A stretch of DNA of 64,000 bases from Arthonia radiata (Eukaryota > Ascomycota > Arthoniomycetes > Arthoniales > Arthoniaceae), in NCBI GenBank assembly GCA_002989075.1, contig PSQN01000016.1, positions 3,116,336-3,180,335 on the forward strand. The letters run 5' to 3'. Shown here piece by piece: positions 1-64,000 of this stretch (positions are counted from its first letter, which is position 1; each line of letters starts with the position of its first letter). Made by a program: the position numbers and the translations under genes. The notes below the pieces were generated by a model. The model saw only the letters and a program-made list of their open reading frames with translations. It was not told where the DNA came from and ran no database searches.

Positions 1-530
1 TCACCTCCCACACCACCAACTAACCAGCCTAGCCGCACCTCCAACCACATCCCCGTATCCCAACACCCGACCGGACTCCCCGAGCTCGCGCGCACACTGC
101 AAGACAAAGACATAGTGGTGTTTCATTGTATGCTATGTCAACAGCGAGGCCCGAAGGCGGCGCTGGAGTATGCGCGGACGAGGGAGCGGTTGCTTGGGAG
201 TGAGAGGGGGGCGTGTGTTGAGGATGGAGAGGGGGAGCAAAAGGAGGGGAACCAAACGGAGGGGGTGCAGAAAGTGTGTTTCCTCGAAGGGTGAGTCCTG
301 CTTTCCCTCAATTCTGCGGACGGCTCTGTGGACGAAAGCGGAGTTGCAAATGTGGTTGTGGCCGTTGGAGAGGCGGTGGGGGTGGAGAGCAGACGGGAAG
401 GATGGAAGGGTGATGTGGGCTGACCAAGTACAGTGGCTTCGCGGCGTGGCAGCAGGCGGGATATGGTGAGGACGAGAGGCTGACGGAGGGCTATGATAGG
501 AGGTTGTGGGATGAGGGTGGGTTGGATTGA
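1..530 (+). CDS. Cdc25-like rhodanese-domain phosphatase, 3' part (5' end outside the window)
   Basis: The gene enters from the left edge in frame 1. The exon runs to base 290 (codon split GG|), an intron with donor GTGAGT spans 291-433 and ends CAG, and the last exon is 434-530 with stop TGA. The protein carries the phosphatase loop HCMLCQQR, that is His-Cys-x5-Arg, preceded by the strand DIVVF and followed by RGPKAALEYARTRERLL. The C-terminus KVCFLEGGFAAWQQ continues as YGEDERLTEGY. This order is that of the single-domain Cdc25/arsenate-reductase-like phosphatases of fungi (S. pombe Ibp1, S. cerevisiae Ych1), where the loop Cys is the nucleophile. The start lies outside the window, and the Pro/Thr-rich first residues could be partly intronic. 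The final codons lie inside a tandem duplication. Confidence 0.8.
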
Positions 531-593
531 GTATGGGATGGGTATGATAGGAGACTGTGGGATGAGGATGGGTTGAATTGAGTATGGGATGGG
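492..593. repeat. Tandem 51-bp duplication across the stop codon of the phosphatase gene
   Basis: Copies are 492-542 and 543-593 and differ at 4 of 51 positions by my count. Each begins TATGATAGGAG and ends GTATGGGATGGG. The first copy holds the last 13 codons, including the stop TGA at 528-530. The second copy is therefore a translated-looking but untranslated echo in the 3' UTR. Confidence 0.85.
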
Positions 594-965
594 TCAATAT
601 GGTGGCGGAGATGCAGTGACGCTGAGTGCGAAGCAAGCCGAACGGCTAGGAAGACGTGTTTTACCACTGGTTGATAAAGCCTGGCTGCTGACGAGCCGAG
701 CATGGCGATGTGTAGTGCCGCGTGGACATGCAACTCAGGGGTGTGCCTACGGAGACAGGCCAGCGAGGGCGAAAAACAGGTTCAAGTGCGCAGAGGGAAG
801 GTCAACTGGAGACGGAGAGAACCAAATGCAGAACGCTTTGCAATGCTACTGAACTCATGAGCGCGCCTCTAGGCGCCGCGAACAAATCTTATACATGCTT
901 CAAATGCCAGCGACACCGCTGATGCCCGCTTGTTTCATCATGCGTCGTGGGGAAACGAGTTCACC
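594..965. other. Intergenic, convergent 3' ends
   Basis: This stretch lies between the phosphatase stop and the ArfGAP stop on the other strand. It should hold both 3' UTRs. The open frames here have no recognisable domain and I see no other feature. Confidence 0.5.
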
Positions 966-2570
966 TCAGCTGTTGAGATACGCCCTGATGGCACCTGTAA
1001 ACACCTCAGATTAGCCTTCGCCCCAAGCACACGTACGAGAAGATCCCAAACATACCTTGCAGCCTCGTCGCCCCCTCCCCCAGCAACGCACTCACATTCT
1101 CCAGATCATCCCCAGCGGTAATCCCAAACTTTCTCACAAAATCCTTAGCAGCGCCCTCCAAGTCATTATAGTCCTCCCGGTCCTCCTCTTCCGGCCGTCC
1201 AAAGTACGCGTTACTGCTGATGCTCGTCGCGCCCTCGAAACCTTGCAGCCGCGACTTGGCCTCGTCCTGCGCGTTCGCGTCGAACTGGCCCCGTCCGAAG
1301 AACTCATCGCTGCTGATGCCCTTCTGCTGCCCGAACTTCTCGCGTGCGGTTCGGTCGGCATCGTCTTGTGCGGGTCCACGCGATACCGCGCCGAAGCCGC
1401 CGAAGCCGCCCGATGCGGGTTTCGTAGATTTTGCGGCACCCCCTGCGCCGGGCTTCTTGCCCATCTGTCCGAAGCCGAGGCGCTGCACGCCCATGCCGAG
1501 GCGCTCGACGTCGCTGCTGGCGCGGTGGTGCGTTGGGTTAACAGGCTGGGGTGACGCGATCTGGGGTGCGGGGGCTGCGTTCGTGGTTGACTCTTTCGGT
1601 GCTGGGGGCGTTTCCTCCTCAGGATTATAACCTAGCTTCTCAATGCGCTCGGCTTCTTCGCGTGCTTTCCGTTCCGCCTCCTCAAAGTCGAGGTCGTCAG
1701 TATTTGCCACCTTCTTTGCGCCTAGGCCCTTCTTCTTCGCGCCGAGGATGTTGGCTTTGGGTTTTGCGGACCCTGCTGTGGGCGCTTTGCGGACGGCGGC
1801 GGCGGTGGTCGGGGCTTTCTTTTCTGTGCCGTCCGCGGACGCGAGTGGGGATTTAGGGCGATTGAGACCGCCGTTTGCGCCTGCGTTGAGGAAAGGCGAG
1901 GCGGTGCGGGAGGCCTGCGAGGGGGTGCCGACGCGTGAAGGGGGATTGCTGGGGCGCTTGATGGTGGGCTTGTCCCAGGAGGAAAAAAAGTCTTCGTCGG
2001 GCTCTGCGGGCGTGCTGGTGCCGTTGCTTTCCGGCTCTGGCACGTCTGTGATGGTGACTTCGTCGGGGTATTTAGCTGCGTCGGCGGCTGTTCGTCTGCT
2101 GAGCTCTTCTTTGTACTTTGAGGCGGCATTGGACGTGTATTTAGTCTTGGGGTCTTTGCTGGCGAGGGCTGCGGTGCCGCCGTGTGATTGGAAGTATTTG
2201 GTCGCGGACTCGTTGCCGCCAACTTTCATGATCCGTAATTGATCCCATTGCCAGACTATCAAGTAGGATCAGTTCCTGAATACCGAACTCTGTATAATGA
2301 CAACGTACTGTCGAGGTTCGTAGATCGCACAAAGGAGATATGGACGCCTAGATTCCGGTGATTGGAAGAGCAGTCGAGACACAGGTAGATGCCAAAAGGT
2401 ACAGAGGACCACGTAGGGTTCTTCTGCCCGCAATCGAAACACACCTAGGCAAGTCAGTCCACGCGAGCGCCTACGAGATGTGTTTCAGGATGGGTGCGCA
2501 CTTTGTTTGCAGGCTTGGACTTCAGCTTCTCAAAAATCTTTTGACTTTGTGTTTTGGTCGCAAGAGCCAT
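966..2570 (-). CDS. glo3: ADP-ribosylation factor GTPase-activating protein, Glo3 type
   Basis: Four exons on the minus strand: 2570-2502, 2444-2309, 2255-1056 and 994-966, giving 477 codons plus stop with consistent phases. The start was chosen because exon 1 gives an N-terminus ([14 protein letters not shown]) that runs straight into the zinc finger. That finger is C25-x2-C28-x16-C45-x2-C48, and the catalytic arginine finger is R53 in [14 protein letters not shown] and [14 protein letters not shown] follow. The long low-complexity tail, rich in Ala, Gly, Pro and Lys, ends in Glo3-like motifs ([28 protein letters not shown]). The family stimulates GTP hydrolysis on Arf during COPI retrograde transport from Golgi to ER. 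In this family the tail binds coatomer. The small last exon encodes only AIRAYLNS and is the least certain part. Confidence 0.9.
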
Positions 2571-3127
2571 TGTGACGAGTCAAGGAAGATACAAAGGTTG
2601 GCTTGACTTGCACGAACAGTGTAAGCAACTCAAGGTGCTGTAATGGTAAGTCAGCAAGCTGAAGTGGTCTGGAATGCGCGATTGTATGCGTTGGTCAGAG
2701 CAATGGCCTGGGAAGAGTGTTGGCCCCTCGACCCTCCTTTCTTTATTCCCGAGGACATCACGTGACAGATTCGTTCCACATTCTGCTCAATTCGGTCCGC
2801 CGACAACACCGCCATGGCCCTTTACTCAATACGAAGTATTCAACGGTGGAGACCAATTCTGGCTTATGCCGAGCAAAGATCGAGTATCATCCTATCGAAA
2901 CCGTGTATTCATACTCAGATACAATAGATGCTGTTTATCTCCATGGTGAACAGAGTTCCCTCGTCGGGCAGCACGTCCACCCAATCCAGATGACCGCGTC
3001 CATGCCTGCGCCATTCTCCATACATCTTCCCAACACTCAGCGAGCGCTTGCTTGCAAACGCCACTGTATGAAACCCCCGCCTACGAGACACAACTCCGAA
3101 CAAGAAAATCTATCCCGTCCTCAATTC
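2571..3127. other. Intergenic: promoter of the ArfGAP gene and 3' side of the next gene
   Basis: Both neighbours are on the minus strand. I find no convincing coding frame. A short AT-richer stretch around 2820-2940 has no recognisable feature. Confidence 0.4.
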
Positions 3128-4687
3128 TCAAGACCCATTCGCCTGTGCGGCCGTCTGTTGATTAACCATCTGCAGCGCCGAAAGCTCGTGATTATTATCG
3201 ATCGGGTGCGGTGTCCCGCCGTGAGATCCCATGGCCGCCTGCGGAGCTCCCATCTGCATGTTGGGCACATGCAACTGTTGCTGACCCTGCAGCTGCGGGT
3301 GCATATCCTGCAGACTCGAATCGATGTTGGGGTCACTGACTCCAGGTATGGCGCCCCCCATCTGTGAGTGAGCCTGTAGTGCTTGTGCGTGTTGCTGCGA
3401 CATCTGCTCATATGGATGCTGTTGCGATGGCGTCATCTGAGCCTCCATAATAGTAGACTCATCAACGTCATCACCAGAGTCGGCATCTAGACCAGCGGCG
3501 GTGGCATCACGCTTCTTACTATACTTGCGCTTCTTCTTCGTGGTATGCATAGCCCGGCAGCAGCCACGTACGTCGCCATTACCCCCACAACAAGACCAAA
3601 TAAAAGCAATCGGGTCAGTCTCAATCGTGCCCGTCGAGGCAGGATCAGTCTTTTGGGGAGACCCCTTGTGATAGAGGCAGTTACGCGACTCCATCGTGTT
3701 CTCCGCTCGATCGAAGCTCTGGTTGCATCGACGGCAACTAGCTATCCTGCGGCCTTTGATGTTGCCGATGTCCGGAGAGTCGGCCGCGCTCGATCGCACA
3801 TGTGGTGGCATCGGCGAGCTAGCAACTGGCGCAGGCGTAGACATCTGGGCGACGGGCGGCGCTGTAGGCTGAGGGAATTGCGAGCACAGATATTGGTGTG
3901 CGACCTGGAACGCTGGTGGAAAGCGGTTCGTGACCTCGTGGAGGACATATCGAATATGCTGCTCGGGGGCCGAGGTGATTGCGTCCCGTAAGACGTCTTG
4001 CGCGTTGGTCTGTGGTTGCTGTTGTGCTTGTTGGAGCGCAGGGTCAAAGACATTGGCCTGCTGCTGCGCCGCCTGCTGTTGTTGTTGCTGCTCGCGTTGA
4101 ATTTGCTCAGCTTGTTGCGCCTGCTCGATCTGCTGTGCAGACTCCTGTGCGTTCTGCTGCTCTTGTTGCAGTTGCTCGGCCGCTGCGTCTTCTTCAATGG
4201 GGGCCATCTGTCCGTCAGGGAGTTGCTCGTTGAGCAAAGGCTCAAGCTTGACATTGCCTGCGATCTTCGTGAGTACAGCTGCTGAGGCATTGGAGAGAGC
4301 GCTCGTACTGTGATAATTCTTGAAACCAGATTTCTTGACTGCATCTTGGACGGTCTTGGGATTGCAGTCCGGGGCAAACTTCTCCGCAAGGTGCTTCCAG
4401 ACATTTCCAACATCATTGCAACCACCGCTCTCAATGTATTCTATCATCTCCCGTATTGTGTCTTCTGCGATCTTGGGTTTGCGCCCAGGTGCTTTCCCGA
4501 TACGCTCATCATTGCCGAGGGCACGGTATCCCGTACGGCGTGAGATCTTCAGCCTGTCAAAGATCTCATTGTTTGAGAAGCGGTCCCCGAAGCATTCCTT
4601 AATGAGGCGGACGACTTCATGGTGTGCGGTGACCCAGGCGCGTCGTTCCTCCTCTTCTTTGGTAGCCAGAGGCACAGGGTTCGGCAT
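3128..4687 (-). CDS. Gln-rich nuclear protein with HTH module and CHORD-like zinc region
   Basis: Single exon, 519 aa, with ATG at 4687. Residues about 25-125 look like two helix-turn-helix units of the Tc1/mariner or paired type (EIFDRLKISRRTGYRAL, a basic linker GRKPKI, then a second unit ending TVQDAVKKSGFKNY). Residues about 170-232 are very Gln-rich and probably coiled. Residues 318-381 hold a Cys/His cluster: CRRC at 318-321, CLYH at 337-340, WSCC at 364-367, GCC at 375-377 and H381. The spacing resembles a CHORD domain (C-x-YH-x-G, WSCC, GC...H). A basic stretch KKKRKYSKKR at about 384-393 looks like a nuclear localisation signal, and the C-terminus is again Gln/His/Met-rich. A DNA-binding regulator built on a transposase-type HTH is my inference. 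I do not recognise a named gene. Confidence 0.75.
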   Translation of the reverse strand: MPNPVPLATKEEEERRAWVTAHHEVVRLIKECFGDRFSNNEIFDRLKISRRTGYRALGNDERIGKAPGRKPKIAEDTIREMIEYIESGGCNDVGNVWKHLAEKFAPDCNPKTVQDAVKKSGFKNYHSTSALSNASAAVLTKIAGNVKLEPLLNEQLPDGQMAPIEEDAAAEQLQQEQQNAQESAQQIEQAQQAEQIQREQQQQQQAAQQQANVFDPALQQAQQQPQTNAQDVLRDAITSAPEQHIRYVLHEVTNRFPPAFQVAHQYLCSQFPQPTAPPVAQMSTPAPVASSPMPPHVRSSAADSPDIGNIKGRRIASCRRCNQSFDRAENTMESRNCLYHKGSPQKTDPASTGTIETDPIAFIWSCCGGNGDVRGCCRAMHTTKKKRKYSKKRDATAAGLDADSGDDVDESTIMEAQMTPSQQHPYEQMSQQHAQALQAHSQMGGAIPGVSDPNIDSSLQDMHPQLQGQQQLHVPNMQMGAPQAAMGSHGGTPHPIDNNHELSALQMVNQQTAAQANGS

Positions 4688-5123
4688 TTTGGGAGGTCGA
4701 CAGTATCAGGGGCTGTTGTTGCACCTGTCTCCAGCTGCGGAGACGCGTAGTCTCGCCGGACGGGCGACGACGCCTGCGGATGGAGCTTGATAGAGCTCCT
4801 CGAAGATTATGGTGATGGGTGCCACGATGTTTAGGAGGTTGTTGATGGCTGGGTGAAAGAAATGTGACGCTCAGTCAGCGACCAACTTTGCACCTCGCCG
4901 GATTAGGTTGTGGGTCGGCTATGGCCCGTGCTTATGCTCTAGCTCATAGGGCTGCTAGCTCAAAGCAGACTGATCCGTCCACCGTCCCATCTCGACACCA
5001 ACCACGTGGCTTACGTGTCAACCTAGCGTCTTGGGATGGTCATTATGAAACCACGCATATCCCTCCGAAATAGATTAGTGAAGTATTCTGCCTCTCAACT
5101 GTGCGACATATGAACATGCGGAC
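4688..5123. promoter_or_regulatory. Divergent promoter region between two putative DNA-binding protein genes
   Basis: Transcription leaves in both directions, to the HTH/CHORD-like protein on the minus strand and the Zn2Cys6 regulator on the plus strand. A CACGTG palindrome at 5003-5008 is a possible bHLH site. I see no confident TATA box. Confidence 0.4.
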
Positions 5124-8100
5124 ATGTCAAATCACCACCTGGGCACCAAGCGCCCCATACAGGCTTGCCTTAGATGCAGGAACCGCAAGATAAGATGTAC
5201 GAGGTAGGTACGATGAACACCCAATATCGATGTGCGGTTGCAGCACTCTGTTCCTTGTCGAAAAACCTTTTCTTTCCTCTTGATCCTTAAAATTGCCGGC
5301 ATTGCTTCTACTGCAGCCACCCATCACGCTGCAGACTCGAACATAACTTGCGCTAACTCAGACGAATCGTAGAGAGAAGCCAGAATGTCGGCAATGCCTT
5401 CAACATGGCCATCGTTGTTTTTACGAACCTGAGTCGACATCCGAGGAAGACACGCCGCAGGCCCCACCTTCGATCACGGGCGATGAGAGCAAGGTCAGCT
5501 TGCTCGAGCAGAGGGTGCAACAGCTCGAGTCGACAGTGTCCGGCCTCGTGAGAAGGCTAGACGGTGATCAAACGTCACCAGGCACTTCCATCGCCCATGA
5601 CTATGCCCAGATCATGCCGGGATGTCTTCAGGAAGAGAACGGTACCATGCGCTACCTGTCGTCTTTCCATTGGAACCGTCTCATGTCGCACGACGGTTCC
5701 AACGCTGCGAGTACGCCGGCGCCAAATGTTCACAAGGTATGACCTTTCCTAACAATTTCCTGGCAGCATCTATGCTGCCACAATCAGGAGTTATACAACC
5801 GCACCTTGCTGGCTTCGGTTTGTGCATAGATTACAACGAGTACAAACAGCTAACCATGGCGGTAGGACCAATCCTCGTGGGCATTCTTTGCGCAAATCGA
5901 TAGGGAGTTCTCTCCGAGCGCCTTCATGCCTTCGATCGGTCTTGTCAATGACCTCTGGGGCGTGTTCAAGGACAGAGTGGATATCGTGCTTCGTATAGTG
6001 CACAAACCCTCATTCGAGAGGAAGCTGTCTAAATATTTTAGTGTGTGGCAATCTCCTCTCTCTCCTGCAGTCTCAGCCAGCAGGAAGTCCGCCCAAGATG
6101 ACACTGAGCGATGCGCATTTGAAGCCCTCGTCTTTGCCGTCCTGCACGCAGCGGCATATAGCGCGTCACCCGCCGATCTTGATTTGCTGTGTCAGAAGTA
6201 CAAGGATCCTACAGCTAATGGGTGAGTCTTGAGTAAGCGCGTTGTCATCACCCCATCCCAACAGTACGCCAAACAATATTGTTACCGGCACTTGCGTAGT
6301 AATAGGGTCTTATACTGTCGATGTCTCTTAGCTGTTGCAAAGGTGTCCATTATATTTTGGACCTTTTGCTAGCTCTCTTCGCGTATACACGAGCGATTGA
6401 TCGCCTGTGAAGCTTTACGCGCAATTGCACACTGTTGACAGAACACGTGCTAACCAAAAATGTAGGTAAGTGAAGCGGAGGTGCAACTCCTGATGATCGA
6501 TCTAGCCGTGCTGATTGCTCAACCACAAGCTGGTCCAGGACAGCCACAAACACCGATAAGACGAAACGCCAGATGATTGATGGCTTTACCTATGCCTCTC
6601 AGCAGTGTCTGATGAGATCAAATATACTCGCCTTGCCGAGACTCGACTCAATAGCGGCTTTTGCCTTGGTGATTGTAAGGTGTCCGACACCCGGCCCACC
6701 CGGCATCGATACTTGAATGATCCGGCTCTTGAAACTGCAATATCTGACCATGCACTATAGTTCACGAGATACAACGAAGCCGACAACGACTATGGCCTCT
6801 ACACATGCGTCGGAACTCTCCTGAGATGTGCAAGAAAACTCGGTCTCCATATCGACCCAAAAACGTTTGATGGAGACTCGCCGGAGAACTCTGACGCAGT
6901 CTCTTTGGATCCAGTTGAGAGAGAAATGAGGCGTCGACTCTGGCATGAAATCTTCTACCTTGACATCATGATATCTGAGCCTGCGGGCATCGACCCAGAG
7001 CCACTCCCTGGTGGCCAGCTGTGGCCGACCGGCATCTCCACGAAGCTTCCGGCTAACATGAGCGATGAAGATCTCGACGTAGCTCGTACCGACCCTGCGG
7101 ATGAACATTACGGTCCTATATCAGACATGAGTCTTGAGCTCATTCGTGTTCGAGTCGGGTTATGCTTGAGATATATCACTGCTAGGTATTTTATTCCTTC
7201 CTTCAAGGCAACGTTATTACCATCTACTCACCTGTTCACCACAGTAGCAATATGTGTCTCAGCTTTGAAAGGGACTCGCAAAGAATGGAAGATGCTATCA
7301 ACGACACACGCCGAGAGCTGTTAAAACTGTATGAGAGTGCGGATGAAAGCAATCCACTTCATTTCAAGGTATGCTTTCAGCAAGAACAGGCCGGCTGTCT
7401 GCCGCTTGTATCAACCCAACCAACAAAGCCTGAGCCTCCAAATTCTAACGCGCTGCCGAAAGCGAAGGCGCGTCAAACGAATGTTAACCGATGTCTACAC
7501 AGGTTAAATTCCTCGCAATTCTGACGATACATAAGCTGTGGCTCATGCATGCTCATTGGGCATCGAAATGTAAGATCACTGGTCATCCTTTTTCTTGGCG
7601 ATGGTACTGACCACCACCGCTTTAGCCAAGCCGACTACGGAGTGGACTGATATCAGGAAGAGAGGGCTGGCCTCCGCGGCCAGCTTGATCGAAAAATACA
7701 CTCTCCTCCAAAGCTCGGCTGAAGCTGAGCAAGCGAAATGGTGAGTTCATTGCTTTTGGGAGTCAAGGTCTTCATCTGCAGAAGCTTTCAGCGCGCTGTT
7801 GCCCGGTAGCAATTGAGCTCACGGACACGCCTACTCCCATAATCTTTCCTTTCGCTGACTAACGCCTACCGTAGGCACACGCGACGGCATTCACAGCTGC
7901 ACGCTACCTTACACAGTGAGTCTACCTGGCCTCCAACGACCAAGCCTTTTGCGTACCCGCTGACCCTTGCAGTCCTCGACGAGCTCTGCCGCACAGACCC
8001 CCTCAAAATTGACATCGAAGTCGCCCAAGCCTGCTGGCGCGCCTGGTCCATCGTGAAAGACCACCCCCCAAAACACATCATGGACTGCCTCCAAGCCGCC

Positions 8101-8397
8101 GCAACCGACGGGCGCGAAAACGGACCCAGCAAGGAGGTCATGCGCGTCTGGGGCCTCGTCAGCCGACTGAAAGAGCAGGCCGCCACGCGCTGGTCACCAA
8201 ACATCGATGCGCCGCCGTTGAACGCGTTGGCAGCGCCGGAACTCGACATGCCCATGGGCCAGCTGCCGCCGCAATACATGGATTTCAGCACGCTGGCGGA
8301 GACGGACGGCCTGGATTACTACTCGCTGTTTCAGGGGTTGGACGCGTCGTTCAGCATGGATTTCTTGAGCAACCAGAGCGCGATGGGGTTTAACTAG
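5124..8397 (+). CDS. Zn(II)2Cys6 transcription factor with fungal-specific domain
   Basis: I read ten exons: 5124-5203, 5373-5736, 5866-6221, about 6539-6674, 6761-7185, 7245-7368, 7503-7569, 7626-7740, 7875-7915 and 7973-8397. The acceptor of the fourth exon is uncertain; 6476 and 6530 also keep frame. The binuclear zinc cluster is C15-x2-C18-x6-C25-x6-C32-x2-C35-x6-C42 and is split by the first intron. A leucine-zipper-like coiled coil follows (SLLEQRVQQLE). The middle domain shows family landmarks: VHKPSFERKL, NILALPRLDSIAAFALV, FTRYNEADNDYGLY, a RCARKLGLHID stretch and EREMRRRLWHEIFYLD. The C-terminus is rich in Asp, Met, Leu and Phe and could activate. The protein should bind CGG-type sites in the nucleus. 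The target pathway cannot be told from the sequence. Confidence 0.85.
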
Positions 8398-8656
8398 ATG
8401 CAGCTCTTTGAATGTCCGCTCATCGGGTTTCGAGACAGGTACCATCGTCGCGACCACGGGTCAAGATGGCTCATGACAGAGGAAAACAGGAACCCGACCG
8501 GCTCACCGTGGATGCAGCACGCGCACCCAACCGGATCGTCTCAACCATGGCTGTCTATAAAGCGAGCCAGGGTTGTATGCTGAACTTACTCACAGGAAAC
8601 CACACTCCTCTTACAGCCCGACAATCTCGTTTGGCAGAGACATACAACCACACACC
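8398..8656. other. Short intergenic stretch, 3' of the zinc-cluster gene
   Basis: No coding signal is seen. It contains the 3' UTR of the regulator and whatever promoter the damaged locus downstream once had. Confidence 0.4.
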
Positions 8657-9184
8657 ATGAGCACGGCTACGGGCCGCAGCACCGCCGATCGAACCGACCA
8701 CTACATGACCGGGGCCATGCTAGAAAACCAGCGGTTTAGGCTGGACAATACCCCTGTCGACCGCGGCGCTCGCAAGGTCAAAGTTTACGCCATGAGTGTC
8801 GGTGCCAACGTACACAATCCATTCGACCGTACACACCCACCCGCAGGCCTGGCTCGAGTGTGCTCGGACGGTACCGGCCCATTCCCGAGGAGCACCTCTC
8901 CTCGATCGCAGCAAACCACCTCCGCGATGCCCTACGGTTGGTGTTGCATCAAGACCTGGGTACGATTGTTGCAGAGGTTGAAGCTTCCCAGGGCAAGGCG
9001 ACCGAGGCGGTTGTGGTACTGTAAGTCGTCTCATCCAAGCGTGTGAATTAACTGGTAACGGGCGTAGCGCTCTGGGATCGCGGGAGTATCACCTTGGGTT
9101 TACTTCACTTGATTCCGACGGCCGTGAATCCTGGTATTGCGACCGGTGGTATCCAAGTATGGTACTGGATCAAGAATACTGGTG
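8657..9184 (+). pseudogene. Small uncharacterised gene with a frame break, probable pseudogene
   Basis: Two segments look protein-like but sit in different frames. From ATG 8657 the frame reads MSTATGRSTADRTDHY, then RFRLDNTPVDRGARKVKV. From about 8847 another frame reads GRYRPIPEEHLSSIAANHL, DALRLVLHQDLGTIV and AEVEASQGKATEAVVVL. A clean 46-nt intron (GTAAGT...GTAG) then joins to 9068-9184, ALGSREYHLGFTSLDSDG to the stop TGA. I tested the GT sites of the first segment against the acceptors at 8846 and 8858. Only a poor GTTTAG donor keeps the phase, so a frameshift is more likely. I do not recognise the family. Confidence 0.4.
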
Positions 9185-9497
9185 ATTAGAGAAGATCTAG
9201 TATTGAGGTTGAATCCATGGAATGGGCGCGGCTGTGTATCCTGGAATAGAATACCTCCTGTAGCCACGGTAGACATCATAATATCCTCGACATCGGCTCC
9301 AACTATACATTCACTCTGGATTACCGAGATTCGGACCGAGATCCGGCGGAGCTAGCGCCTAGTGAGGCTTAGCTCGATACATGTGTGACAAAGGTACAAG
9401 TTGAGGCTGAGAAATTTGCGATTCTAATGATAATAATGCGATGACACCCCACGCAATGCGAGTAGACTGAGGCTGCCCATGAACGAGCTGAGACCTT
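9185..9497. other. Intergenic, promoter side of the tRNA-guanine transglycosylase gene
   Basis: No gene is seen. The stretch holds short AT-rich runs (for example near 9425) and presumably the promoter of the downstream gene. Confidence 0.35.
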
Positions 9498-10935
9498 ATG
9501 CATTCAGCTCTGACGTTCGAGCTTGAAGCAACATGTTCGGTATACAGTACTGTAGTGTCTCGGAAAGGAAGGTCAGATCTGACAACTCCCTAGACAACCA
9601 AGGCACGAGCTTCGACGCTGCATCTGCCGCATGGGCCAGTCAAACTTCCCATGTTTATGCCTGTGGCGACGCAAGCATCGCTCAAGGGTCTGACCCCTGA
9701 GCAGCTCGAAGAGACAGGCTGTCGTTTGTGTCTGAACAATACGTACCACCTGTACGATACATTCAGCCTGAAGTATGTCGCGCATTCTGCTGACTGAATT
9801 GCAGAGGCCTCAAGCCCGGACAAGCAGTGCTCGATGTAGTCGGCGGTGCCCACAAGTTCCAGGCTTGGCCACACAATATCTTGACGGACTCAGGAGGCTT
9901 CCAGATGGTGTCACTGCTTGAGCTTGCCCAAGTAACGGAAGAGGGCGTCCGCTTCCTGTCACCTCACGACGGCTCACCGATGCTGCTGACGCCGGAGCAT
10001 TCAACCTCACTCCAGAACAGCATCGGCAGCGACATCATCATGCAGTTGGACGATGTGATCGTGACGACGTCGCCGGATCATGAGCGCATGAAGGAGGCGA
10101 TGTATCGTTCTGTGAGGTGGCTGGACAGATGCATTGCTGCTCATCAGAAGCCTGAGACGCAGAATCTGTTTTGCATCATTCAAGGTGGTCTTGACCTGGA
10201 GCTGCGCAGGATCTGCTGCGAGGAGATGGTGAAGCGGGATACGCCAGGCGTGGCTATTGGCGGACTGAGTGGTGGTGAAGCCAAGGATGAGTTCTGCAAG
10301 GTAGTCGGTTCCTGTGCGTCAATGCTTCCGGAGAAGAAGCCACGATACGTAATGGGTGTCGGGTACCCTGAGGACATCGTGGTCTGTATCGCGCTTGGTG
10401 CCGACATGTTCGATTGTGTCTGGCCCACAAGGACTGCTGTAAGTTGTGCATACGTTTGGGAAGCAGAAACATGCTGACCAGACTCAAGCGCTTTGGCAAC
10501 GCGATCGTCCCATCGGGGACCTTGAATCTTCGACACCGGTCCTTTTCTCACGACTTCGGACCCATTCTCGAGGGTTGCCGCTGCCCTCCTTGTAAGCCCA
10601 AGTCCGAAGGCGGGTTGGGCATCACCCGCGCCTTCATACACCATATCACCAACAAGGAGACAGTCGGAGCGCACTTGCTCACCATGCATAACGTCACTTA
10701 CCTGCTACATCTTGTGGACGCAGCACGTCAGGCCATCTTAGACGGCCGTTTTCCTGAATGGGTCAAATGCTTCTTCTCTCAGCGCTTCTACCCGAAGGAC
10801 GACGGCTCAGACAGCAGTCGTCGATACCCAGATTGGGCTGTGACAGCTCTCCAAGGCGTCGGAATAGATCTCATAGAGAATGGCAATCGAGATGTGCCTT
10901 GTATTGGTGCCTCGATCTTCGCATCTCGTGCTTGA
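9498..10935 (+). CDS. qtrt1: Queuine tRNA-ribosyltransferase, catalytic subunit
   Basis: Four exons: 9498-9539, 9594-9751, 9805-10438 and 10489-10935, with phases that fit. The start is the ATG giving [14 protein letters not shown], after which the protein reads [15 protein letters not shown] and [19 protein letters not shown]. Diagnostic parts follow: [43 protein letters not shown], the catalytic region [11 protein letters not shown] joined across the last intron to [13 protein letters not shown], and the zinc site CRCPPC with the His of [11 protein letters not shown]. The enzyme exchanges guanine 34 of GUN-anticodon tRNAs for queuine and works with a non-catalytic QTRT2-type partner, which is not in this window. 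The stop lies 5 bp from the end of the converging TIM21 gene. Confidence 0.95.
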
Positions 10936-10940
10936 TTTGG

Positions 10941-11786
10941 TCAACGCCATTTGATACCCAAGAATGTGCCAGGCTCCTTCTTCTTAGCTTCTCCACCTGG
11001 TTTCTCAAGCCAGATTCTTTCGTGCCCGCGGACGTCCAAGCAAAGATGTCCCCAGCCCCACTGACCCTCATCTGCTCTCCTCACCATGTAGAGTTCAAGC
11101 ATGCCTTCGTCTTTGTCGCCCTAGAATCAGAAGTGTCAGCACCCTGTATATTGCATAGCAAACGTCACAGACGGCTTTTGGGTATGAGCAGAGCTTCGCA
11201 GGCGAAGAAGCTGACTGATCGCTAATGGAACGCAGGTCTTGATGTGCTGGGAACGCAACCTTACCTTGACACGTATATGCATCCGCATCCTCTCCGTCCC
11301 AAACTTATCAGTATCGACCTGGGCCTTCGGCCTTTGCCTAATCCAACTCGTCCCCGTCGCCGGTCCAAGGGCGCTAATGCTGCTCTTCGAGCCTAATATC
11401 TCTTGACATTGCGAGTCACCTCTGACACGGTCGACAGCGTGGTTGTACTGGGTGATATGGCTGGAGGGCGAGAAGAGATCAGTATAGAGAAGCGTGAAGA
11501 CGGCGACAGTTGCGGCGAGGCCTCCCGCAATGAGCGTGAAATTGAAGGACTGTTGAGCAGTGCGAGCTGCTTTCTCAGCAGGAGACAGCTGACCCCAGGG
11601 TATGCGGCCGTCGTCGTTGAAGGGGGTGATTGCGCGCCGGCGAGGTTGCTCGCCTGGGCGGATGGTTCCTAAGCTTGTCTGCGTGGCATAGCTGCGTTGC
11701 GGTGAGATAGGCAATGTTCGTATCAATGTGGACGTCTGTAAGCGTCTCACAAGTAGGCATTCAGGATGGAGACCTTGTCGAGACAT
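10941..11786 (-). CDS. tim21: Mitochondrial import inner membrane translocase subunit Tim21
   Basis: Two exons on the minus strand: 11786-11265 and 11120-10941, 233 aa. The intron has donor GTAAGG and acceptor TTCTAG in phase 0. ATG 11786 was chosen because the open frame further upstream lacks an ATG. The N-terminus is a basic presequence (MSRQGLHPECLLVRRL). One membrane helix lies near the middle (FNFTLIAGGLAATVAVFTLL). The intermembrane-space domain shows RMHIRVKGDKDEGMLELYMV, WGWGHLCLDVRGHERIWLE and the terminal GTFLGIKWR. Tim21 tethers TIM23 to the TOM complex and to respiratory-chain complexes. The length is normal for the family. Confidence 0.9.
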
Positions 11787-12261
11787 GCTTCGAGTTGGAG
11801 GACTGAATTGACGAAGCAAGACGAGATGGCAGCATGTGATGCTTCATCCGTTCCTCTCCACAACGCCAAGACTTCCGCTCTTGAGCGGGGCCACTCAGCG
11901 ATGGCGATGTATGCCCATCAAAAAAACACAGTTGGCCAATTTCACAGGCTTCAGACTTTTGGAACTACCTTGCAATACGTGTGCCTCGACGATCTCTCTC
12001 GCCTTCCATTGAGGTCCCTTGAGGACTTTTTGACCTTTCGTCTGCACGCGCCGTCTTCCATCTATACATCCCGGACACCAACGGCGAGCCTAGAAACCCA
12101 CCCCTATTAGAATATGTTCCAGCAGATAAACGTATGATTCAGAACATGATCGTAGCATTTGGCGAGATCGAGTTCCTGGCACTTGTGAGTAGCGGTGCTG
12201 CTTATACAGACTGGAAAGAGCCGACCTTCAGTGACAGTTATGGACTATGCTGGCAGCTGAC
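11787..12261. other. Intergenic
   Basis: This lies upstream of TIM21 and downstream of the BYS1-like gene. Open frames here are short, have no recognisable motifs and were not accepted. Confidence 0.4.
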
Positions 12262-12810
12262 TCAACCCCTGCAAAGGGTGAGACCGATGTGCGCCGATAG
12301 CCAACAGTAGAAGTTCGGGTCCATGTTCCCGAAAGGCATCACGTATACGCCCATGCAGCCATCCACAGGAACCTCACACTCAACAGCAGGGCAGCCTTGG
12401 TCGGCATCGAGGCTGAAGCCGTACTGATCGAACGGACTGCCGTCCACGATACTGACGTCGTAGTCGATGTGCATATCCATGGTAGTCGAATACTCAAATT
12501 GCAGGATATCGGACAGATCGTTCTCAACCAGGCTGAGCTTGATAGAATGGCCGATCTGAGGTGAGTCGAAGCCGACAGTGTAGTTCTCGCCCGGTTGGAT
12601 CATGCCGAAGGCGTCCCGACCGCGGCCTTGCTCAGGAACGTTGGCGTAAAAAACGGCGAAGTCGCAATGGTTGAGGATGTGGGCTGTGCCAATGGAGTCT
12701 CTGTCTGGCATAAGGGCCTCGTTCGGAAAGAGTGGTGACACTACGGGGAACGTCATGGCGGTTCGAATGAGGAAAGCAGCGGCTCCGATGGCAAATGAAT
12801 TTGAGAACAT
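12262..12810 (-). CDS. Small secreted protein, BYS1-domain-like
   Basis: Single exon, 182 aa, with ATG at 12810. The frame extends further upstream without a better start, and this ATG gives a signal-peptide-like N-terminus (MFSNSFAIGAAAFLIRTAMT). The body reads GTAHILNHCDFAVFYANV, then MIQPGENYTVGFDSPQIGHS, IKLSLVENDLSDILQFEYS, DMHIDYDVSIVDGSPFDQYG and a Cys-rich C-terminal third (CPAVECEVPVDGCMG). A start in the form 'A-x-I-x-N-x-C-x-F', an ordered 'L-x-P-G-x-x-Y' and the 'Y-D-x-S-x-x-x-G-x-P-F' stretch are what I know from the BYS1 family of fungal secreted proteins, which have a thaumatin-like fold. Its function is unknown. Confidence 0.7.
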   Translation of the reverse strand: MFSNSFAIGAAAFLIRTAMTFPVVSPLFPNEALMPDRDSIGTAHILNHCDFAVFYANVPEQGRGRDAFGMIQPGENYTVGFDSPQIGHSIKLSLVENDLSDILQFEYSTTMDMHIDYDVSIVDGSPFDQYGFSLDADQGCPAVECEVPVDGCMGVYVMPFGNMDPNFYCWLSAHIGLTLCRG

Positions 12811-14071
12811 GGTGTAGTTGACGCCAGGGTGTCTGTGTAGAGTTGTATAAGATGAGACGAGACAAATTTGAATAGCCAGAAAGCGAGACGAAAGCTCGAA
12901 ATGGACACTGAAGATTCTCGGAGATGAGAGGCAAAGCAAAGTGCGTGAGAAAGAGAAATGGGCCATCTTGAGAGCTATGCCAAGGCCAGTGGCCGAGGCA
13001 GGCGCGTCGTGATTTGGAATGCCACACTGAGGAAGGTGCGACCAGACATGGCACATACCGCTTCTTGATCACGGAGGTGCACCGGACGGGATGACCTCTT
13101 CTCAGTTTTTGTTCGAATCTGCGCGTAAGTGGTGCTGTGCGAGATAGTATGAATGTCATGGCATATTCACAGCAGCGCTTTCGGTTCATGCTTGCATGTC
13201 TTCGTGTGAGACATCCTCGTCCTGCCGCTAACTTGTCTTGCATCAACCATGACTAGGTAGATTGAATAGGTATGTTGTCGCTCTGAGCATGTACGCTCTT
13301 AGCAAGAAGCTTGTAGACGGCGCACTCACAACGCGGCTGATGTATTGGCTCGTGGCCGTAGCAAGATCCCATCGCCGAGTCTCGCCGTCCATGCTGGACC
13401 TGGTTGCAGGCTGTTTGGAGACTTACTATACCAGTAGAAGAGCTCAGCGATGCTGTGAGAGTTTAGAGAGAGGGAACGTGCAAGCGAGACGTCGAAGGAG
13501 CTGAGGTGAAAGCTTGGACAGGGGTACTGTGTGCGTCAAGAGAGATTGCCCCCCCCGTTGCTGGACTCCAATGGCAGCCTCACAGCAAATGTGCAGAAGC
13601 AAAGCGTTGGCTCGCAGCACAAATCTCCCGGACGCTAGCTGCGGGTAATGTAAGGCGACTGCAGAACAAGTGCCAACGCAGTGAGTACGCTTGAGATGCA
13701 AGCAGTGCTGTCAAACGGCAACCCATCCTGTACCTGTCATTGATGCCAAGACCTCGGTAGAAGCGCTCAACAAGGCATCAAGCGTCGTTCATGAAGTGTA
13801 TTGCCAACTGATACATGAGTAGAAATTACAATTTGAGTCTGTGATAAAGTAGCAGCCTCGCAGCGTAGATGTACTTGCCATTATGTTCCACCGCCGGCGT
13901 ACTGGATATTGTACCAAATGGTTTTACAAGAGTCGTTATATGTTTTTTCATCGCAGACATCAACAAGCGGGCCAGCCGATAAGATAAGATAAGATGGAAG
14001 AAGAGGGGAGGAGACGTCAAAAAGAGGCCCACTGAGACCGAGGAGCGTGACGATCAGGCGAGGTGGGATGT
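12811..14071. other. Intergenic, 1.26 kb
   Basis: I find no gene. A short GATAA tandem run occurs near 13979-13995. The open frames of 60-200 codons here have no ATG-anchored protein-like sequence or splice-consistent continuation. Confidence 0.4.
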
Positions 14072-15180
14072 TCAGGACGAGACCGACTGCTGCACCTCGA
14101 CGCTGCGCTTCGGTTTGATCCGACGAGGTGACGAGCGCTCCGTCGCGCGTTGCTTCGCGTCCCGCGGATGCGCCATCTCGATGTGTCGGTCTAGGTTGTC
14201 TTTGCGTGTGTACATGAGATCACAGCCGTCAACGTCGCAGCGGTACTTCTTGGCGCTGGAACCTTTGACTTTCTCTTGGTGTTTGATGGACGCTTCGTGA
14301 CGCTCCAGTTCTCGAGGTGCTTCGGCGCTGTATTCGCAGAAGTCGCAGGCGTAGGGGCGATGCTTCTGGTGCTTGCGGCGGATGTGAACGCTACAGTGAC
14401 CGGAGGTTAGCAAGCGGTTACGCAACGCTGGTGGGAACTGGTGAACCCACTTGAGGTCTGAGCTGTGAGCATCAAGAAGTTAGCATTTGTGATTGCATCT
14501 AACAGATGGCCAAGGACATTATGTGGCCTCTGTCTGCGAAAGAGCAAGCACTGATCTTGATCCTGGCTCGAGCTGCGATGTTCCAAGCGGACTCAATTGG
14601 TAAAATGAAAGTCGCTGGAATGGTCACAGACAGAAATAGAGAGATATTAGGCTCACCTCCGATCGAACTTTCTCCCACAGTCACACACGTAGCCTTGCTC
14701 GGTTCGAGGTTGACGAACACGCGGCTGATCCTTGAGCTTGACACGATCCTTCATCGTGCGGTCACCGGGAAGATAGGTCTCATCAACGAGTCCAAAGATG
14801 TCTCTGTCTGGCTTTTTCATGCCAGTATCAGATTCCCCACCGGTTGCATCGCTCATGGCGTCAGCGCGGTCATCCGGCACATCGAGGCTCATGTGGGATG
14901 AGACGCTCGGTGAACGGCCCGTGCCGCCCATATGAGCGTGGAGATGACTGCGATCCTGACGAGGCGACGGAGAGAGGAGATACGCCCCAGGCGTAACCGT
15001 ATTCTCATCGAGAAGGGGTGAGTGTGCCATATACTGGTCGAAATGGAGAGCAGGTGGAGCAGTATCTTCTTGAAGGGAAGAAGGATCGGTCATGTCTGCT
15101 TCGTTGCAAGACGGCGTCGAGGGGCACTCGTCGAGGTAAGTGGGTGATGACTGATAATCTGAGAACGGGGATGACTGCAT
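14072..15180 (-). CDS. C2H2 zinc-finger protein, three fingers
   Basis: Three exons on the minus strand: 15180-14657, 14462-14451 and 14390-14072, 284 aa. The 12-nt middle exon is inferred; it supplies the helix residues SSDL that complete the first finger, and phases agree on both sides. The N-terminal half is acidic and Ser/Pro-rich with no domain. Fingers: (1) CDCGRKFDRRSSDLNVHIRR followed by KH, with an unusually short C-x-C; (2) CDFCEYSAEAPRELERHEAS with a following H; (3) CDVDGCDLMYTRKDNLDRHI followed by EMAH. The tail is basic (RRIKPKRSVEV). It is probably a nuclear DNA-binding regulator. I do not recognise an orthologue. Confidence 0.8.
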
Positions 15181-16787
15181 GTTGGAAGACTGACGCTAAT
15201 CAGCTTGACAGACGACTTTGAAAGGCAGTGTGAAAAGTCAATACCGGACGCTGCTCTCGTTGTCGTTACAGCCGAATGGTGAAGTCTGGGTCAAGTGGAC
15301 TTGAACGGCCAGGCCTGCCTTGTGCGGAACAGAGTCAGGAGGAATTGACAGTCCTACTTTAAAGACGCGTATGCTCAGCGATGCGGTTGTGAGCCCGTAG
15401 CCGGTGCAACTATGGCGGTGCCTATGCAATCGACAATCGACGTGAATCTACGGCCGCATGCGTTTCGGATGTCGAAGAAGGCTAGCTTCGCATGCAACGA
15501 TGGCGGTTAAGGGGTATACTTAGTACGACTTTGGCTATTTGAACGGCCAATGAAGTGCAGGAGATGTGGGACGGGAGGAGAAATAAGAAACGAGGGCATG
15601 ATTTCTGGTTCTTGTGGGGGTCAAGATAGTCATCGGCCTCAGGGACTGCTTCGATGCATCTCTGTCTGCGAGCTCGAATGCTCGAGTCATGGACCGGAGC
15701 TCATTGAAGCTGATGGTGAGGAGCTCTCTAGGCATAATCGCGATCTCACTAGCTGAGTCTGATGTCTAGTTGCCGTAGTGTGATAGGTTGCAGGTCTGAA
15801 ACAGCGTAGAGACGTGAGGGCTGCCAAATGCAGGTACAAGGTGGGCGACTTAATTAGTGCACGGATGATGTGCAGCCCTTTGAATGGGTAGATCTGCAGA
15901 CCACGTTAAGAAGCGCCGTAGTGGCCGGGATGGAGGGGAGCTGGAGCGTGCATGCTGACATGGTCTGCTCCCCAGGTACCTCCACAGCGAAGAGTCCGTC
16001 GAGAGTGACCTTGTAACAGACTGGACTGAGCTGGTTTCGGCCCCATGAGCTATTAAGCGTCCCTTCTTTGACGTGAGGTGAGCCAATGGCTCGAAGGCGC
16101 TGTTGCTTTGGCGCTGGGTTTGCCGTTCAAGGCCCCGCTTTTAGATCCTAGGGCGGCTGAAATGCATACACTACCCGCTGTACGTGTCGCAGTAGTAGGT
16201 ATCCAGTACACCAGGGATCATGACCTCACCTACTCTGCTTCATGTCTTGCTACCTGGACAGAGAGCGAGCCTCCGAATTCCGAGTCGCTCCTTGTTGCGC
16301 CATAATTCAGCGCAAATTGGAAATAACGCAGCCCTTTACAGGCTGCAAGATAGAATGCTGACCAGACCATGGGGTTCAATGACCGTTCGCGGAGACTATG
16401 CACTTAGCAGCAAGGCTGAAGCTTTCAAGTGCTCCTCAAAACGCCAGCTATCCAGCGTCAGCACGGGCCTCTCGCAGCAAGATGAAGTCAGCACAGAGGC
16501 TTGAGTGATGTCGGGTGCAGACAATGCCGTTGGCCAGGAAGGTACTCTGACATGCATAGGGATGCGATTTTGCGGTTGAAAGAGACTCCATGTGCTGACG
16601 ACGCGCAATGAGTCCGGATTCGGACGCGTACGCGCTTTACACAGTGAGTATTAGGGGTATACAACCTATCATAACATTTCTCAAAACGCTGAGGCGCATC
16701 TGAGTCCGCCAATCCAACGACATTTTTCCTATTTCCCGTCCTTCCGACTCCGCGCTCGAAGTACTCTCAGATACCGCATGACGTAGC
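15181..16787. other. Intergenic, 1.6 kb
   Basis: The stretch lies between the C2H2 gene promoter and the 3' end of the choline-transporter-like gene. Frames on both strands are short and overlap each other. I found no splice-consistent gene, repeat or RNA gene. Confidence 0.4.
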
Positions 16788-18422
16788 TCACGCGTGTATG
16801 GCCTGCTGAACGTGCGGGTATACACGAATCATCTCCTGGTATAGGTCCGGATGTTGGTCCATCATCACCTGCGGGTCCCAGGCCATGGCTACGAAGATGG
16901 TATCCATGCCGGAGCTGAGCGGAGTGGTGAAGATGTTGGCGATTTGCAGTCCTATCAGGAAAGCAAAGGCCACCACAACGGGCGTGAAGCCTCCTGATTC
17001 GTTGTAGGCTGGTGCGGTGAAGATGATGTAGAGGTACGCAAGCAGTGCACAAGCATACCCGACAAAGGAGGCACCCATCGTCAGCACCGGACCGACCAGG
17101 CATTCATTGATCAGAGCGTCGATACCTCGATCTTTGATCATCTTCCAGGTATCCTTTGCGGCTGCAATGTACGATTTGCCGTACAGCGCAATGTGAGAGA
17201 AGGCATACCGGTTGAGAAACTGGACGGCCCAATCGAGAAGACCGATGAGGCAGCCGAGGCAGCAGGAGAAGATCACCCCGACGATGTTGCCGTCTTGCGC
17301 GGCCTGGCTCTGCGCGATTGAACATGCCTGCCTGAGCATGTTGATAATGGCAACGATGAGACTGCCGAAGCTAATGGACCCAAAGCTGTAAGTCAATGTC
17401 CTCTTCAATGCACCTCTGGTAGCCCCTTTCGGAAAGTTATTCGGCATAAAATACCAAGAGCCGTATACTCCGCTGATCGTGGTGTGAATTGTGTTCTTGA
17501 TCCACTCTGATATCCAGTACATGGCAAACGTGACGAAGATGAGAAGGCCAATGACTTTAGCTTGCCTAAGAGCTGTTAGCGAATGGTCGGTACAGACCTG
17601 TCTCTGCAACGCTTACCCGCAACCGCCGTTCCCACTCGCGCATGCGGGGTTGGCGCCCGAGGAGCCGTTCCCGGGTTCATACTTGGCGTAGATCGCAACC
17701 AGAGTGACACTATACCAGGCGCCAAAGGCTGTGGCGAGCAGGCCGCCGATGAGACTGACGAGATAGACGTGGCCGAATCTCTTTGAGACGTCGATTGCAG
17801 TCTTGAGCAACAACGTGCTAAATGGAATGCGTGGAATCCACGAGATGAAGAAGACGACACTGAGGATCGCGAAGAGCAAGAAGACGATCCCACCGCTCCA
17901 GTACTTGCGGCTCAACATGTAGATGGCTGTGACGAAACCGAAGATGATGTGCAGAATGCCCGTGATCCAGATGAACTGCTTCGTAAACATTCTCGCCAAA
18001 GTGATGTACCCCCAGCTTAAGATGAAAGCCACGACCAGGACAAAAGCAAACAAGACGATGGTGTTGGTGTTTAGACTGAAGCGATTGGAATTGTTGTAAA
18101 TGCCTCCACCAGTGAAGTAGCTGTCGTAACCATTGAGCGTGATGCCGGAGACTGCAGCAAAGCCGAAGAAGACCGCGATTAAGAGTATGCCGGCCCAGAG
18201 ATCGTTGAACTTTGGCTTGTCGACCTTGAACGCCTGTTCGAAAGTGCCCTTGCCATCTTGAGGAGCATTGTACGCGGGCATTGGCTGCGCATAGTTCGGC
18301 GGAGGTGGTTGCTGAGGGGGCGCGTATTGCTGTTGTCCATTCTGTTGGTTCTGATACTGCGGTTCCTGCATCTGGTATGCAGGCTGCTGAGGAGGACCAC
18401 CGTAGTACCCCTGATTTGCCAT
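16788..18422 (-). CDS. pns1: Choline-transporter-like (CTL/SLC44) membrane protein, Pns1 type
   Basis: Two exons on the minus strand: 18422-17617 and 17565-16788, 527 aa, with one 51-nt intron (GTAAGC...TTAG) whose phase fits. The first about 70 residues are a Gln/Pro/Tyr-rich cytosolic tail (MANQGYYGGPPQQPAYQM). Roughly ten membrane helices follow, starting LWAGILLIAVFFGFAAVSG. A large loop contains GNGSSGANPACASGNGGCG. The family signature region is present: NRYAFSHIALYGKSYIAAAK, then DTWKMIKDRGIDALINECLV. Pns1 is a plasma-membrane protein of the CTL family; despite the name its substrate in fungi is not settled. It is divergently placed with respect to the mannitol dehydrogenase gene. Confidence 0.9.
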
Positions 18423-19237
18423 TCTGATGCGCGGGCTTTAGGGATCAGGCGATGTAGGTTGCGCGCGAGGCCTCAGGTGGTTTCAATGAAAATCAGGAAC
18501 TGTTGAAGCAGGTTGCGCGGGAAAAAGTAGACGCGCAGGGGAGCTCCTTCGCGTCATACAGGGCGGCCCGATTCGTCGGCCGAGCAGCCAATCAAACGTC
18601 GCAGATCCGATCACTTTGAAATTGGCACTCCCGTTAAGATTTTCCGGATCTGCTGCTGCTTTCACCGGTCGCCGGTGCGCAGCGGAATTGTGGTTGTAAT
18701 AGTAGATGCTCGCAGCAACAACATCACCAGACTTTAGTTTGACACTTCTGGAAACATCACCTAAGACCTAGCATGAGACACTGCAGGACGCCGCCATTTA
18801 GCGGCGTGGCGCCAGGAATGCCGTCGCACGGAGACCACCCGCCAGGGACCAAAATGCTTCTGGCCAGCTTCCGCAACCCCGCTACGACGTTGCTCTCCCA
18901 ACCTCCACTGCGTTGAGAATCCGCTCTCTTGCTCCCGTTTCTTCTTAAGAACCCTCACTTGTGACACGCGGTCGTCTCAATCAGCGGAGAAACACCTCGA
19001 AGTAGCACGGTCAGCGCCTCAGCCGGGAACGCGTGCTCCACTTCCCCACCACTGCCTCTGTTACCCCACCAGCTCACCCAAGCTTGCTTCTTCAACCGTC
19101 GAGACAGGGATATAGGTGAGCACAACTCAGCTGAGATACTCATGGAAATCGTCAATACTGACATATACTTCAGAGCGGAATCTGATCCCAACGTCAGCTG
19201 AATACCTATCTATTAGACAAGCTCTACACTCGGCACC
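18423..19237. promoter_or_regulatory. Divergent promoter region, pns1 and mannitol-1-phosphate dehydrogenase
   Basis: This is 815 bp between two divergent start codons. A CCAAT box is visible at 18588-18592, about 165 bp upstream of the pns1 start. Pyrimidine-rich stretches precede both starts. There is no coding signal. Confidence 0.45.
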
Positions 19238-20407
19238 ATGTCCGCAAAGAAGGCCGTCCATTTTGGCGGCGGAAACATTGGCCGTGGCTTCATCGCCGAA
19301 TTTTTCCACAAATCCGGCTATGAGGTCGTCTTCGTCGATGTCATGGACGCTCTCATTGAGCAGATCCAGAAGACACCTAGCTACACCGTCACCGAGATTG
19401 GCACCGAGGATGTCAAGACTTTCACTATCGACAACTACCGCGCGTTGAACTCCAAGTACAACATGTCCGAGGTCGTTGAAGAGATCGCAACCGCGGACGT
19501 GGTCACCTGTGCCGTCGGCCCCAACATCCTCAAATTCATTGCTGAGCCGATCGCCAACGGCATCGACGGTCGCAAGAAGGACGCACCACTAGCAGTCATC
19601 GCATGCGAGAACGCCATCGGAGCTACGGACAACCTCATGGGCTTCGTGAAGCCGAAGCTTAAGACTTCAGAGGCTGATCTGCCCCGCAAGGTACGCGCCG
19701 CCAACAGCGCCATCGACCGTATCGTCCCTGTGCAAGAACCGAATGCAGGCCTCAACGTCAAGATCGAAAAATTCTACGAGTGGTGCGTCGAGAGCACACC
19801 GTTCAAGGATGCGAAAGGTGGCGTCCCAGGCATCCAGGGCGTGCATTTCGTGGACAACCTCGAGCCATACATCGAGCGGAAGCTCTTTACCGTCAACACC
19901 AGTCACGCCACAGCTGCCTACTTTGGCCACAACCGCGGCAAGCGCACGATTCACGAGTCTATGGAGGATAAAGAGATCAACGCTGCAGTGCGCGCTGCGC
20001 TTAAGGAAACTGCGCACCTGATCGTGAACAAGCACGGCATCACGGACAAAGAGCAAGATGACTACGTCGAGGCCATCATCAAGCGCATCAGCAACCCGCA
20101 TCTGGAAGACGTGGTTGAGCGTGTTGGTCGTGCGCCACTGCGGAAGCTTTCGAGGAAGGAGCGCTTCATCGGTCCGGCGTATCAGCTGGCCGAGCGTGGT
20201 GAACCTGTGGACGCGTTGCTGGCCGGTGCTGAAATGGCGCTCAAGTTCCAGAATGTGGAGGGCGACGATGAGAGCAAGGAGCTGGCGGAGATTCTGAAGA
20301 GCACATCCAGCACAGATGCTGCAACGAAGCTTTGCGGGTTGGAGAAGTCGGACAAACTATACGACCGTGTGGAAAAGCTCATTGCCAAGGTGCAGGGCGC
20401 GAAGTGA
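19238..20407 (+). CDS. mpdA: Mannitol-1-phosphate 5-dehydrogenase
   Basis: Single exon, 389 aa, the normal length for the family. The Rossmann start is [37 protein letters not shown] and the [14 protein letters not shown] stretch follow. The catalytic region of the polyol dehydrogenase C-terminal domain reads [20 protein letters not shown], then [29 protein letters not shown] lies near the end. The enzyme interconverts fructose-6-phosphate and mannitol-1-phosphate with NAD(H), feeding the mannitol pool that many filamentous ascomycetes accumulate in conidia and under stress. It is cytosolic and has no targeting signal. The coding sequence has a strong G/C third-position bias, suggesting good expression. 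Confidence 0.97.
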
Positions 20408-20737
20408 GCGTGGACCAGCACCTTGAGTCCACGCCATACGACTTGCTCTTGCGGACCTTGAGTAAATGGAATTTCAAAACGCACCTCAGTGCTATCTCAC
20501 AGCGAATTAATAGTTGCTCCCGTAGAATGCGCGCTGTTGCCAATGCAGCTAGTAGTTGTCAATGTACTAGCGCTGTACTAGTGTGCGACCAAGGACCCTT
20601 TCGTCCCATCTCTCATCTCTCATCTGAAATTCGGCAACCTCAAAAGCCTTCGACAAAGCGCGTCCCTCGAGGCTTTCTCTTTGAGCGATGCGCGTGCCTT
20701 CGAGGGTTCTACGAAATCTGCACCTATAGTCACAAAC
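20408..20737. other. Intergenic, 330 bp
   Basis: It contains the 3' UTR of the dehydrogenase and the promoter of the next plus-strand gene. The frame of the next gene stays open upstream of its ATG but has no earlier ATG. Confidence 0.4.
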
Positions 20738-21779
20738 ATGAAGAGCTCCGCCCGGTGCATTCTGCTTGCTTGCGTGACATTTGCGACCTTCCTTCGCTTC
20801 GCCCTCGCAGCAGACCAGCAACCGCTGGCCGTGAGTGCGCAGGAAGACCGCCGCTACAAATATGGAGACCCGATACCTGTCAGCTGTCTCAACAGGACCA
20901 TCGACACAGGCGAGCACGTTGAAGATGACAAAGGCCGCTTGCAGTACATCCCCTTCCCAACGTGCAACGAGACAGGACGTCCTCTGGAACTCTACTTCGG
21001 CGTCGAGAAAGGTGCGTCACCTATATTGCTTGCCGATACAACAGCAGCTTCGCCAGCTGCCATGGTCAACGACCATTACTGACTACTTGAACGCAGACGT
21101 CAACTGCACCGTCGATTTCATAACCGACGAGTTCTTCCACCTCCTCGAATTCTACGTCCACAACGACGTCCCCATGACGTGTCGCGTCCCCACCCGTCCG
21201 CTATCCACTACCGAATACGTCGATCCGCAAAATAGCCACCAAGTTGGCGCCCTCGGCTCCGAGTCCACCTACTACACACCCTTCGTTATCGCACTGTCGG
21301 GCATCCTCCAGCTCTCCCACGTGCACGTCGCCAACAACCTCAACGTGCTCGTGCACGCGGCACCAAAGTCGATAGCGCTGGGTGTGATCGACGCAGCGAC
21401 CGCGTACAGCGTCAGCACGACAACAAGAAACACAAAGATTGTCATTGGCGATCAGTTACCGTTACGGCTGAGCGTGCGGTGGTATCCTAGCGCGACATTA
21501 CCGAGTGGATGGCAAGGCGTAGGCGGACATATCACGGGTTGGACAATACTATACTGTTTGCTCAGCGCAGGCGCGAGCGCGGCGATATGCGTGACGTACT
21601 TTCGAGGATTTGAGCTGCCAAGGCGGTTGCGGAGTCATGGTCACCAACGAGTGGGTTTGCTGGGCGCAGAGAGAGGGAACAGCAATGGTAGATTGAGTGG
21701 GTATGGATACGGTGTTAGTTCGGCGACGAATGGGTTTGGCGGTGGATATGGGTATGCTGGACAAGGGAAATATGATTGA
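20738..21779 (+). CDS. Secreted, single-pass membrane glycoprotein of unknown function
   Basis: Two exons: 20738-21011 and 21097-21779, 318 aa. Phase 1 is kept across the 85-nt intron (donor GTGCGT, acceptor CGCAG). The ATG gives a clear signal peptide (MKSSARCILLACVTFATFL to ALA). The lumenal part has paired Cys residues and N-glycosylation sites (LNRTIDTGEHVEDDKGRLQY, FPTCNETGRPLELYFGVEKD, VNCTVDF). One C-terminal helix (GWTILYCLLSAG continuing to VTYF) is followed by a Gly/Tyr-rich cytosolic tail. The region around RLQYIPFPTCNETGRPLEL looks like a conserved fungal family known only as hypothetical. It probably resides in the secretory pathway or plasma membrane. Confidence 0.75.
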
Positions 21780-24700
21780 GCATGTGATGCATGTGTGGCG
21801 TTGGTAAGCATAGCAAAGCAAGCGTTCCTCAAACCCAATGTCTCAGTTGAGCGCAGCGCGCATGATCCGCACTTATGGACGTTCTCGTAGGCGCGCAAAT
21901 CTCCTTTCGAAGAGTTCCGTTCCCTCAGAAAGAAGTCCGCAGACGCTGTAGCTTCCCAGCATCGCACACAGGGGCGAAGCGCTTTGCTCTGACCGATCCG
22001 CCAAAACAAAACTCTGCTCCCCCAGCGTGAGTGAGTTTCAGCAATGCGCCGTTGACGCGCATCATCTTCAGACACTTAGCTACGTTGGCGTTGCATACGT
22101 TGTAACGCACGAATTTGCTTTCGCAGAACACATCGAAATGTCTCAATAATGCCAAAGCCCCTGGACCTGTCGTAGAAAGCGTGCCAATGGCCTACACATT
22201 GCTCTCCTCGATGTAAGTCATTCTCACGCTCATTCCATATTGCAGGTTTGCGCAGGCTGTCTTGATACGAGGTACATGAAGTCTAGCACAGGTGCAGTTG
22301 CTTCCTCCCATTGAGGACGATACGTCGAGCCTTTTCGCTCAAATCGCCAACGTGAGGGGGGTGTTGTGAGCCATTTACCCTTCAGACGCGTTCGCGAACC
22401 ACCGGACAGCGGACTCATTTGACCGAGCACGAATGGTGTGGTTGCTGCTGATGATGGCGCTCAGCGATGTTTGCGGGATGGCCATGCATTTCATCACCAT
22501 CGCACCTTGTCCGTTTGTCCATTGAAACTTCATTCCGGACTGGGTCATGCGCACATGCGGCGAGTAGTAACTCTATCCCCTCTGATCAAAGGGTTTTTGG
22601 CTTTGCATGATTCCCGCATGTGCAGGGCTTGCACTGAAAGGCCAGGATTGGTTTCTCAAAGCTTTGGAATGTATCTTGAGGAAATATACCTATACCTGCA
22701 GCACCGACCCACAGCTACAGGCATATGTCAGTGCTTGAATCCGTAAGACACCTATATATACAGAGCACCAACCAGCACTATTCCAACTCACTCATCGTAT
22801 CAACAGGAGGACAAAGAGTGCCTCAGAGCATAGAAGGGGGACTTCGTGATCGTATTCATCGACACGCGGCGACTCTCCGATTCGTTTCTAGAAGAGACTA
22901 CAAACTTGAGAGGAGTACGTGTTGCTGCTGCGTTTCAGCATTGACAAGACCCTCCATCTTTACCGACAATATACCCCCGCCAAGAAACGTTGCACGCCGT
23001 TGCACGCCGTTGCTAGCAGCGTCAGCGAAGCGAGACTTCAAACCTGATGTGATGCCCCTAGTGTCTCACCGTGTTCGTTAGCAGAGTGCAGCGCGCAACC
23101 TGCTGAACATTCAGAGGATCTCGAGCTATTAGCAGACAACTGAATGGCTCTGAAGGCGGATGTGCGCGTCACATTTCAGCTAAGGCGTTGAGCTAGGTGT
23201 GTCAAAAAAGGCTGAGGTGATGGCTATAAAGCCACGCGGTTGCACATCAACTAGCTGCTACAGGAGTCTATCTTAGAGTAGAACGAGAAAAAGCGAAGTT
23301 CATCAGGGGCAATCACAACGTATGGGCGAAAGACGTTCACAGCGTTTAACGCAGTAAGGAGAGCGTTCTGCGCCAGCTTCGAGTGTAGTAATGAGGTTGA
23401 GTGATGCTGCTCAGCACCTTCGCAACGGAAGGAGAGTTCTCTTAGCTAACAGACTTGTCGGGATGCGAACGTACAGCACTGTTGATCACGTTGGCCCCTA
23501 GGTTCACCCCTGAGAAGCTCTTCACTCGTTGATGTTCCTCGCTGTCGCATCGGCCAACTGTTGTGCTCCGCTCGCATTGACGAAACGCTGTGTGCTCACA
23601 TACTCCAAGGTCCAAGTCAGGCTACTGCACTATGAAGTTGCGGCAAGAAAATACACGAAGCGCTGATTATAAACCTTGTAATCCATGAGAATGGACAGTC
23701 AGCGATGAGCACTCAGAGCCAGCAGAGAGCGCGCTCAACACCTCAGGGGACAGAATGCTACGCATTCGAAAGTCCACGCGAGCTCACTCAATATAGGTAA
23801 GAAAGCGTGGCACCCGCATTTGTTGAACAGGGAGATGCTGCTCATCATCACATCTCATCTCACTTCGATAGAAGATCTGGGGCTGTGACATGCAATCACC
23901 GCAATGCACACCTGTCGAGTGCTGTGAGAGAGGATGGAGAACCCCTATTACACGCGCTTTGCAACAGCGGCGCGGCACCATGTCTTCCTCTGTTGATGAG
24001 GAGACTTTTAAGCCGCATCTGAATGCTCTTGTGCGCAGTATCAAAAAAGCCTGGTAAGCTTGGATCGAACAGTATGGCACGTGATGGAGGCGAGGTCTGG
24101 GGCTATTAAGTCAAGAACCTAGCTTTGATGAATGATAGAGTGTACGAGCTGATCATATGCGGCAAAGACCAACGACCCCCGCCGAAAGGGGCTCGTCGCA
24201 CCACGTCTCCAGGTATGTTATATGAAGCCGGGAGTGGAACGCAGCGCGGATAGTAATGATGTAAGCATTGTTGCAGGGAGCTCGATGCTCGTCATTCGCG
24301 CAGAAATAAGACTTGTGACAGAGCAACTGCGCAGGAACACGAGGTATCATGATAAGCGTACAGAGCACTGTTGGTGAAACCTTGCTCCCCCTGATTTGTG
24401 GAATCAGTACTTGCGAGTGTGCAGTAGCTGTTGAGCTACTCTTCGTCGGGATCCGTGAGTCTAGGATACTTATAGCTTTTGGCCATGCTGGGTTGAAGGC
24501 TGTGCTGATCCCTTTCTGGGTTGTCTCCTTCGCGTGAATCACCTAAAGTCCTGGGACGTAACGTCAAAGCTGTGAAACGTGCTGCATGGCCAGCGGTAGC
24601 ACCAACAAACTTCATGGAATGAATGGCTGAACAGGACTGAGGTTGAGGCATAGGGAGTGGCTAGTGAACCTGGGGATGCGTGGCGGAAGAGCAGTATACC

Positions 24701-27700
24701 GTCAGAGCCAGTCCGGACGAGATATGCTGCGACAATAAAGGTGGCACAACGATGGCGAATGCCTATCCAGGTACTCGATGCGATCCGGCTGCAAAGTGAC
24801 AAGGTTGGAGGGTCGAAGACAGGGGAAGCTCCAAAATCACTGTGCAGAGCCATTGCAGGATGCCTACGGCTGCTGCATTTAGCAGACTGACCAGAACGAT
24901 GCTCTCAAGCACCTGCACATGCCCAAATATGACTTTACAGATAGGTATTGCGGTGCCCGCGGAGCGGAAATCGTGAGTAAGACATCGCTTTCACGTTGTA
25001 TCCCCTGAACGATCTGTAGACGAAATATTCTAACAGTCCATTGCTGCCCGTGGACGCAGCTCAACATAGCCCCTGGGCTCCAGCTATATAGCTTCTTCTA
25101 CTGGCACATTAAAAGTGCGCGTTCAGACTAGCCTGTGCGAGTCATCCAGATTTCCGCTGTGAGCGGAGTGATAGCCTAGTCTGCCCGAATAGGTGAACGA
25201 ATAATGTATACGATTCTTATATCGCAACTTGGCCTTGGCGGAGATACGAAGACTGCTGTGCGCTGTAGTCGTCTCATCTGTGAGATGTCGTTGCAAGGCG
25301 ACCCAGGGGCTTGCTTACGAACTATGTATTACACGAATCCTAACCGGAGATTCTGGCCAAACCATTGAGCGTTCAACGCGCCTTCTTGTCAGCGCCGAAT
25401 GTCACTGTGATGCTCGTCATCGTTGACAGTACATACTCAGCGAGACACACAAACGTCGATCATGCTCACCAAGATTACTTAGCCGAATGATTGAGCTCTC
25501 ACTGGAAGTACGTTGCTGCGAGCACTGGAGCCCCTCAAAGTTGGCGGTCGACACGTGAGCCCCAAAGACTTGCGACCCGAGTGAGGTGCAAACCAAGCGC
25601 TTGCATCTGCATATGACGGAAGAAGTCTGGGTTGTTGAGGAAACATCTCGAAGTATATGAGCGGCCAGAAATAGGTTTAATGCAGGACGCAAAGTACCAA
25701 TGGATTTTCGCCCTGCGACGAGAACCACGCAGGGGCTCGTTCGTTATCTGAGCTTCGTGCCTTGATGACCAGGTGGGAGCTTATCGGGAAAGTGTCGCAC
25801 GCTGCTGCTGCTGCTGCTATTCATCATCAAACTCCAGTCCTATACAGCTTCCTTCGATTTGAACATACATGAAGAAACACTCGCCCACATGCTGTCAGAC
25901 CTGCTCTAGACCCGTGGGTTACTCGTAGCAGAACTACAAATCCCCTCTGTTTCATCGTCACGGGTTTGCTTGCCGCGACGCCTTCTTCACTTGTAATGAA
26001 TGTCTTCTCTGAACGAAGATTACTTGTGTCTTTTACTGCCTTTGCAACACCCAGGATACGTTTGAGAAAGCCTCGTATTGGCATACGACACAAAGACTGG
26101 TTGACTATTGGCATTGAAAGTCGCAATACGATTACTACCAATGTCGACTCATTTGCAGGGGATGCACCCACGGATGTTTCTTGACATCCGCATGTCAGCA
26201 TCAAGGTAGTGCGTGCTTGAATAGATGCAGCACCATGCTGTCGCTGAGTAGCATCGCAGCGTGAACTTGTAAGAAGATTATGCGCATGTCTTAGTATGCG
26301 AAAAGACGACGAGCTGTTCAGCGCGTGTCCCGACTCCTGAGTGACGCGGGCATCCCCTCAAACAGGCGCGAAATTGAAAGTGCAATCCCTGTGGGAATTT
26401 GAGTGCTAACCCAAAGAAATATGAGGACTCACAATCCGCAAGCTTTGACAGAGCCGTGTTTCGACTCCTTCGGAGTAGAGCTGTCGAATGATCAGGCCGA
26501 CATTGGATGCTCTCGGGGACAAGTCAGCCGATGTCGGCGCGTCTTCATGTCAATAAATTGCCTTAGGGGCTAGTATGATACCAACAGCAGACAACCGGCG
26601 GCTGTCAGGATCGCAGGTATGAAGAGGGAGAGCGCTGATACGGAATTCGATCGAAGGTTAAATTTACTATGTCGTGTAATAATGCCGAAAATCACTCGCC
26701 AGTGCACGATAAAAGATACCTACAACAGCGCGTTCTACAAAAGACAGCCCAGTGAGGTTACCTGAGGTCTGGCCCCTTCCCGTGTGATTCCAGGGCGATC
26801 AATGCGCCGCATCCTTTCATGAATGTCTGTCGCAAGCTAGCTGCTTTGCTTGGGATTGAGTCTTGACGGCGACTAGGCTTGCTCTGGGTAGCGAATACAC
26901 GTTGTTTCGATTGTGGAACATGCAGGAATGGACACTTTGAAAGTCGCCAACGGAATGCCATTGCGGACGAGAGGGAGATGCGGCAGATATCACCCTTAGG
27001 GGATGTACTGAAAAGCTGACAGTGGTTTGACTTGTATCGTTTTTGCTGTCAGTGGCTTGCGCCCACATCAGGTCGGCGGAAATCCGGGTCAGCATCGTCA
27101 TTTTTTGACAAGCTATCAAGACCTTATCAGACACCAATATCAGATTGCAGCGAAAGTGATCCAGTGAAGCTGTACTGAAACAATGTCTTGCTAGCCGTTT
27201 TAGACTTGCTCGCCCCTCGAAGCTGTAATAAAACACACAGTCCCAGCAGCATCAATAGTCGCAATGTGTAGAAGTTGACAAAGCTGATGCATGCCTCACA
27301 TAGAGCCGGCAAAGCAGTCTGTAGTCAACTCAGTGACGATCGGAAACGTGTCGGGCTAGATGCTGGCATGAGCTGGGCACCAGGCATGATAGCCTACGGG
27401 ATACCATACCTCGAGTCCGAGCGGATAGTAACCTAATCGTCAGCATAAGCGACCTGAGGTGACATGTACGGATGCACAATGCCCGGGGTCGCACATTTTG
27501 GAAGATCTGAAGTGCGTTGCCAGTGAGTATCGCCGCGCTCGAGGTGCTCGTTTGCGTGTGCACTGACAGCTGGCTTGAGACTCACTTGGCCTCCATGATC
27601 TGCGAACACACTCCCCTCGTTCCCTGCGAACCAGTCCAGTCGTGGGAATCTCCACGCGTTTGGAAGTTCGAAAACGAGTCCTGATGGCGGACGCTCACAA

Positions 27701-28908
27701 TCTTGCTGGCAAACAACGTCCACCGTGAGGTGTTGTAAAAGGTTGGCGTCTCGAGGAGCGGGTGATGATATTTTGTTCTTGGAACCTATGCAAAGAAGAA
27801 CGAGGAGGCAACGCAAGCTTTTACGTTTCCGAGGGGCTCAGGTAATATCTACCCTCATGTCAACACTGGGCTCCTAAATCATACCTCGATCAGACCTGTT
27901 AGCACCAGCGTCTGCGCCAAATCAGCAGAGTCTTGAACGCTGATGATGAGGCTCATCAACGGTCTGTGCAACAGCTTGATGTATGATTGCTTCACATTAC
28001 ATTTCCATTCGCGGCTCTGCACCAGGATACGTGGTATCCGTGCCCCTTCTCGCTTTGTGTACGTCTTTGCTGGTTTCTGTCCAGGTTCAGGTCGTAACCC
28101 TTGCGTTGGACAATGCCTGCGTTTGCCATGGATTGCGGTGCTGTGGGCTGTTCCATTAAATATCATGGGAAGATGAGAGTACGAATGCGACTCTGATGTC
28201 AAAGGTAGGAAGGAGTGCATCTAGAAGGTATGGCATGGAGCTAGGGGATATCGGGATAGACGTTGTAAAGATCTGCTTAGAGCTTCTTGCCACACCAGAC
28301 CACTTGAAGGCGCGTAAATGCTAATTACCCACACGTCTAGTGCTCGTCATTAGCACGTTCGTCCAACGCTCATATAGTAGAGGCCAATGCTCGTCCGCTC
28401 GTAGGCATATCCTGGCCAAGTCAAAAGACCCAAAATATGCTCGCTCAAGTCGTCAAGATGATGATTTCACTTTGACGAGTATTAACTGATGGGAAGGGAT
28501 GACATGCATTCATTCGCGCCGGAAGAAGCTGGCTGGCTGAGGTGGTAAGTGGCTGGGAGACGGTCAAAACACGCGTCGCGTATCAAAGACGACGCGCCCT
28601 TCGCACGCTTGGTCTTGTGACATCTCGTCAATGTCTTCCATCGTGGGCAGGCTACCTCTCGGAGCAAATGTTTCGCAAGCTGCGATGACTACGAGAAATT
28701 TTAGTATTTGACTGAGGAGTTTGAAAGCTGCGAAAACCCGCCGCTTACACTTTGCACAGACTTTGCGCTAGGCCGCTTTTAGCGATCCTCCCTTTACCAG
28801 TCACCGAGTGACCAACTCGTCTCCCATCCCATCTTTACTTCAGACTTCTCCTGTAGTGTTAAGGTACTTCTTGTGGGATAACTTCACCGTTACTCCGTAC
28901 TATCAGTC
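21780..28908. other. Gene-poor region, about 7.1 kb
   Basis: I could not support any gene here. Frames on all strands are short and mutually overlapping. Local features are three copies of CGTTGCACGC-like sequence at about 22985-23012 and a (GCT)n run at about 25803-25818. A minus-strand stretch, 27780 down to about 27440, reads protein-like (LTVDVVCQQDC, GLVFELPNAWRFPRLDWFAG) but has no ATG in frame. No transposon coding sequence is recognisable. The base composition, roughly 50% GC by eye, is not the extreme AT of heavily RIP-mutated DNA. Confidence 0.4.
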
Positions 28909-29613
28909 ATGTCTCCCACCACACTCATTGCGATCGTCCCCTTCACGGCCCTCCTCGCGCCCGGCTTCACGCGCAAGCTCGTTACAGCCCTCAAGAAGCA
29001 ACCAGATGGCTACGCCTCCACTATTCTCTTCCCCCCAATCATCTTGATTGCAGCCACCATAATGCTGTCCCTACTATCCTTTACCTGGACTTTCGCCGCG
29101 TCATTAGCGTCGCAAAAGCCCTACCTCTTCCTTTTTGCGTCCGGCCTACCCGATGTCTGGCCCTGGAACACGTTACTCAGTGCGATTGGCTCGCGCATTA
29201 TCTCGTTGATCACACGAAAAGAGGGGGACACTATCCTCAGCGAAAGACTCGAGGGAACGCTCAGCATGCTACTCAGTGTTTCCATCACAGCTGCTGCCGG
29301 CCCTCTGTCAGACATAGGCGCCTTTTTCGCCTTGTCCTTAGCGGCGTTCATCGCCAGCGGGGACAACCCGGACGATCCAGTTTGGAATGTCAATTCGCTT
29401 GACTCGCTTTTTGCTGGCACGCGCTTGGAATACCTCATCCCGGCTATCGTCGTTCCCTGGATCGTCACGGCCGTGGTGCTTTGCAGAGTCGTTGCGAAGA
29501 GGGCTGCGCAACATAAGGAGAAGGAGCAATGGATTGAAGCCAACAGCAGTGGCGAGCGATATCACGATGAAGAAACCGCGGGCGGCGCGAATGCTCAGGT
29601 CGCTGACATCTGA
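28909..29613 (+). CDS. Small multi-pass membrane protein, paralogue of the 47.1 kb gene
   Basis: Single exon, 234 aa. The N-terminus MSPTTLIAIVPFTALLAPGF runs into TRKLVTALKKQP, then a long hydrophobic segment (FPPIILIAATIMLSLLSFTW). Two or three further hydrophobic segments follow, the last being YLIPAIVVPWIVTAVVL with a charged tail (KRAAQHKEKEQWIEA). It aligns by eye with the protein encoded at 47145-47879: ALLAPGFTRKLV against ALLTPRYVQRLI, LSFTWTFAASLAS against LPVLTFAAGCVS, and similar last helix and tail. I do not recognise a named family. The two genes bracket the run of small paralogues between them. Confidence 0.65.
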   Translation: MSPTTLIAIVPFTALLAPGFTRKLVTALKKQPDGYASTILFPPIILIAATIMLSLLSFTWTFAASLASQKPYLFLFASGLPDVWPWNTLLSAIGSRIISLITRKEGDTILSERLEGTLSMLLSVSITAAAGPLSDIGAFFALSLAAFIASGDNPDDPVWNVNSLDSLFAGTRLEYLIPAIVVPWIVTAVVLCRVVAKRAAQHKEKEQWIEANSSGERYHDEETAGGANAQVADI

Positions 29614-30209
29614 AGGGGAGAGTATATCGCACGTCATACCACGTACCGATCTTGCCAGGGCATAGTGTCCGCGAAAGAAATGCACACCACAGTTTGATAC
29701 TCAAGGATGATCAACTGGCCCGCTCACACATCCTGTACCCCAACCTTCTAACTCATTCCAGACTCTTTTCCACGAGGATCCGCTGGAGCTTGTAATAATA
29801 TACTTATTGCTTGGGTTGAGAGACTTCAGCACAACAGGAGGAGGCCTTTTCTGAGCAGCATCACGATCGCCCTGAGGCATGCGATGTCTTGCCGGGCTCG
29901 CGCAGCTGCCGGCACCGACGTCTCCCCGTGACCACGCCCAGAGAGCATGAAGACTGGCATCTTTAATATCCCCCTTTGACGTATATGACTACGACAAACT
30001 TCCAGCAACTACACTGGTCAGGACACCGGCTCAATGCAGTGAAACAGTTTCATAACGCGAAACAATAAGCCTGGAGCTGCAAGTCATGGAAGTTCGTGTG
30101 TATATTTCGCTATGGAAGCGACTCCTCCAACGATCAGCCACTACCGTCCGGCTGTGCAAGTCTGAGGCCTGCCTTCCAACACTGGACCGGGCTGCCGCTC
30201 ACAGAACGA
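29614..30209. other. Intergenic, about 0.6 kb
   Basis: 3' side of the membrane protein and 3' side of the first family copy, which converge. No other feature is seen. Confidence 0.4.
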
Positions 30210-30659
30210 TCATTTGCCCAGTCCCGTCGTCTGCACTGTTGAATGTTTTTCTGGGAAAGGCTCGAACTCCTTCTTGATAGCGGTCTTCTTCAACTTTCCA
30301 TAGCTCGCCTTAGCAGTGGCAATTTTGCCTTTCAGATCGAGCTCCCTGGATTGTGTCAGCCGGCAGCGTGGTCGTACAAAGGCCGCTGCCGCCATCGCGC
30401 TGACGAGTAGGGGAGAAGAAATGGCATATGCAGCGGAAACGTACTCAAGAACAGCGACCGTGGGCATTGTGCCAAGCTCGCAACTATTATATCGATCATG
30501 GGAAGCTTCCGTAGCCAGCCTCTTCATAATTGCTTTCACTTCATTGCTTTCACCGAAGGTCGAGGTAAGCTTCTGTGTGAGAGTCTTGTGTACCCAGATA
30601 TTGAAACCCTCTGTTGGGCCCTCGAAGTCGACTTCGTCGTACATGATGTGCAGCGTAGG
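30210..30659 (-). CDS. Cluster-family protein, copy 1 (5' exon unresolved)
   Basis: Two exons can be read on the minus strand: 30659-30445 and 30345-30210. They are joined in phase 2 (GA|G) over a 99-nt intron. The protein part reads PTLHIMYDEVDFEGPTEGFN, IWVHKTLTQKL, then MPTVAVLE at the intron and ELDLKGKIATAKASYGKLKK after it. An acceptor CACTAG lies directly before CCT at 30659. An upstream donor GTATGA near 30729 would give an intron of about 70 nt and an N-terminal exon, possibly from ATG 30876 (MSDSKKTLRNYAFPSG). I did not fix that part. Without splicing, a TAG at 30662-30660 interrupts the frame. The function is unknown. Membership rests on the PTVAV motif before the conserved intron. 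Confidence 0.55.
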   Translation of the reverse strand, partial: PTLHIMYDEVDFEGPTEGFNIWVHKTLTQKLTSTFGESNEVKAIMKRLATEASHDRYNSCELGTMPTVAVLEYVSAAYAISSPLLVSAMAAAAFVRPRCRLTQSRELDLKGKIATAKASYGKLKKTAIKKEFEPFPEKHSTVQTTGLGK

Positions 30660-31556
30660 CTAGTGTGGTATTGTGATGGTTTGGTGGGTCTGCTGGGTGT
30701 TCTGCAGAGGCGGTAAAGCTTTCATACGTGCTACGAGGTATACACCGATTCTTCAAATGACGAATGTTCTTCACGTCGTTAGGCTAGCGTCATCAAGGAC
30801 TCAAAGCCTGCAGGCCGCTGAGGACCGCCCCAGAAGGAAATGCGTAGTTTCGCAGTGTCTTTTTAGAGTCTGACATGTCCATCAAGTCATTGCGGACCAG
30901 CCAGAAATGGATGACCAAAACAATGTTTCACGTTCTCTGAGAAGTCGCACACGTCGTAATAGCGGCCTCTCAGGCCAGCACGATATTCAGAAGACAGACA
31001 AGGCAGAATTGGAGCAGTAACGATCATCGACGGACGAGACACGAGGTCGCTAGTGTATCTCACGTGCAACGATTGCGCAGCCGCCAGCCTAGAGCACTGT
31101 ACCTATCAGTTTGGCTTACTGAAGCAAGTTTGACTCCCTGTACTAGGACACATATCTTACTGCTTTTGCGATCTTGCATCAACAGACTTGTCCTACATGA
31201 CGCTCGATGATGACAGGCTGACCGTGTCCACTCCCTATCCGTGCCAGGTGTCCTCGACATAGACGCCTGCCACGAAGCTGACTCCACTGGACGCTAGTCG
31301 AGGTGGCCGGATCTGAAGCTTCATTGCACAGCCTCATGGAGAGCAGAGACTGTTTCAGAACGCGCTCCTACATTTTTGAATGCCACATTCTGGTATCGTT
31401 TGCGCACGCGGATATGCCAACCAACTCGTAGTAGAAGATATCGCCATACACGACATGTCAAACTTCCTCGAGTGGCCCTGCAGCGTTACAGATAGCACTA
31501 TGTCTATGAAACTCGCACCCTTGATCCTCAGACACCAAGAAAGGTCTCCGGTCTCA
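30660..31556. other. Interval between family copies 1 and 2
   Basis: It probably holds the 5' exon of copy 1. A minus-strand frame near 31020-30887 (RAGLRGRYYDVCDFSENVKH) resembles a second exon of the family, but no acceptable first exon was found upstream of it. Confidence 0.3.
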
Positions 31557-32228
31557 CTAAAACTTATTGAACCTCTCCGACTTACGAAGCTCAAACGGCA
31601 CATGCAATTTGCTTTCATGAACCTTCGTCATCAACTCCGGGAGGTGCGCTTGCTCTCTCGAATCGCTCGCGATAGTGTAGTGTACATGGCCATGCACGAT
31701 ATGCTCCAGAGCATTGGGCGCGTTATCACCTTCGGGGCTGCTGTATATGTATTCGACGTCGATGACGCTGACTGTTTCCGCGTCCGCAAAACTGCGTGTC
31801 TCGGCCCCCCAAAAGCCACGCACCATGTACCAGCATCTAACTGTGAGGGTCAGCGAAAAAAGGGCGCGAACAAAAATGATCGCCGCAACGGCGGAGGCGT
31901 GGCTGCCGTTGAGCCTCTGAATCTCCTTGCGGTGATCTTAATACAAGTCTCCGACACGTTTGCACGGACGCTCGACCACGAGTTCTCGTGCTTGGCATTG
32001 CGCCTGAGCACCGTCTTCGAGTCGTGCGTAGTGGCTGTTCTCGATTCGGAAGGTCAGCTGGGTGCCTTCATGCCTCCTTTGCCGGCGCGCGTTGTGTCTA
32101 TCGCTCCGTTCGTGAGGCCGTCTGTCTTGCGGCAGTTGCCGTTGACTGTTGGCTTTTCGGGCTGGAAGGGCCAAGGCTGTGGGAGTAGATGGTGGTCTGT
32201 TGATGTGGACATGAATCCATATCACTGC
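31557..32228 (-). pseudogene. Cluster-family copy 2, probably broken
   Basis: The minus-strand frame from about 32228 reads IWIHVHINRP, then LTFRIENSHYARLEDGAQ and RVGDLY. It meets a TAA at 31942-31940 and continues in the same frame as DHRKEIQRLNGSHASAVAAI. That last stretch matches the helix and strand before the conserved intron of other copies (for example IYNQCKTEIDAHHG with NAAIIK in the 37.6 kb copy). The second part, SVIDVEYIYSSPEGDNAPNA to the stop at 31557, matches the post-intron strand. The in-frame TAA, with no splice site near it, suggests loss of function. CAA to TAA is one possible origin. The opposite strand has a 289-codon open frame, which I take as a shadow. Confidence 0.45.
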
Positions 32229-32544
32229 CGGCCTGAGTCTGGATGTTGATGTCTATGAGTTCGGAAACGATCTTCAACGTCCAAGATTTGGAACGCAGCG
32301 ACTCGAAGGCTCACTATGGGGCTCGCTGTGCCAGGTGCTTTTAGCAATACGTGCGGAATGCACTGTGCATGCGGGTTGCGCAATAATAAGCACACTCTTA
32401 AGGGTCAGGTTCGCATGCTGACAAATCTCCAGGCGAGAGATTACACCAGCCTGAAACAAGATTATCCGTTATGAAACGCTACGAAAACACAAGGACCACG
32501 GCAGCGGTTCACCCCTGCGTAAGCCAGATGCGAACTCCACACCC

Positions 32545-33271
32545 TCAAAATGGTTTCCCATCAAGTCGATCCTGATCGTTGGGTGTCTTCCCAATCTGTC
32601 TCGTGTTTGTATGCTTCCACTTGACTCTGTTGTGGCTTGCAAAGTGCACGACAATCACGGGCACCGATCCGCAATCGAGCTTCGCGTCACCTTCGCCGCT
32701 GTGTACTGAGTCAGCCAAGCTTCAGCCTCCCACCGCGAACGTGGTATCCACACGAAAGTCTTGCAGTAACAAGGATTCACAAGGCGACGCACTTTACAAT
32801 AGCCGCGGTCACACCACCTTCATGTTCCTGCTCAATAGATGCCTTCATGGCTGTGTACTGGTCGAGGATGCGTGTTCCCAGCTCAGCTTGTATCTTTCCC
32901 ACATCTTTGCCATATTTCCTCCAGATTGCGGGGACGACGTACAAATCCAGATCGCCAATATGCCCGCAGTGTTGCCACCAGACGGAGCCTCCAAGGTGGA
33001 TAAAGTTATGTCCACTCTCCACCAGAGTAGAGCGGCGCAAACGATTCATCGAATAGAATTTGTTGCTAGTATTGTCGCGAAGCAAGGACAGATCTAGTTC
33101 ACCGATCAGGTAGATGGGATCCGTAATACGATATTTGGAGGTCAATCTTAACGCTACTTTGAAATCCTTTGATTCTACGTTGATAGATGCAGGTTTCGTC
33201 ATCCCAGACAGCAACGCTTTCACTACCTGGCATGTTTGTTGGTCAAAGACGTCACGCTCTTCACGTCGCAT
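32545..33271 (-). CDS. Cluster-family protein, copy 3 (210 aa)
   Basis: Two exons on the minus strand: 33271-32793 and 32698-32545, joined in phase 2 (AA|C; donor GTGCGT, acceptor ACACAG). ATG 33271 gives MRREERDVFDQQTCQVVKAL. This copy has a longer N-terminal half than the others. Before the intron it reads GDLDLYVVPAIWRKYGKDVG, ILDQYTAMKASIEQEHEGG and VTAAIVN. After it come SVPVIVVHFASHNRVKWKH and DRLDGKPF before the stop. The Tyr-x-x-x-Lys/Arg-x-x-Ile helix, the Gly-Gly turn, the Ala-Ala-Ile-Val strand and the intron position agree with its neighbours. No signal peptide or membrane segment is evident, and the function is unknown. Gene structure is intact. Confidence 0.65.
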
Positions 33272-34174
33272 ATCGCACTATTTTGATCACGGCGACATCT
33301 CATCACGGCTCAAGCATCGCCTCCCAAGGCGCTTCGTCACTTGCTCGTCCCGCAACGTTGCCGAGAGATGAATCGCCGCATGAGCGTGCGGAATCTGTCA
33401 ATATCATTGCCATTCGTTGAAGTATTTTAAAGCACAGGGGTACCTCGCGTTTGCTACTCTGGGTGGAATTTGCGAAACGGATTTATCACTGCGGCAACCG
33501 CCGGCAATGCTGTAAGCATGCCCTCTCCGACCCCTTCTTGTGCGAGTCGACTGGAGACGGCGCACACAAGTAGTCAGAGTGAAGTCGAAGGTCTCTAGAG
33601 AGAAAGATGCCCAGACAGTGGAGTGCGGATGACTCGGATGATGCAGACAACGTGTTGTTTACCTGCCAAGGCGGTAATCGAATCAAGCCTAGTGAGAATA
33701 GTGCTTGAATAGGAGTACGAAAGCTGCGCCAGTAGCAACGTTGAACGTGATCGTTCACAAAGGTGATCAGCTTCTTCGGCCCAAAGAACGCCATGTAATG
33801 AACCTTCGGTGTCGCATATATTGTCTAACCTTATCACAGCCACATGTCAAACTCATCCCGCGGGCCTGCTTCCCGCATGATGATCAGGCCGAAGCGTCAG
33901 ATACTAATGTGCAGAGGGGCACAGTCGAAGCCTTGGTGTAGGAAGGTTGGAATGTGCCCAAATCGTGTTGTGCACGTCCCTTGGCAAAGGCCAGGAACCT
34001 CATCAAAGCTGCCTCGTCACTTCACATCGCTGCTCTGCGTCAAAGGCTCGGATGGCACATCGTAATGATTAATGCCGCAAGAGACAGAGTGATGATAAGG
34101 CGGCCTCCCATGCCGTGATCAAAGCGTTTCATTCCCACCCAGGCCAGACTCGGCATACGATACTAACGCACAGG
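33272..34174. other. Interval between family copies 3 and 4
   Basis: It contains one copy of the 25-bp dispersed motif (33650-33674). Minus-strand frames at 33486-33843 are open but not protein-like enough to call. Confidence 0.3.
33650..33674 (-). repeat. 25-bp dispersed motif, copy 1
   Basis: Plus strand reads ACGTGTTGTTTACC, then TGCCAAGGCGG. The minus strand contains GTAAACAA, which is the core of a forkhead site. It lies about 380 bp upstream of the start of family copy 3. Confidence 0.5.
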
Positions 34175-34657
34175 CTACCAGTCAGAAAGACTGAGCTTGC
34201 TTTGATCCAGCTTAATATGCGTCATAACGTTCCCTTTCCATTTCTGCAAAAAGCTGCCCTTGTGCTCGAATATTACTGCGGCACCAAACTCTGTCTTTCC
34301 GTCCTTTCCTTCACCTTCGGGACCTGACACTGGTCTATCACCTATTCCGCTGCTTCCACGTCAGTATGTTCTTCGTTGCGCTTTGCATAGCTTCCTCATG
34401 TGCTCGCGTCGAAAATTGATTGCATCAACTACTCACACTATACGCACAGCGCCAGTCTTGTTCCCGCCGTTCTTGGCCTCAATGGCATCTTTCAAGGCGG
34501 GAAACTGCTTCTCGATGGCCGGACCAATCTGCACCTCTATGTTCGCGGCTGCCGGGGCTTTGAAACGTCTCATAACGACGGCATTTGCGTAGAGCTCGAG
34601 ACCGTTGGTCAATGTGCCGCAATGTGTTCGTGTTATGGTGCCGGCGATGTCCAGTTT
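34175..34657 (-). CDS. Cluster-family protein, copy 4 (5' end unresolved)
   Basis: Two readable exons on the minus strand: 34657-34437 and 34349-34175, joined in phase 2 (GT|C; donor GTGAGT, acceptor AAGCAG). The protein part reads KLDIAGTITRTHCGTLTNGL, ELYANAVVMRRFKAPAAANI, IGPAIEKQFPALKDAIEAKN, then GGNKTGAVRIV at the intron. After it come KTEFGAAVIFEHKGSFLQKW and LDQSKLSLSDW to the stop. An ATG at about 34719 gives MPSNSGKDAPTLPDTEPVG in another frame. That start needs either a one-base frameshift, or an acceptor at CAAG before 34657 fed by an exon further upstream. The second option would match the intron position seen in copies 1, 2 and 8. Confidence 0.55.
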
Positions 34658-35557
34658 CTTGTTCCCACGGGCTCCGTGTCAGGAAGTGTCGGGGCGTCCT
34701 TTCCAGAGTTGGAAGGCATGGTGCTCGCAAACGGTGGGGTTAAATTTGTACGGGCAAAAGGTCGATAAAACGGTGATGAGTGCGGAGGGCATGATGTACG
34801 GAGTATGGAGGAGGAGAACTTCGGAAGGAATGTAGGTAAACCCGTCGAGTATGTATACTTCATCCTGCACCATCTGAACACTTGGCTGATCCAGTGACAG
34901 AGAGCAAAGCTCACGGTGCGTATGTCTTCGAACACGCGTGAAACGTTAGACACAAGTCGGAAGATATGGGCAAAGCCAGCTGTCGTCCGAGGTTGTTTTG
35001 CAGCTGCGTGCAGGACCACATCGTCGTTGCCTGTGCTTCGTAACAAGCAGTGTGCCTTGGTCGAGTTCTTCTGGATCTTAGCGGCAGCAGCTTGGGCTAT
35101 AGCGTATAGAAGGATGTCACACACTAAGGGATGACGCTATAGCGTACGTGAGAATTTGCAGTTTTTTTAGGGCCAAACGTCAATACGTAACCTGCTCATT
35201 GCCGGATACAGCGTTGAACCCGTGGGTATGGATCCTATCATGCGGGCGCTTCGCAAAGATCGATCATCGAGTTTTGCACTTGCGTGTCCTTTTCATAAGG
35301 CATGTCTCACTATCAACCCTGCACTGTAGCGCAATACTGCCGATGCGAGTTTCGGGAATGCATTCATATTCGCAGGCCCTACAGAGGTACGCAGGTTTGG
35401 TCATATACCCTGTGTGCGAAGTGTGATGATAACAGAGGAAACGGTTTCATGATTCTCTCAATCAGCTGCATGAACTATGCTAGACTTCTTGTCTCTATGC
35501 TATTATCGTATTTACGAAAAGTAAACCGCTAGCACAGACGGGAATAACGAATGAGAT

Positions 35558-35582
35558 ACGTGTTGTTTACCAGCCAAGGCGC
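35558..35582 (-). repeat. 25-bp dispersed motif, copy 2
   Basis: It reads ACGTGTTGTTTACC, then AGCCAAGGCGC, identical to copy 1 at 23 of 25 bases. Both copies lie upstream of minus-strand family genes. Confidence 0.5.
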
Positions 35583-36023
35583 TAACCCTAGCGGTCGTCA
35601 CGGCCGCGACGGCCCACCCATGCTTATTGCGGCTGGCAGCTTTGCCTACATTGATCCGTCTACTGCGTATCTCTCTCATACTCGCAACCCAGTCTTGCGG
35701 GCCGAGATTCCGCACTATGATGATAGTAAGTATACCGCGAAGGCACACGTGTCACAGATTATCCTCGGAAGTGAAGTTGACGGCACAGAGCGGCCTTAGA
35801 CAAGATGTATGACCATGGTGGTCGTCGCATGGATGATGTAAGACTACGCACACTCCATTTAGATCATCCGGCGATTCAATTCTATATCAGCCTCAGTCTT
35901 CAAACTCTACCCAAGCCTCGAAAGCTCGCATCGCGGCGTCGTACACCAGCCACCTGGCGACTTCTCGTGAACAGGCGGACTCCGTAACCGTGTCTCAATC
36001 CAGTTGCAACGTACGTCGCTGAC

Positions 36024-36473
36024 GTGACTGCTGGTGTGTCCATGAAGGATTGGCTGTGCTACGTCTCCAGCTGGTCATGTACACGACAGCTGGCACTGCA
36101 GCTGACAGCGGCTGCTTTAAATTGGCCGGCCCAATTCCTCTGGGCTTGCACCGTCGCTCTAGTTCTACCACTTCCCAAGTTATGGCTAGACGCGATTGTG
36201 TATGCAATCTCCCGGCTCCATTCGTATTACAGCGCAGGCGTGGCAGCGCTTCTCCATCCGTTGATCACTTTGGCGGCTAGCCTTCTCTGTTCGGCAGAAA
36301 GCTATCACGCTACGTACTACGCAACAGTGCCCGAATTCGACGAACACAAGAAGTGTGTTTTTGTCAGCATGGTTGAGGGTGTAATGATGGCGATCGACAG
36401 ATACGGAAGCAAGGACCCAGATCCCGTCATTGCGCCATTTACGGGTCGTGGGTCCCTCCAAGACCAGGGTTGA
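36024..36473 (+). CDS. Hypothetical small membrane protein, doubtful
   Basis: An open frame of 149 codons with two strongly hydrophobic stretches (LQLTAAALNWPAQFLWACTV with ALVLPLPKLWLDAIVYAI, and YYSAGVAALLHPLITLAASL). It has no recognisable domain and no homologue in the window. It ends 3 bp short of the stop of the converging copy 5. It could be chance. I list it because no other gene occupies the stretch. Confidence 0.25.
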   Translation: MTAGVSMKDWLCYVSSWSCTRQLALQLTAAALNWPAQFLWACTVALVLPLPKLWLDAIVYAISRLHSYYSAGVAALLHPLITLAASLLCSAESYHATYYATVPEFDEHKKCVFVSMVEGVMMAIDRYGSKDPDPVIAPFTGRGSLQDQG

Positions 36474-36475
36474 TG

Positions 36476-37105
36476 CTACCGCTGATCTAAAGCTGGCTCC
36501 TGCCACTTAGTCTGGTCCGGCTTCAGCGCTTCCTGGTCCTTCATCTTCTCCAGTATTATGCGGGAGTCTTCGCCTCTGAGCTGATGATCTCTGTTCGTGT
36601 ATTTGTACGTCACTTTCGCAGAGTAGAGCAGCCGAGGTTCAAGCCAGAGCTCTTTCACTTCCCTTCGCTGGTCTTAGCCCTATACTCATCATATAGATTG
36701 CAGTCTCTCGTAGCATAGAGCTCGACGGGCTTACTTGGTAAGGAGGGGTAACTTACTCGAACACAGCTGCAGTGGTCCTGCGCTTGTCGTGAAGGCCATG
36801 GGAGCCGTCGATCTCAGCACTACATTGCTTGTACACGTAATCGACCTGTGGGGGCATTCGCATCAAATGAGTGAGTACGTGTTGTAATCTGGTCAAGTGT
36901 AGAGGGACTCCGCGACATAGACAGTCAAGCCCGCCGGTTTGTTTGTAATATGCAGATGCGCGTGATCGGCGCGTATCTTGTGACTGCGCCCAAATTGGAA
37001 GCTATGGTGCTGAGACTGATCGTTGAAGTCATGATGTCGGCGACTCTTCGGTTTCAAGAACGCGAAGAATGCCTTGAATCGCTCAAACCCGGAACTCGGA
37101 GACAT
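36476..37105 (-). pseudogene. Cluster-family copy 5, apparent frameshift
   Basis: From ATG 37105 the minus strand reads MSPSSGFERFKAFFAFLKPK, a basic stretch, HAHLHITNKPAGLTVYVAES and stops at TGA near 36900. A neighbouring frame then continues without a gap as LTRLQHVLTHLMRMPPQVDY, VYKQCSAEIDGSHGLHDKRR and TTAAVFE. It is spliced in phase 2 (GA|G at 36757 to 36662) to EVKELWLEPRLLYSAKVTYK and a stop at 36476. The two frames match successive parts of intact copies, so a single-base shift near 36895-36905 is the simplest reading. A short intron in that gap (GTCTAT...CACAG) is possible but would delete the helix that other copies have. The helix YxQCxxEIDxxHG is very close to copy 6. Confidence 0.5.
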
Positions 37106-37602
37106 TGACAACAGCTAATGATAGTAGGGCACATTGATTGACACAGCTTCTAGACTTCGACGCCATATTTTCGCTGCGAAGCTATCACAGCAGCAGATCA
37201 TTGGAGTCGCGGCTTCCATTCAAACAAATATGGCGGCGCAGCTCCGATTTGTGGTGAGCTACACGTGTCCGAACTTCAAGCAGTCGTAGGACCGATGACA
37301 GGGTTGGCCGCGGACTCAGGAGGAACGCCAATTACGGTATGTCGAGCAGATACCCGGCTGAGGGTCGGGTGACCTTCGTATGCCGCACGTTGGGGCCAAG
37401 CAGCGAGCGCTCTCCGACTGTCGTCAAGAGCGTTGTCCCAGCAAACCTTCGACTTGCGTCTGCACAGTAGGGACGCATAGCGCATGACAAACGTTGATGT
37501 CTGTGTCACCGTACGTGAGCGCTTATGCTTCCCCACGAGTAAAATTCCGGACACACTCTGCGGAAAAGTATCACGACATAAGTCCAGGAAGCCATCAAGA
37601 GA
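37106..37602. other. Intergenic, about 0.5 kb, between family copies 5 and 6
   Basis: Promoter side of copy 5. One short minus frame (37276-37554) was not accepted. Confidence 0.35.
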
Positions 37603-38213
37603 TCAATGATGTGTTGAGCCAAACCTAGCTCTGTATAGATCACCTTGTCCTGAACCCGGAAACGCCTGCCTTTCCAGGACCGCTTTGCGCACGCCGCCTT
37701 TGAATGCGTCTTCTGACCATTTCATATGCTCTAAATCACCGTACTTATAGTCGACTTCTGCGATCAAATGACCAGGGTCCCCTCTCACTTCCCTGCAGTG
37801 GCTGTCAGCGCTTGCAGTTCAAGCTACTACAACTTTGATGCCGCGCCTTAGTCGTTGGGAACTTACTTGATGATAGCGGCGTTGGTTCTGTGAGCCCCAT
37901 GATGGGCGTCTATCTCGGTCTTGCACTGGTTGTAGATGTTGAAAATCTCCTGACCCATCGTCGCTAGGAGCCCTCTGAATTCATTGTAATCTCCACGCTT
38001 CTGCACATCTTGCGCAACAAAGACGTAGAAGTAGCTGTCCACCGCGGTCAACTGATCTAGCGTATGCTGGGGATGCAAGTGTAGATGAGCGTTCTGATCG
38101 TATGAGGTGTCAAGAAAGAACCGACGTCGCTTGGTCCGAGGTGGTCTCTCTTCTTTCGCTGCTCCGCTCCCACTTACACCTAGGAATTTAAAGTAGTCCA
38201 TCAAATCCTTCAT
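37603..38213 (-). CDS. Cluster-family protein, copy 6 (178 aa)
   Basis: Two exons on the minus strand: 38213-37867 and 37792-37603, joined in phase 2 (AA|G) by a 74-nt intron with donor GTAAGT and acceptor CTGCAG. ATG 38213 gives MKDLMDYFKFLGVSGSGAAK and a basic patch RPPRTKRRR. AHLHLHPQHTLDQL follows, then SYFYVFVAQDVQ, FRGLLATMGQEIFNIYNQCK, TEIDAHHGAHRTNAAIIK at the intron, EVRGDPGHLIAEVDYKYGDL and a stop after GSTHH. This is the cleanest copy and serves as a reference for the family: variable basic N-terminus, His-rich strand, amphipathic helix, Ala-Ala-Ile strand, conserved intron, and the strand E-V-x-Y-x-Y. No known domain is recognised. Confidence 0.75.
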
Positions 38214-38946
38214 GGCTATGCTGTCTCTGTGGAAGTATCGTGATTGTCGATTAAGCTGCCATCATCTGTTCCACCAACGCGGCGAGCTTCCACAGGCTTG
38301 GAGACAGTAAGATCGAAGCGTTTGAGGAATATAATGCGGGATATGTTGGCACATTGCTGACCTCGAAAGGATCTGTCCACGTGGCTTGTTCGGCAATGCT
38401 GTTGCCTGGGTCAGCAGTGTCACAAACCTCGGTCAGCATGAGACATGATCGACATGTCGGACGGATGCTCTATCTATAAGACATGAGCCTTGCGTGTGCA
38501 TGCACATGTCTCGGCTGGACTTTCTGACGTTGAGAAAGCGAGTGCATTGGTTCCGAATGAGTACTAGCGCGAGCAAAAAGTGTCTTGCGCATATCATGTG
38601 TTCATGTTGATACTGATCAGCTCGACTATAGGCTGTGGGAGTTGTCTAACATCGCCCTGATGGAGACGCGTCCAGATACCCGCATTTAGCGGCACATGAT
38701 TGGAAGACATCCGTAGTGACACGTTGAATACTTTGGCCGTACTCAGAAGTTGCCTGACCTCAGCATCACGAGCGCTTGGAAACTGTTTGAAATCTTCAGC
38801 GGCAGCGTAGAAGCTTGCAACGCAGATCTGTATCAACAAGGAAGTCGTTGTGCGACAAACGCGTCTTAGGTTCAGCATCTATAGCAGACTCAGCCGCCAT
38901 GAACATGGCGAATGATGCACTGACGATCGCCGACCTGGCTCAAGAC
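38214..38946. other. Interval between family copies 6 and 7, with possible relics
   Basis: A minus-strand frame with ATG at 38878 (94 codons, stop at 38594; SFYAAAEDFKQFPSARDAEV, SLRMSSNHVPLNAGIWTRLH) and another at 38439-38251 could be remains of a further family copy. No conserved intron motif links them, so no gene is called. Confidence 0.3.
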
Positions 38947-39476
38947 TCAAAAGGGGCATCCAGGCAGTGCCTCTCCTTCTCCATCTTTCCACACGTACCC
39001 TAGCTTCTGTTTACTCTGAAAATAATCATCTTCCGCGATCATGCGAACCGCCTCTGCACGATGTAGTTTTGAACCTTGCCGATGTTTATACACGACCTTA
39101 CCGACCACACCTTGCGAACCATCCTTCTTCATGGTCTTGAGCGCCCTGAAACAGGTCAGATTACAGTTCAGCGCGGCCGCCATCTGCAGTTTCCGTAACA
39201 GATGACCTACACAATAGTCCCATCGGTCGGCACTTTCCCGCCAAGTTCAGCTACTATATCTTTCAATCCTTTCTTGTCTTCGTCGGGGTCAGGACACAGT
39301 TTTTCGGCATTAAGGGCGATGGCCTGGACCGCCACTCTGATCTTCTTCCAGTTGTCTTTGTCTTGGTGCAGTTCGCGTGAGACATGCATACGTAGGGTGC
39401 TGTTGGTGGCTAGTGGGTAGTCTGTCTCCAGTGGTGTGGGACTGCCCAGATCAGTCAATCTGCGAAGGAAACCCAT
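38947..39476 (-). CDS. Cluster-family protein, copy 7 (154 aa)
   Basis: Two exons on the minus strand: 39476-39211 and 39145-38947, joined in phase 2 (GT|G; donor GTAGGT, acceptor TTTCAG). It reads MGFLRRLTDLGSPTPLETDY, LRMHVSRELHQDKDNWKKIR, VAVQAIALNAEKLCPDPDED, GGKVPTDGTIV at the intron, then ALKTMKKDGSQGVVGKVVYK, LHRAEAVRMIAEDDYFQSKQ and KLGYVWKDGEGEALPGCPF. It is clearly paralogous to copy 9: both have KKDGxxGVVGKVVYKH, EAVRMI and KxGYxW after the intron and MHxSxELH before it. No signal peptide or membrane helix is seen. Function is unknown. Confidence 0.75.
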
Positions 39477-42394
39477 CGTGAACGGGTGTGTGGAGAACTT
39501 TGATTGAGATGGAGACTTTTAGGAACGGGAGATACAGTTGCTTGACGCGTTCAAAATCTCAATTATGGCAGCGGAGGGTGTTGAAGTAGTCGCACTTTCA
39601 CCAGAGTAAAGCTTATCTAGGGATTGATAGCTATGGTGGCATGTTCAGCGCGAGACGACGACATGTGGATACAGCAGCCACATCGGAGTTACGGACTCTT
39701 CGATAGGATTAGTCCACGTTTCGCTGGCGAGAGGCTTTTCTCGCAAGCTAACAACCCTAAAACGTCACGACCAGCAGTCCTCAGTAGACGGCGCATGGAA
39801 CTACAAATTTCAAGTCCGCAATAGGAAAGGCGTTGCTCGAGGGAAGCGCATGGGGCGATTCTGTCCCGCGAGTATGCCTATCAAGCACTGCTGTGGTCGT
39901 TGACACCTTTAAGTTCTCACAAGTCAGATCATCCATCACAATAATCTCCTAGGCATTGCGATTTGAAAGCAGCCTAACGGCTGCACGGAGAAAGAAATGA
40001 GTTATAAACAAGCTCTGACGTCCTCAATCTTGGTGGAAGCGTGGAAAGACGTTCAACATGAGCGTTGACATATCCCAGGCTTTTGCTATATGTTAGCAAC
40101 GCATCGAGCTGAAGCTAGACTTTATGTTGGCATGAAGTGAGCTATAGTCAGAAGGTCATATATGTGAACAGGTAACGCATATCGACATGATGGGTATGAG
40201 AAGTCGCGTCTCCGACATCAGCCACCGCTGATCGAGCCTATGGCCGCACGAAGCGTCATCTACTCCACCATTGCTACTTACCATCTTCACTGGTCGCCGG
40301 TAGGAATGAGTACATCCTCTAAAAAGGTACCGGTTAATCAGCCTGGCCGTCTGCGGATCAGTCCTTAGGATACACAGTTGGCAACTTTCTCAATCAGCAC
40401 TACGCTAGACCAGTTGCCACAGCGCGTCAAAGCGTACAGCCGGAACAAATACTCAAGGAAGGGAGAGACGTAGACTAAGTTCCAAGCTACCAGGGGTCCG
40501 CTCTGGGCTTCACGCTCATAGTTATATCCCAGGGATAGTCCAGAAGATGCTTGGCGGCAGGAACGATGCGGGGCGAAAGGCCCGTAATTGCGCGCAAGCT
40601 ACCCTCGCGTCTGTCCACACAGGCCCGTTTCAATCTGGCGGATGTCGATCTTGTTGCGCAAGATCCTTGGCGTCTGAATGCACTTTAGCATCAAACAATG
40701 AGACATCAGTTGAATCGGCAATCAGCAGTTCTCCGTAGACATTATCACGATGAGGACATATAAGACCCACGCCTTGCCTTGCTCTGCCTTGCTCTGCCTC
40801 GGTCAGGCCACGTCCGGAAAACATTAGGCGAGCTCAGCCCCAACGTCAAGGTTATGCGTCACGTTCTGAGATGAGAGCCTGACATGCAAAGATGGACACG
40901 TGGGAAGCTTGTAGTTATGAGACGAGGTGCGACGTGAAATGGCAATACCGAGTTCGATGGATATCTTGGTTCGATGGCGAGCACAGCCCTTTCACCGGCT
41001 GATTGAGCGCCTAGGGTCAAGGCGACTCTGATGTTTCATTGGACCTGGCGGATTCGCGACATGCCACTTGTATCAGTCCTGTGAAAGCCCCGGGGAGAAG
41101 AAATCTGGAGGGAATTTCGCCTCGCACACTTGAAACGTGTTGTTTATGTGCCAAGACGCTACTCCGCTGGCGTAAGGTTCTAGCCTATCATAGTTTAGTG
41201 TCTTCCAGCCTGCTGTCTTGTCAGTGCTTGTCTCTATTTTAAAAACGTCTTGTGACAAGGAACGTCTACCTGTACAATCAAATGCCTGCCAGAGTCTGTG
41301 GACAGCTGTTTGTACCTTTCGTGAGAACAATGCGCGCTCGCCAGCATCATTGTCTCTTCCCAGCCGCTGCCAAATCCTTTCAAACGTATCAGCCGCAAGG
41401 ACTTTATGAACAGGGCCAGATTGTCTTCAAGCCACAAGCTTCCGACAGACGCCACCTGTCTCCACATACCGATAAGATCGTTCGGTCGTCTCTAAACAAT
41501 CAAAGAGCTGCTGTCGGAGCTGCTATCGAAAGAACAGCGGCATGAAAGACAAACCCCACCGCCAGCGTAGTCCGCAAAAAGTACCGCCATTGATACGGAC
41601 TTCGAACCAGTCTACGTATTACCGTGTAGCTTGGAAGCCAATCTAGGCCTATTGGACGCTTGTTCTGTTCGGTTACCGCTCAGTAACCCTTCACCGCGTC
41701 TTCTTACTGTCCATCCGACATTAACTTGCCAGCAAGAAGCGAGTGAGTATTCGCAGTGCATGAAGCTTGCTGTGCGTATCGGCATAGCTTATCGACCCAG
41801 TATCAGGGCCAACCACCGCCAGCAGAGCACTGGTGTAGGGTAAACCCATCTTACCATACTAATACGGGGTCAGCTACAAAAGCTCTTGGGTGTTCTATAG
41901 GTGTGACAGGTATTAGAATGCTCCTACGCGTCAGACTCGATATCTGGCATGGCACTTTCAACTCGTCTAATCGCCTGGCGCCTCACCGCTTTGAGCAGTC
42001 AGTACGCGATCTGAGCCCGTGGACCTACGTCGACATGCACAAAACTTATTTCCAATATGTCATTTTAGGAAGAGCGTTGAGGTGTTGGCATCTTTGCGCT
42101 ATCAACTGAGTTCAATACTTTCAAGTAGCGCTTCCTTCCCGGGTCGCTAGCCGAGCACGTAGATTCAGTATACCAGTCTCACTCGGTTTGGCCCATGACC
42201 GCGGCGATATTCCTAGCAGTCACGACACCGGCGTTACTATCACCATCTTCTGCTCGACGTAACAGGCTTGGATAGTCCTTTTTGACACACCGTAAGACGA
42301 AGTTGATATCGCGCTCTCTAGAAATCTCATCAACGTTGCACGGTCTCCTACCAGCTGATGTCGCCGTGCTCTATCTCAGTCTTTTTTGCAAACA
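39477..42394. other. Interval of 2.9 kb inside the family cluster, no intact gene
   Basis: A minus-strand frame at about 40770-40630 (NVYGELLIADSTDVSLFDAK, then DLAQQDRHPPD and stop) resembles a family second exon. Frames at 41467-41234 (GRHLIVQVDVPCHKTF) are weaker candidates. The third 25-bp motif lies at 41135-41159. Nothing intact is seen between 39.5 and 40.5 kb. Confidence 0.35.
41135..41159 (-). repeat. 25-bp dispersed motif, copy 3
   Basis: It reads ACGTGTTGTTTATG, then TGCCAAGACGC. It shares the flanking blocks ACGTGTTGTTTA and GCCAAG with the copies at 33650 and 35558 but differs in the centre. Confidence 0.4.
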
Positions 42395-42901
42395 TTATTC
42401 TTCATGGACCGTCAGGTAAAGCGGCTCGCGTAGGTTATTTGTGCTCTGTAGGACTTCATCGGAGGACTTCAACTCATCCAAATTGGCAGCGACGAAGTAA
42501 ACCTCCGCCTCATGCTTAGCTTTGTCGTCGTAGCCGAAAATACGACTACGCTCCGGTTTAGCTTAACAACGCCTAAAGTTCACGCTGTCGAACATTAAAC
42601 TTACTGAATGACAGCCACAGTAGGTACCCCTCCGAGATTATCCTGAATGTCCGTTTTGCGTTTCTCATATTGCTCTTTGATTGGTTGCAGTAGGCCTGCG
42701 ATGTGAGGTTGAAGAGGGTGTTCGAAACTGTGGTATGTTTGCGTCAAGATGAGAACTGGAATACCATTCCATAGTGTGCCAATTTGCTTGTAGGCGGTAC
42801 TATTGCTCAATTTCACGTGCTTTGATTTATCCATTCCGAATTCTGCCTTCGCGGCCTGGACAAGCTCCTTCATCTTTTTCATAGTGGCAAATACATGTAG
42901 C
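42395..42901 (-). CDS. Cluster-family protein, copy 8 (5' exon unresolved)
   Basis: Two readable exons on the minus strand: 42901-42605 and 42545-42395, joined in phase 2 (CA|T; donor GTAAGT, acceptor CGTAG). The protein part reads LHVFATMKKMKELVQAAKAE, GIPVLILTQTYHSFEHPLQP, HIAGLLQPIKEQYEKRKTDI, QDNLGGVPTVAVIH at the intron, then RIFGYDDKAKHEAEVYFVAA, LQSTNNLREPLYLTVHEE and stop TAA. There is no ATG in a suitable place before LHVF. An acceptor TTGAG at 42902-42903 suggests an upstream exon, perhaps within 42.95-43.2 kb. The PTVAV motif links it to copy 1, and the Tyr-Glu-x-Arg-Lys-x-x-Ile helix to copies 3 and 6. Confidence 0.6.
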
Positions 42902-44297
42902 CTCAATCAGCAAAGAGAATATGCACAAAGGGAATCTCGCCGAGTATCTTGACGAAAAGGAAGGATATGCTAGAACATGTCCGTGACGGATGATTATCTT
43001 GCGTTTTGTAATGGCAGCAAACCGCAGGTGTCCAAATCCATTATCATTACCAGGTGGCTTTATTGTAGAGCAAAGGCGCTGTTGGAGGCTGTTGGAGGTA
43101 GAAATCCGCCAAAGCCGTGTCTGCCGCCCCATTGATGATTCGTAGTCAAAAATGCTGTTGCCTAACGGCGGCAACGAAGGCGATTCCGCCACTAAAGCGG
43201 GAATGTACAAGTTCCGAATCAAGGCTTTGCACAGTAGCTTCGCTTTTTCCTAATTTCCATATTCCTCTTAAGTGTGTGTATGAGCGCACATCGGTCTTCG
43301 CATGAGACATATTGCTTCTCGTACTGGACTGTATACTACACTTGAAGAGGGTAAGATATAGAGACATCTTGTCATCGCTTGCACTGCGTCTTCCAGTAAC
43401 CAGGCTACCGCGTCAAAAGTATTGTAGTGACATGTTGGAGAAGCACGTACACGATCTTGTCCTCGACCGCTTGGTACTCAGACATCTGACAGCTCATCGT
43501 CAATGGCCTGAAGTACACTTCTTATGGGCGAAGATTGCTCTCTCATGCGCTCTTTCGGTGCTTATAAGCCTGGCAAAACCTTGGTATAACATTGAACAAC
43601 AGAGAGGTGGTGACGACCGTCGCAGAAAACATTTCGGCACAATAGAGCCTGTCGCACGCTGACGCCACGTGTCGCCTGCAAAAGAACATCGACTGCACAT
43701 GTTTCCTCATACATGTCAGCAATGCGTCTGAAAGGGCGTCCAATCGTCAGACATCGCTTGTAAGTTGTAAGCACACGTGTAGGAATGTCAGCACTTGTTC
43801 CAAATCCGGGTCTTCGCAAGTAAGGATTTGGAGATATGGCCCGCGCGCCGGGGCATAACAATGCTTGAGCATGCGGCTGGACACCGCCCCATGTCCTCTG
43901 TTCTAGGTTAGGACTATGCGATTGCGTAACTTGCGTTTCGAGATCCATGGAAGACCTACGAAACGGACTCCACTCCATGACATTGGGAGAACCATAAGCT
44001 TACCATGGATTGCACCTGGTTCAGACTGTTTCTGCCTGCTGAAGGAGCCCGTGTCCGCAACGTATCTTCCACGTGCACAGCGCGGATGAGGCCACCGTAG
44101 TGTCTCGGTCCATCATGCCATCGGGAAACCTTGCCCTCATTGAGATTTTCTGTCTATTTCAACGGCCGTCCGCCGTTTGCCGTTCGAGATGGAACTCCAA
44201 ACACCACGAGCAGTCTTCTTCCTTGCCTCCAACTCCACCTTCTCACCTATTCTCAACGCCACCGCCCTAGCGAAACCTCCTCAGCCACCTACCCAAC
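42902..44297. other. Interval between family copies 8 and 9
   Basis: It probably contains the 5' exon of copy 8 and the promoter of copy 9, with transcription divergent between the two. Open frames of 60-138 codons on both strands were not accepted. Confidence 0.3.
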
Positions 44298-44888
44298 ATG
44301 TCGAAATTATTCCGTAGAGACACTGACAAGGGCAAAGAGACACCAAAGATACAGCGCACCATCTCCAACCCTGTCAATACGTTGCACAACAACCAAGAAC
44401 TTACGAGACGCGAAAACGCCGTGAGCATCGGCTTCTTATTCCGCGAGAAAGGCTTGCATATGCACATGTCGCACGAGCTACACAAGAGACGTAACGAACC
44501 CGAGATCAAGAGTATTCGTTTGACGCTCGACGCCATCGTCGCCAGGGCCGAGGAGCTGTACGCGGAGGATGGTGAATTTGAGAAAAGCGTAAAAGCTGAC
44601 CTTAAAGGTTGCGAAGCCACTATTGGTGTCCTCGAGTAAGTCGTACAAAACATATGCACCAAACCTGCTCGCGTCATATCGTTGCAGTGTCGGGATTTCA
44701 GCTGACTTAACATCAGGACGTACAAGTACATCAAGAAGGATGGCGTAGAGGGCGTGGTCGGTAAGGTCGTCTACAAACACACGTCGCTCATACACCATCA
44801 CGAAGCAGTTCGCATGATCACGCACGATCCGATACTTGAGGAGCGTTTGAAGAAAGTAGGGTATTCTTGGGAAGATAATTTCATTTGA
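44298..44888 (+). CDS. Cluster-family protein, copy 9, inverted relative to the others (169 aa)
   Basis: Two exons on the plus strand: 44298-44635 and 44717-44888, joined in phase 2 (GA|G; donor GTAAGT, acceptor CATCAG). It reads MSKLFRRDTDKGKETPKIQR, LFREKGLHMHMSHELHKRRN, IKSIRLTLDAIVARAEELYA, CEATIGVLE at the intron, then TYKYIKKDGVEGVVGKVVYK, HHHEAVRMITHDPILEERLK and KVGYSWEDNFI. The second exon aligns almost without gaps with that of copy 7. The N-terminus is basic, as in other copies. It is intact and is the only clear plus-strand member. Function is unknown. Confidence 0.75.
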
Positions 44889-45131
44889 AGCTGAGATAGA
44901 TATCGCGCGTGCACTATTCACCACTTACTACAGACCAACAATGCGTTATACAAAAGTTAAATCCGTCATGGCGTGAATGTGCGCGATAAGCACACAACTG
45001 CTGGTGGCAGCGAAACAGAAAGACAACATGGGGTAACTGTGTGATTTTATGCACATTGGCTCGTGCAACACTGAGATGACTTTGGACTGGAAGGTTCTAT
45101 ATCAGCTTCCGGCCCAATTACCTGACCGCGT

Positions 45132-46358
45132 TCAGTACATCTGGAACGGGCATCCCTTGTCTGCAGACTCTGGCTTCGTCTTCTCCAGTACCACTTCCTT
45201 CGTCAGCTTCATCAGCTGCTCAGCTAGGCCCATGTCATTCGACAGCTTGCTGCCCTCTTCAAATACAGCCGGTGGGCATATGTACTCGCCGCTCTTGTGT
45301 GTGAAGGTGCTCACGAACATCATGCTCAGGCAGCCCTCGAACTGGTTCTTCTTGAAAGGCTGCATGATCTTGCTCATGCCGTAGCCGGCGAGCGGGTATG
45401 GCTCGTGGATGTCGTCAGTGCTCATCTTGGTCGCGACTATGCCTGGATGTACCGCATTTGCCAGGATATTGGGGTGCGCTGAAGTGAGATGCTTGTTCAA
45501 GTAGCGAGCGTAGAGGATATTGGCAAGCTTGCTTCGGCCATATTGAGTGTTCGGGCCGTAGTCCTTGTTGAGCTCTTCGACAGAAGCGAACTTGCAGTCT
45601 GACGGTGCTGACTCGTGCAGGTTTGATGCGGTGTTGCCGATGCGGACGACGTTGCCTTCCGAAGCTGTTTTCTTGAGAAGGGGTAGTAGGTGGGAGGTGA
45701 GGACGACATGGCCTGCAAAGTGCGGTGAGCAAAATGATGTGTATGATGAGGCTACAGTATTTACCCATGTGGTTCAGCGCCATGTGTCGATCCACATCAA
45801 CGTCAGTTCGCTGGGCAGTCATGATGCCTCGACCGGCATTGTTGATGAGAATGTCCAGTCGATCGGTGTGCTTCTTAATCCTCTCTGCCACCTCCTTGAC
45901 TTCTTGCCAGTCAGAGAGGTCACAGTGGTACCACTCAGTTTTGTTGGCAGCTTCCTGACCGAGCTCTTCCCTGATGGCGTCGAATGCGCCAGCCACGACA
46001 TCCTTGGAGACAGAGAGGATGAACAGCTTCTTGATGTTGCGGCTGAGAAGGGTGTGGGTACAGCCATAGCCGATGCCCTCAGAGCCGCCAGTGACGACGG
46101 CCACTAAAGTGTGTTAGCAATACTTCTTTGATATGCGTGTACCCAGCTCTTACCTTTCCCGTCCTGTGGAGGCACCTGGTCAAGCGAGAAGTTGTGCTCA
46201 GGTTTCGCGACAGTTTGTCCACCTCTAACGTTCTCCGCTACAGTCTTCTGAAGCGTGTCCATCGTGCTGTGGTATGGTCGACGGGGATGAATGATTGGCG
46301 AGCTTGTTCGTAGGAGCAACGATGTCAGAGGTCGGATCCTTGGGGAGAAAGAACGCAT
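45132..46358 (-). CDS. Short-chain dehydrogenase/reductase
   Basis: Three exons on the minus strand: 46358-46154, 46103-45765 and 45712-45132, 374 aa with consistent phases. The first 30 residues are Arg/Ser-rich without acidic residues (MRSFSPRIRPLTSLLLRTSS, then RRPYHST), so mitochondrial targeting is possible; an internal ATG (MDTLQKTV) would give a cytosolic form. Classical SDR motifs are VAVVTGGSEGIGYG (cofactor, TGxxxGxG), WYHCDLSDWQ, LDILINNAGRG, the Ser-Asn region NTASNLHESAP, and the catalytic YGRSKLANILYARYL (YxxxK). AVHPGIVATKMS follows. The shape is that of the retinol-dehydrogenase/WWOX-like extended group. The substrate is not predictable. It is unrelated to the neighbouring small family. 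Confidence 0.88.
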
Positions 46359-47144
46359 TCAATCTTACCAATGACTGCAAATCTACTGGTCAGCGTGAGC
46401 GGGGATCAGAGACGAACGTATTAACTGTCAAAGTTATCCAAGGCAAGTCTATGACGCGGTTCATCATGATGTTGCGCAGGTGTGGTAGGTGAGCACGTTT
46501 GCAGTGGTGCCTTCCAAACATCGTCGACCCCTTCCCGTAGAGCCTGATCTGCGAGCACTCTACAAAATCTGTCCACCTCGCGACGCTCATTGAAGACCAC
46601 GAGGGACTGGCGTGCGCGCCCGACCACAAGTTTGCGTCCATCGCTTTCGGGCAAGAAACGGCCGGCTTGTAAACACGTGATTACGCAAGATCGATCATGC
46701 CCTGAAGCTAGGCCAGCTCGAGCTTAGCGTCCCGGGCTAGCGGACAGGGGTCAAAACCGCCCCAAGATCTGATCAACTTGTTCTCATCCTGAAGACTCCC
46801 GCTCCGTTCGCACACGAAGCACTACATCTTTTGGCAGCGCTGTCATGACCTGAAACGCATGAAGCCACCTGTTCGAATGTTTCTCCACTGTAACCTCGCA
46901 ATATTTCATCCTTCCAGGTCATAGTAAGTACCCGTGTTTTGGGAGTGCCTGCTGTAAAAAAGCCACCTTCGATAGTAGACTACCCTTGTCCTGTCTCCGA
47001 AAGGCACAGCCTGCTCTGCAAATCTCTTTAGCAAGATACCGTCTCCTTTCGTACAAGCCAATCCTCTTTTTGCTCGCTTCCGTATCACTTGTGCCTTTCA
47101 TATCCAAGACACCTTTGTGCACGCCTCGACCATACATAGCAAGA
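46359..47144. other. Intergenic, divergent promoter region
   Basis: It lies between the SDR start (minus) and the membrane protein start (plus). The frame of the membrane protein is open upstream of its ATG to about 46986 but has no ATG there. No other feature is seen. Confidence 0.4.
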
Positions 47145-47879
47145 ATGACGACAGCACCGCTAGTCACGCTGGCAATCTCGGCGCTGCTCACGCCTAGATA
47201 CGTCCAGCGACTCATCTCAGAGATCGCACACCAACATCAGCCCAAGCCGCTGGTGCCATGGGCGTTGATCTTCAACGCACTGTTAATCGTCACGTCCACC
47301 ATCGTCGCGCTACCTGTCCTCACCTTCGCCGCAGGATGCGTCTCCGCTGTCCTGACAAACTACCATCTTGACGTACTAGGCTCGCCATACTGGACGGTCT
47401 ACTCACTAAACCCTCTCTGGTCTGCGCTCGGTGCATGCCTCGTGGCCACAGTAGCACGCAAGCAATACCACACCGAGAGCAACAAGCTCGTTGAGATCGT
47501 TGCCGGCTTGCTCAATATCGCTGTCACAGTGCCGGCCGCGTCGCCTTCGAATGTTGCGGCCGATGCTGCTCTCAAGATGGTTGATGGGCAGCACATCCGC
47601 CCAGCCTTCCACCAGGCCATCGCAAGCGCACGCCTTCCATCGCGGATCTTGTTAGGATGCTCAGTTGTGGTACCGTTGTACCTTGCGATCACCATCCTGC
47701 ACTTCGTGGTTGCGGATGGCGTCATGCGTGGCCACCAGGCGCACGAGCACTTCAAGGAGATCAAGGCGGACGACTTGACTCGGGATCTTAATGGGAAGCC
47801 CGCCGAAGCGGACACAAACGACGCGGATGATCAAAAAGTGATGGACGCCATCACAGGGAAGTCGCTTGGCTTCTTTTGA
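47145..47879 (+). CDS. Small multi-pass membrane protein, paralogue of the 28.9 kb gene
   Basis: Single exon, 244 aa. The frame extends 53 codons upstream, but the first ATG is at 47145 and gives MTTAPLVTLAISALLTPRYV, matching the N-terminus of the paralogue at 28909. Hydrophobic segments include PWALIFNALLIVTSTIVALP with VLTFAAGCVSAVL, PLWSALGACLVATV, VEIVAGLLNIAVTVPAA and ILLGCSVVVPLYLAITILHF. The tail is charged (EHFKEIKADDLTRDLNGKPA). No family is recognised. The spacing of helices and the N-terminal motif ALL-x-P-x-[FY] are shared with the 28.9 kb gene; overall identity is low. Confidence 0.65.
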   Translation: MTTAPLVTLAISALLTPRYVQRLISEIAHQHQPKPLVPWALIFNALLIVTSTIVALPVLTFAAGCVSAVLTNYHLDVLGSPYWTVYSLNPLWSALGACLVATVARKQYHTESNKLVEIVAGLLNIAVTVPAASPSNVAADAALKMVDGQHIRPAFHQAIASARLPSRILLGCSVVVPLYLAITILHFVVADGVMRGHQAHEHFKEIKADDLTRDLNGKPAEADTNDADDQKVMDAITGKSLGFF

Positions 47880-48282
47880 GCTATTTCTTGGGAATTTTCG
47901 GCCACACTCAAACCGGCTTCCTGAGCGTGCTGAAGGCCCCCCGAGCTCGAATGCTGAATTCGGGGTCTATCCAGCATCAGATTACAGCGAGAGGGGTCAC
48001 AGTGATCACGGATAGGAAGCTTGTGCACCATGCGCACAGCATCTGGGATGCTTCCTATTGTCACAAACTCATTGACGAGAAGTGACGAGCAGCGTTTGCA
48101 TCGTCATCATCATGGAGATCCCTCAGTCTTAGTAAGGACATAGACACACGAATTACGAAATCACAGTCAACACTAGATTTGATCATGACTCCTTCCAGCC
48201 CCTGTAAATGAGGGTCCTGCCTGGCCATGAAGCCGATGTCTAAACTCACGACCTTAACCTTTTCCTCCTCCGGCGTCATCCA
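47880..48282. other. Intergenic, possible second exon of the next gene
   Basis: The minus-strand frame 48279-48061 (LDIGFMARQDPHLQGLEGVM, then KSSVDCDFVIRV) could be the continuation of the secreted-protein candidate at 48549. I found no convincing splice pair. Confidence 0.3.
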
Positions 48283-48549
48283 CTATGTATGTGCTTCGTT
48301 CCACATCTTGCATCCTGTCCAAAAGTCCTGTTCCTGCAATGCCTCTACATTTTCGCATGTCTCCAATACCTCAGCTACGTGCGGTATCTTGTTGGTGTCA
48401 GCATCAGGGCCGATACTGGACGCATCGTTCGCACCTATTTTGGTAGCAGCAGACACAGCGCCGGTCACATCCGGGGCTGGTTTGGTAGAGGCGCCTGCCA
48501 AGGCGACGCTGGCGAGCGTCACTGCTGGGACGTGTTGTATGGTGGGCAT
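48283..48549 (-). CDS. Possible small secreted protein
   Basis: From ATG 48549 the frame reads MPTIQHVPAVTLASVALAGA, a plausible if weak signal peptide, then an Ala/Thr/Asp-rich stretch and VLETCENVEALQEQDFWTGC, KMWNEAHT and a stop TAG. With 88 codons and two Cys it could be complete. Alternatively it splices to the Cys-containing frame at 48240-48061; the one candidate junction gives an intron of only about 39 nt. No family is recognised. Confidence 0.4.
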   Translation of the reverse strand: MPTIQHVPAVTLASVALAGASTKPAPDVTGAVSAATKIGANDASSIGPDADTNKIPHVAEVLETCENVEALQEQDFWTGCKMWNEAHT

Positions 48550-49916
48550 GATGAATGTGCGCGGTGTAGGACGCTAGATCAAGCTTGATCCCTTCGTACG
48601 GCCTGCACGGTGATTCTGGTCATATCAATGTTTTGCGAACAGTCAATGGGAGCAAGTAATGGTTAGCAGACTACGTTTTTCGCTCGTCAACTACTTATCT
48701 GTAGTACGGGAAGGAGCATTACTCAGATCGAGGAGCCTGGTTGTTCATTCGGTCCCTGGTGACTTCAGTGACAGTGAGTTCTGAGTTCTTTAGCGTGCAC
48801 AAACCTGATGCATGAGGGGATTGGCATTTCAGGCCTGCCGAATCCAAGGTTTTTACTATAATAAGATGAGTATGTGAAAGGAAGACATGAAAGCGGAATT
48901 GTTGTAAATGACGCTGGTGGTCAACCCTAGAAATTCGAGCGTGCAGATTGTCACCCAAGTGACTGTTTGAGCGCAGGATACATATATCTCGCGGTGTCAC
49001 AATCGCCTGATCTTTAAAGTAGTTGCCGCTAGCGACCCGGGGCGATGCATGATACTATTGATAATGTTGCCGGCCTTTACCTAATCGGGCAATGCGCCAC
49101 TCCTGCCGATCCACCACCCCAGTCCGTTATCTCAAAAGCATGGTAAACTTTGCGTTCATGATTCATGCTGGTCTCGGCCCTACCTCGAACAGTCTCTAGC
49201 AAAGCCACACACGACAACAGCCCAGACGCCCCAAATCCCAACCATTCCTGGCCAATAGCTGGCGCCGTAATCAATAATCATGCCTTGCGAACGTATCTGC
49301 AATCATCAATCTCATCTCTCCGGTATCCTCGGTGCGGGGAAAAACACACAGCCCTTTCGCGGTCATCTCTTGTCCTGCTAGGGCACTTGATGGGGCACTC
49401 CTCTTTTGGTGGTTTAGGGTTATACCTCTTGCCCCACCTACGGTCAACAGCAGGTGAATTCCCTGTCTGAGCATGACAGGAGAGAGACGAGTGCCCCATC
49501 AAGTGCCCTAGCAGGACAAGAGATGCTTGCACTCACTTGTCCGAAACAGGGTGTTTCCACGATGTCCTCGGGGACTACTGCGCTGAGCCGCCACTCATTG
49601 GCGAGGTCCCCTTAAAGCCCGTAGTTTCGGGGAGGTGAGTCCCGCCTCACGTACCAGACATGAGCACCAGTATTTCACGTGTTCTGGCGCAATCTGGACC
49701 AGGGAACCGGTCAGAGATGAGACACCTAGCCCAACAACACGCTACTCATGACTCTGTTGGACCTGCGCAGCGATGTAAACCCCTAATAAGTCCGCGACCC
49801 CGGTTTGCAGGTCTGCATGAACAGGTGCTTGCGTAATACGTTCTGCAACTCAGGACTTCATCCGTGTTCCTGACGAAGGTACAATTACCTTGAGGCTTGA
49901 GTACGTAAGTCTCGCA
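48550..49916. other. Intergenic, 1.4 kb, containing a foldback element
   Basis: Apart from the inverted-repeat element at 49364-49525 I see no gene. Confidence 0.45.
49364..49525. mobile_element. Foldback / MITE-like element with 37-bp perfect inverted repeats
   Basis: The left arm 49364-49400 and right arm 49489-49525 are exact reverse complements over 37 bp (arm core TCCTGCTAGGGCACTTGATG), with an 88-bp spacer. The whole is 162 bp, has no coding capacity and sits in an intergenic region. Size and long terminal inverted repeats fit a miniature inverted-repeat transposable element or a foldback hairpin. No clear target-site duplication is visible (flanks GCGGT and CTTGC). The spacer holds TTTAGGGTTA, which resembles telomeric repeat by chance or by origin. 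Confidence 0.65.
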
Positions 49917-51271
49917 ATGGCTACGCAGCCGACAGCGCCCACTCCATCTCTGTCGCCGAGTTATCTTCAAGCGCACCATGACCAAGAGGTTATCATCTCC
50001 TCTGGTCTCTTTATTGCTGCTGGCACCGTGGCACTGGTGCTTCGCCTATTTGCTCGCCGTTTCAAAATCAACAGTGGCTGGGGACTGGACGATACTTTGA
50101 TTATTCTATCGTTTGTCTCTCTGGTAGCACTGTGCGCGTTCTGCATTGGTACGTTGTCCAGTGTCTCGAAGTTCCTTCTCTGCTCCCACCATTCCATTCC
50201 CTCTTGTGAACGTTATCTGACAGTCAATCAAAAGGTGCCGTCAGAAACCTGAACGTCGGCCGTCACAACGCTGCCATCTTCGCCTCGGAAGGCCCTGTTG
50301 GCTTGGTCCCAGTCTTCAAGGCCATCTTTGTCCTGAAATTCCTCTGGATTATATCAACCGCATTACCCAAGCTTTCAATCCTGGTCCTCTACCTACGCAT
50401 CTTCGGGAGCATTCGCAGAGACCGATGGGCTTGCTACGCCACGATCGCATTCATCGTTGCCGACTTTATCGCAGTGTTTGTCGCGAACGCGTTGTCCTGC
50501 CAGCCAATATCCTCGATGTGGGACGGCACTTACGCGGAGCATTGCTTCGACGTTACAGCTTTCTACGCCGCAAGCCAGGCGCCAAACGTCCTCTCCGACG
50601 TCTTGATCATGCTAATACCCCTGCCGACACTCTATGGTCTTCAGATGCCGTGGAGCAAAAAGATTGGTACGGTCATTGTCTTCCTGATCGGTAGCGTTGG
50701 GCTCTTTGGATCCTGCTACAATTTCGCGATGTACATGAGGCGTTACTCTCCAACGCCTCAGGAAGATTTTGCATGTAAGTCTCTCCTCCTACCGTCAGTA
50801 ATCTTGTATGCGCTCCGTCTCAGCAAGATTTGCCACGTCTCTGCAACTTCAGCTAACCCTTGGTCTGCAACAGGGTCCTCAGCCGACGGTTTCGTGTGGG
50901 CTGTCATCGAGCCAGGCACCTGCTTCGTCGCAGCCTGCCTCATCACTGTGAAGCCACTCCTCAACCGCGTCCTGCGCTCTCGACCCGTTGTCGCGGTGCT
51001 TGGCCCTCTCGGCTACTCAAAAGACAACTACGGCAATAAGTCAAAAGCGAGCACCGGCTGCGTGTGCCTAGACAACCTTTCCAAGAGGACCTCAGGCAAC
51101 CGTACACACGGCGACTCCGGGTGGACGCGGCTCAATGGGGAATACTATACCACAGCAGAGGCGCAGCAGAGAGCGTCGAGCACTGACGCGCTTGTTGAAG
51201 AGGGGCGCAGAGAGTTTGGGGCGATCAACGTGCAGAAAAACGTTACGATTACACATGAGACGAGGGTGTGA
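49917..51271 (+). CDS. PTH11 / fungal rhodopsin-like seven-helix membrane protein
   Basis: Three exons: 49917-50148, 50235-50774 and 50874-51271, 389 aa with consistent phases. The ATG was chosen because the upstream frame has none. Seven hydrophobic helices are visible. Family marks are GLFIAAGTVALVLRLFARRF with WGLDDTLIILSFVSLVAL in the first helices; FLWIISTALPKLSILVLYLR with IFGSIRRDRW; an extracellular Cys pair around LSCQPISSMWDGTYAEHCFD; APNVLSDVLIMLIPLPTLYG; and SSADGFVWAVIEPGTCFVAA in the last helices. The cytosolic tail of about 100 residues is Ser/Thr-rich. Such proteins are plasma-membrane receptors in filamentous ascomycetes; the ligand is unknown. There is no CFEM domain at the N-terminus. 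Confidence 0.88.
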
Positions 51272-51604
51272 GGTGCGCCGACCCTGTGATGAAGCTGCTG
51301 GGAAGATTCATTTGACGAAATCATGACGGAGGCTATTTGTTAAGTATCTGCTGCTCTGTACCATATCAAACCTGTACTAATTGCATGTGACTACCACTGT
51401 CTCCAGCGATCTGTTCATGTGGCGCGAATGATCGTACGTTTGCACCGGGCGAACCTTTCTCGCAGCCAAGTGGATACCGGAAGACACGAACGCTGCTCGC
51501 CTCATCAAAATGTCTAAAGCGACGCTCACACTACCACATACAGGCCGGCACATCGTAGTAAGTACCCTTCATTCTAATGTCACCCATGCGAGACCGATCC
51601 ACTA
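51272..51604. other. Intergenic, 333 bp
   Basis: An ATG at 51511 starts a short frame (MSKATLTLPHTGRHIV) ending at a donor-like GTAAGT. I could not splice it in phase to the next open frame. Confidence 0.3.
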
Positions 51605-52081
51605 ATGCCCTGTTGGTGGTGGCTGCCACGCACAACGCCCTGCTATGAAACCAGCATCAACTACGTCGAAACTAATACACCAATCCAAGTCCCTGTTCAA
51701 GTGACTGAACATGGTCTCGAAGCGGCGGTCACAATGCTCGTTCTCCAGCAGCCTACCGCCATCAGGCATACTCAACTCACCAGCCAGTACAACCTCTTCG
51801 TGGATGGCGCGAAGCAGCGGCTCGCGGAGCAGTCCAAAATGCCTCTGGTTTCAGAGCTTGAATTTACTGGGTTCGAAGTCGTTTCAATGCCTCGCAACCG
51901 CGGTCAGCCCTCAAACGAGCCGCTGCCGGGGCACTGTTTCACAGTGGCACTGCCGGCGAAGATTCTCCCTGCGATTTTCGATGTGGCCAGCCGCAACTTC
52001 GGGGGCTTGGGGGCTATCGTACCAGCCAACCACGGTGATCAAGTCGAGATCTTGAACCCTACTTCGCTAACAGGATGGTGA
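51605..52081 (+). CDS. Hypothetical protein, 158 aa
   Basis: The open frame from ATG 51605 reads MPCWWWLPRTTPCYETSINY, VETNTPIQVPVQVTEHGLEA, LTSQYNLFVDGAKQRLAEQS, then LEFTGFEVVSMPRNRGQPSN, CFTVALPAKILPAIFDVASR and ending LNPTSLTGW. From about residue 20 the composition looks like real globular protein. The first residues do not, so a 5' exon may be missing. I do not recognise the family. No membrane segment or targeting signal is seen. Confidence 0.5.
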   Translation: MPCWWWLPRTTPCYETSINYVETNTPIQVPVQVTEHGLEAAVTMLVLQQPTAIRHTQLTSQYNLFVDGAKQRLAEQSKMPLVSELEFTGFEVVSMPRNRGQPSNEPLPGHCFTVALPAKILPAIFDVASRNFGGLGAIVPANHGDQVEILNPTSLTGW

Positions 52082-52196
52082 AGACCAGAAATATCACTAT
52101 CACTTAGGACTGGGTTTGCGATGACACGCATCGTCTTCAGCGAAAGGAAGCAAGACTTGGTTTTCATAAATTGCACACACCCCAAAGACGACATAT

Positions 52197-52676
52197 ATGA
52201 CCTCTGACTCAGCTATGATATGCCCCTGTATCCTGCTGCGATTATCTTTTCTTCTGAGTAAGCCTAATTCTGGCTCTCATGACCCTCCTCATACTATGAA
52301 CCGAACTTCGAAATATGCACGAGTACAGCAAGACCTTGCTTTCGACCATAAAACAATCTACCACGAAGAATATCAGAGGCAGAGTGCTTATATTCATACG
52401 TCGCGCCTCGTCTTCACCGGCCAAGAGCGAATACATCAATCAGATCTTGTCGAATACCAGGCCAGGGGCACGGAGCTCCTGCTAACAACTGTCTCGATGT
52501 ACAACGCCGCCTGCTCGATCTACATGAGCCTGGCATTCTCAAACGTATCGGATGGTCGCCGAACTAATAGAGCGATGACCAGCATCACCACATTCCACTG
52601 CAGTGAACGGCCCGCAAGGAGGAACACCTCCCTGGAATTCACATACGGGGTCAGGCGCGCGACGCTTATCTTTTGA
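52197..52676 (+). CDS. Hypothetical protein, 159 aa, doubtful
   Basis: Open frame from ATG 52197: MTSDSAMICPCILLRLSFLL, then HKTIYHEEYQRQSAYIHTSR, LVFTGQERIHQSDLVEYQAR, TVSMYNAACSIYMSLAFSNV and ending ARRNTSLEFTYGVRRATLIF. The order of a His-containing strand, a Tyr-containing helix and a late F-T-Y strand vaguely recalls the 30-45 kb family, but there is no intron at the conserved place. It could equally be chance. Confidence 0.3.
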   Translation: MTSDSAMICPCILLRLSFLLSKPNSGSHDPPHTMNRTSKYARVQQDLAFDHKTIYHEEYQRQSAYIHTSRLVFTGQERIHQSDLVEYQARGTELLLTTVSMYNAACSIYMSLAFSNVSDGRRTNRAMTSITTFHCSERPARRNTSLEFTYGVRRATLIF

Positions 52677-54170
52677 TCCCCTGAATCTTTATCGGTGTCT
52701 GTTCAAACTGGATGTTTTGCGCAAAGTTCCTATCAACAACTGTGTCGTTACATCACTCTTGAATGCCCAACACGCCGCTTTTGTAGTACCGATCAATCAG
52801 CGCTGCGAGAAGACCGCACCATAGAAACACACTAAATTTCAAGTATAGGGAAAAGCTACAGCTACAGCTGTTTGACGCAGTCACTTCTAAGTTCTCTGCG
52901 AAGTAAACCCTTCGACCTGATGAAACTCCGAGGGGACGTCTAGCTGACACAGGTTCCATGCAAGATTGCGCAGCAAAATCCGCTGCAGACTGGGCGTATG
53001 CTGCCCGTTACAAAATTCGACGTGCGCTCAAAAGCTTGGTCGTGCTGGATCAGCTGAACGAAAGCAGAAGCCCGTTTCATTGCCATCAGTCTTTGCCGCG
53101 CGCAAACACCCCTTTTCATCCTGCTCGCAGGTATACTCCTCGCTTGCTCCAATACAACTACCATCAACATTCCACAGAAACCTTGCCTTACCTCACTGGA
53201 AATCAATTGATATCCTTTCGCCAAGACCCTGCAATTGGAAGACAATTCTGCACAGCGAGAGAGAGGACATATAGACCGTGCCCTCCAGCAATAGTACTGT
53301 TGGTCTGCCGAAATACTTCGCGGAAGAGGGGCTGATCGAGACCTCCTTGTAGTTTATACGCAGTGTATTGCGTCACCTTCCTACAGCTCTTGCACTTATT
53401 CGTGCTTAATAATTGCACGTTCTGAAGACGCCTTGCTTCACCAGACGCGCGGTCCTCTTGGGCTTCATCACCATTTCCAGATCAGAAACGAGCATAGTGT
53501 CTGCACCGTTTACTTTCCCGCTACTACGACAATGTTGGAAGCCCCTGAGGAATAGCCAAGGCGGAGAACCATCTGGACGTTCATCTTATGATGCGAATAC
53601 ACCTTTACGTCAGAATGCAGTGAAGAGGGTGCGGTGCGGCTCAGGGTAGTCCTGTGCACAGTCCCATCCGAAGAAGGTATCTAGCATGTTCCTCACGGTT
53701 CTTGCCAAGTTACGACCTAGGGTACTGTTGTCGATGTATGTTGTCCGTACAGTCATGTGAGCTGCAACAATCTGCGTTTTTGCAATTACAGCGTTCTCTC
53801 ACGACTTCAGGGGCGGACTGGAAATGACCGGTATACAATGACAGCCCCCGGGTGGTGTCGAAATTCCAGGTCAGCCGTGCTCCACGATTAGCCACCAGCG
53901 TTCAGTAATGTTCGTCATCATCGCTATGCAGCAACTGGCTTAGAGCCAGGCTCACTGTTTTCCTGCAACACTTTCAGGTTCTCCACATCCGCACCGAGAA
54001 AAGCGATAGACGTTATGCTGCCCCTCTGTCAGTTTCGTATCAAAGCCCACCGCATTCGCAACTTGCTTCGTTGAAATTTATCCGTGTTGTCGCTGACGCA
54101 TTTGGTTTATTGCATCATCATGTGTCCATGGATTTCGTGGAGCGAGTACTGGGTGCAAACCAGCACGCAC

Positions 54171-54268
54171 GCTTGCACGCGCTGCTCTGCTAGGGGCCAA
54201 GCTCTTAGCCTCTGAGGGAGTTTGCTAATTTGAGCTGACTCTGGGCGGCCGTAGCTGATTCGGCGTCA
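54171..54268. repeat. Diverged dispersed repeat, copy 1
   Basis: It shares ordered blocks with 55471-55565: GCTTGC, CTGCTCTGCTAGGGGC, CTCTGA(G/A)GGAG, then CGT(A)GCTGAT-like and CG(G/C)C(G)TCA ends. Overall the two are strongly diverged. The nature of the element is unknown. Confidence 0.4.
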
Positions 54269-55470
54269 GTCCTCGAGGGTTTGATACTGCTCGGCTTCAT
54301 CGCGCGAGGTTGAGCGGTCGTCGCTGCTTTGAAGGGCTCTATCAATAGATCAGAATGGGCTCGCAAGATCATCAACGGACTATTCGCGAATCCCCTGCAA
54401 TCTCACATACCAGCAATGTCAGTCTCTACGACCGCTTCCGTGCCCTGAGAACGAACATCTCCTAGTTCCTTTTCGCAATGTTGACGTCTGTCTCTCGAAC
54501 GGTTTCTAGAATTACACAAGCTCACATAGCGCTTTCAATTGTGCGGGTAATAGTGGTGTGACTGGCTCTAGTAGCATGAAACGTGGGTATGCTATAACAC
54601 AGAAGGCTGAAGCTGCGATACTGCAGTCGCTGCTACTCAATAGCTTTACAAATTTTCGGCCTGGAAAAGGCAGCACAGATTGAGGAGATTGAATGTCAGG
54701 CTCAGCTGTATACATTATTGAGGGCTAGCTAGCAGCTTCACGAAAGCAACCATACGTGACATACGTCCTGTGGACCTGAAGACCATTATCAGCACTTGCG
54801 TGGTCTCTATCACCGCCAATCAAGGCAGAATCCAGTCATGCGTTCATTACGATCTTCAAGCCTGCCTCTGTCCGGCCAGCTGCAGTATGGAGCCCCTTTT
54901 TCGATCGATTTATGTTCATTTCGTGCGCTTCTACAAGCATTGATTACACGTGCGAGCTAAGTGAAGCTCTTATCGACGGGTGTTTTCAAGCTGATGAAGT
55001 CTCTTACTGCAAACGATGCCCAGATAGAGGTAAGTATGAAGCTCACTTAACTTGTATCTGTAGTCCATGATGACCACGCACTTAAAGAGAGCGGAAGACG
55101 CAGAAGTCCTTTTCAAGGGATGACTCATCCAACGCACAGAAAGCGATCAGGCCGTCAACACTTCTAATATTTTTACAGCGGCGATGGTCAACATCGTCAC
55201 GATTTCTGCTCTTCCTAACCGCGTTTGCAGTGATTGGATCGAGCGTTGTTTGATCGACATCGAACGCCATCTCGTAGCATCCCGGAGCCCCTGATCATTG
55301 ATGATTTTTTGCAGTCTCAAGTTTCTTGATGAATACTCACACCGTCATTGCCTACCATCTGTATCAAATTTATCTCGATGCTGATCCAGACATTCACTTA
55401 GACTACGCATCACTGCCTGAGAGCTCCTACATATGGACTCCGCAATCAAAGCGCTGTCGGCTTGATGTTT

Positions 55471-55565
55471 GCTTGCTCTCTGCTCTGCTAGGGGCTGGAT
55501 GCTGCAGCTCTGAAGGAGACTCGTTGCTCTTAGTTGCTCTTAGCGTCCGTAACTGATACGCCTCA
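55471..55565. repeat. Diverged dispersed repeat, copy 2
   Basis: Partner of 54171-54268, in the same orientation 1.3 kb away. It contains its own short internal duplication (GTTGCTCTTAGTTGCTCTTA). Confidence 0.4.
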
Positions 55566-57033
55566 GAATGTTCATACAAACTTACGTTATTGCTCAACGC
55601 CGGCTTCCGAGTATGAGGCTGTCCGGCGTCATTGTGAAACGTAGGATGCCTCCTTATGTGTCGTGAACCTGTTCCAATGGTCACTGACGGAGCCACACGA
55701 CTTCAATGAACAATGTTTCAGGCCCCTCGAGCTGGGCTTCTTCTATCTGGCTTAGATTTGCCACAATGGACCGCTGTGTGAGGCATAAGGAGCGTCGGAC
55801 TCTATTATCTCAACTGATGCTGCGACTCTTGCCCGAGCGGAAGCTGGAGGCCAAGCGAATTCTCCATCACATCTCGTTGCGCGATCCAAGTATCACAAAC
55901 ATAGCCATGCGCGCCTCATGAAGCCGCCACCAGTCCCCAGGGGCCCATGTCATGAACGATCGTACGCGCCTGTGGTTGAAATTGCGGCATGACAGATAAA
56001 GACGCGATTCCACTAACGACTGCCAGTCGTGGTGCGCAGTATCATCAGCCATTGACCTCTCGGTCGCTCTGGTTTGCATTCACAGCCCTTCGGGAAGGCA
56101 TCACAGGCGCAACACTGATGCTCATGCACTAGAGGCACGTCACGAGCCCCTGTCAGGAGACTATGTATGCCTGCTTCCACATCATGCCGTCGGCAATAAA
56201 TGTGAACGTCCTTCGAGCGTGCTAAATAGGAGGAAAAGCCAAGCCACGCTAGCCTCACTAGCGCTCTTCGGCCATTTGCAATCGACAAATCGCCCACAGT
56301 TCCCTCAATCCCCGCACTATAACATTGCAGTGTCGAAATTCGAGCTCAGCTTCAAAATCTGACTTGGAGCGAAGGCCAGGGAGGTAAGCACATATTATCA
56401 TCTTGCTCTAGGGGAGAGAGCAGTGTTTAGAAGCGGGTGCTTGGTACGCTAGTGCTTTAGTGCTCGTTAGCGTATACGGCGCCAGCAACTTGAAGCTGTC
56501 CCTCTTGATCCGTCAGGCCTACGTGTGGGCGTGCACGTTGTGGGGAAACGGACATGGCAAAAATCTTTTAGGGGTGATACTTGAAAACGTTATTATCAGG
56601 GAATTCTCCACAATACTGGGACCTGGTTGCAGGATCAGTGCCGCACCACTGGTCAAAGTCAATGAAGCCTATCATGTGCAAGCCTATGCTCAGCATCATC
56701 AACTCCAACCTGGGCTATGCGCGGCGACATCTTGGAGACAGTGCCTGGCTACAACACAGACTTGAGTTTCGTGAACGAGGTTGCCCCTCGCGTGGTCCAT
56801 GGGTGCAACAGTTCAGAACACAGATGCATTCTCAGTGCAAAAGTTCGTAGTGATCTCTGACGGCTTTTAACCTTGTATCCAATGCACGTCGAGTGCGTGA
56901 CTTCAATGTCCGTACAAGCCTACGTCACACATGGGTATCATACACGTTTTCGTCCTCTCAACAGCCTCATCCCTCTCGCGTGCGCATATCCGACGGGGTC
57001 GGAGATAGCTCACTCCATGTCCCAATTCACCTC

Positions 57034-57480
57034 CTAACCCTCGGATCCAGTCGCATTAGAAGCATTCTCATACGTTCTATCAGACGCATTGTCATCAGCT
57101 GTTTCAGATGCGTCTCCCTCAGCTGTATCAGAAGCATTCATATCAGCTGCTTCAGGTGCAGCATTGTCAGCTGTATCAGAGGTATCATTATCAGCAACTT
57201 CGAACGTATCTTCATCAGCTGCTTCAGGTGCGCCTTCATTGGCTGCTTCAGACGTTATTTCATCAGCTGTCTCAGACGCTTCTTCATCGGCTGCTTCAGA
57301 CGTGTTTACGTCGGCTGTGTTTGCTGCATCATAAGCTGTGTCTTCGTCGGCTGCATTGGCTACATTGGACGTATCTTCGATTGCTGCTCCAGACGTATAT
57401 GCATCAGCCGTATCGGACGAACCCTCGTGTGGAATACTGTCTATCGAGTCGTGCCTGTCTTCCGATGCTTCGTCAGCCTC
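57034..57480 (-). repeat. 24-bp-period minisatellite, in frame downstream of the ada2 stop, coding for acidic octapeptides
   Basis: On the minus strand the stretch after the ada2 TAG stays open for 148 codons to TAG 57036-57034. The best part is a run of eight-residue units: SETADEIT, SEAANEGA, PEAADEDT, FEVADNDT, SDTADNAA, PEAADMNA, SDTAEGDA, SETADDNA. Units near the stop are more degenerate. The unit length is 24 bp, a multiple of three, and all three plus-strand frames are open over much of it. Openness alone is therefore weak evidence of translation. Confidence 0.8.
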
Positions 57481-59118
57481 CTAAGCCTTGCCGACCCAGC
57501 CACTGTGCACCATGAAGTCGAAGATCTTTCCACTTTTCGCGGGGTCTATCCTCGCGACTTCACGTGCTGCTTTCTTCTTCATGCTGCCTCCTTGCCGTAC
57601 AGCCTCACGGAGCATGGCTTCCTTGATGGGTGCGTAGGACCGCGGGGTCAGTCGTAATTGGCTGAGAAGCTCGCGCTCGTCTTGTGTCAGTATCCGTACG
57701 TCTGGATACGCATTCTCATCCCCAGTCGAAAAGTCCAGAGGCACGGTGCCCGGAAGCTGCGTTGTAAATTTTGGCCGCTGAGGTAGCGGCGTGTTGTTCA
57801 CGGACGGTGTGGCACCTCGTCTCCACTCTGGGCCGGGCGTAGCATTTGCCGCGGATGCACCATTCGTCAAGATCTTGCTTTCCGGCTCTGACTTAATGTG
57901 TGTGCCGTTGGGAAGTCCATTCGTCAAGCCGCCCTTCGCGCTTGGGTCTGGCGGTGCGCCATCCCGAACTTTCATGCCCGGACTTGTCAAATTTGAAACG
58001 GCAGCATTGCCCTCTTGCGGCTGAGACTTGACAGGTCTACTGGTCGCAAAACGCTCATAGCTGTTTTGCGCTGCAATGCGGGCCAGGCGCGATGCTTTCT
58101 TCTGCTCATACTCTTCCCCGCTCTTGAGATCGCCAATCTGATTCAGTCGCCAATCCTGCAATTGAGCGATCGCCTGTCGCAGGTTCAGCTCGTACTCCAG
58201 ATCCCGTGTGAAATCATCGTAGTCCGTCTTGCGCATCAGTCGAGCTAGCGGTTTGCACTTCTTAAGCAACTCCCGCTCTTCATTGCTCTTCTTTTTCTCG
58301 ATCGCCATATTGCGCCGATATTCCAGCAACTGATGCTCAAAGATGAAGCGTTTCCGCTCAATCCGGGTTGTCAGGCGCCCATTGTAAATGTCCATAACAG
58401 TCATCTTGAGAACCATCTCTGGCTCCACCTCTCCGGTATCAGTATCTATGCCCTCACCGGGCTCGAACTGCATGTGTTGCACGGCCTCTTCCGCCGTATC
58501 CATGTGCTCATGCTCGAACTCAAGACGGCCTGGCATGTAGCCTTGCACCTCGTGGCATATTGGCGTCGACGCGACAGGCTTCTGCTTTGGTGGTGCTACC
58601 GGCTCATTCTTGACCTCCTCTTTACGCTCCTCTATACGCCGCTTTTTGCGGGCTTGAAACTTCTCCCGCGGCCACTCCTCAATGAGTCGCCTATTCTTGG
58701 GATCGGCGTGTTCGGGTAGAGGGAAGCATTGTGAGTTGACATAGGTATCGATGTAGTGGTCGCGGACTTCATCTTTCTCACGATAGCCGCCAATGTGGTC
58801 CGCGATGTCGGCCCATGAGCCCAGACCGTACGTCTCTGCGCCTTCGAGCAGAAGCGTCTCTTCGTCTGCGCCCCAATCTGAGGTGAAGATGGGTACGGAA
58901 TGCTGTTCTATAACATGGTACGAATGACTGGCAGGCTTGTGATCGCGCGATGTCTCGCCTTTGGAGAAGCAGGGTACACATAGATCGTATTCTTTACATA
59001 CGGGATCGGCGCATCGTATCCGCACGGTTGACGTGATATCGATGGAGCAGATGTCGCAAATGATTTTCATGCCCCCTTCCGTAGCCTTGATGGCGGTTTT
59101 CTTTTTGATGACGCCCAT
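57481..59118 (-). CDS. ada2: SAGA/ADA histone acetyltransferase complex subunit Ada2
   Basis: Single exon, 545 aa. The N-terminal ZZ zinc finger runs from about residue 18 (KIICDICSIDITSTVRIRCA, DPVCKEYDLCVPCFSKGE). The SANT/Myb domain follows (WGADEETLLLEGAETYGLGS, WADIADHIGGYREKDEVRDH). The central conserved part contains PGRLEFEHEHMDTAEEAVQH and IYNGRLTTRIERKRFIFEHQ. The C-terminal SWIRM domain reads LLSQLRLTPRSYAPIKEAML, REAVRQGGSMKKKAAREVAR and ends FDFMVHSGWVGKA. Ada2 binds Gcn5 and boosts nucleosome acetylation at promoters. The end falls where Ada2 proteins normally stop, yet the same frame goes on after the TAG for 148 codons of acidic repeat. It shares a divergent promoter with Sch9. 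Confidence 0.97.
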   Translation of the reverse strand: MGVIKKKTAIKATEGGMKIICDICSIDITSTVRIRCADPVCKEYDLCVPCFSKGETSRDHKPASHSYHVIEQHSVPIFTSDWGADEETLLLEGAETYGLGSWADIADHIGGYREKDEVRDHYIDTYVNSQCFPLPEHADPKNRRLIEEWPREKFQARKKRRIEERKEEVKNEPVAPPKQKPVASTPICHEVQGYMPGRLEFEHEHMDTAEEAVQHMQFEPGEGIDTDTGEVEPEMVLKMTVMDIYNGRLTTRIERKRFIFEHQLLEYRRNMAIEKKKSNEERELLKKCKPLARLMRKTDYDDFTRDLEYELNLRQAIAQLQDWRLNQIGDLKSGEEYEQKKASRLARIAAQNSYERFATSRPVKSQPQEGNAAVSNLTSPGMKVRDGAPPDPSAKGGLTNGLPNGTHIKSEPESKILTNGASAANATPGPEWRRGATPSVNNTPLPQRPKFTTQLPGTVPLDFSTGDENAYPDVRILTQDERELLSQLRLTPRSYAPIKEAMLREAVRQGGSMKKKAAREVARIDPAKSGKIFDFMVHSGWVGKA

Positions 59119-59689
59119 GGCGGTGGATCTTGGAAATGAATGAGGGGTAAATGTTCAGCCGACGAGTGGGCTTTGAAACAGAGGTGGGCGTGATGAGATC
59201 ATGTGTAGGCCGTGCTGCGGTGAGCGAGCGAGTGTTAGAAGCGACTTTGAATATGCATGCGACGCTATTAGAGAGGTGACGGAGTTCAAGATGTCTGGTG
59301 AAGAAAGTGAGAGGCTGTTGGAGATGCGCCCAGCTGCGGCAGGACGCGCATGGTGAGGGATCACGTAAAAGGGAAAGCGCACCGAATCCCAGCCCTAACC
59401 CTGGACTTTGGCGGCTAGCGCGGCTAGAGGCGTCTGATTGTGGCCCCGGTTACGTGTGTTCCCGTATTAGCACCACCACCAAATACTGGACCTCACATCT
59501 TCCCCTCTTCCTATGTATTGCACCTATCCCAACATTGCTTTCTCACCGCCGCCGCTCCTTTGGCAGCACTGTCTCTATTGTTGTCGCTAAACTGCTGGTC
59601 GCCCCTGCTGTCGAAGTTCACAGCAGTCAAAGACCCCACATCAGCCGCCGCTGCGCTCCGTCTGAAGTTTTACAGATACCAACATCACC
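59119..59689. promoter_or_regulatory. Divergent promoter region, ada2 and sch9
   Basis: 571 bp between two divergent starts. A CCCTAACCCT motif at about 59392-59401 resembles a telobox-type element. Pyrimidine-rich tracts precede the sch9 start. No coding signal is seen. Confidence 0.45.
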
Positions 59690-61785
59690 ATGTCGAAGTG
59701 GAATCTCAGCAAGAGTAAATCACCCTCGTGAAGGTCTCTTCATATGTACTGATTGCAATCAGAGCTCAAGGACACTCATCTGAGTGCTCCCTTTTCCAAC
59801 ACTTTCAGTCGCTCTTCATCAACCTCCACCATCGTTCCCTCCGACTCTGAGTCTTCCTCTACCACCGCAGCCAGCAGCACCAGTAGCTCCACGACTGCGA
59901 GCAACAGTGCAGATCCTCGGGGGATAGGTTTGTAGCCCAGTGTCCATCTCGCTATTGCTATGAAGGACGGCTAATTGCTCCCTTAGAAACCACCACAAAG
60001 TTTACCTCAGAACCTGCGACCCCACTCAAGCCAGGTATCTTGGTAGTGACAGTCCACGAGGGACGAGGCTTCAGTCTTACGCAAGATGATGAAGATCGCT
60101 TCTTGGGTAGAGAATCCAATGGATTCCAACCCGGACACAACCGGCCAAACTCCACATCTCTGGCACAAGGCAGTGTGCAAACAGGGAGCAGCTACGGTGG
60201 ACGTCCTAAGACATCTGGAGGCGCCATAAACTCAGTGCCGACAGTACACGGTCGTTATTCCGCCAAGTACCTACCATATGCGCTTGTCGACTTTGACAAG
60301 CAGCAGATCTTCGTCAACGGTGTCTCGGGCTCGCCAGAAAACCCTTACTGGGCTGGCCCAGCAACACAGTACAAGTTCGATGTCAGTCGACAAACAGATA
60401 TTGGCGTGTCCATCTACATACGCAACCCAAATGCCCCCGCCAATGCTGGCCGGAGCGCAGACATCTGGTTAGGAAGTACGCGAATCACTCCAAGCTTCCA
60501 GCAAATCCGACCCGGCAGTTCGCCCTCGAAGCCTACTCAAAATGGTGTCCAAACTGGTGTCGATTGGTCACCCATCTTCTGGCAAAATCCTCGCGACCCG
60601 CAAGACGTGCAGCAACGCGGTCAAGTCTCTGTCGGTGTGGATTTTGTCGAGAATCAAGCGCGCTCCCTGAAGATTGACGACTTCGAGCTGCTGAAAGTCG
60701 TCGGTAAGGGCAGCTTCGGCAAAGTGATGCAGGTCCAGTAAGTCATCGCGATGCTCATCTCGAGAGATTCTAGCTCACGATTCCGCAGGAAAAAGGACAC
60801 TCACAGAATCTACGCCCTCAAGACTATCCGAAAACAGCACATCATTGCTCGATCAGAAGTCTCACACACGCTCGCAGAACGCTCAGTGCTTGCTCAGATT
60901 AACAATCCCTTCATCGTACCGTTGAAGTTTTCCTTCCAATCTCCGGAGAAGCTGTACCTTGCTCTAGCCTTTGTCAATGGTGGCGAACTCTTCCACCACC
61001 TTCAAAAGGAGCACACCTTCGAGCCGAACAGAGCACGGTTCTATACAGCGGAGCTGCTCTGTGCTCTTGAATGTCTGCATGGGTTCAACGTCATCTATCG
61101 CGACCTCAAGCCTGAGAACATCTTGCTTGATTACTCAGGTCACATTGCGCTTTGCGACTTTGGTTTGTGCAAATTGGACATGAAAGATCAGGACAAGACG
61201 AATACCTTCTGTGGCACGCCTGAATATCTGGCGCCAGAGCTGCTCCACGGCAATGGCTATACCAAGTCTGTGGATTGGTGGACATTGGGCGTCTTGCTCT
61301 ACGAGATGGTTACGGGCCTCCCGCCATTCTACAATGAAAACACCAACGAGATGTATCGACGCATTTTGTCTGATCCACTGGTCTTCCCGGACAGTCTCAA
61401 GCCAACGAGCCATGGCGACCGTCATCACGATCTCCGTGACCTACTGACACGGCTCCTTGATAGGCGCCCTGACGTCCGTCTTGGCGCCAAAGGCTCCGAG
61501 GAGATCAAGGCGCACGGATTCTTCAGGGAAATCGACTGGCGCAAGTTGCTTGCACGTAAGTATGAAGCACCTTTCAAGCCGAATGTTGCGAATCAATTGG
61601 ATACCGCCAACTTCGACGTTGAGTTCACGTCAGAAGCGCCGACAGACTCGTACGTGGAGGGACCGATGCTGTCGTCAACAGCACAGGAGCAGTTCGCAGG
61701 ATGGTCGTACAATCGACCAGTGGCAGGGTTGGGTGATGCCGGTGGAAGCGTGAAGGACCCCAGCTTCGGTAGTGTCGTAAGATAA
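59690..61785 (+). CDS. sch9: AGC serine/threonine protein kinase Sch9
   Basis: Four exons: 59690-59714, 59763-59927, 59987-60737 and 60789-61785, 645 aa with consistent phases. The start is the ATG giving MSKWNLSK, spliced to KLKDTHLSAPFSNTFSRSSS. A Ser/Thr-rich stretch leads to a C2-like domain (PGILVVTVHEGRGFSLTQDD, LPYALVDFDKQQIFVNGVSG, VSIYIRNPNAPANAGRSADI). The kinase domain starts FELLKVVGKGSFGKVMQV, with the ATP lysine in YALKTIRK, catalytic loop VIYRDLKPENILLDYSG, DFGLCKLD and the activation loop TNTFCGTPEYLAPELL (PDK1-site Thr). The AGC tail holds a hydrophobic motif FAGWSY. Sch9 acts below TORC1 and in parallel with PKA in nutrient and stress signalling. All catalytic residues are present. 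Confidence 0.96.
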
Positions 61786-62229
61786 ACGACGATAGACTTA
61801 TCACGAAGGCGTGAAGCCTGACTGTCTTGATCTCAACAGGCTCACAGCCAGATGATGTAACCACGAAGTCACGTGGATAAGAGAGATAAATGCCAATCAT
61901 GCTTGGTGTCCATTGGGAAAGTCACGTTGAGCTTTTGCAGCTTACATCCATCTTCTGCTTTTGAGCTTTCGTTTGCTAGTGGCGTCAGGGCGTCAACGTA
62001 CGCAAACCCTGCCATCATCAACGCATAGATAGGGGCCAGTATATGCCCAATATGGTAATTATATGCTCGCCAGCAATTACCCAGAATTCTCCAAACACAG
62101 TGTGACAGTCCATAGCATCTTCCTGCGCGTTGGTGACATTGTAAATCCCGGACTATTCTACGGATCGAGCGTGAAGCATTCAATATCGCTGTCATCCATC
62201 CACGAACTGCTGCAATCTTGCAACCGATT
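61786..62229. other. Intergenic, 444 bp
   Basis: Between the sch9 stop and the start of the COBW gene, both on the plus strand. No gene is seen. Confidence 0.4.
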
Positions 62230-63805
62230 ATGTCAGATGAAGAGTTTGACGATCCACCACCGTCGCTCGTCCCGACAGAGGCCGCACCGAACGCACTGAC
62301 GATAGGCGTAGAAGAGCAGATGGATGACATGGAGATTGCTAAAGTGCCCATCACCATTGTGACCGGTTAGTACAAACATCTGTAGGTATGGTAGCAGCAT
62401 CATTCAAAAACGCACGTTCTCGGACGCCACAACCAGTGTTGGCTAGGATGTTGCGCCAGCACGTGCTCATTGCTTCCTATCCCATATCCGCATGAGGATC
62501 ATAATGAATGAGGCAAAATACCAGGTTTCGCATGCAGCACATGATTGACGTATAGGGGTCTAGGATACCTGGGGTCCGGAAAGACTACGCTACTGAATTA
62601 TATCTTAAACGAGCAGCATGGCAAGAAGATTGCTGTGATCTTGAATGGTATGATGCTTGTTTCAACATTGCTAGAGCCTTACTAACAGTGTCTTTCGCAG
62701 AGTTTGGCGACTGTGAGTGCTGCCTGCAAAGGTTGATTGCCCCAGCTGGCGGCTTGCTGACAATGGTCACCTAGCCGCAGACATAGAGAAGAGCCTCACC
62801 GTCAACAAAGAAGGCCAGCAAGTGGAAGAATGGCTGGAGCTGGCTAACGGATGCATCTGCTGCTCAGTCAAGGATTCTGGCGTCGCAGCCATTGAGAGTC
62901 TTATCTCAAAACGCGGCTCCTTCGACTACATTCTACTCGAAACAACAGGGCTTGCTGATCCTGGCAACCTTGCGCCTTTGTTCTGGGTGGATGAGGGTCT
63001 CGGCTCATCGATTTACTTGGATGGTGTGGTGACAGTCGTTGACGCTAAGAACTTTCTGCGTAGTCTACGTGACAAGACGTGGAAGGGCGAAGCTGCAATC
63101 GAGTCTGCGGGGAAACAAGCTGGCACAAATACCAATCTTGCCGTCAGTGGACTTCAGCGGCAAGTAGACAGCAAGAGCGATGATCATGGCAAGCATATGA
63201 CCACTGCCCATCTGCAGGTCTCGCATGCTGATGTCGTGATCGTCAATAAGATCGATTTGGTATCGAGCGCCGAGTTAGACGAAGTCTTGAACACGATCGA
63301 TGGCATCAATACGCTTGCTAAAGTACATCAAACGTCTCATAGCCGCATCAGCAACCTTGAGGGCACACTATTGGACCTTCATGCGTACGATGATATTAGT
63401 GCAAAGGAGCTAGAGGAAGCAACCCGCCAGCGCGGCCATAGTCATCTGGACGAGACCATATCAACGATCGCTCTGAACTTGCCGCGGCTGACAAATGTCC
63501 ACTTACCGTCTGTCGAAGGCTGGCTGCGCTCTGTATGCTGGGAATTGCAGTTGCCAGGTGTTCCCGACGACGCTGTCGAAAAATTCGAGATCCATCGTAT
63601 CAAGGGCAGAATCACATTCGATTCTGGACGCACGAAGATGCTCCAGGGGGTAAGAGAAGTGTTCGAGCTTACTGATGGTCAACGTGACACTGGTCCATCA
63701 GAGCAGACAAGCGGAGGCAAGATTGTCGTAATAGGACGACAGCTTTCACAAGAAGCGTGGCAACGGAGTCTGGATATCGCGCTGAGAGGTGAACGTGTAT
63801 CCTGA
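62230..63805 (+). CDS. COBW/CBWD-type GTP-dependent metallochaperone (G3E GTPase)
   Basis: Four exons: 62230-62365, 62564-62647, a 12-nt microexon 62701-62712, and 62775-63805, 420 aa. Phases agree at every junction, and the microexon supplies EFGD of the conserved NEFGDSADIE. Motifs in order: P-loop [16 protein letters not shown] (about residues 45-60), switch region [19 protein letters not shown], the metal site GCICC (C104, C106, C107), [18 protein letters not shown], the guanine motif VIVNKIDLV, and a C-terminal COBW domain. The family (yeast YNR029c, human CBWD/ZNG1) hands zinc to methionine aminopeptidase in animals and yeast. Here the role is inferred from the family. The N-terminal acidic extension is short. 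Confidence 0.95.
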
Positions 63806-64000
63806 TAGTAAGCTGAAGATCATTTACACGTTCTATCTTGTAGCTTCGGAGATGTCGTCAGGCAGCCAGCACGCTGGCGTTGTCTCATGATGCTTTGTGT
63901 GAACCGGAACATCAAAAGGGGCCGTGCTGACGTCTTGTTTCTAGAAAGACAGACGAATTGCACATTGCAAGCGAAAGTGCCAGCTGAGCTGTCCCTCATT

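Follow-up and report, generated by a model that had tools for sequence, protein, structure and literature searches.

Tandem families that evolve by birth and death are made up of local duplicates, with intact and broken copies together and one copy inverted. Secreted effector clusters of plant-associated fungi are tandem arrays of small genes that have diverged and whose products have no known fold. In Neurospora, according to one study, lineage-specific clusters bring together genes with products that show few recognisable domains, if any; most of the lineage-specific genes adjoin telomeres and cluster with HET-domain genes (PMC10684091).

The locus described here is, in our judgement, probably an old tandem birth-and-death family of small soluble two-exon genes without an evident signal peptide, with the products of two flanking membrane-protein genes (TMa and TMb) as tentative partners.

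Layout of the array and gene plan

Nine small loci (C1–C9) lie between positions 30210 and 44888 of the window (the whole 64 000-nucleotide stretch analysed), eight on the minus strand and one, C9, on the plus strand (Table 1). The nearer end of the contig is >300 kb away from the array. A first-pass annotation, made from the letters of the sequence, had given the same coordinates and strands, and the motifs that it quoted are all present.

One gene plan (exon 1, a phase-2 donor and a second exon) was found in eight of the nine loci (C1 and C3–C9); in these the donor occupies the same place, right behind a T-x-[AG]-x-x strand that closes exon 1. By intron site and phase, the common order of parts proposed in that annotation for all nine is borne out for these eight and not for C2, where an in-frame TAA interrupts exon 1 and the common site lacks a GTA or GTG donor. 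Two-exon frames are complete in six loci (C1, C3, C6, C7, C8 and C9; 111–187 aa), with GT..AG introns of 59–99 nt (GTACGT..ATCCAG, phase 2, for C1). The remaining three look broken: C2, as described, and C4 and C5, in which the reading frame shifts within exon 1. The change in C4 is near the 5' end of that exon, and this copy is probably broken. Intact and inactivated copies stand side by side in the array (6 of 9 intact). In C3, a further ATG situated 69 nt upstream is also in the open frame.

By codon composition, 19 of 20 exon pieces fell in the range of coding sequence, in a test biased by these pieces having been picked beforehand as protein-like; a score restricted to synonymous codon choice gave no support for coding of the exon pieces.

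Table 1. Positions in the window of the array copies, the flanking membrane-protein genes and the spacer element
Feature	Position	Strand	Description
C1	30210..30644	-	exon 1 30445-30644, intron 99 nt, exon 2 30210-30345; 111 aa, intact
C2	31557..32252	-	open pieces 31938-32252 and 31557-31937, in-frame TAA between
C3	32545..33202	-	exon 1 32793-33202, intron 94 nt, exon 2 32545-32698; 187 aa, intact
C4	34175..34719	-	exon-1 core 34436-34672, exon 2 34178-34324
C5	36476..37114	-	exon-1 pieces 36896-37105 and 36756-36881 (two frames), exon 2 36479-36652; broken
C6	37603..38213	-	exon 1 37867-38213, intron 74 nt, exon 2 37603-37792; 178 aa, intact
C7	38947..39476	-	exon 1 39211-39476, intron 65 nt, exon 2 38947-39145; 154 aa, intact
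C8	42395..42882	-	exon 1 42605-42882, intron 59 nt, exon 2 42395-42545; 142 aa, intact
C9	44298..44888	+	exon 1 44298-44635, intron 81 nt, exon 2 44717-44888; 169 aa, intact
TMa	28909..29610	+	234-aa predicted membrane protein (hydropathy), left of array
TMb	47145..47876	+	predicted membrane protein (hydropathy), right of array
Spacer element, copy 1	33649..33679	+	
Spacer element, copy 2	35557..35587	+	87% identical to copy 1
Spacer element, copy 3	41134..41164	+	84% identical to copy 1

Relationships among the copies

Sixteen exon cores were compared by phmmer with a set of 7,175 ORFs of at least 25 aa, drawn from 284 kb of sequence. The best E-values for exon 1 were 4e-6 for C3–C4, 8e-4 for C5–C6 (second exon-1 piece of C5) and 1e-4 for C7–C9; the last pair also matched in exon 2 (4e-13, more exactly 3.8e-13), where identity is 53%. 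C4 found C3 at 2.6e-5 and C8 at 0.29, and the top outsider of an exon-1 profile of C3, C4 and C8 was C6 (E = 0.049). In shuffle tests, 36 pairs were compared per exon; 14 of them in exon 1 and 7 in exon 2 reached P <= 0.05 (uncorrected), against a mean of 1.92 and a maximum of 5 of 36 in 25 control sets of random ORFs. Exon 1 of C8 and C4 paired with z 8.7 (0/300 shuffles), and exon 2 of C5 paired with C9 (0/300) and C6 (P = 0.003, uncorrected). Most exon-2 sequences matched no other copy by phmmer or profiles, and exon-2 profiles (C5/C6; C5/C6/C7/C9; the latter plus C4) retrieved no further copy's exon 2.

Taken as sequences, the copies appear to form two supported groups, C3-C4-C8-C6-C5 and C7-C9; the links joining the two groups, and C1, seem thinner. 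That of C7/C9 to the rest is thin because the exon-1 profiles are unmatched: no other copy was among the best 12 matches of the C7/C9 exon-1 profile, and in 12 hhalign comparisons between groups the best probability was 15.4% (E 0.2 for the exon-1 profiles). What is left is the exon-2 pairing of C9 with C5, a few weak exon-1 pairs (C5–C9, P = 0.007; C8–C7, P = 0.013; shuffles, uncorrected) and the intron. C1 had no link in the phmmer search of the 16 cores; its exon 1 paired with C8 (P = 0.007) and C6 (P = 0.017) in shuffles, and these two pairs together with the intron make it a probable member. Membership of C2 is unproven: its 22-residue exon-1 piece paired in one of eight cases, with C6 (P = 0.03), its exon 2 in none of eight, and no other copy was among the six best phmmer matches of each of its three pieces. 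Of the at least nine paralogues first proposed, eight are supported, C1 being only probable, by phmmer, shuffles and the common intron.

Divergence and selection

Identity of aligned copy pairs is 25–53%. For C7/C9, dN/dS is about 0.55 in exon 1 and 0.51 in exon 2, and a ratio of about 0.5 points to weak purifying selection. In the other five of seven comparisons, synonymous sites are at or close to saturation; since this is the case in most comparisons, age and speed of divergence are inseparable. The first-pass annotation had proposed tandem duplication followed by rapid divergence: tandem duplication and strong divergence are supported (for eight copies, C1 probably), and 'rapid' goes beyond what these saturated sites can show. 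Repeat-induced point mutation (RIP) as a source of divergence was rejected, the composite RIP index being negative in all 32 2-kb bins of the window.

Searches for known families and further copies

A Pfam scan of C1, C3, C4 and C6–C9 (all copies but C2 and C5) gave a best E-value of 0.16, short of the cut-off, and a profile search of PDB, i.e. of sequences of solved structures, gave 0.12, which is not meaningful. In neither the small genes scanned nor the membrane-protein family was a known domain recognised. The earlier statement that no described family has this layout stands as regards Pfam (for the copies scanned) and the sequences of solved structures; literature searches on tandem orphan arrays gave no recognisable description of the family, which does not prove that there is none. 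A single structure model had a mean pLDDT of 36.7 and no trustworthy fold.

Five single-protein queries of the 33.5-Mb genome retrieved array members only: exon 1 of C3 found C4 (E 0.0025), C4 found C3 (4.1e-4) and C9 found C7 (7e-10 for exon 2, 0.09 for exon 1). A possible additional copy (L016:3298-3771, 190 kb upstream), which matched C8 at E 0.048 and C4 at E 10, was taken as a chance match, since it is absent from the best 12 matches of four exon-1 profiles with C3 and C4. Among 32 pattern matches on viral contigs, none codes for a protein related to exon 2 of C9.

The classical mark of an effector, an N-terminal signal peptide, was not seen in a hydropathy scan, in which every 19-residue segment of all 20 exon pieces scored below the cut-off of 1.6. 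There are 0–2 cysteines per exon piece. Incompatibility genes of the HET type would have the HET domain in or beside them; no match was obtained in the scanned copies (all but C2 and C5), and the genome-wide listing of 24 HET-domain matches has none within 1.3 Mb on the contig of the array. These results give no direct support to the role in effector function or self/non-self recognition suggested at first.

Flanking membrane-protein genes and spacer element

TMa and TMb are paralogues (26% identity, BLASTP 2e-8), and each, searched in the genome, matches besides itself solely the other. Their bracketing of the array is absent from the first-pass annotation. By their position they may, tentatively, be partners of the small proteins.

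A spacer motif, likewise absent from that annotation, occurs three times genome-wide, always within the array. It was rejected as a piece of a larger repeat or transposon: no more than 28–31 nt are alignable between the spacers, and a 161-nt query finds itself alone in the genome. Its plus strand contains GCCAAG, which fits the GCCARG motif associated with PacC, and TGTTTA, which we take to be forkhead-like. No claim of a regulator site is made, six-base cores being frequent by chance.

Interpretation of the locus

For a tandem birth-and-death family, homology of adjacent copies appears to hold along the array save for C2, with C1 probable and C7/C9 thinly linked. One two-exon gene would have been duplicated locally and repeatedly, after which birth and death would have left six copies with their frame and two or three decayed. 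The products would be small cytosolic proteins under weak constraint. Intact copies may be expressed and act inside the cell, each binding a different or changing partner; tentatively, they could be interchangeable cytosolic subunits or regulators of TMa/TMb.

A chance meeting, in one gene-poor stretch, of two small tandem families with no common origin (one of C3/C4/C8/C6/C5, perhaps also C1, the other of C7/C9) would account for the unmatched exon-1 profiles and the low hhalign probabilities; the identical intron site and phase behind the T-x-[AG] strand in both groups, and the cross-group pairings by shuffles in exon 2 (C9–C5) and exon 1, nevertheless make it rather unlikely. The array might also be a graveyard, a once useful family in decay with idle intact copies, which otherwise overlaps with a birth-and-death family. 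The broken look of C2, C4 and C5 and the synonymous saturation agree with this, but six complete frames with GT..AG introns have persisted in spite of the divergence, and frames would hardly outlast so much neutral change; with dN below dS for C7/C9 in addition, we regard a graveyard as quite unlikely.

Diverged copies in tandem, some of them decayed, and unnamed domains would also be seen with proteins recognising pathogens or self/non-self (secreted effectors or incompatibility genes), a role that is very improbable given the hydropathy scan and the HET searches reported above. A membrane family and a soluble one, each paralogous and specific to the locus, adjoin one another here, together with a repeated spacer element unique to the locus in the genome. 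This would suit a selfish or poison-antidote type of locus, in which the membrane proteins have soluble partners, a reading to which we give hardly any credence. There is a slim chance that small cytosolic proteins, interchangeable and diversified through tandem duplication, make up, with the membrane pair at the borders and the spacer element, a locus-specific two-component unit, for recognition or of the poison-antidote kind.

Comparison with known systems

Read as a birth-and-death family, the array is an unnamed, well-bounded gene family; its copies are by now hardly recognisable as related, yet have kept one intron. Should relatives share the layout, it would be a good site for studying the origin of orphan tandem families and of systems with neighbours. 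As in the Neurospora lineage-specific clusters (PMC10684091), the genes are grouped, and no known domain was recognised in the copies scanned; unlike most of the genes there, the array is >300 kb from the nearer end of its contig and 1.3 Mb from the nearest HET match listed on it. With secreted effector clusters of plant-associated fungi it has in common small, diverged genes in tandem, but it differs from them by the lack of a signal-peptide-like segment (hydropathy) and by few cysteines. Local duplicates, intact and broken copies and one inverted copy are shared with tandem birth-and-death families generally, from which the array stands apart in that its copies are very diverged (25–53% identity) and are framed by a paralogous membrane-protein family.

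Gene models of the array

When the nine small loci of the array (C1–C9) were read in three frames and splice pairs were then tested, six of them formed complete two-exon genes (see table). Start codons and some acceptors in these models are our choice; C3 has an alternative start 69 nt upstream and C6 a second acceptor. Apart from C2, every locus closes exon 1 in the same manner: a Thr codon, a few residues matching x-[AG]-x-x, then a phase-2 donor, so that the intron interrupts a codon between its second and third bases. Since the gene models were picked by eye and script, no probability is assigned to the agreement of the intron site. Of the individual indications of common descent, the strongest is nevertheless that eight genes, dissimilar in other respects, have their intron at an identical site and in an identical phase. 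Exon 1 of C2 is interrupted by an in-frame TAA, no GTA/GTG donor occurs at the common site in C2, and the reading frames of C4 and C5 shift inside exon 1, C5 retaining its donor despite the frame change. A further open piece (40824–40991) contains an LHVRLS stretch recalling the first strand of C8 and is possibly another, badly decayed copy; it was absent from the best 12 matches of each of the eleven exon-profile searches described below.

Features of the array and its surroundings (positions within the window)
Feature	Position	Strand	Description
Array C1–C9	30.2–44.9 kb		Nine small loci
C1		-	111 aa; intron 99 nt, GT..AG
C3		-	187 aa; intron 94 nt, GT..AG
C6		-	178 aa; intron 74 nt, GT..AG
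C7		-	154 aa; intron 65 nt, GT..AG
C8		-	142 aa; intron 59 nt, GT..AG
C9		+	169 aa; intron 81 nt, GT..AG
Open piece	40824–40991	-	Possible decayed copy
Spacer element (31 nt)	33649–33679, 35557–35587, 41134–41164		Array spacers, same orientation
TMa	28909–29610	+	Open frame
TMb	47145–47876	+	Open frame
Short-chain dehydrogenase gene (probable)	45.1–46.1 kb		Between C9 and TMb
Choline-transporter-like gene	16791–17612	-	PF04515, 1.8e-79
Fungal rhodopsin-domain gene	50210–51268	+	Pfam PF20684, 4.5e-41

Relationships among the copies

The window and a further 220 kb yielded 7,175 ORFs (≥25 residues), against which sixteen exon cores (8 of exon 1 and 8 of exon 2, C2 left out) were compared. Among the best seven matches of each query, clear ones linked C3 with C4 and C5 with C6 in exon 1, and C7 with C9 in both exons; C8–C4 ranked third from either query (E 0.28–0.29), C5–C6 reached only E 6–8 in exon 2, and no other copy appeared for the cores of C1 or for exon 2 of C3, C4 and C8. 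In shuffle tests (36 pairs per exon, including one C2 piece each; 300 shuffles, uncorrected p), 14 exon-1 and 7 exon-2 pairs had p ≤ 0.05; 25 control sets of random ORFs, run with 100 shuffles and 70-residue pieces, averaged 1.92 such pairs, with at most 5 in any set.

Eleven profiles of these exons were also searched (best 12 matches per search). With C3 + C4, the first outsiders were C8 and then C6; after addition of C8, C6 was the top outsider (E 0.049), after addition of C6, C5 came second (E 0.42) and, with C1 included, first (E 0.084). The C7/C9 exon-1 profile retrieved no other copy, and its exon-2 counterpart had C5 at no better than E 4.9; building exon-2 profiles from C5/C6, from C5/C6/C7/C9 or from the latter plus C4 brought in no further exon 2. 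In hhalign, C3/C4/C8 aligned with C5/C6, with no member in common, at E 0.0017; over 12 between-group comparisons, five gave E ≤ 0.051 and seven E 0.14–0.54, all with probabilities of at most 15.4%.

In single-protein searches of the whole genome (33.5 Mb in 16 contigs), C3 found C4 (E 0.0025), C4 found C3 (4.1e-4), C9 found C7, and C6 and C8 found only themselves; remote copies could exist elsewhere in the genome. Pfam searches with C1, C3, C6–C9 and pieces of C3, C4 and C6 (all copies except C2 and C5) returned a single row, C8 at E 0.16, below its cut-off. The family is without a name in the libraries searched.

Coding signal and selection

Codon composition, scored with tables built from 58 long ORFs, placed 19 of the 20 pieces at or above the 96th percentile of 1,089 shadow ORFs; the first C2 piece reached only the 69th. 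A score restricted to synonymous choice discriminated poorly and, taken alone, lends no support. For C7/C9, dS and dN were 1.19 and 0.65 in exon 1 and 0.92 and 0.47 in exon 2; in the other five comparisons dS was infinite in four and 2.94 in one. Divergence is therefore large, and constraint on C7/C9 weak but present. The first-pass annotation had spoken of rapid divergence: its extent is borne out, but its speed does not follow from such values.

Spacer element and flanking genes

A pattern written from the three spacer elements (24 positions, 20 fixed, ≤2 mismatches), which they therefore fit perfectly by construction, matched nothing else in the 33.5 Mb, on either strand or with a reversed control; 100 shuffles of the window gave no match at ≤3 mismatches. 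The surrounding sequences are otherwise unalike. The three copies are situated upstream of the minus-strand genes C3, C4 and C7, at distances of about 0.45, 0.8 and 1.7 kb, but they could equally be described as downstream of C4, C5 and C8 (0.5, 0.9 and 1.2 kb), and their placement therefore indicates neither a promoter nor a terminator function. On the minus strand all three read as a similar peptide, L-A-[GH]-K-Q-H-V.

TMa and TMb, the paralogous predicted membrane-protein genes on either side of the array, each have about three hydrophobic segments in a simple scan (the last two of TMb overlap). Aligned with each other, they are 26% identical across 137 columns (E 2e-8 in a single comparison); genome-wide, each matched only the other besides itself (1.4e-6 and 2e-5), and neither had a Pfam match above cut-off. 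They are tied to the array by position alone. The window occupies positions 3116336–3180335 of its contig, which is 3,489,740 bases long. Left of the array, the choline-transporter-like gene belongs to an ordinary gene background, and the stretch 22000–28800 is apparently gene-poor, its longest stop-to-stop frame (176 aa) having no Pfam match. The window also encodes a fungal transcription-factor domain (Pfam), and HET-domain genes are present in the genome; together with the rhodopsin-domain gene, these features suggest that the host is a filamentous fungus.

Nature of the array

The array is a real tandem family forming a self-contained island. Of the nine paralogues proposed in the first-pass annotation, most apparently belong to one family, and part of the array is decayed. 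The common order of strands and helix proposed there agrees with an AlphaFold model of C9 (two short strands, helices, a strand, then exon-2 strands and helices), an agreement of little weight given a mean pLDDT of 36.7 and pTM of 0.29 for one contiguous translation that includes a 27-residue intron stretch, modelled with a three-row alignment. In the reading to which we give most weight, the copies would encode binding proteins of the cytosol and evolve by birth and death, and the TMa/TMb pair would be possible partners of these small proteins.
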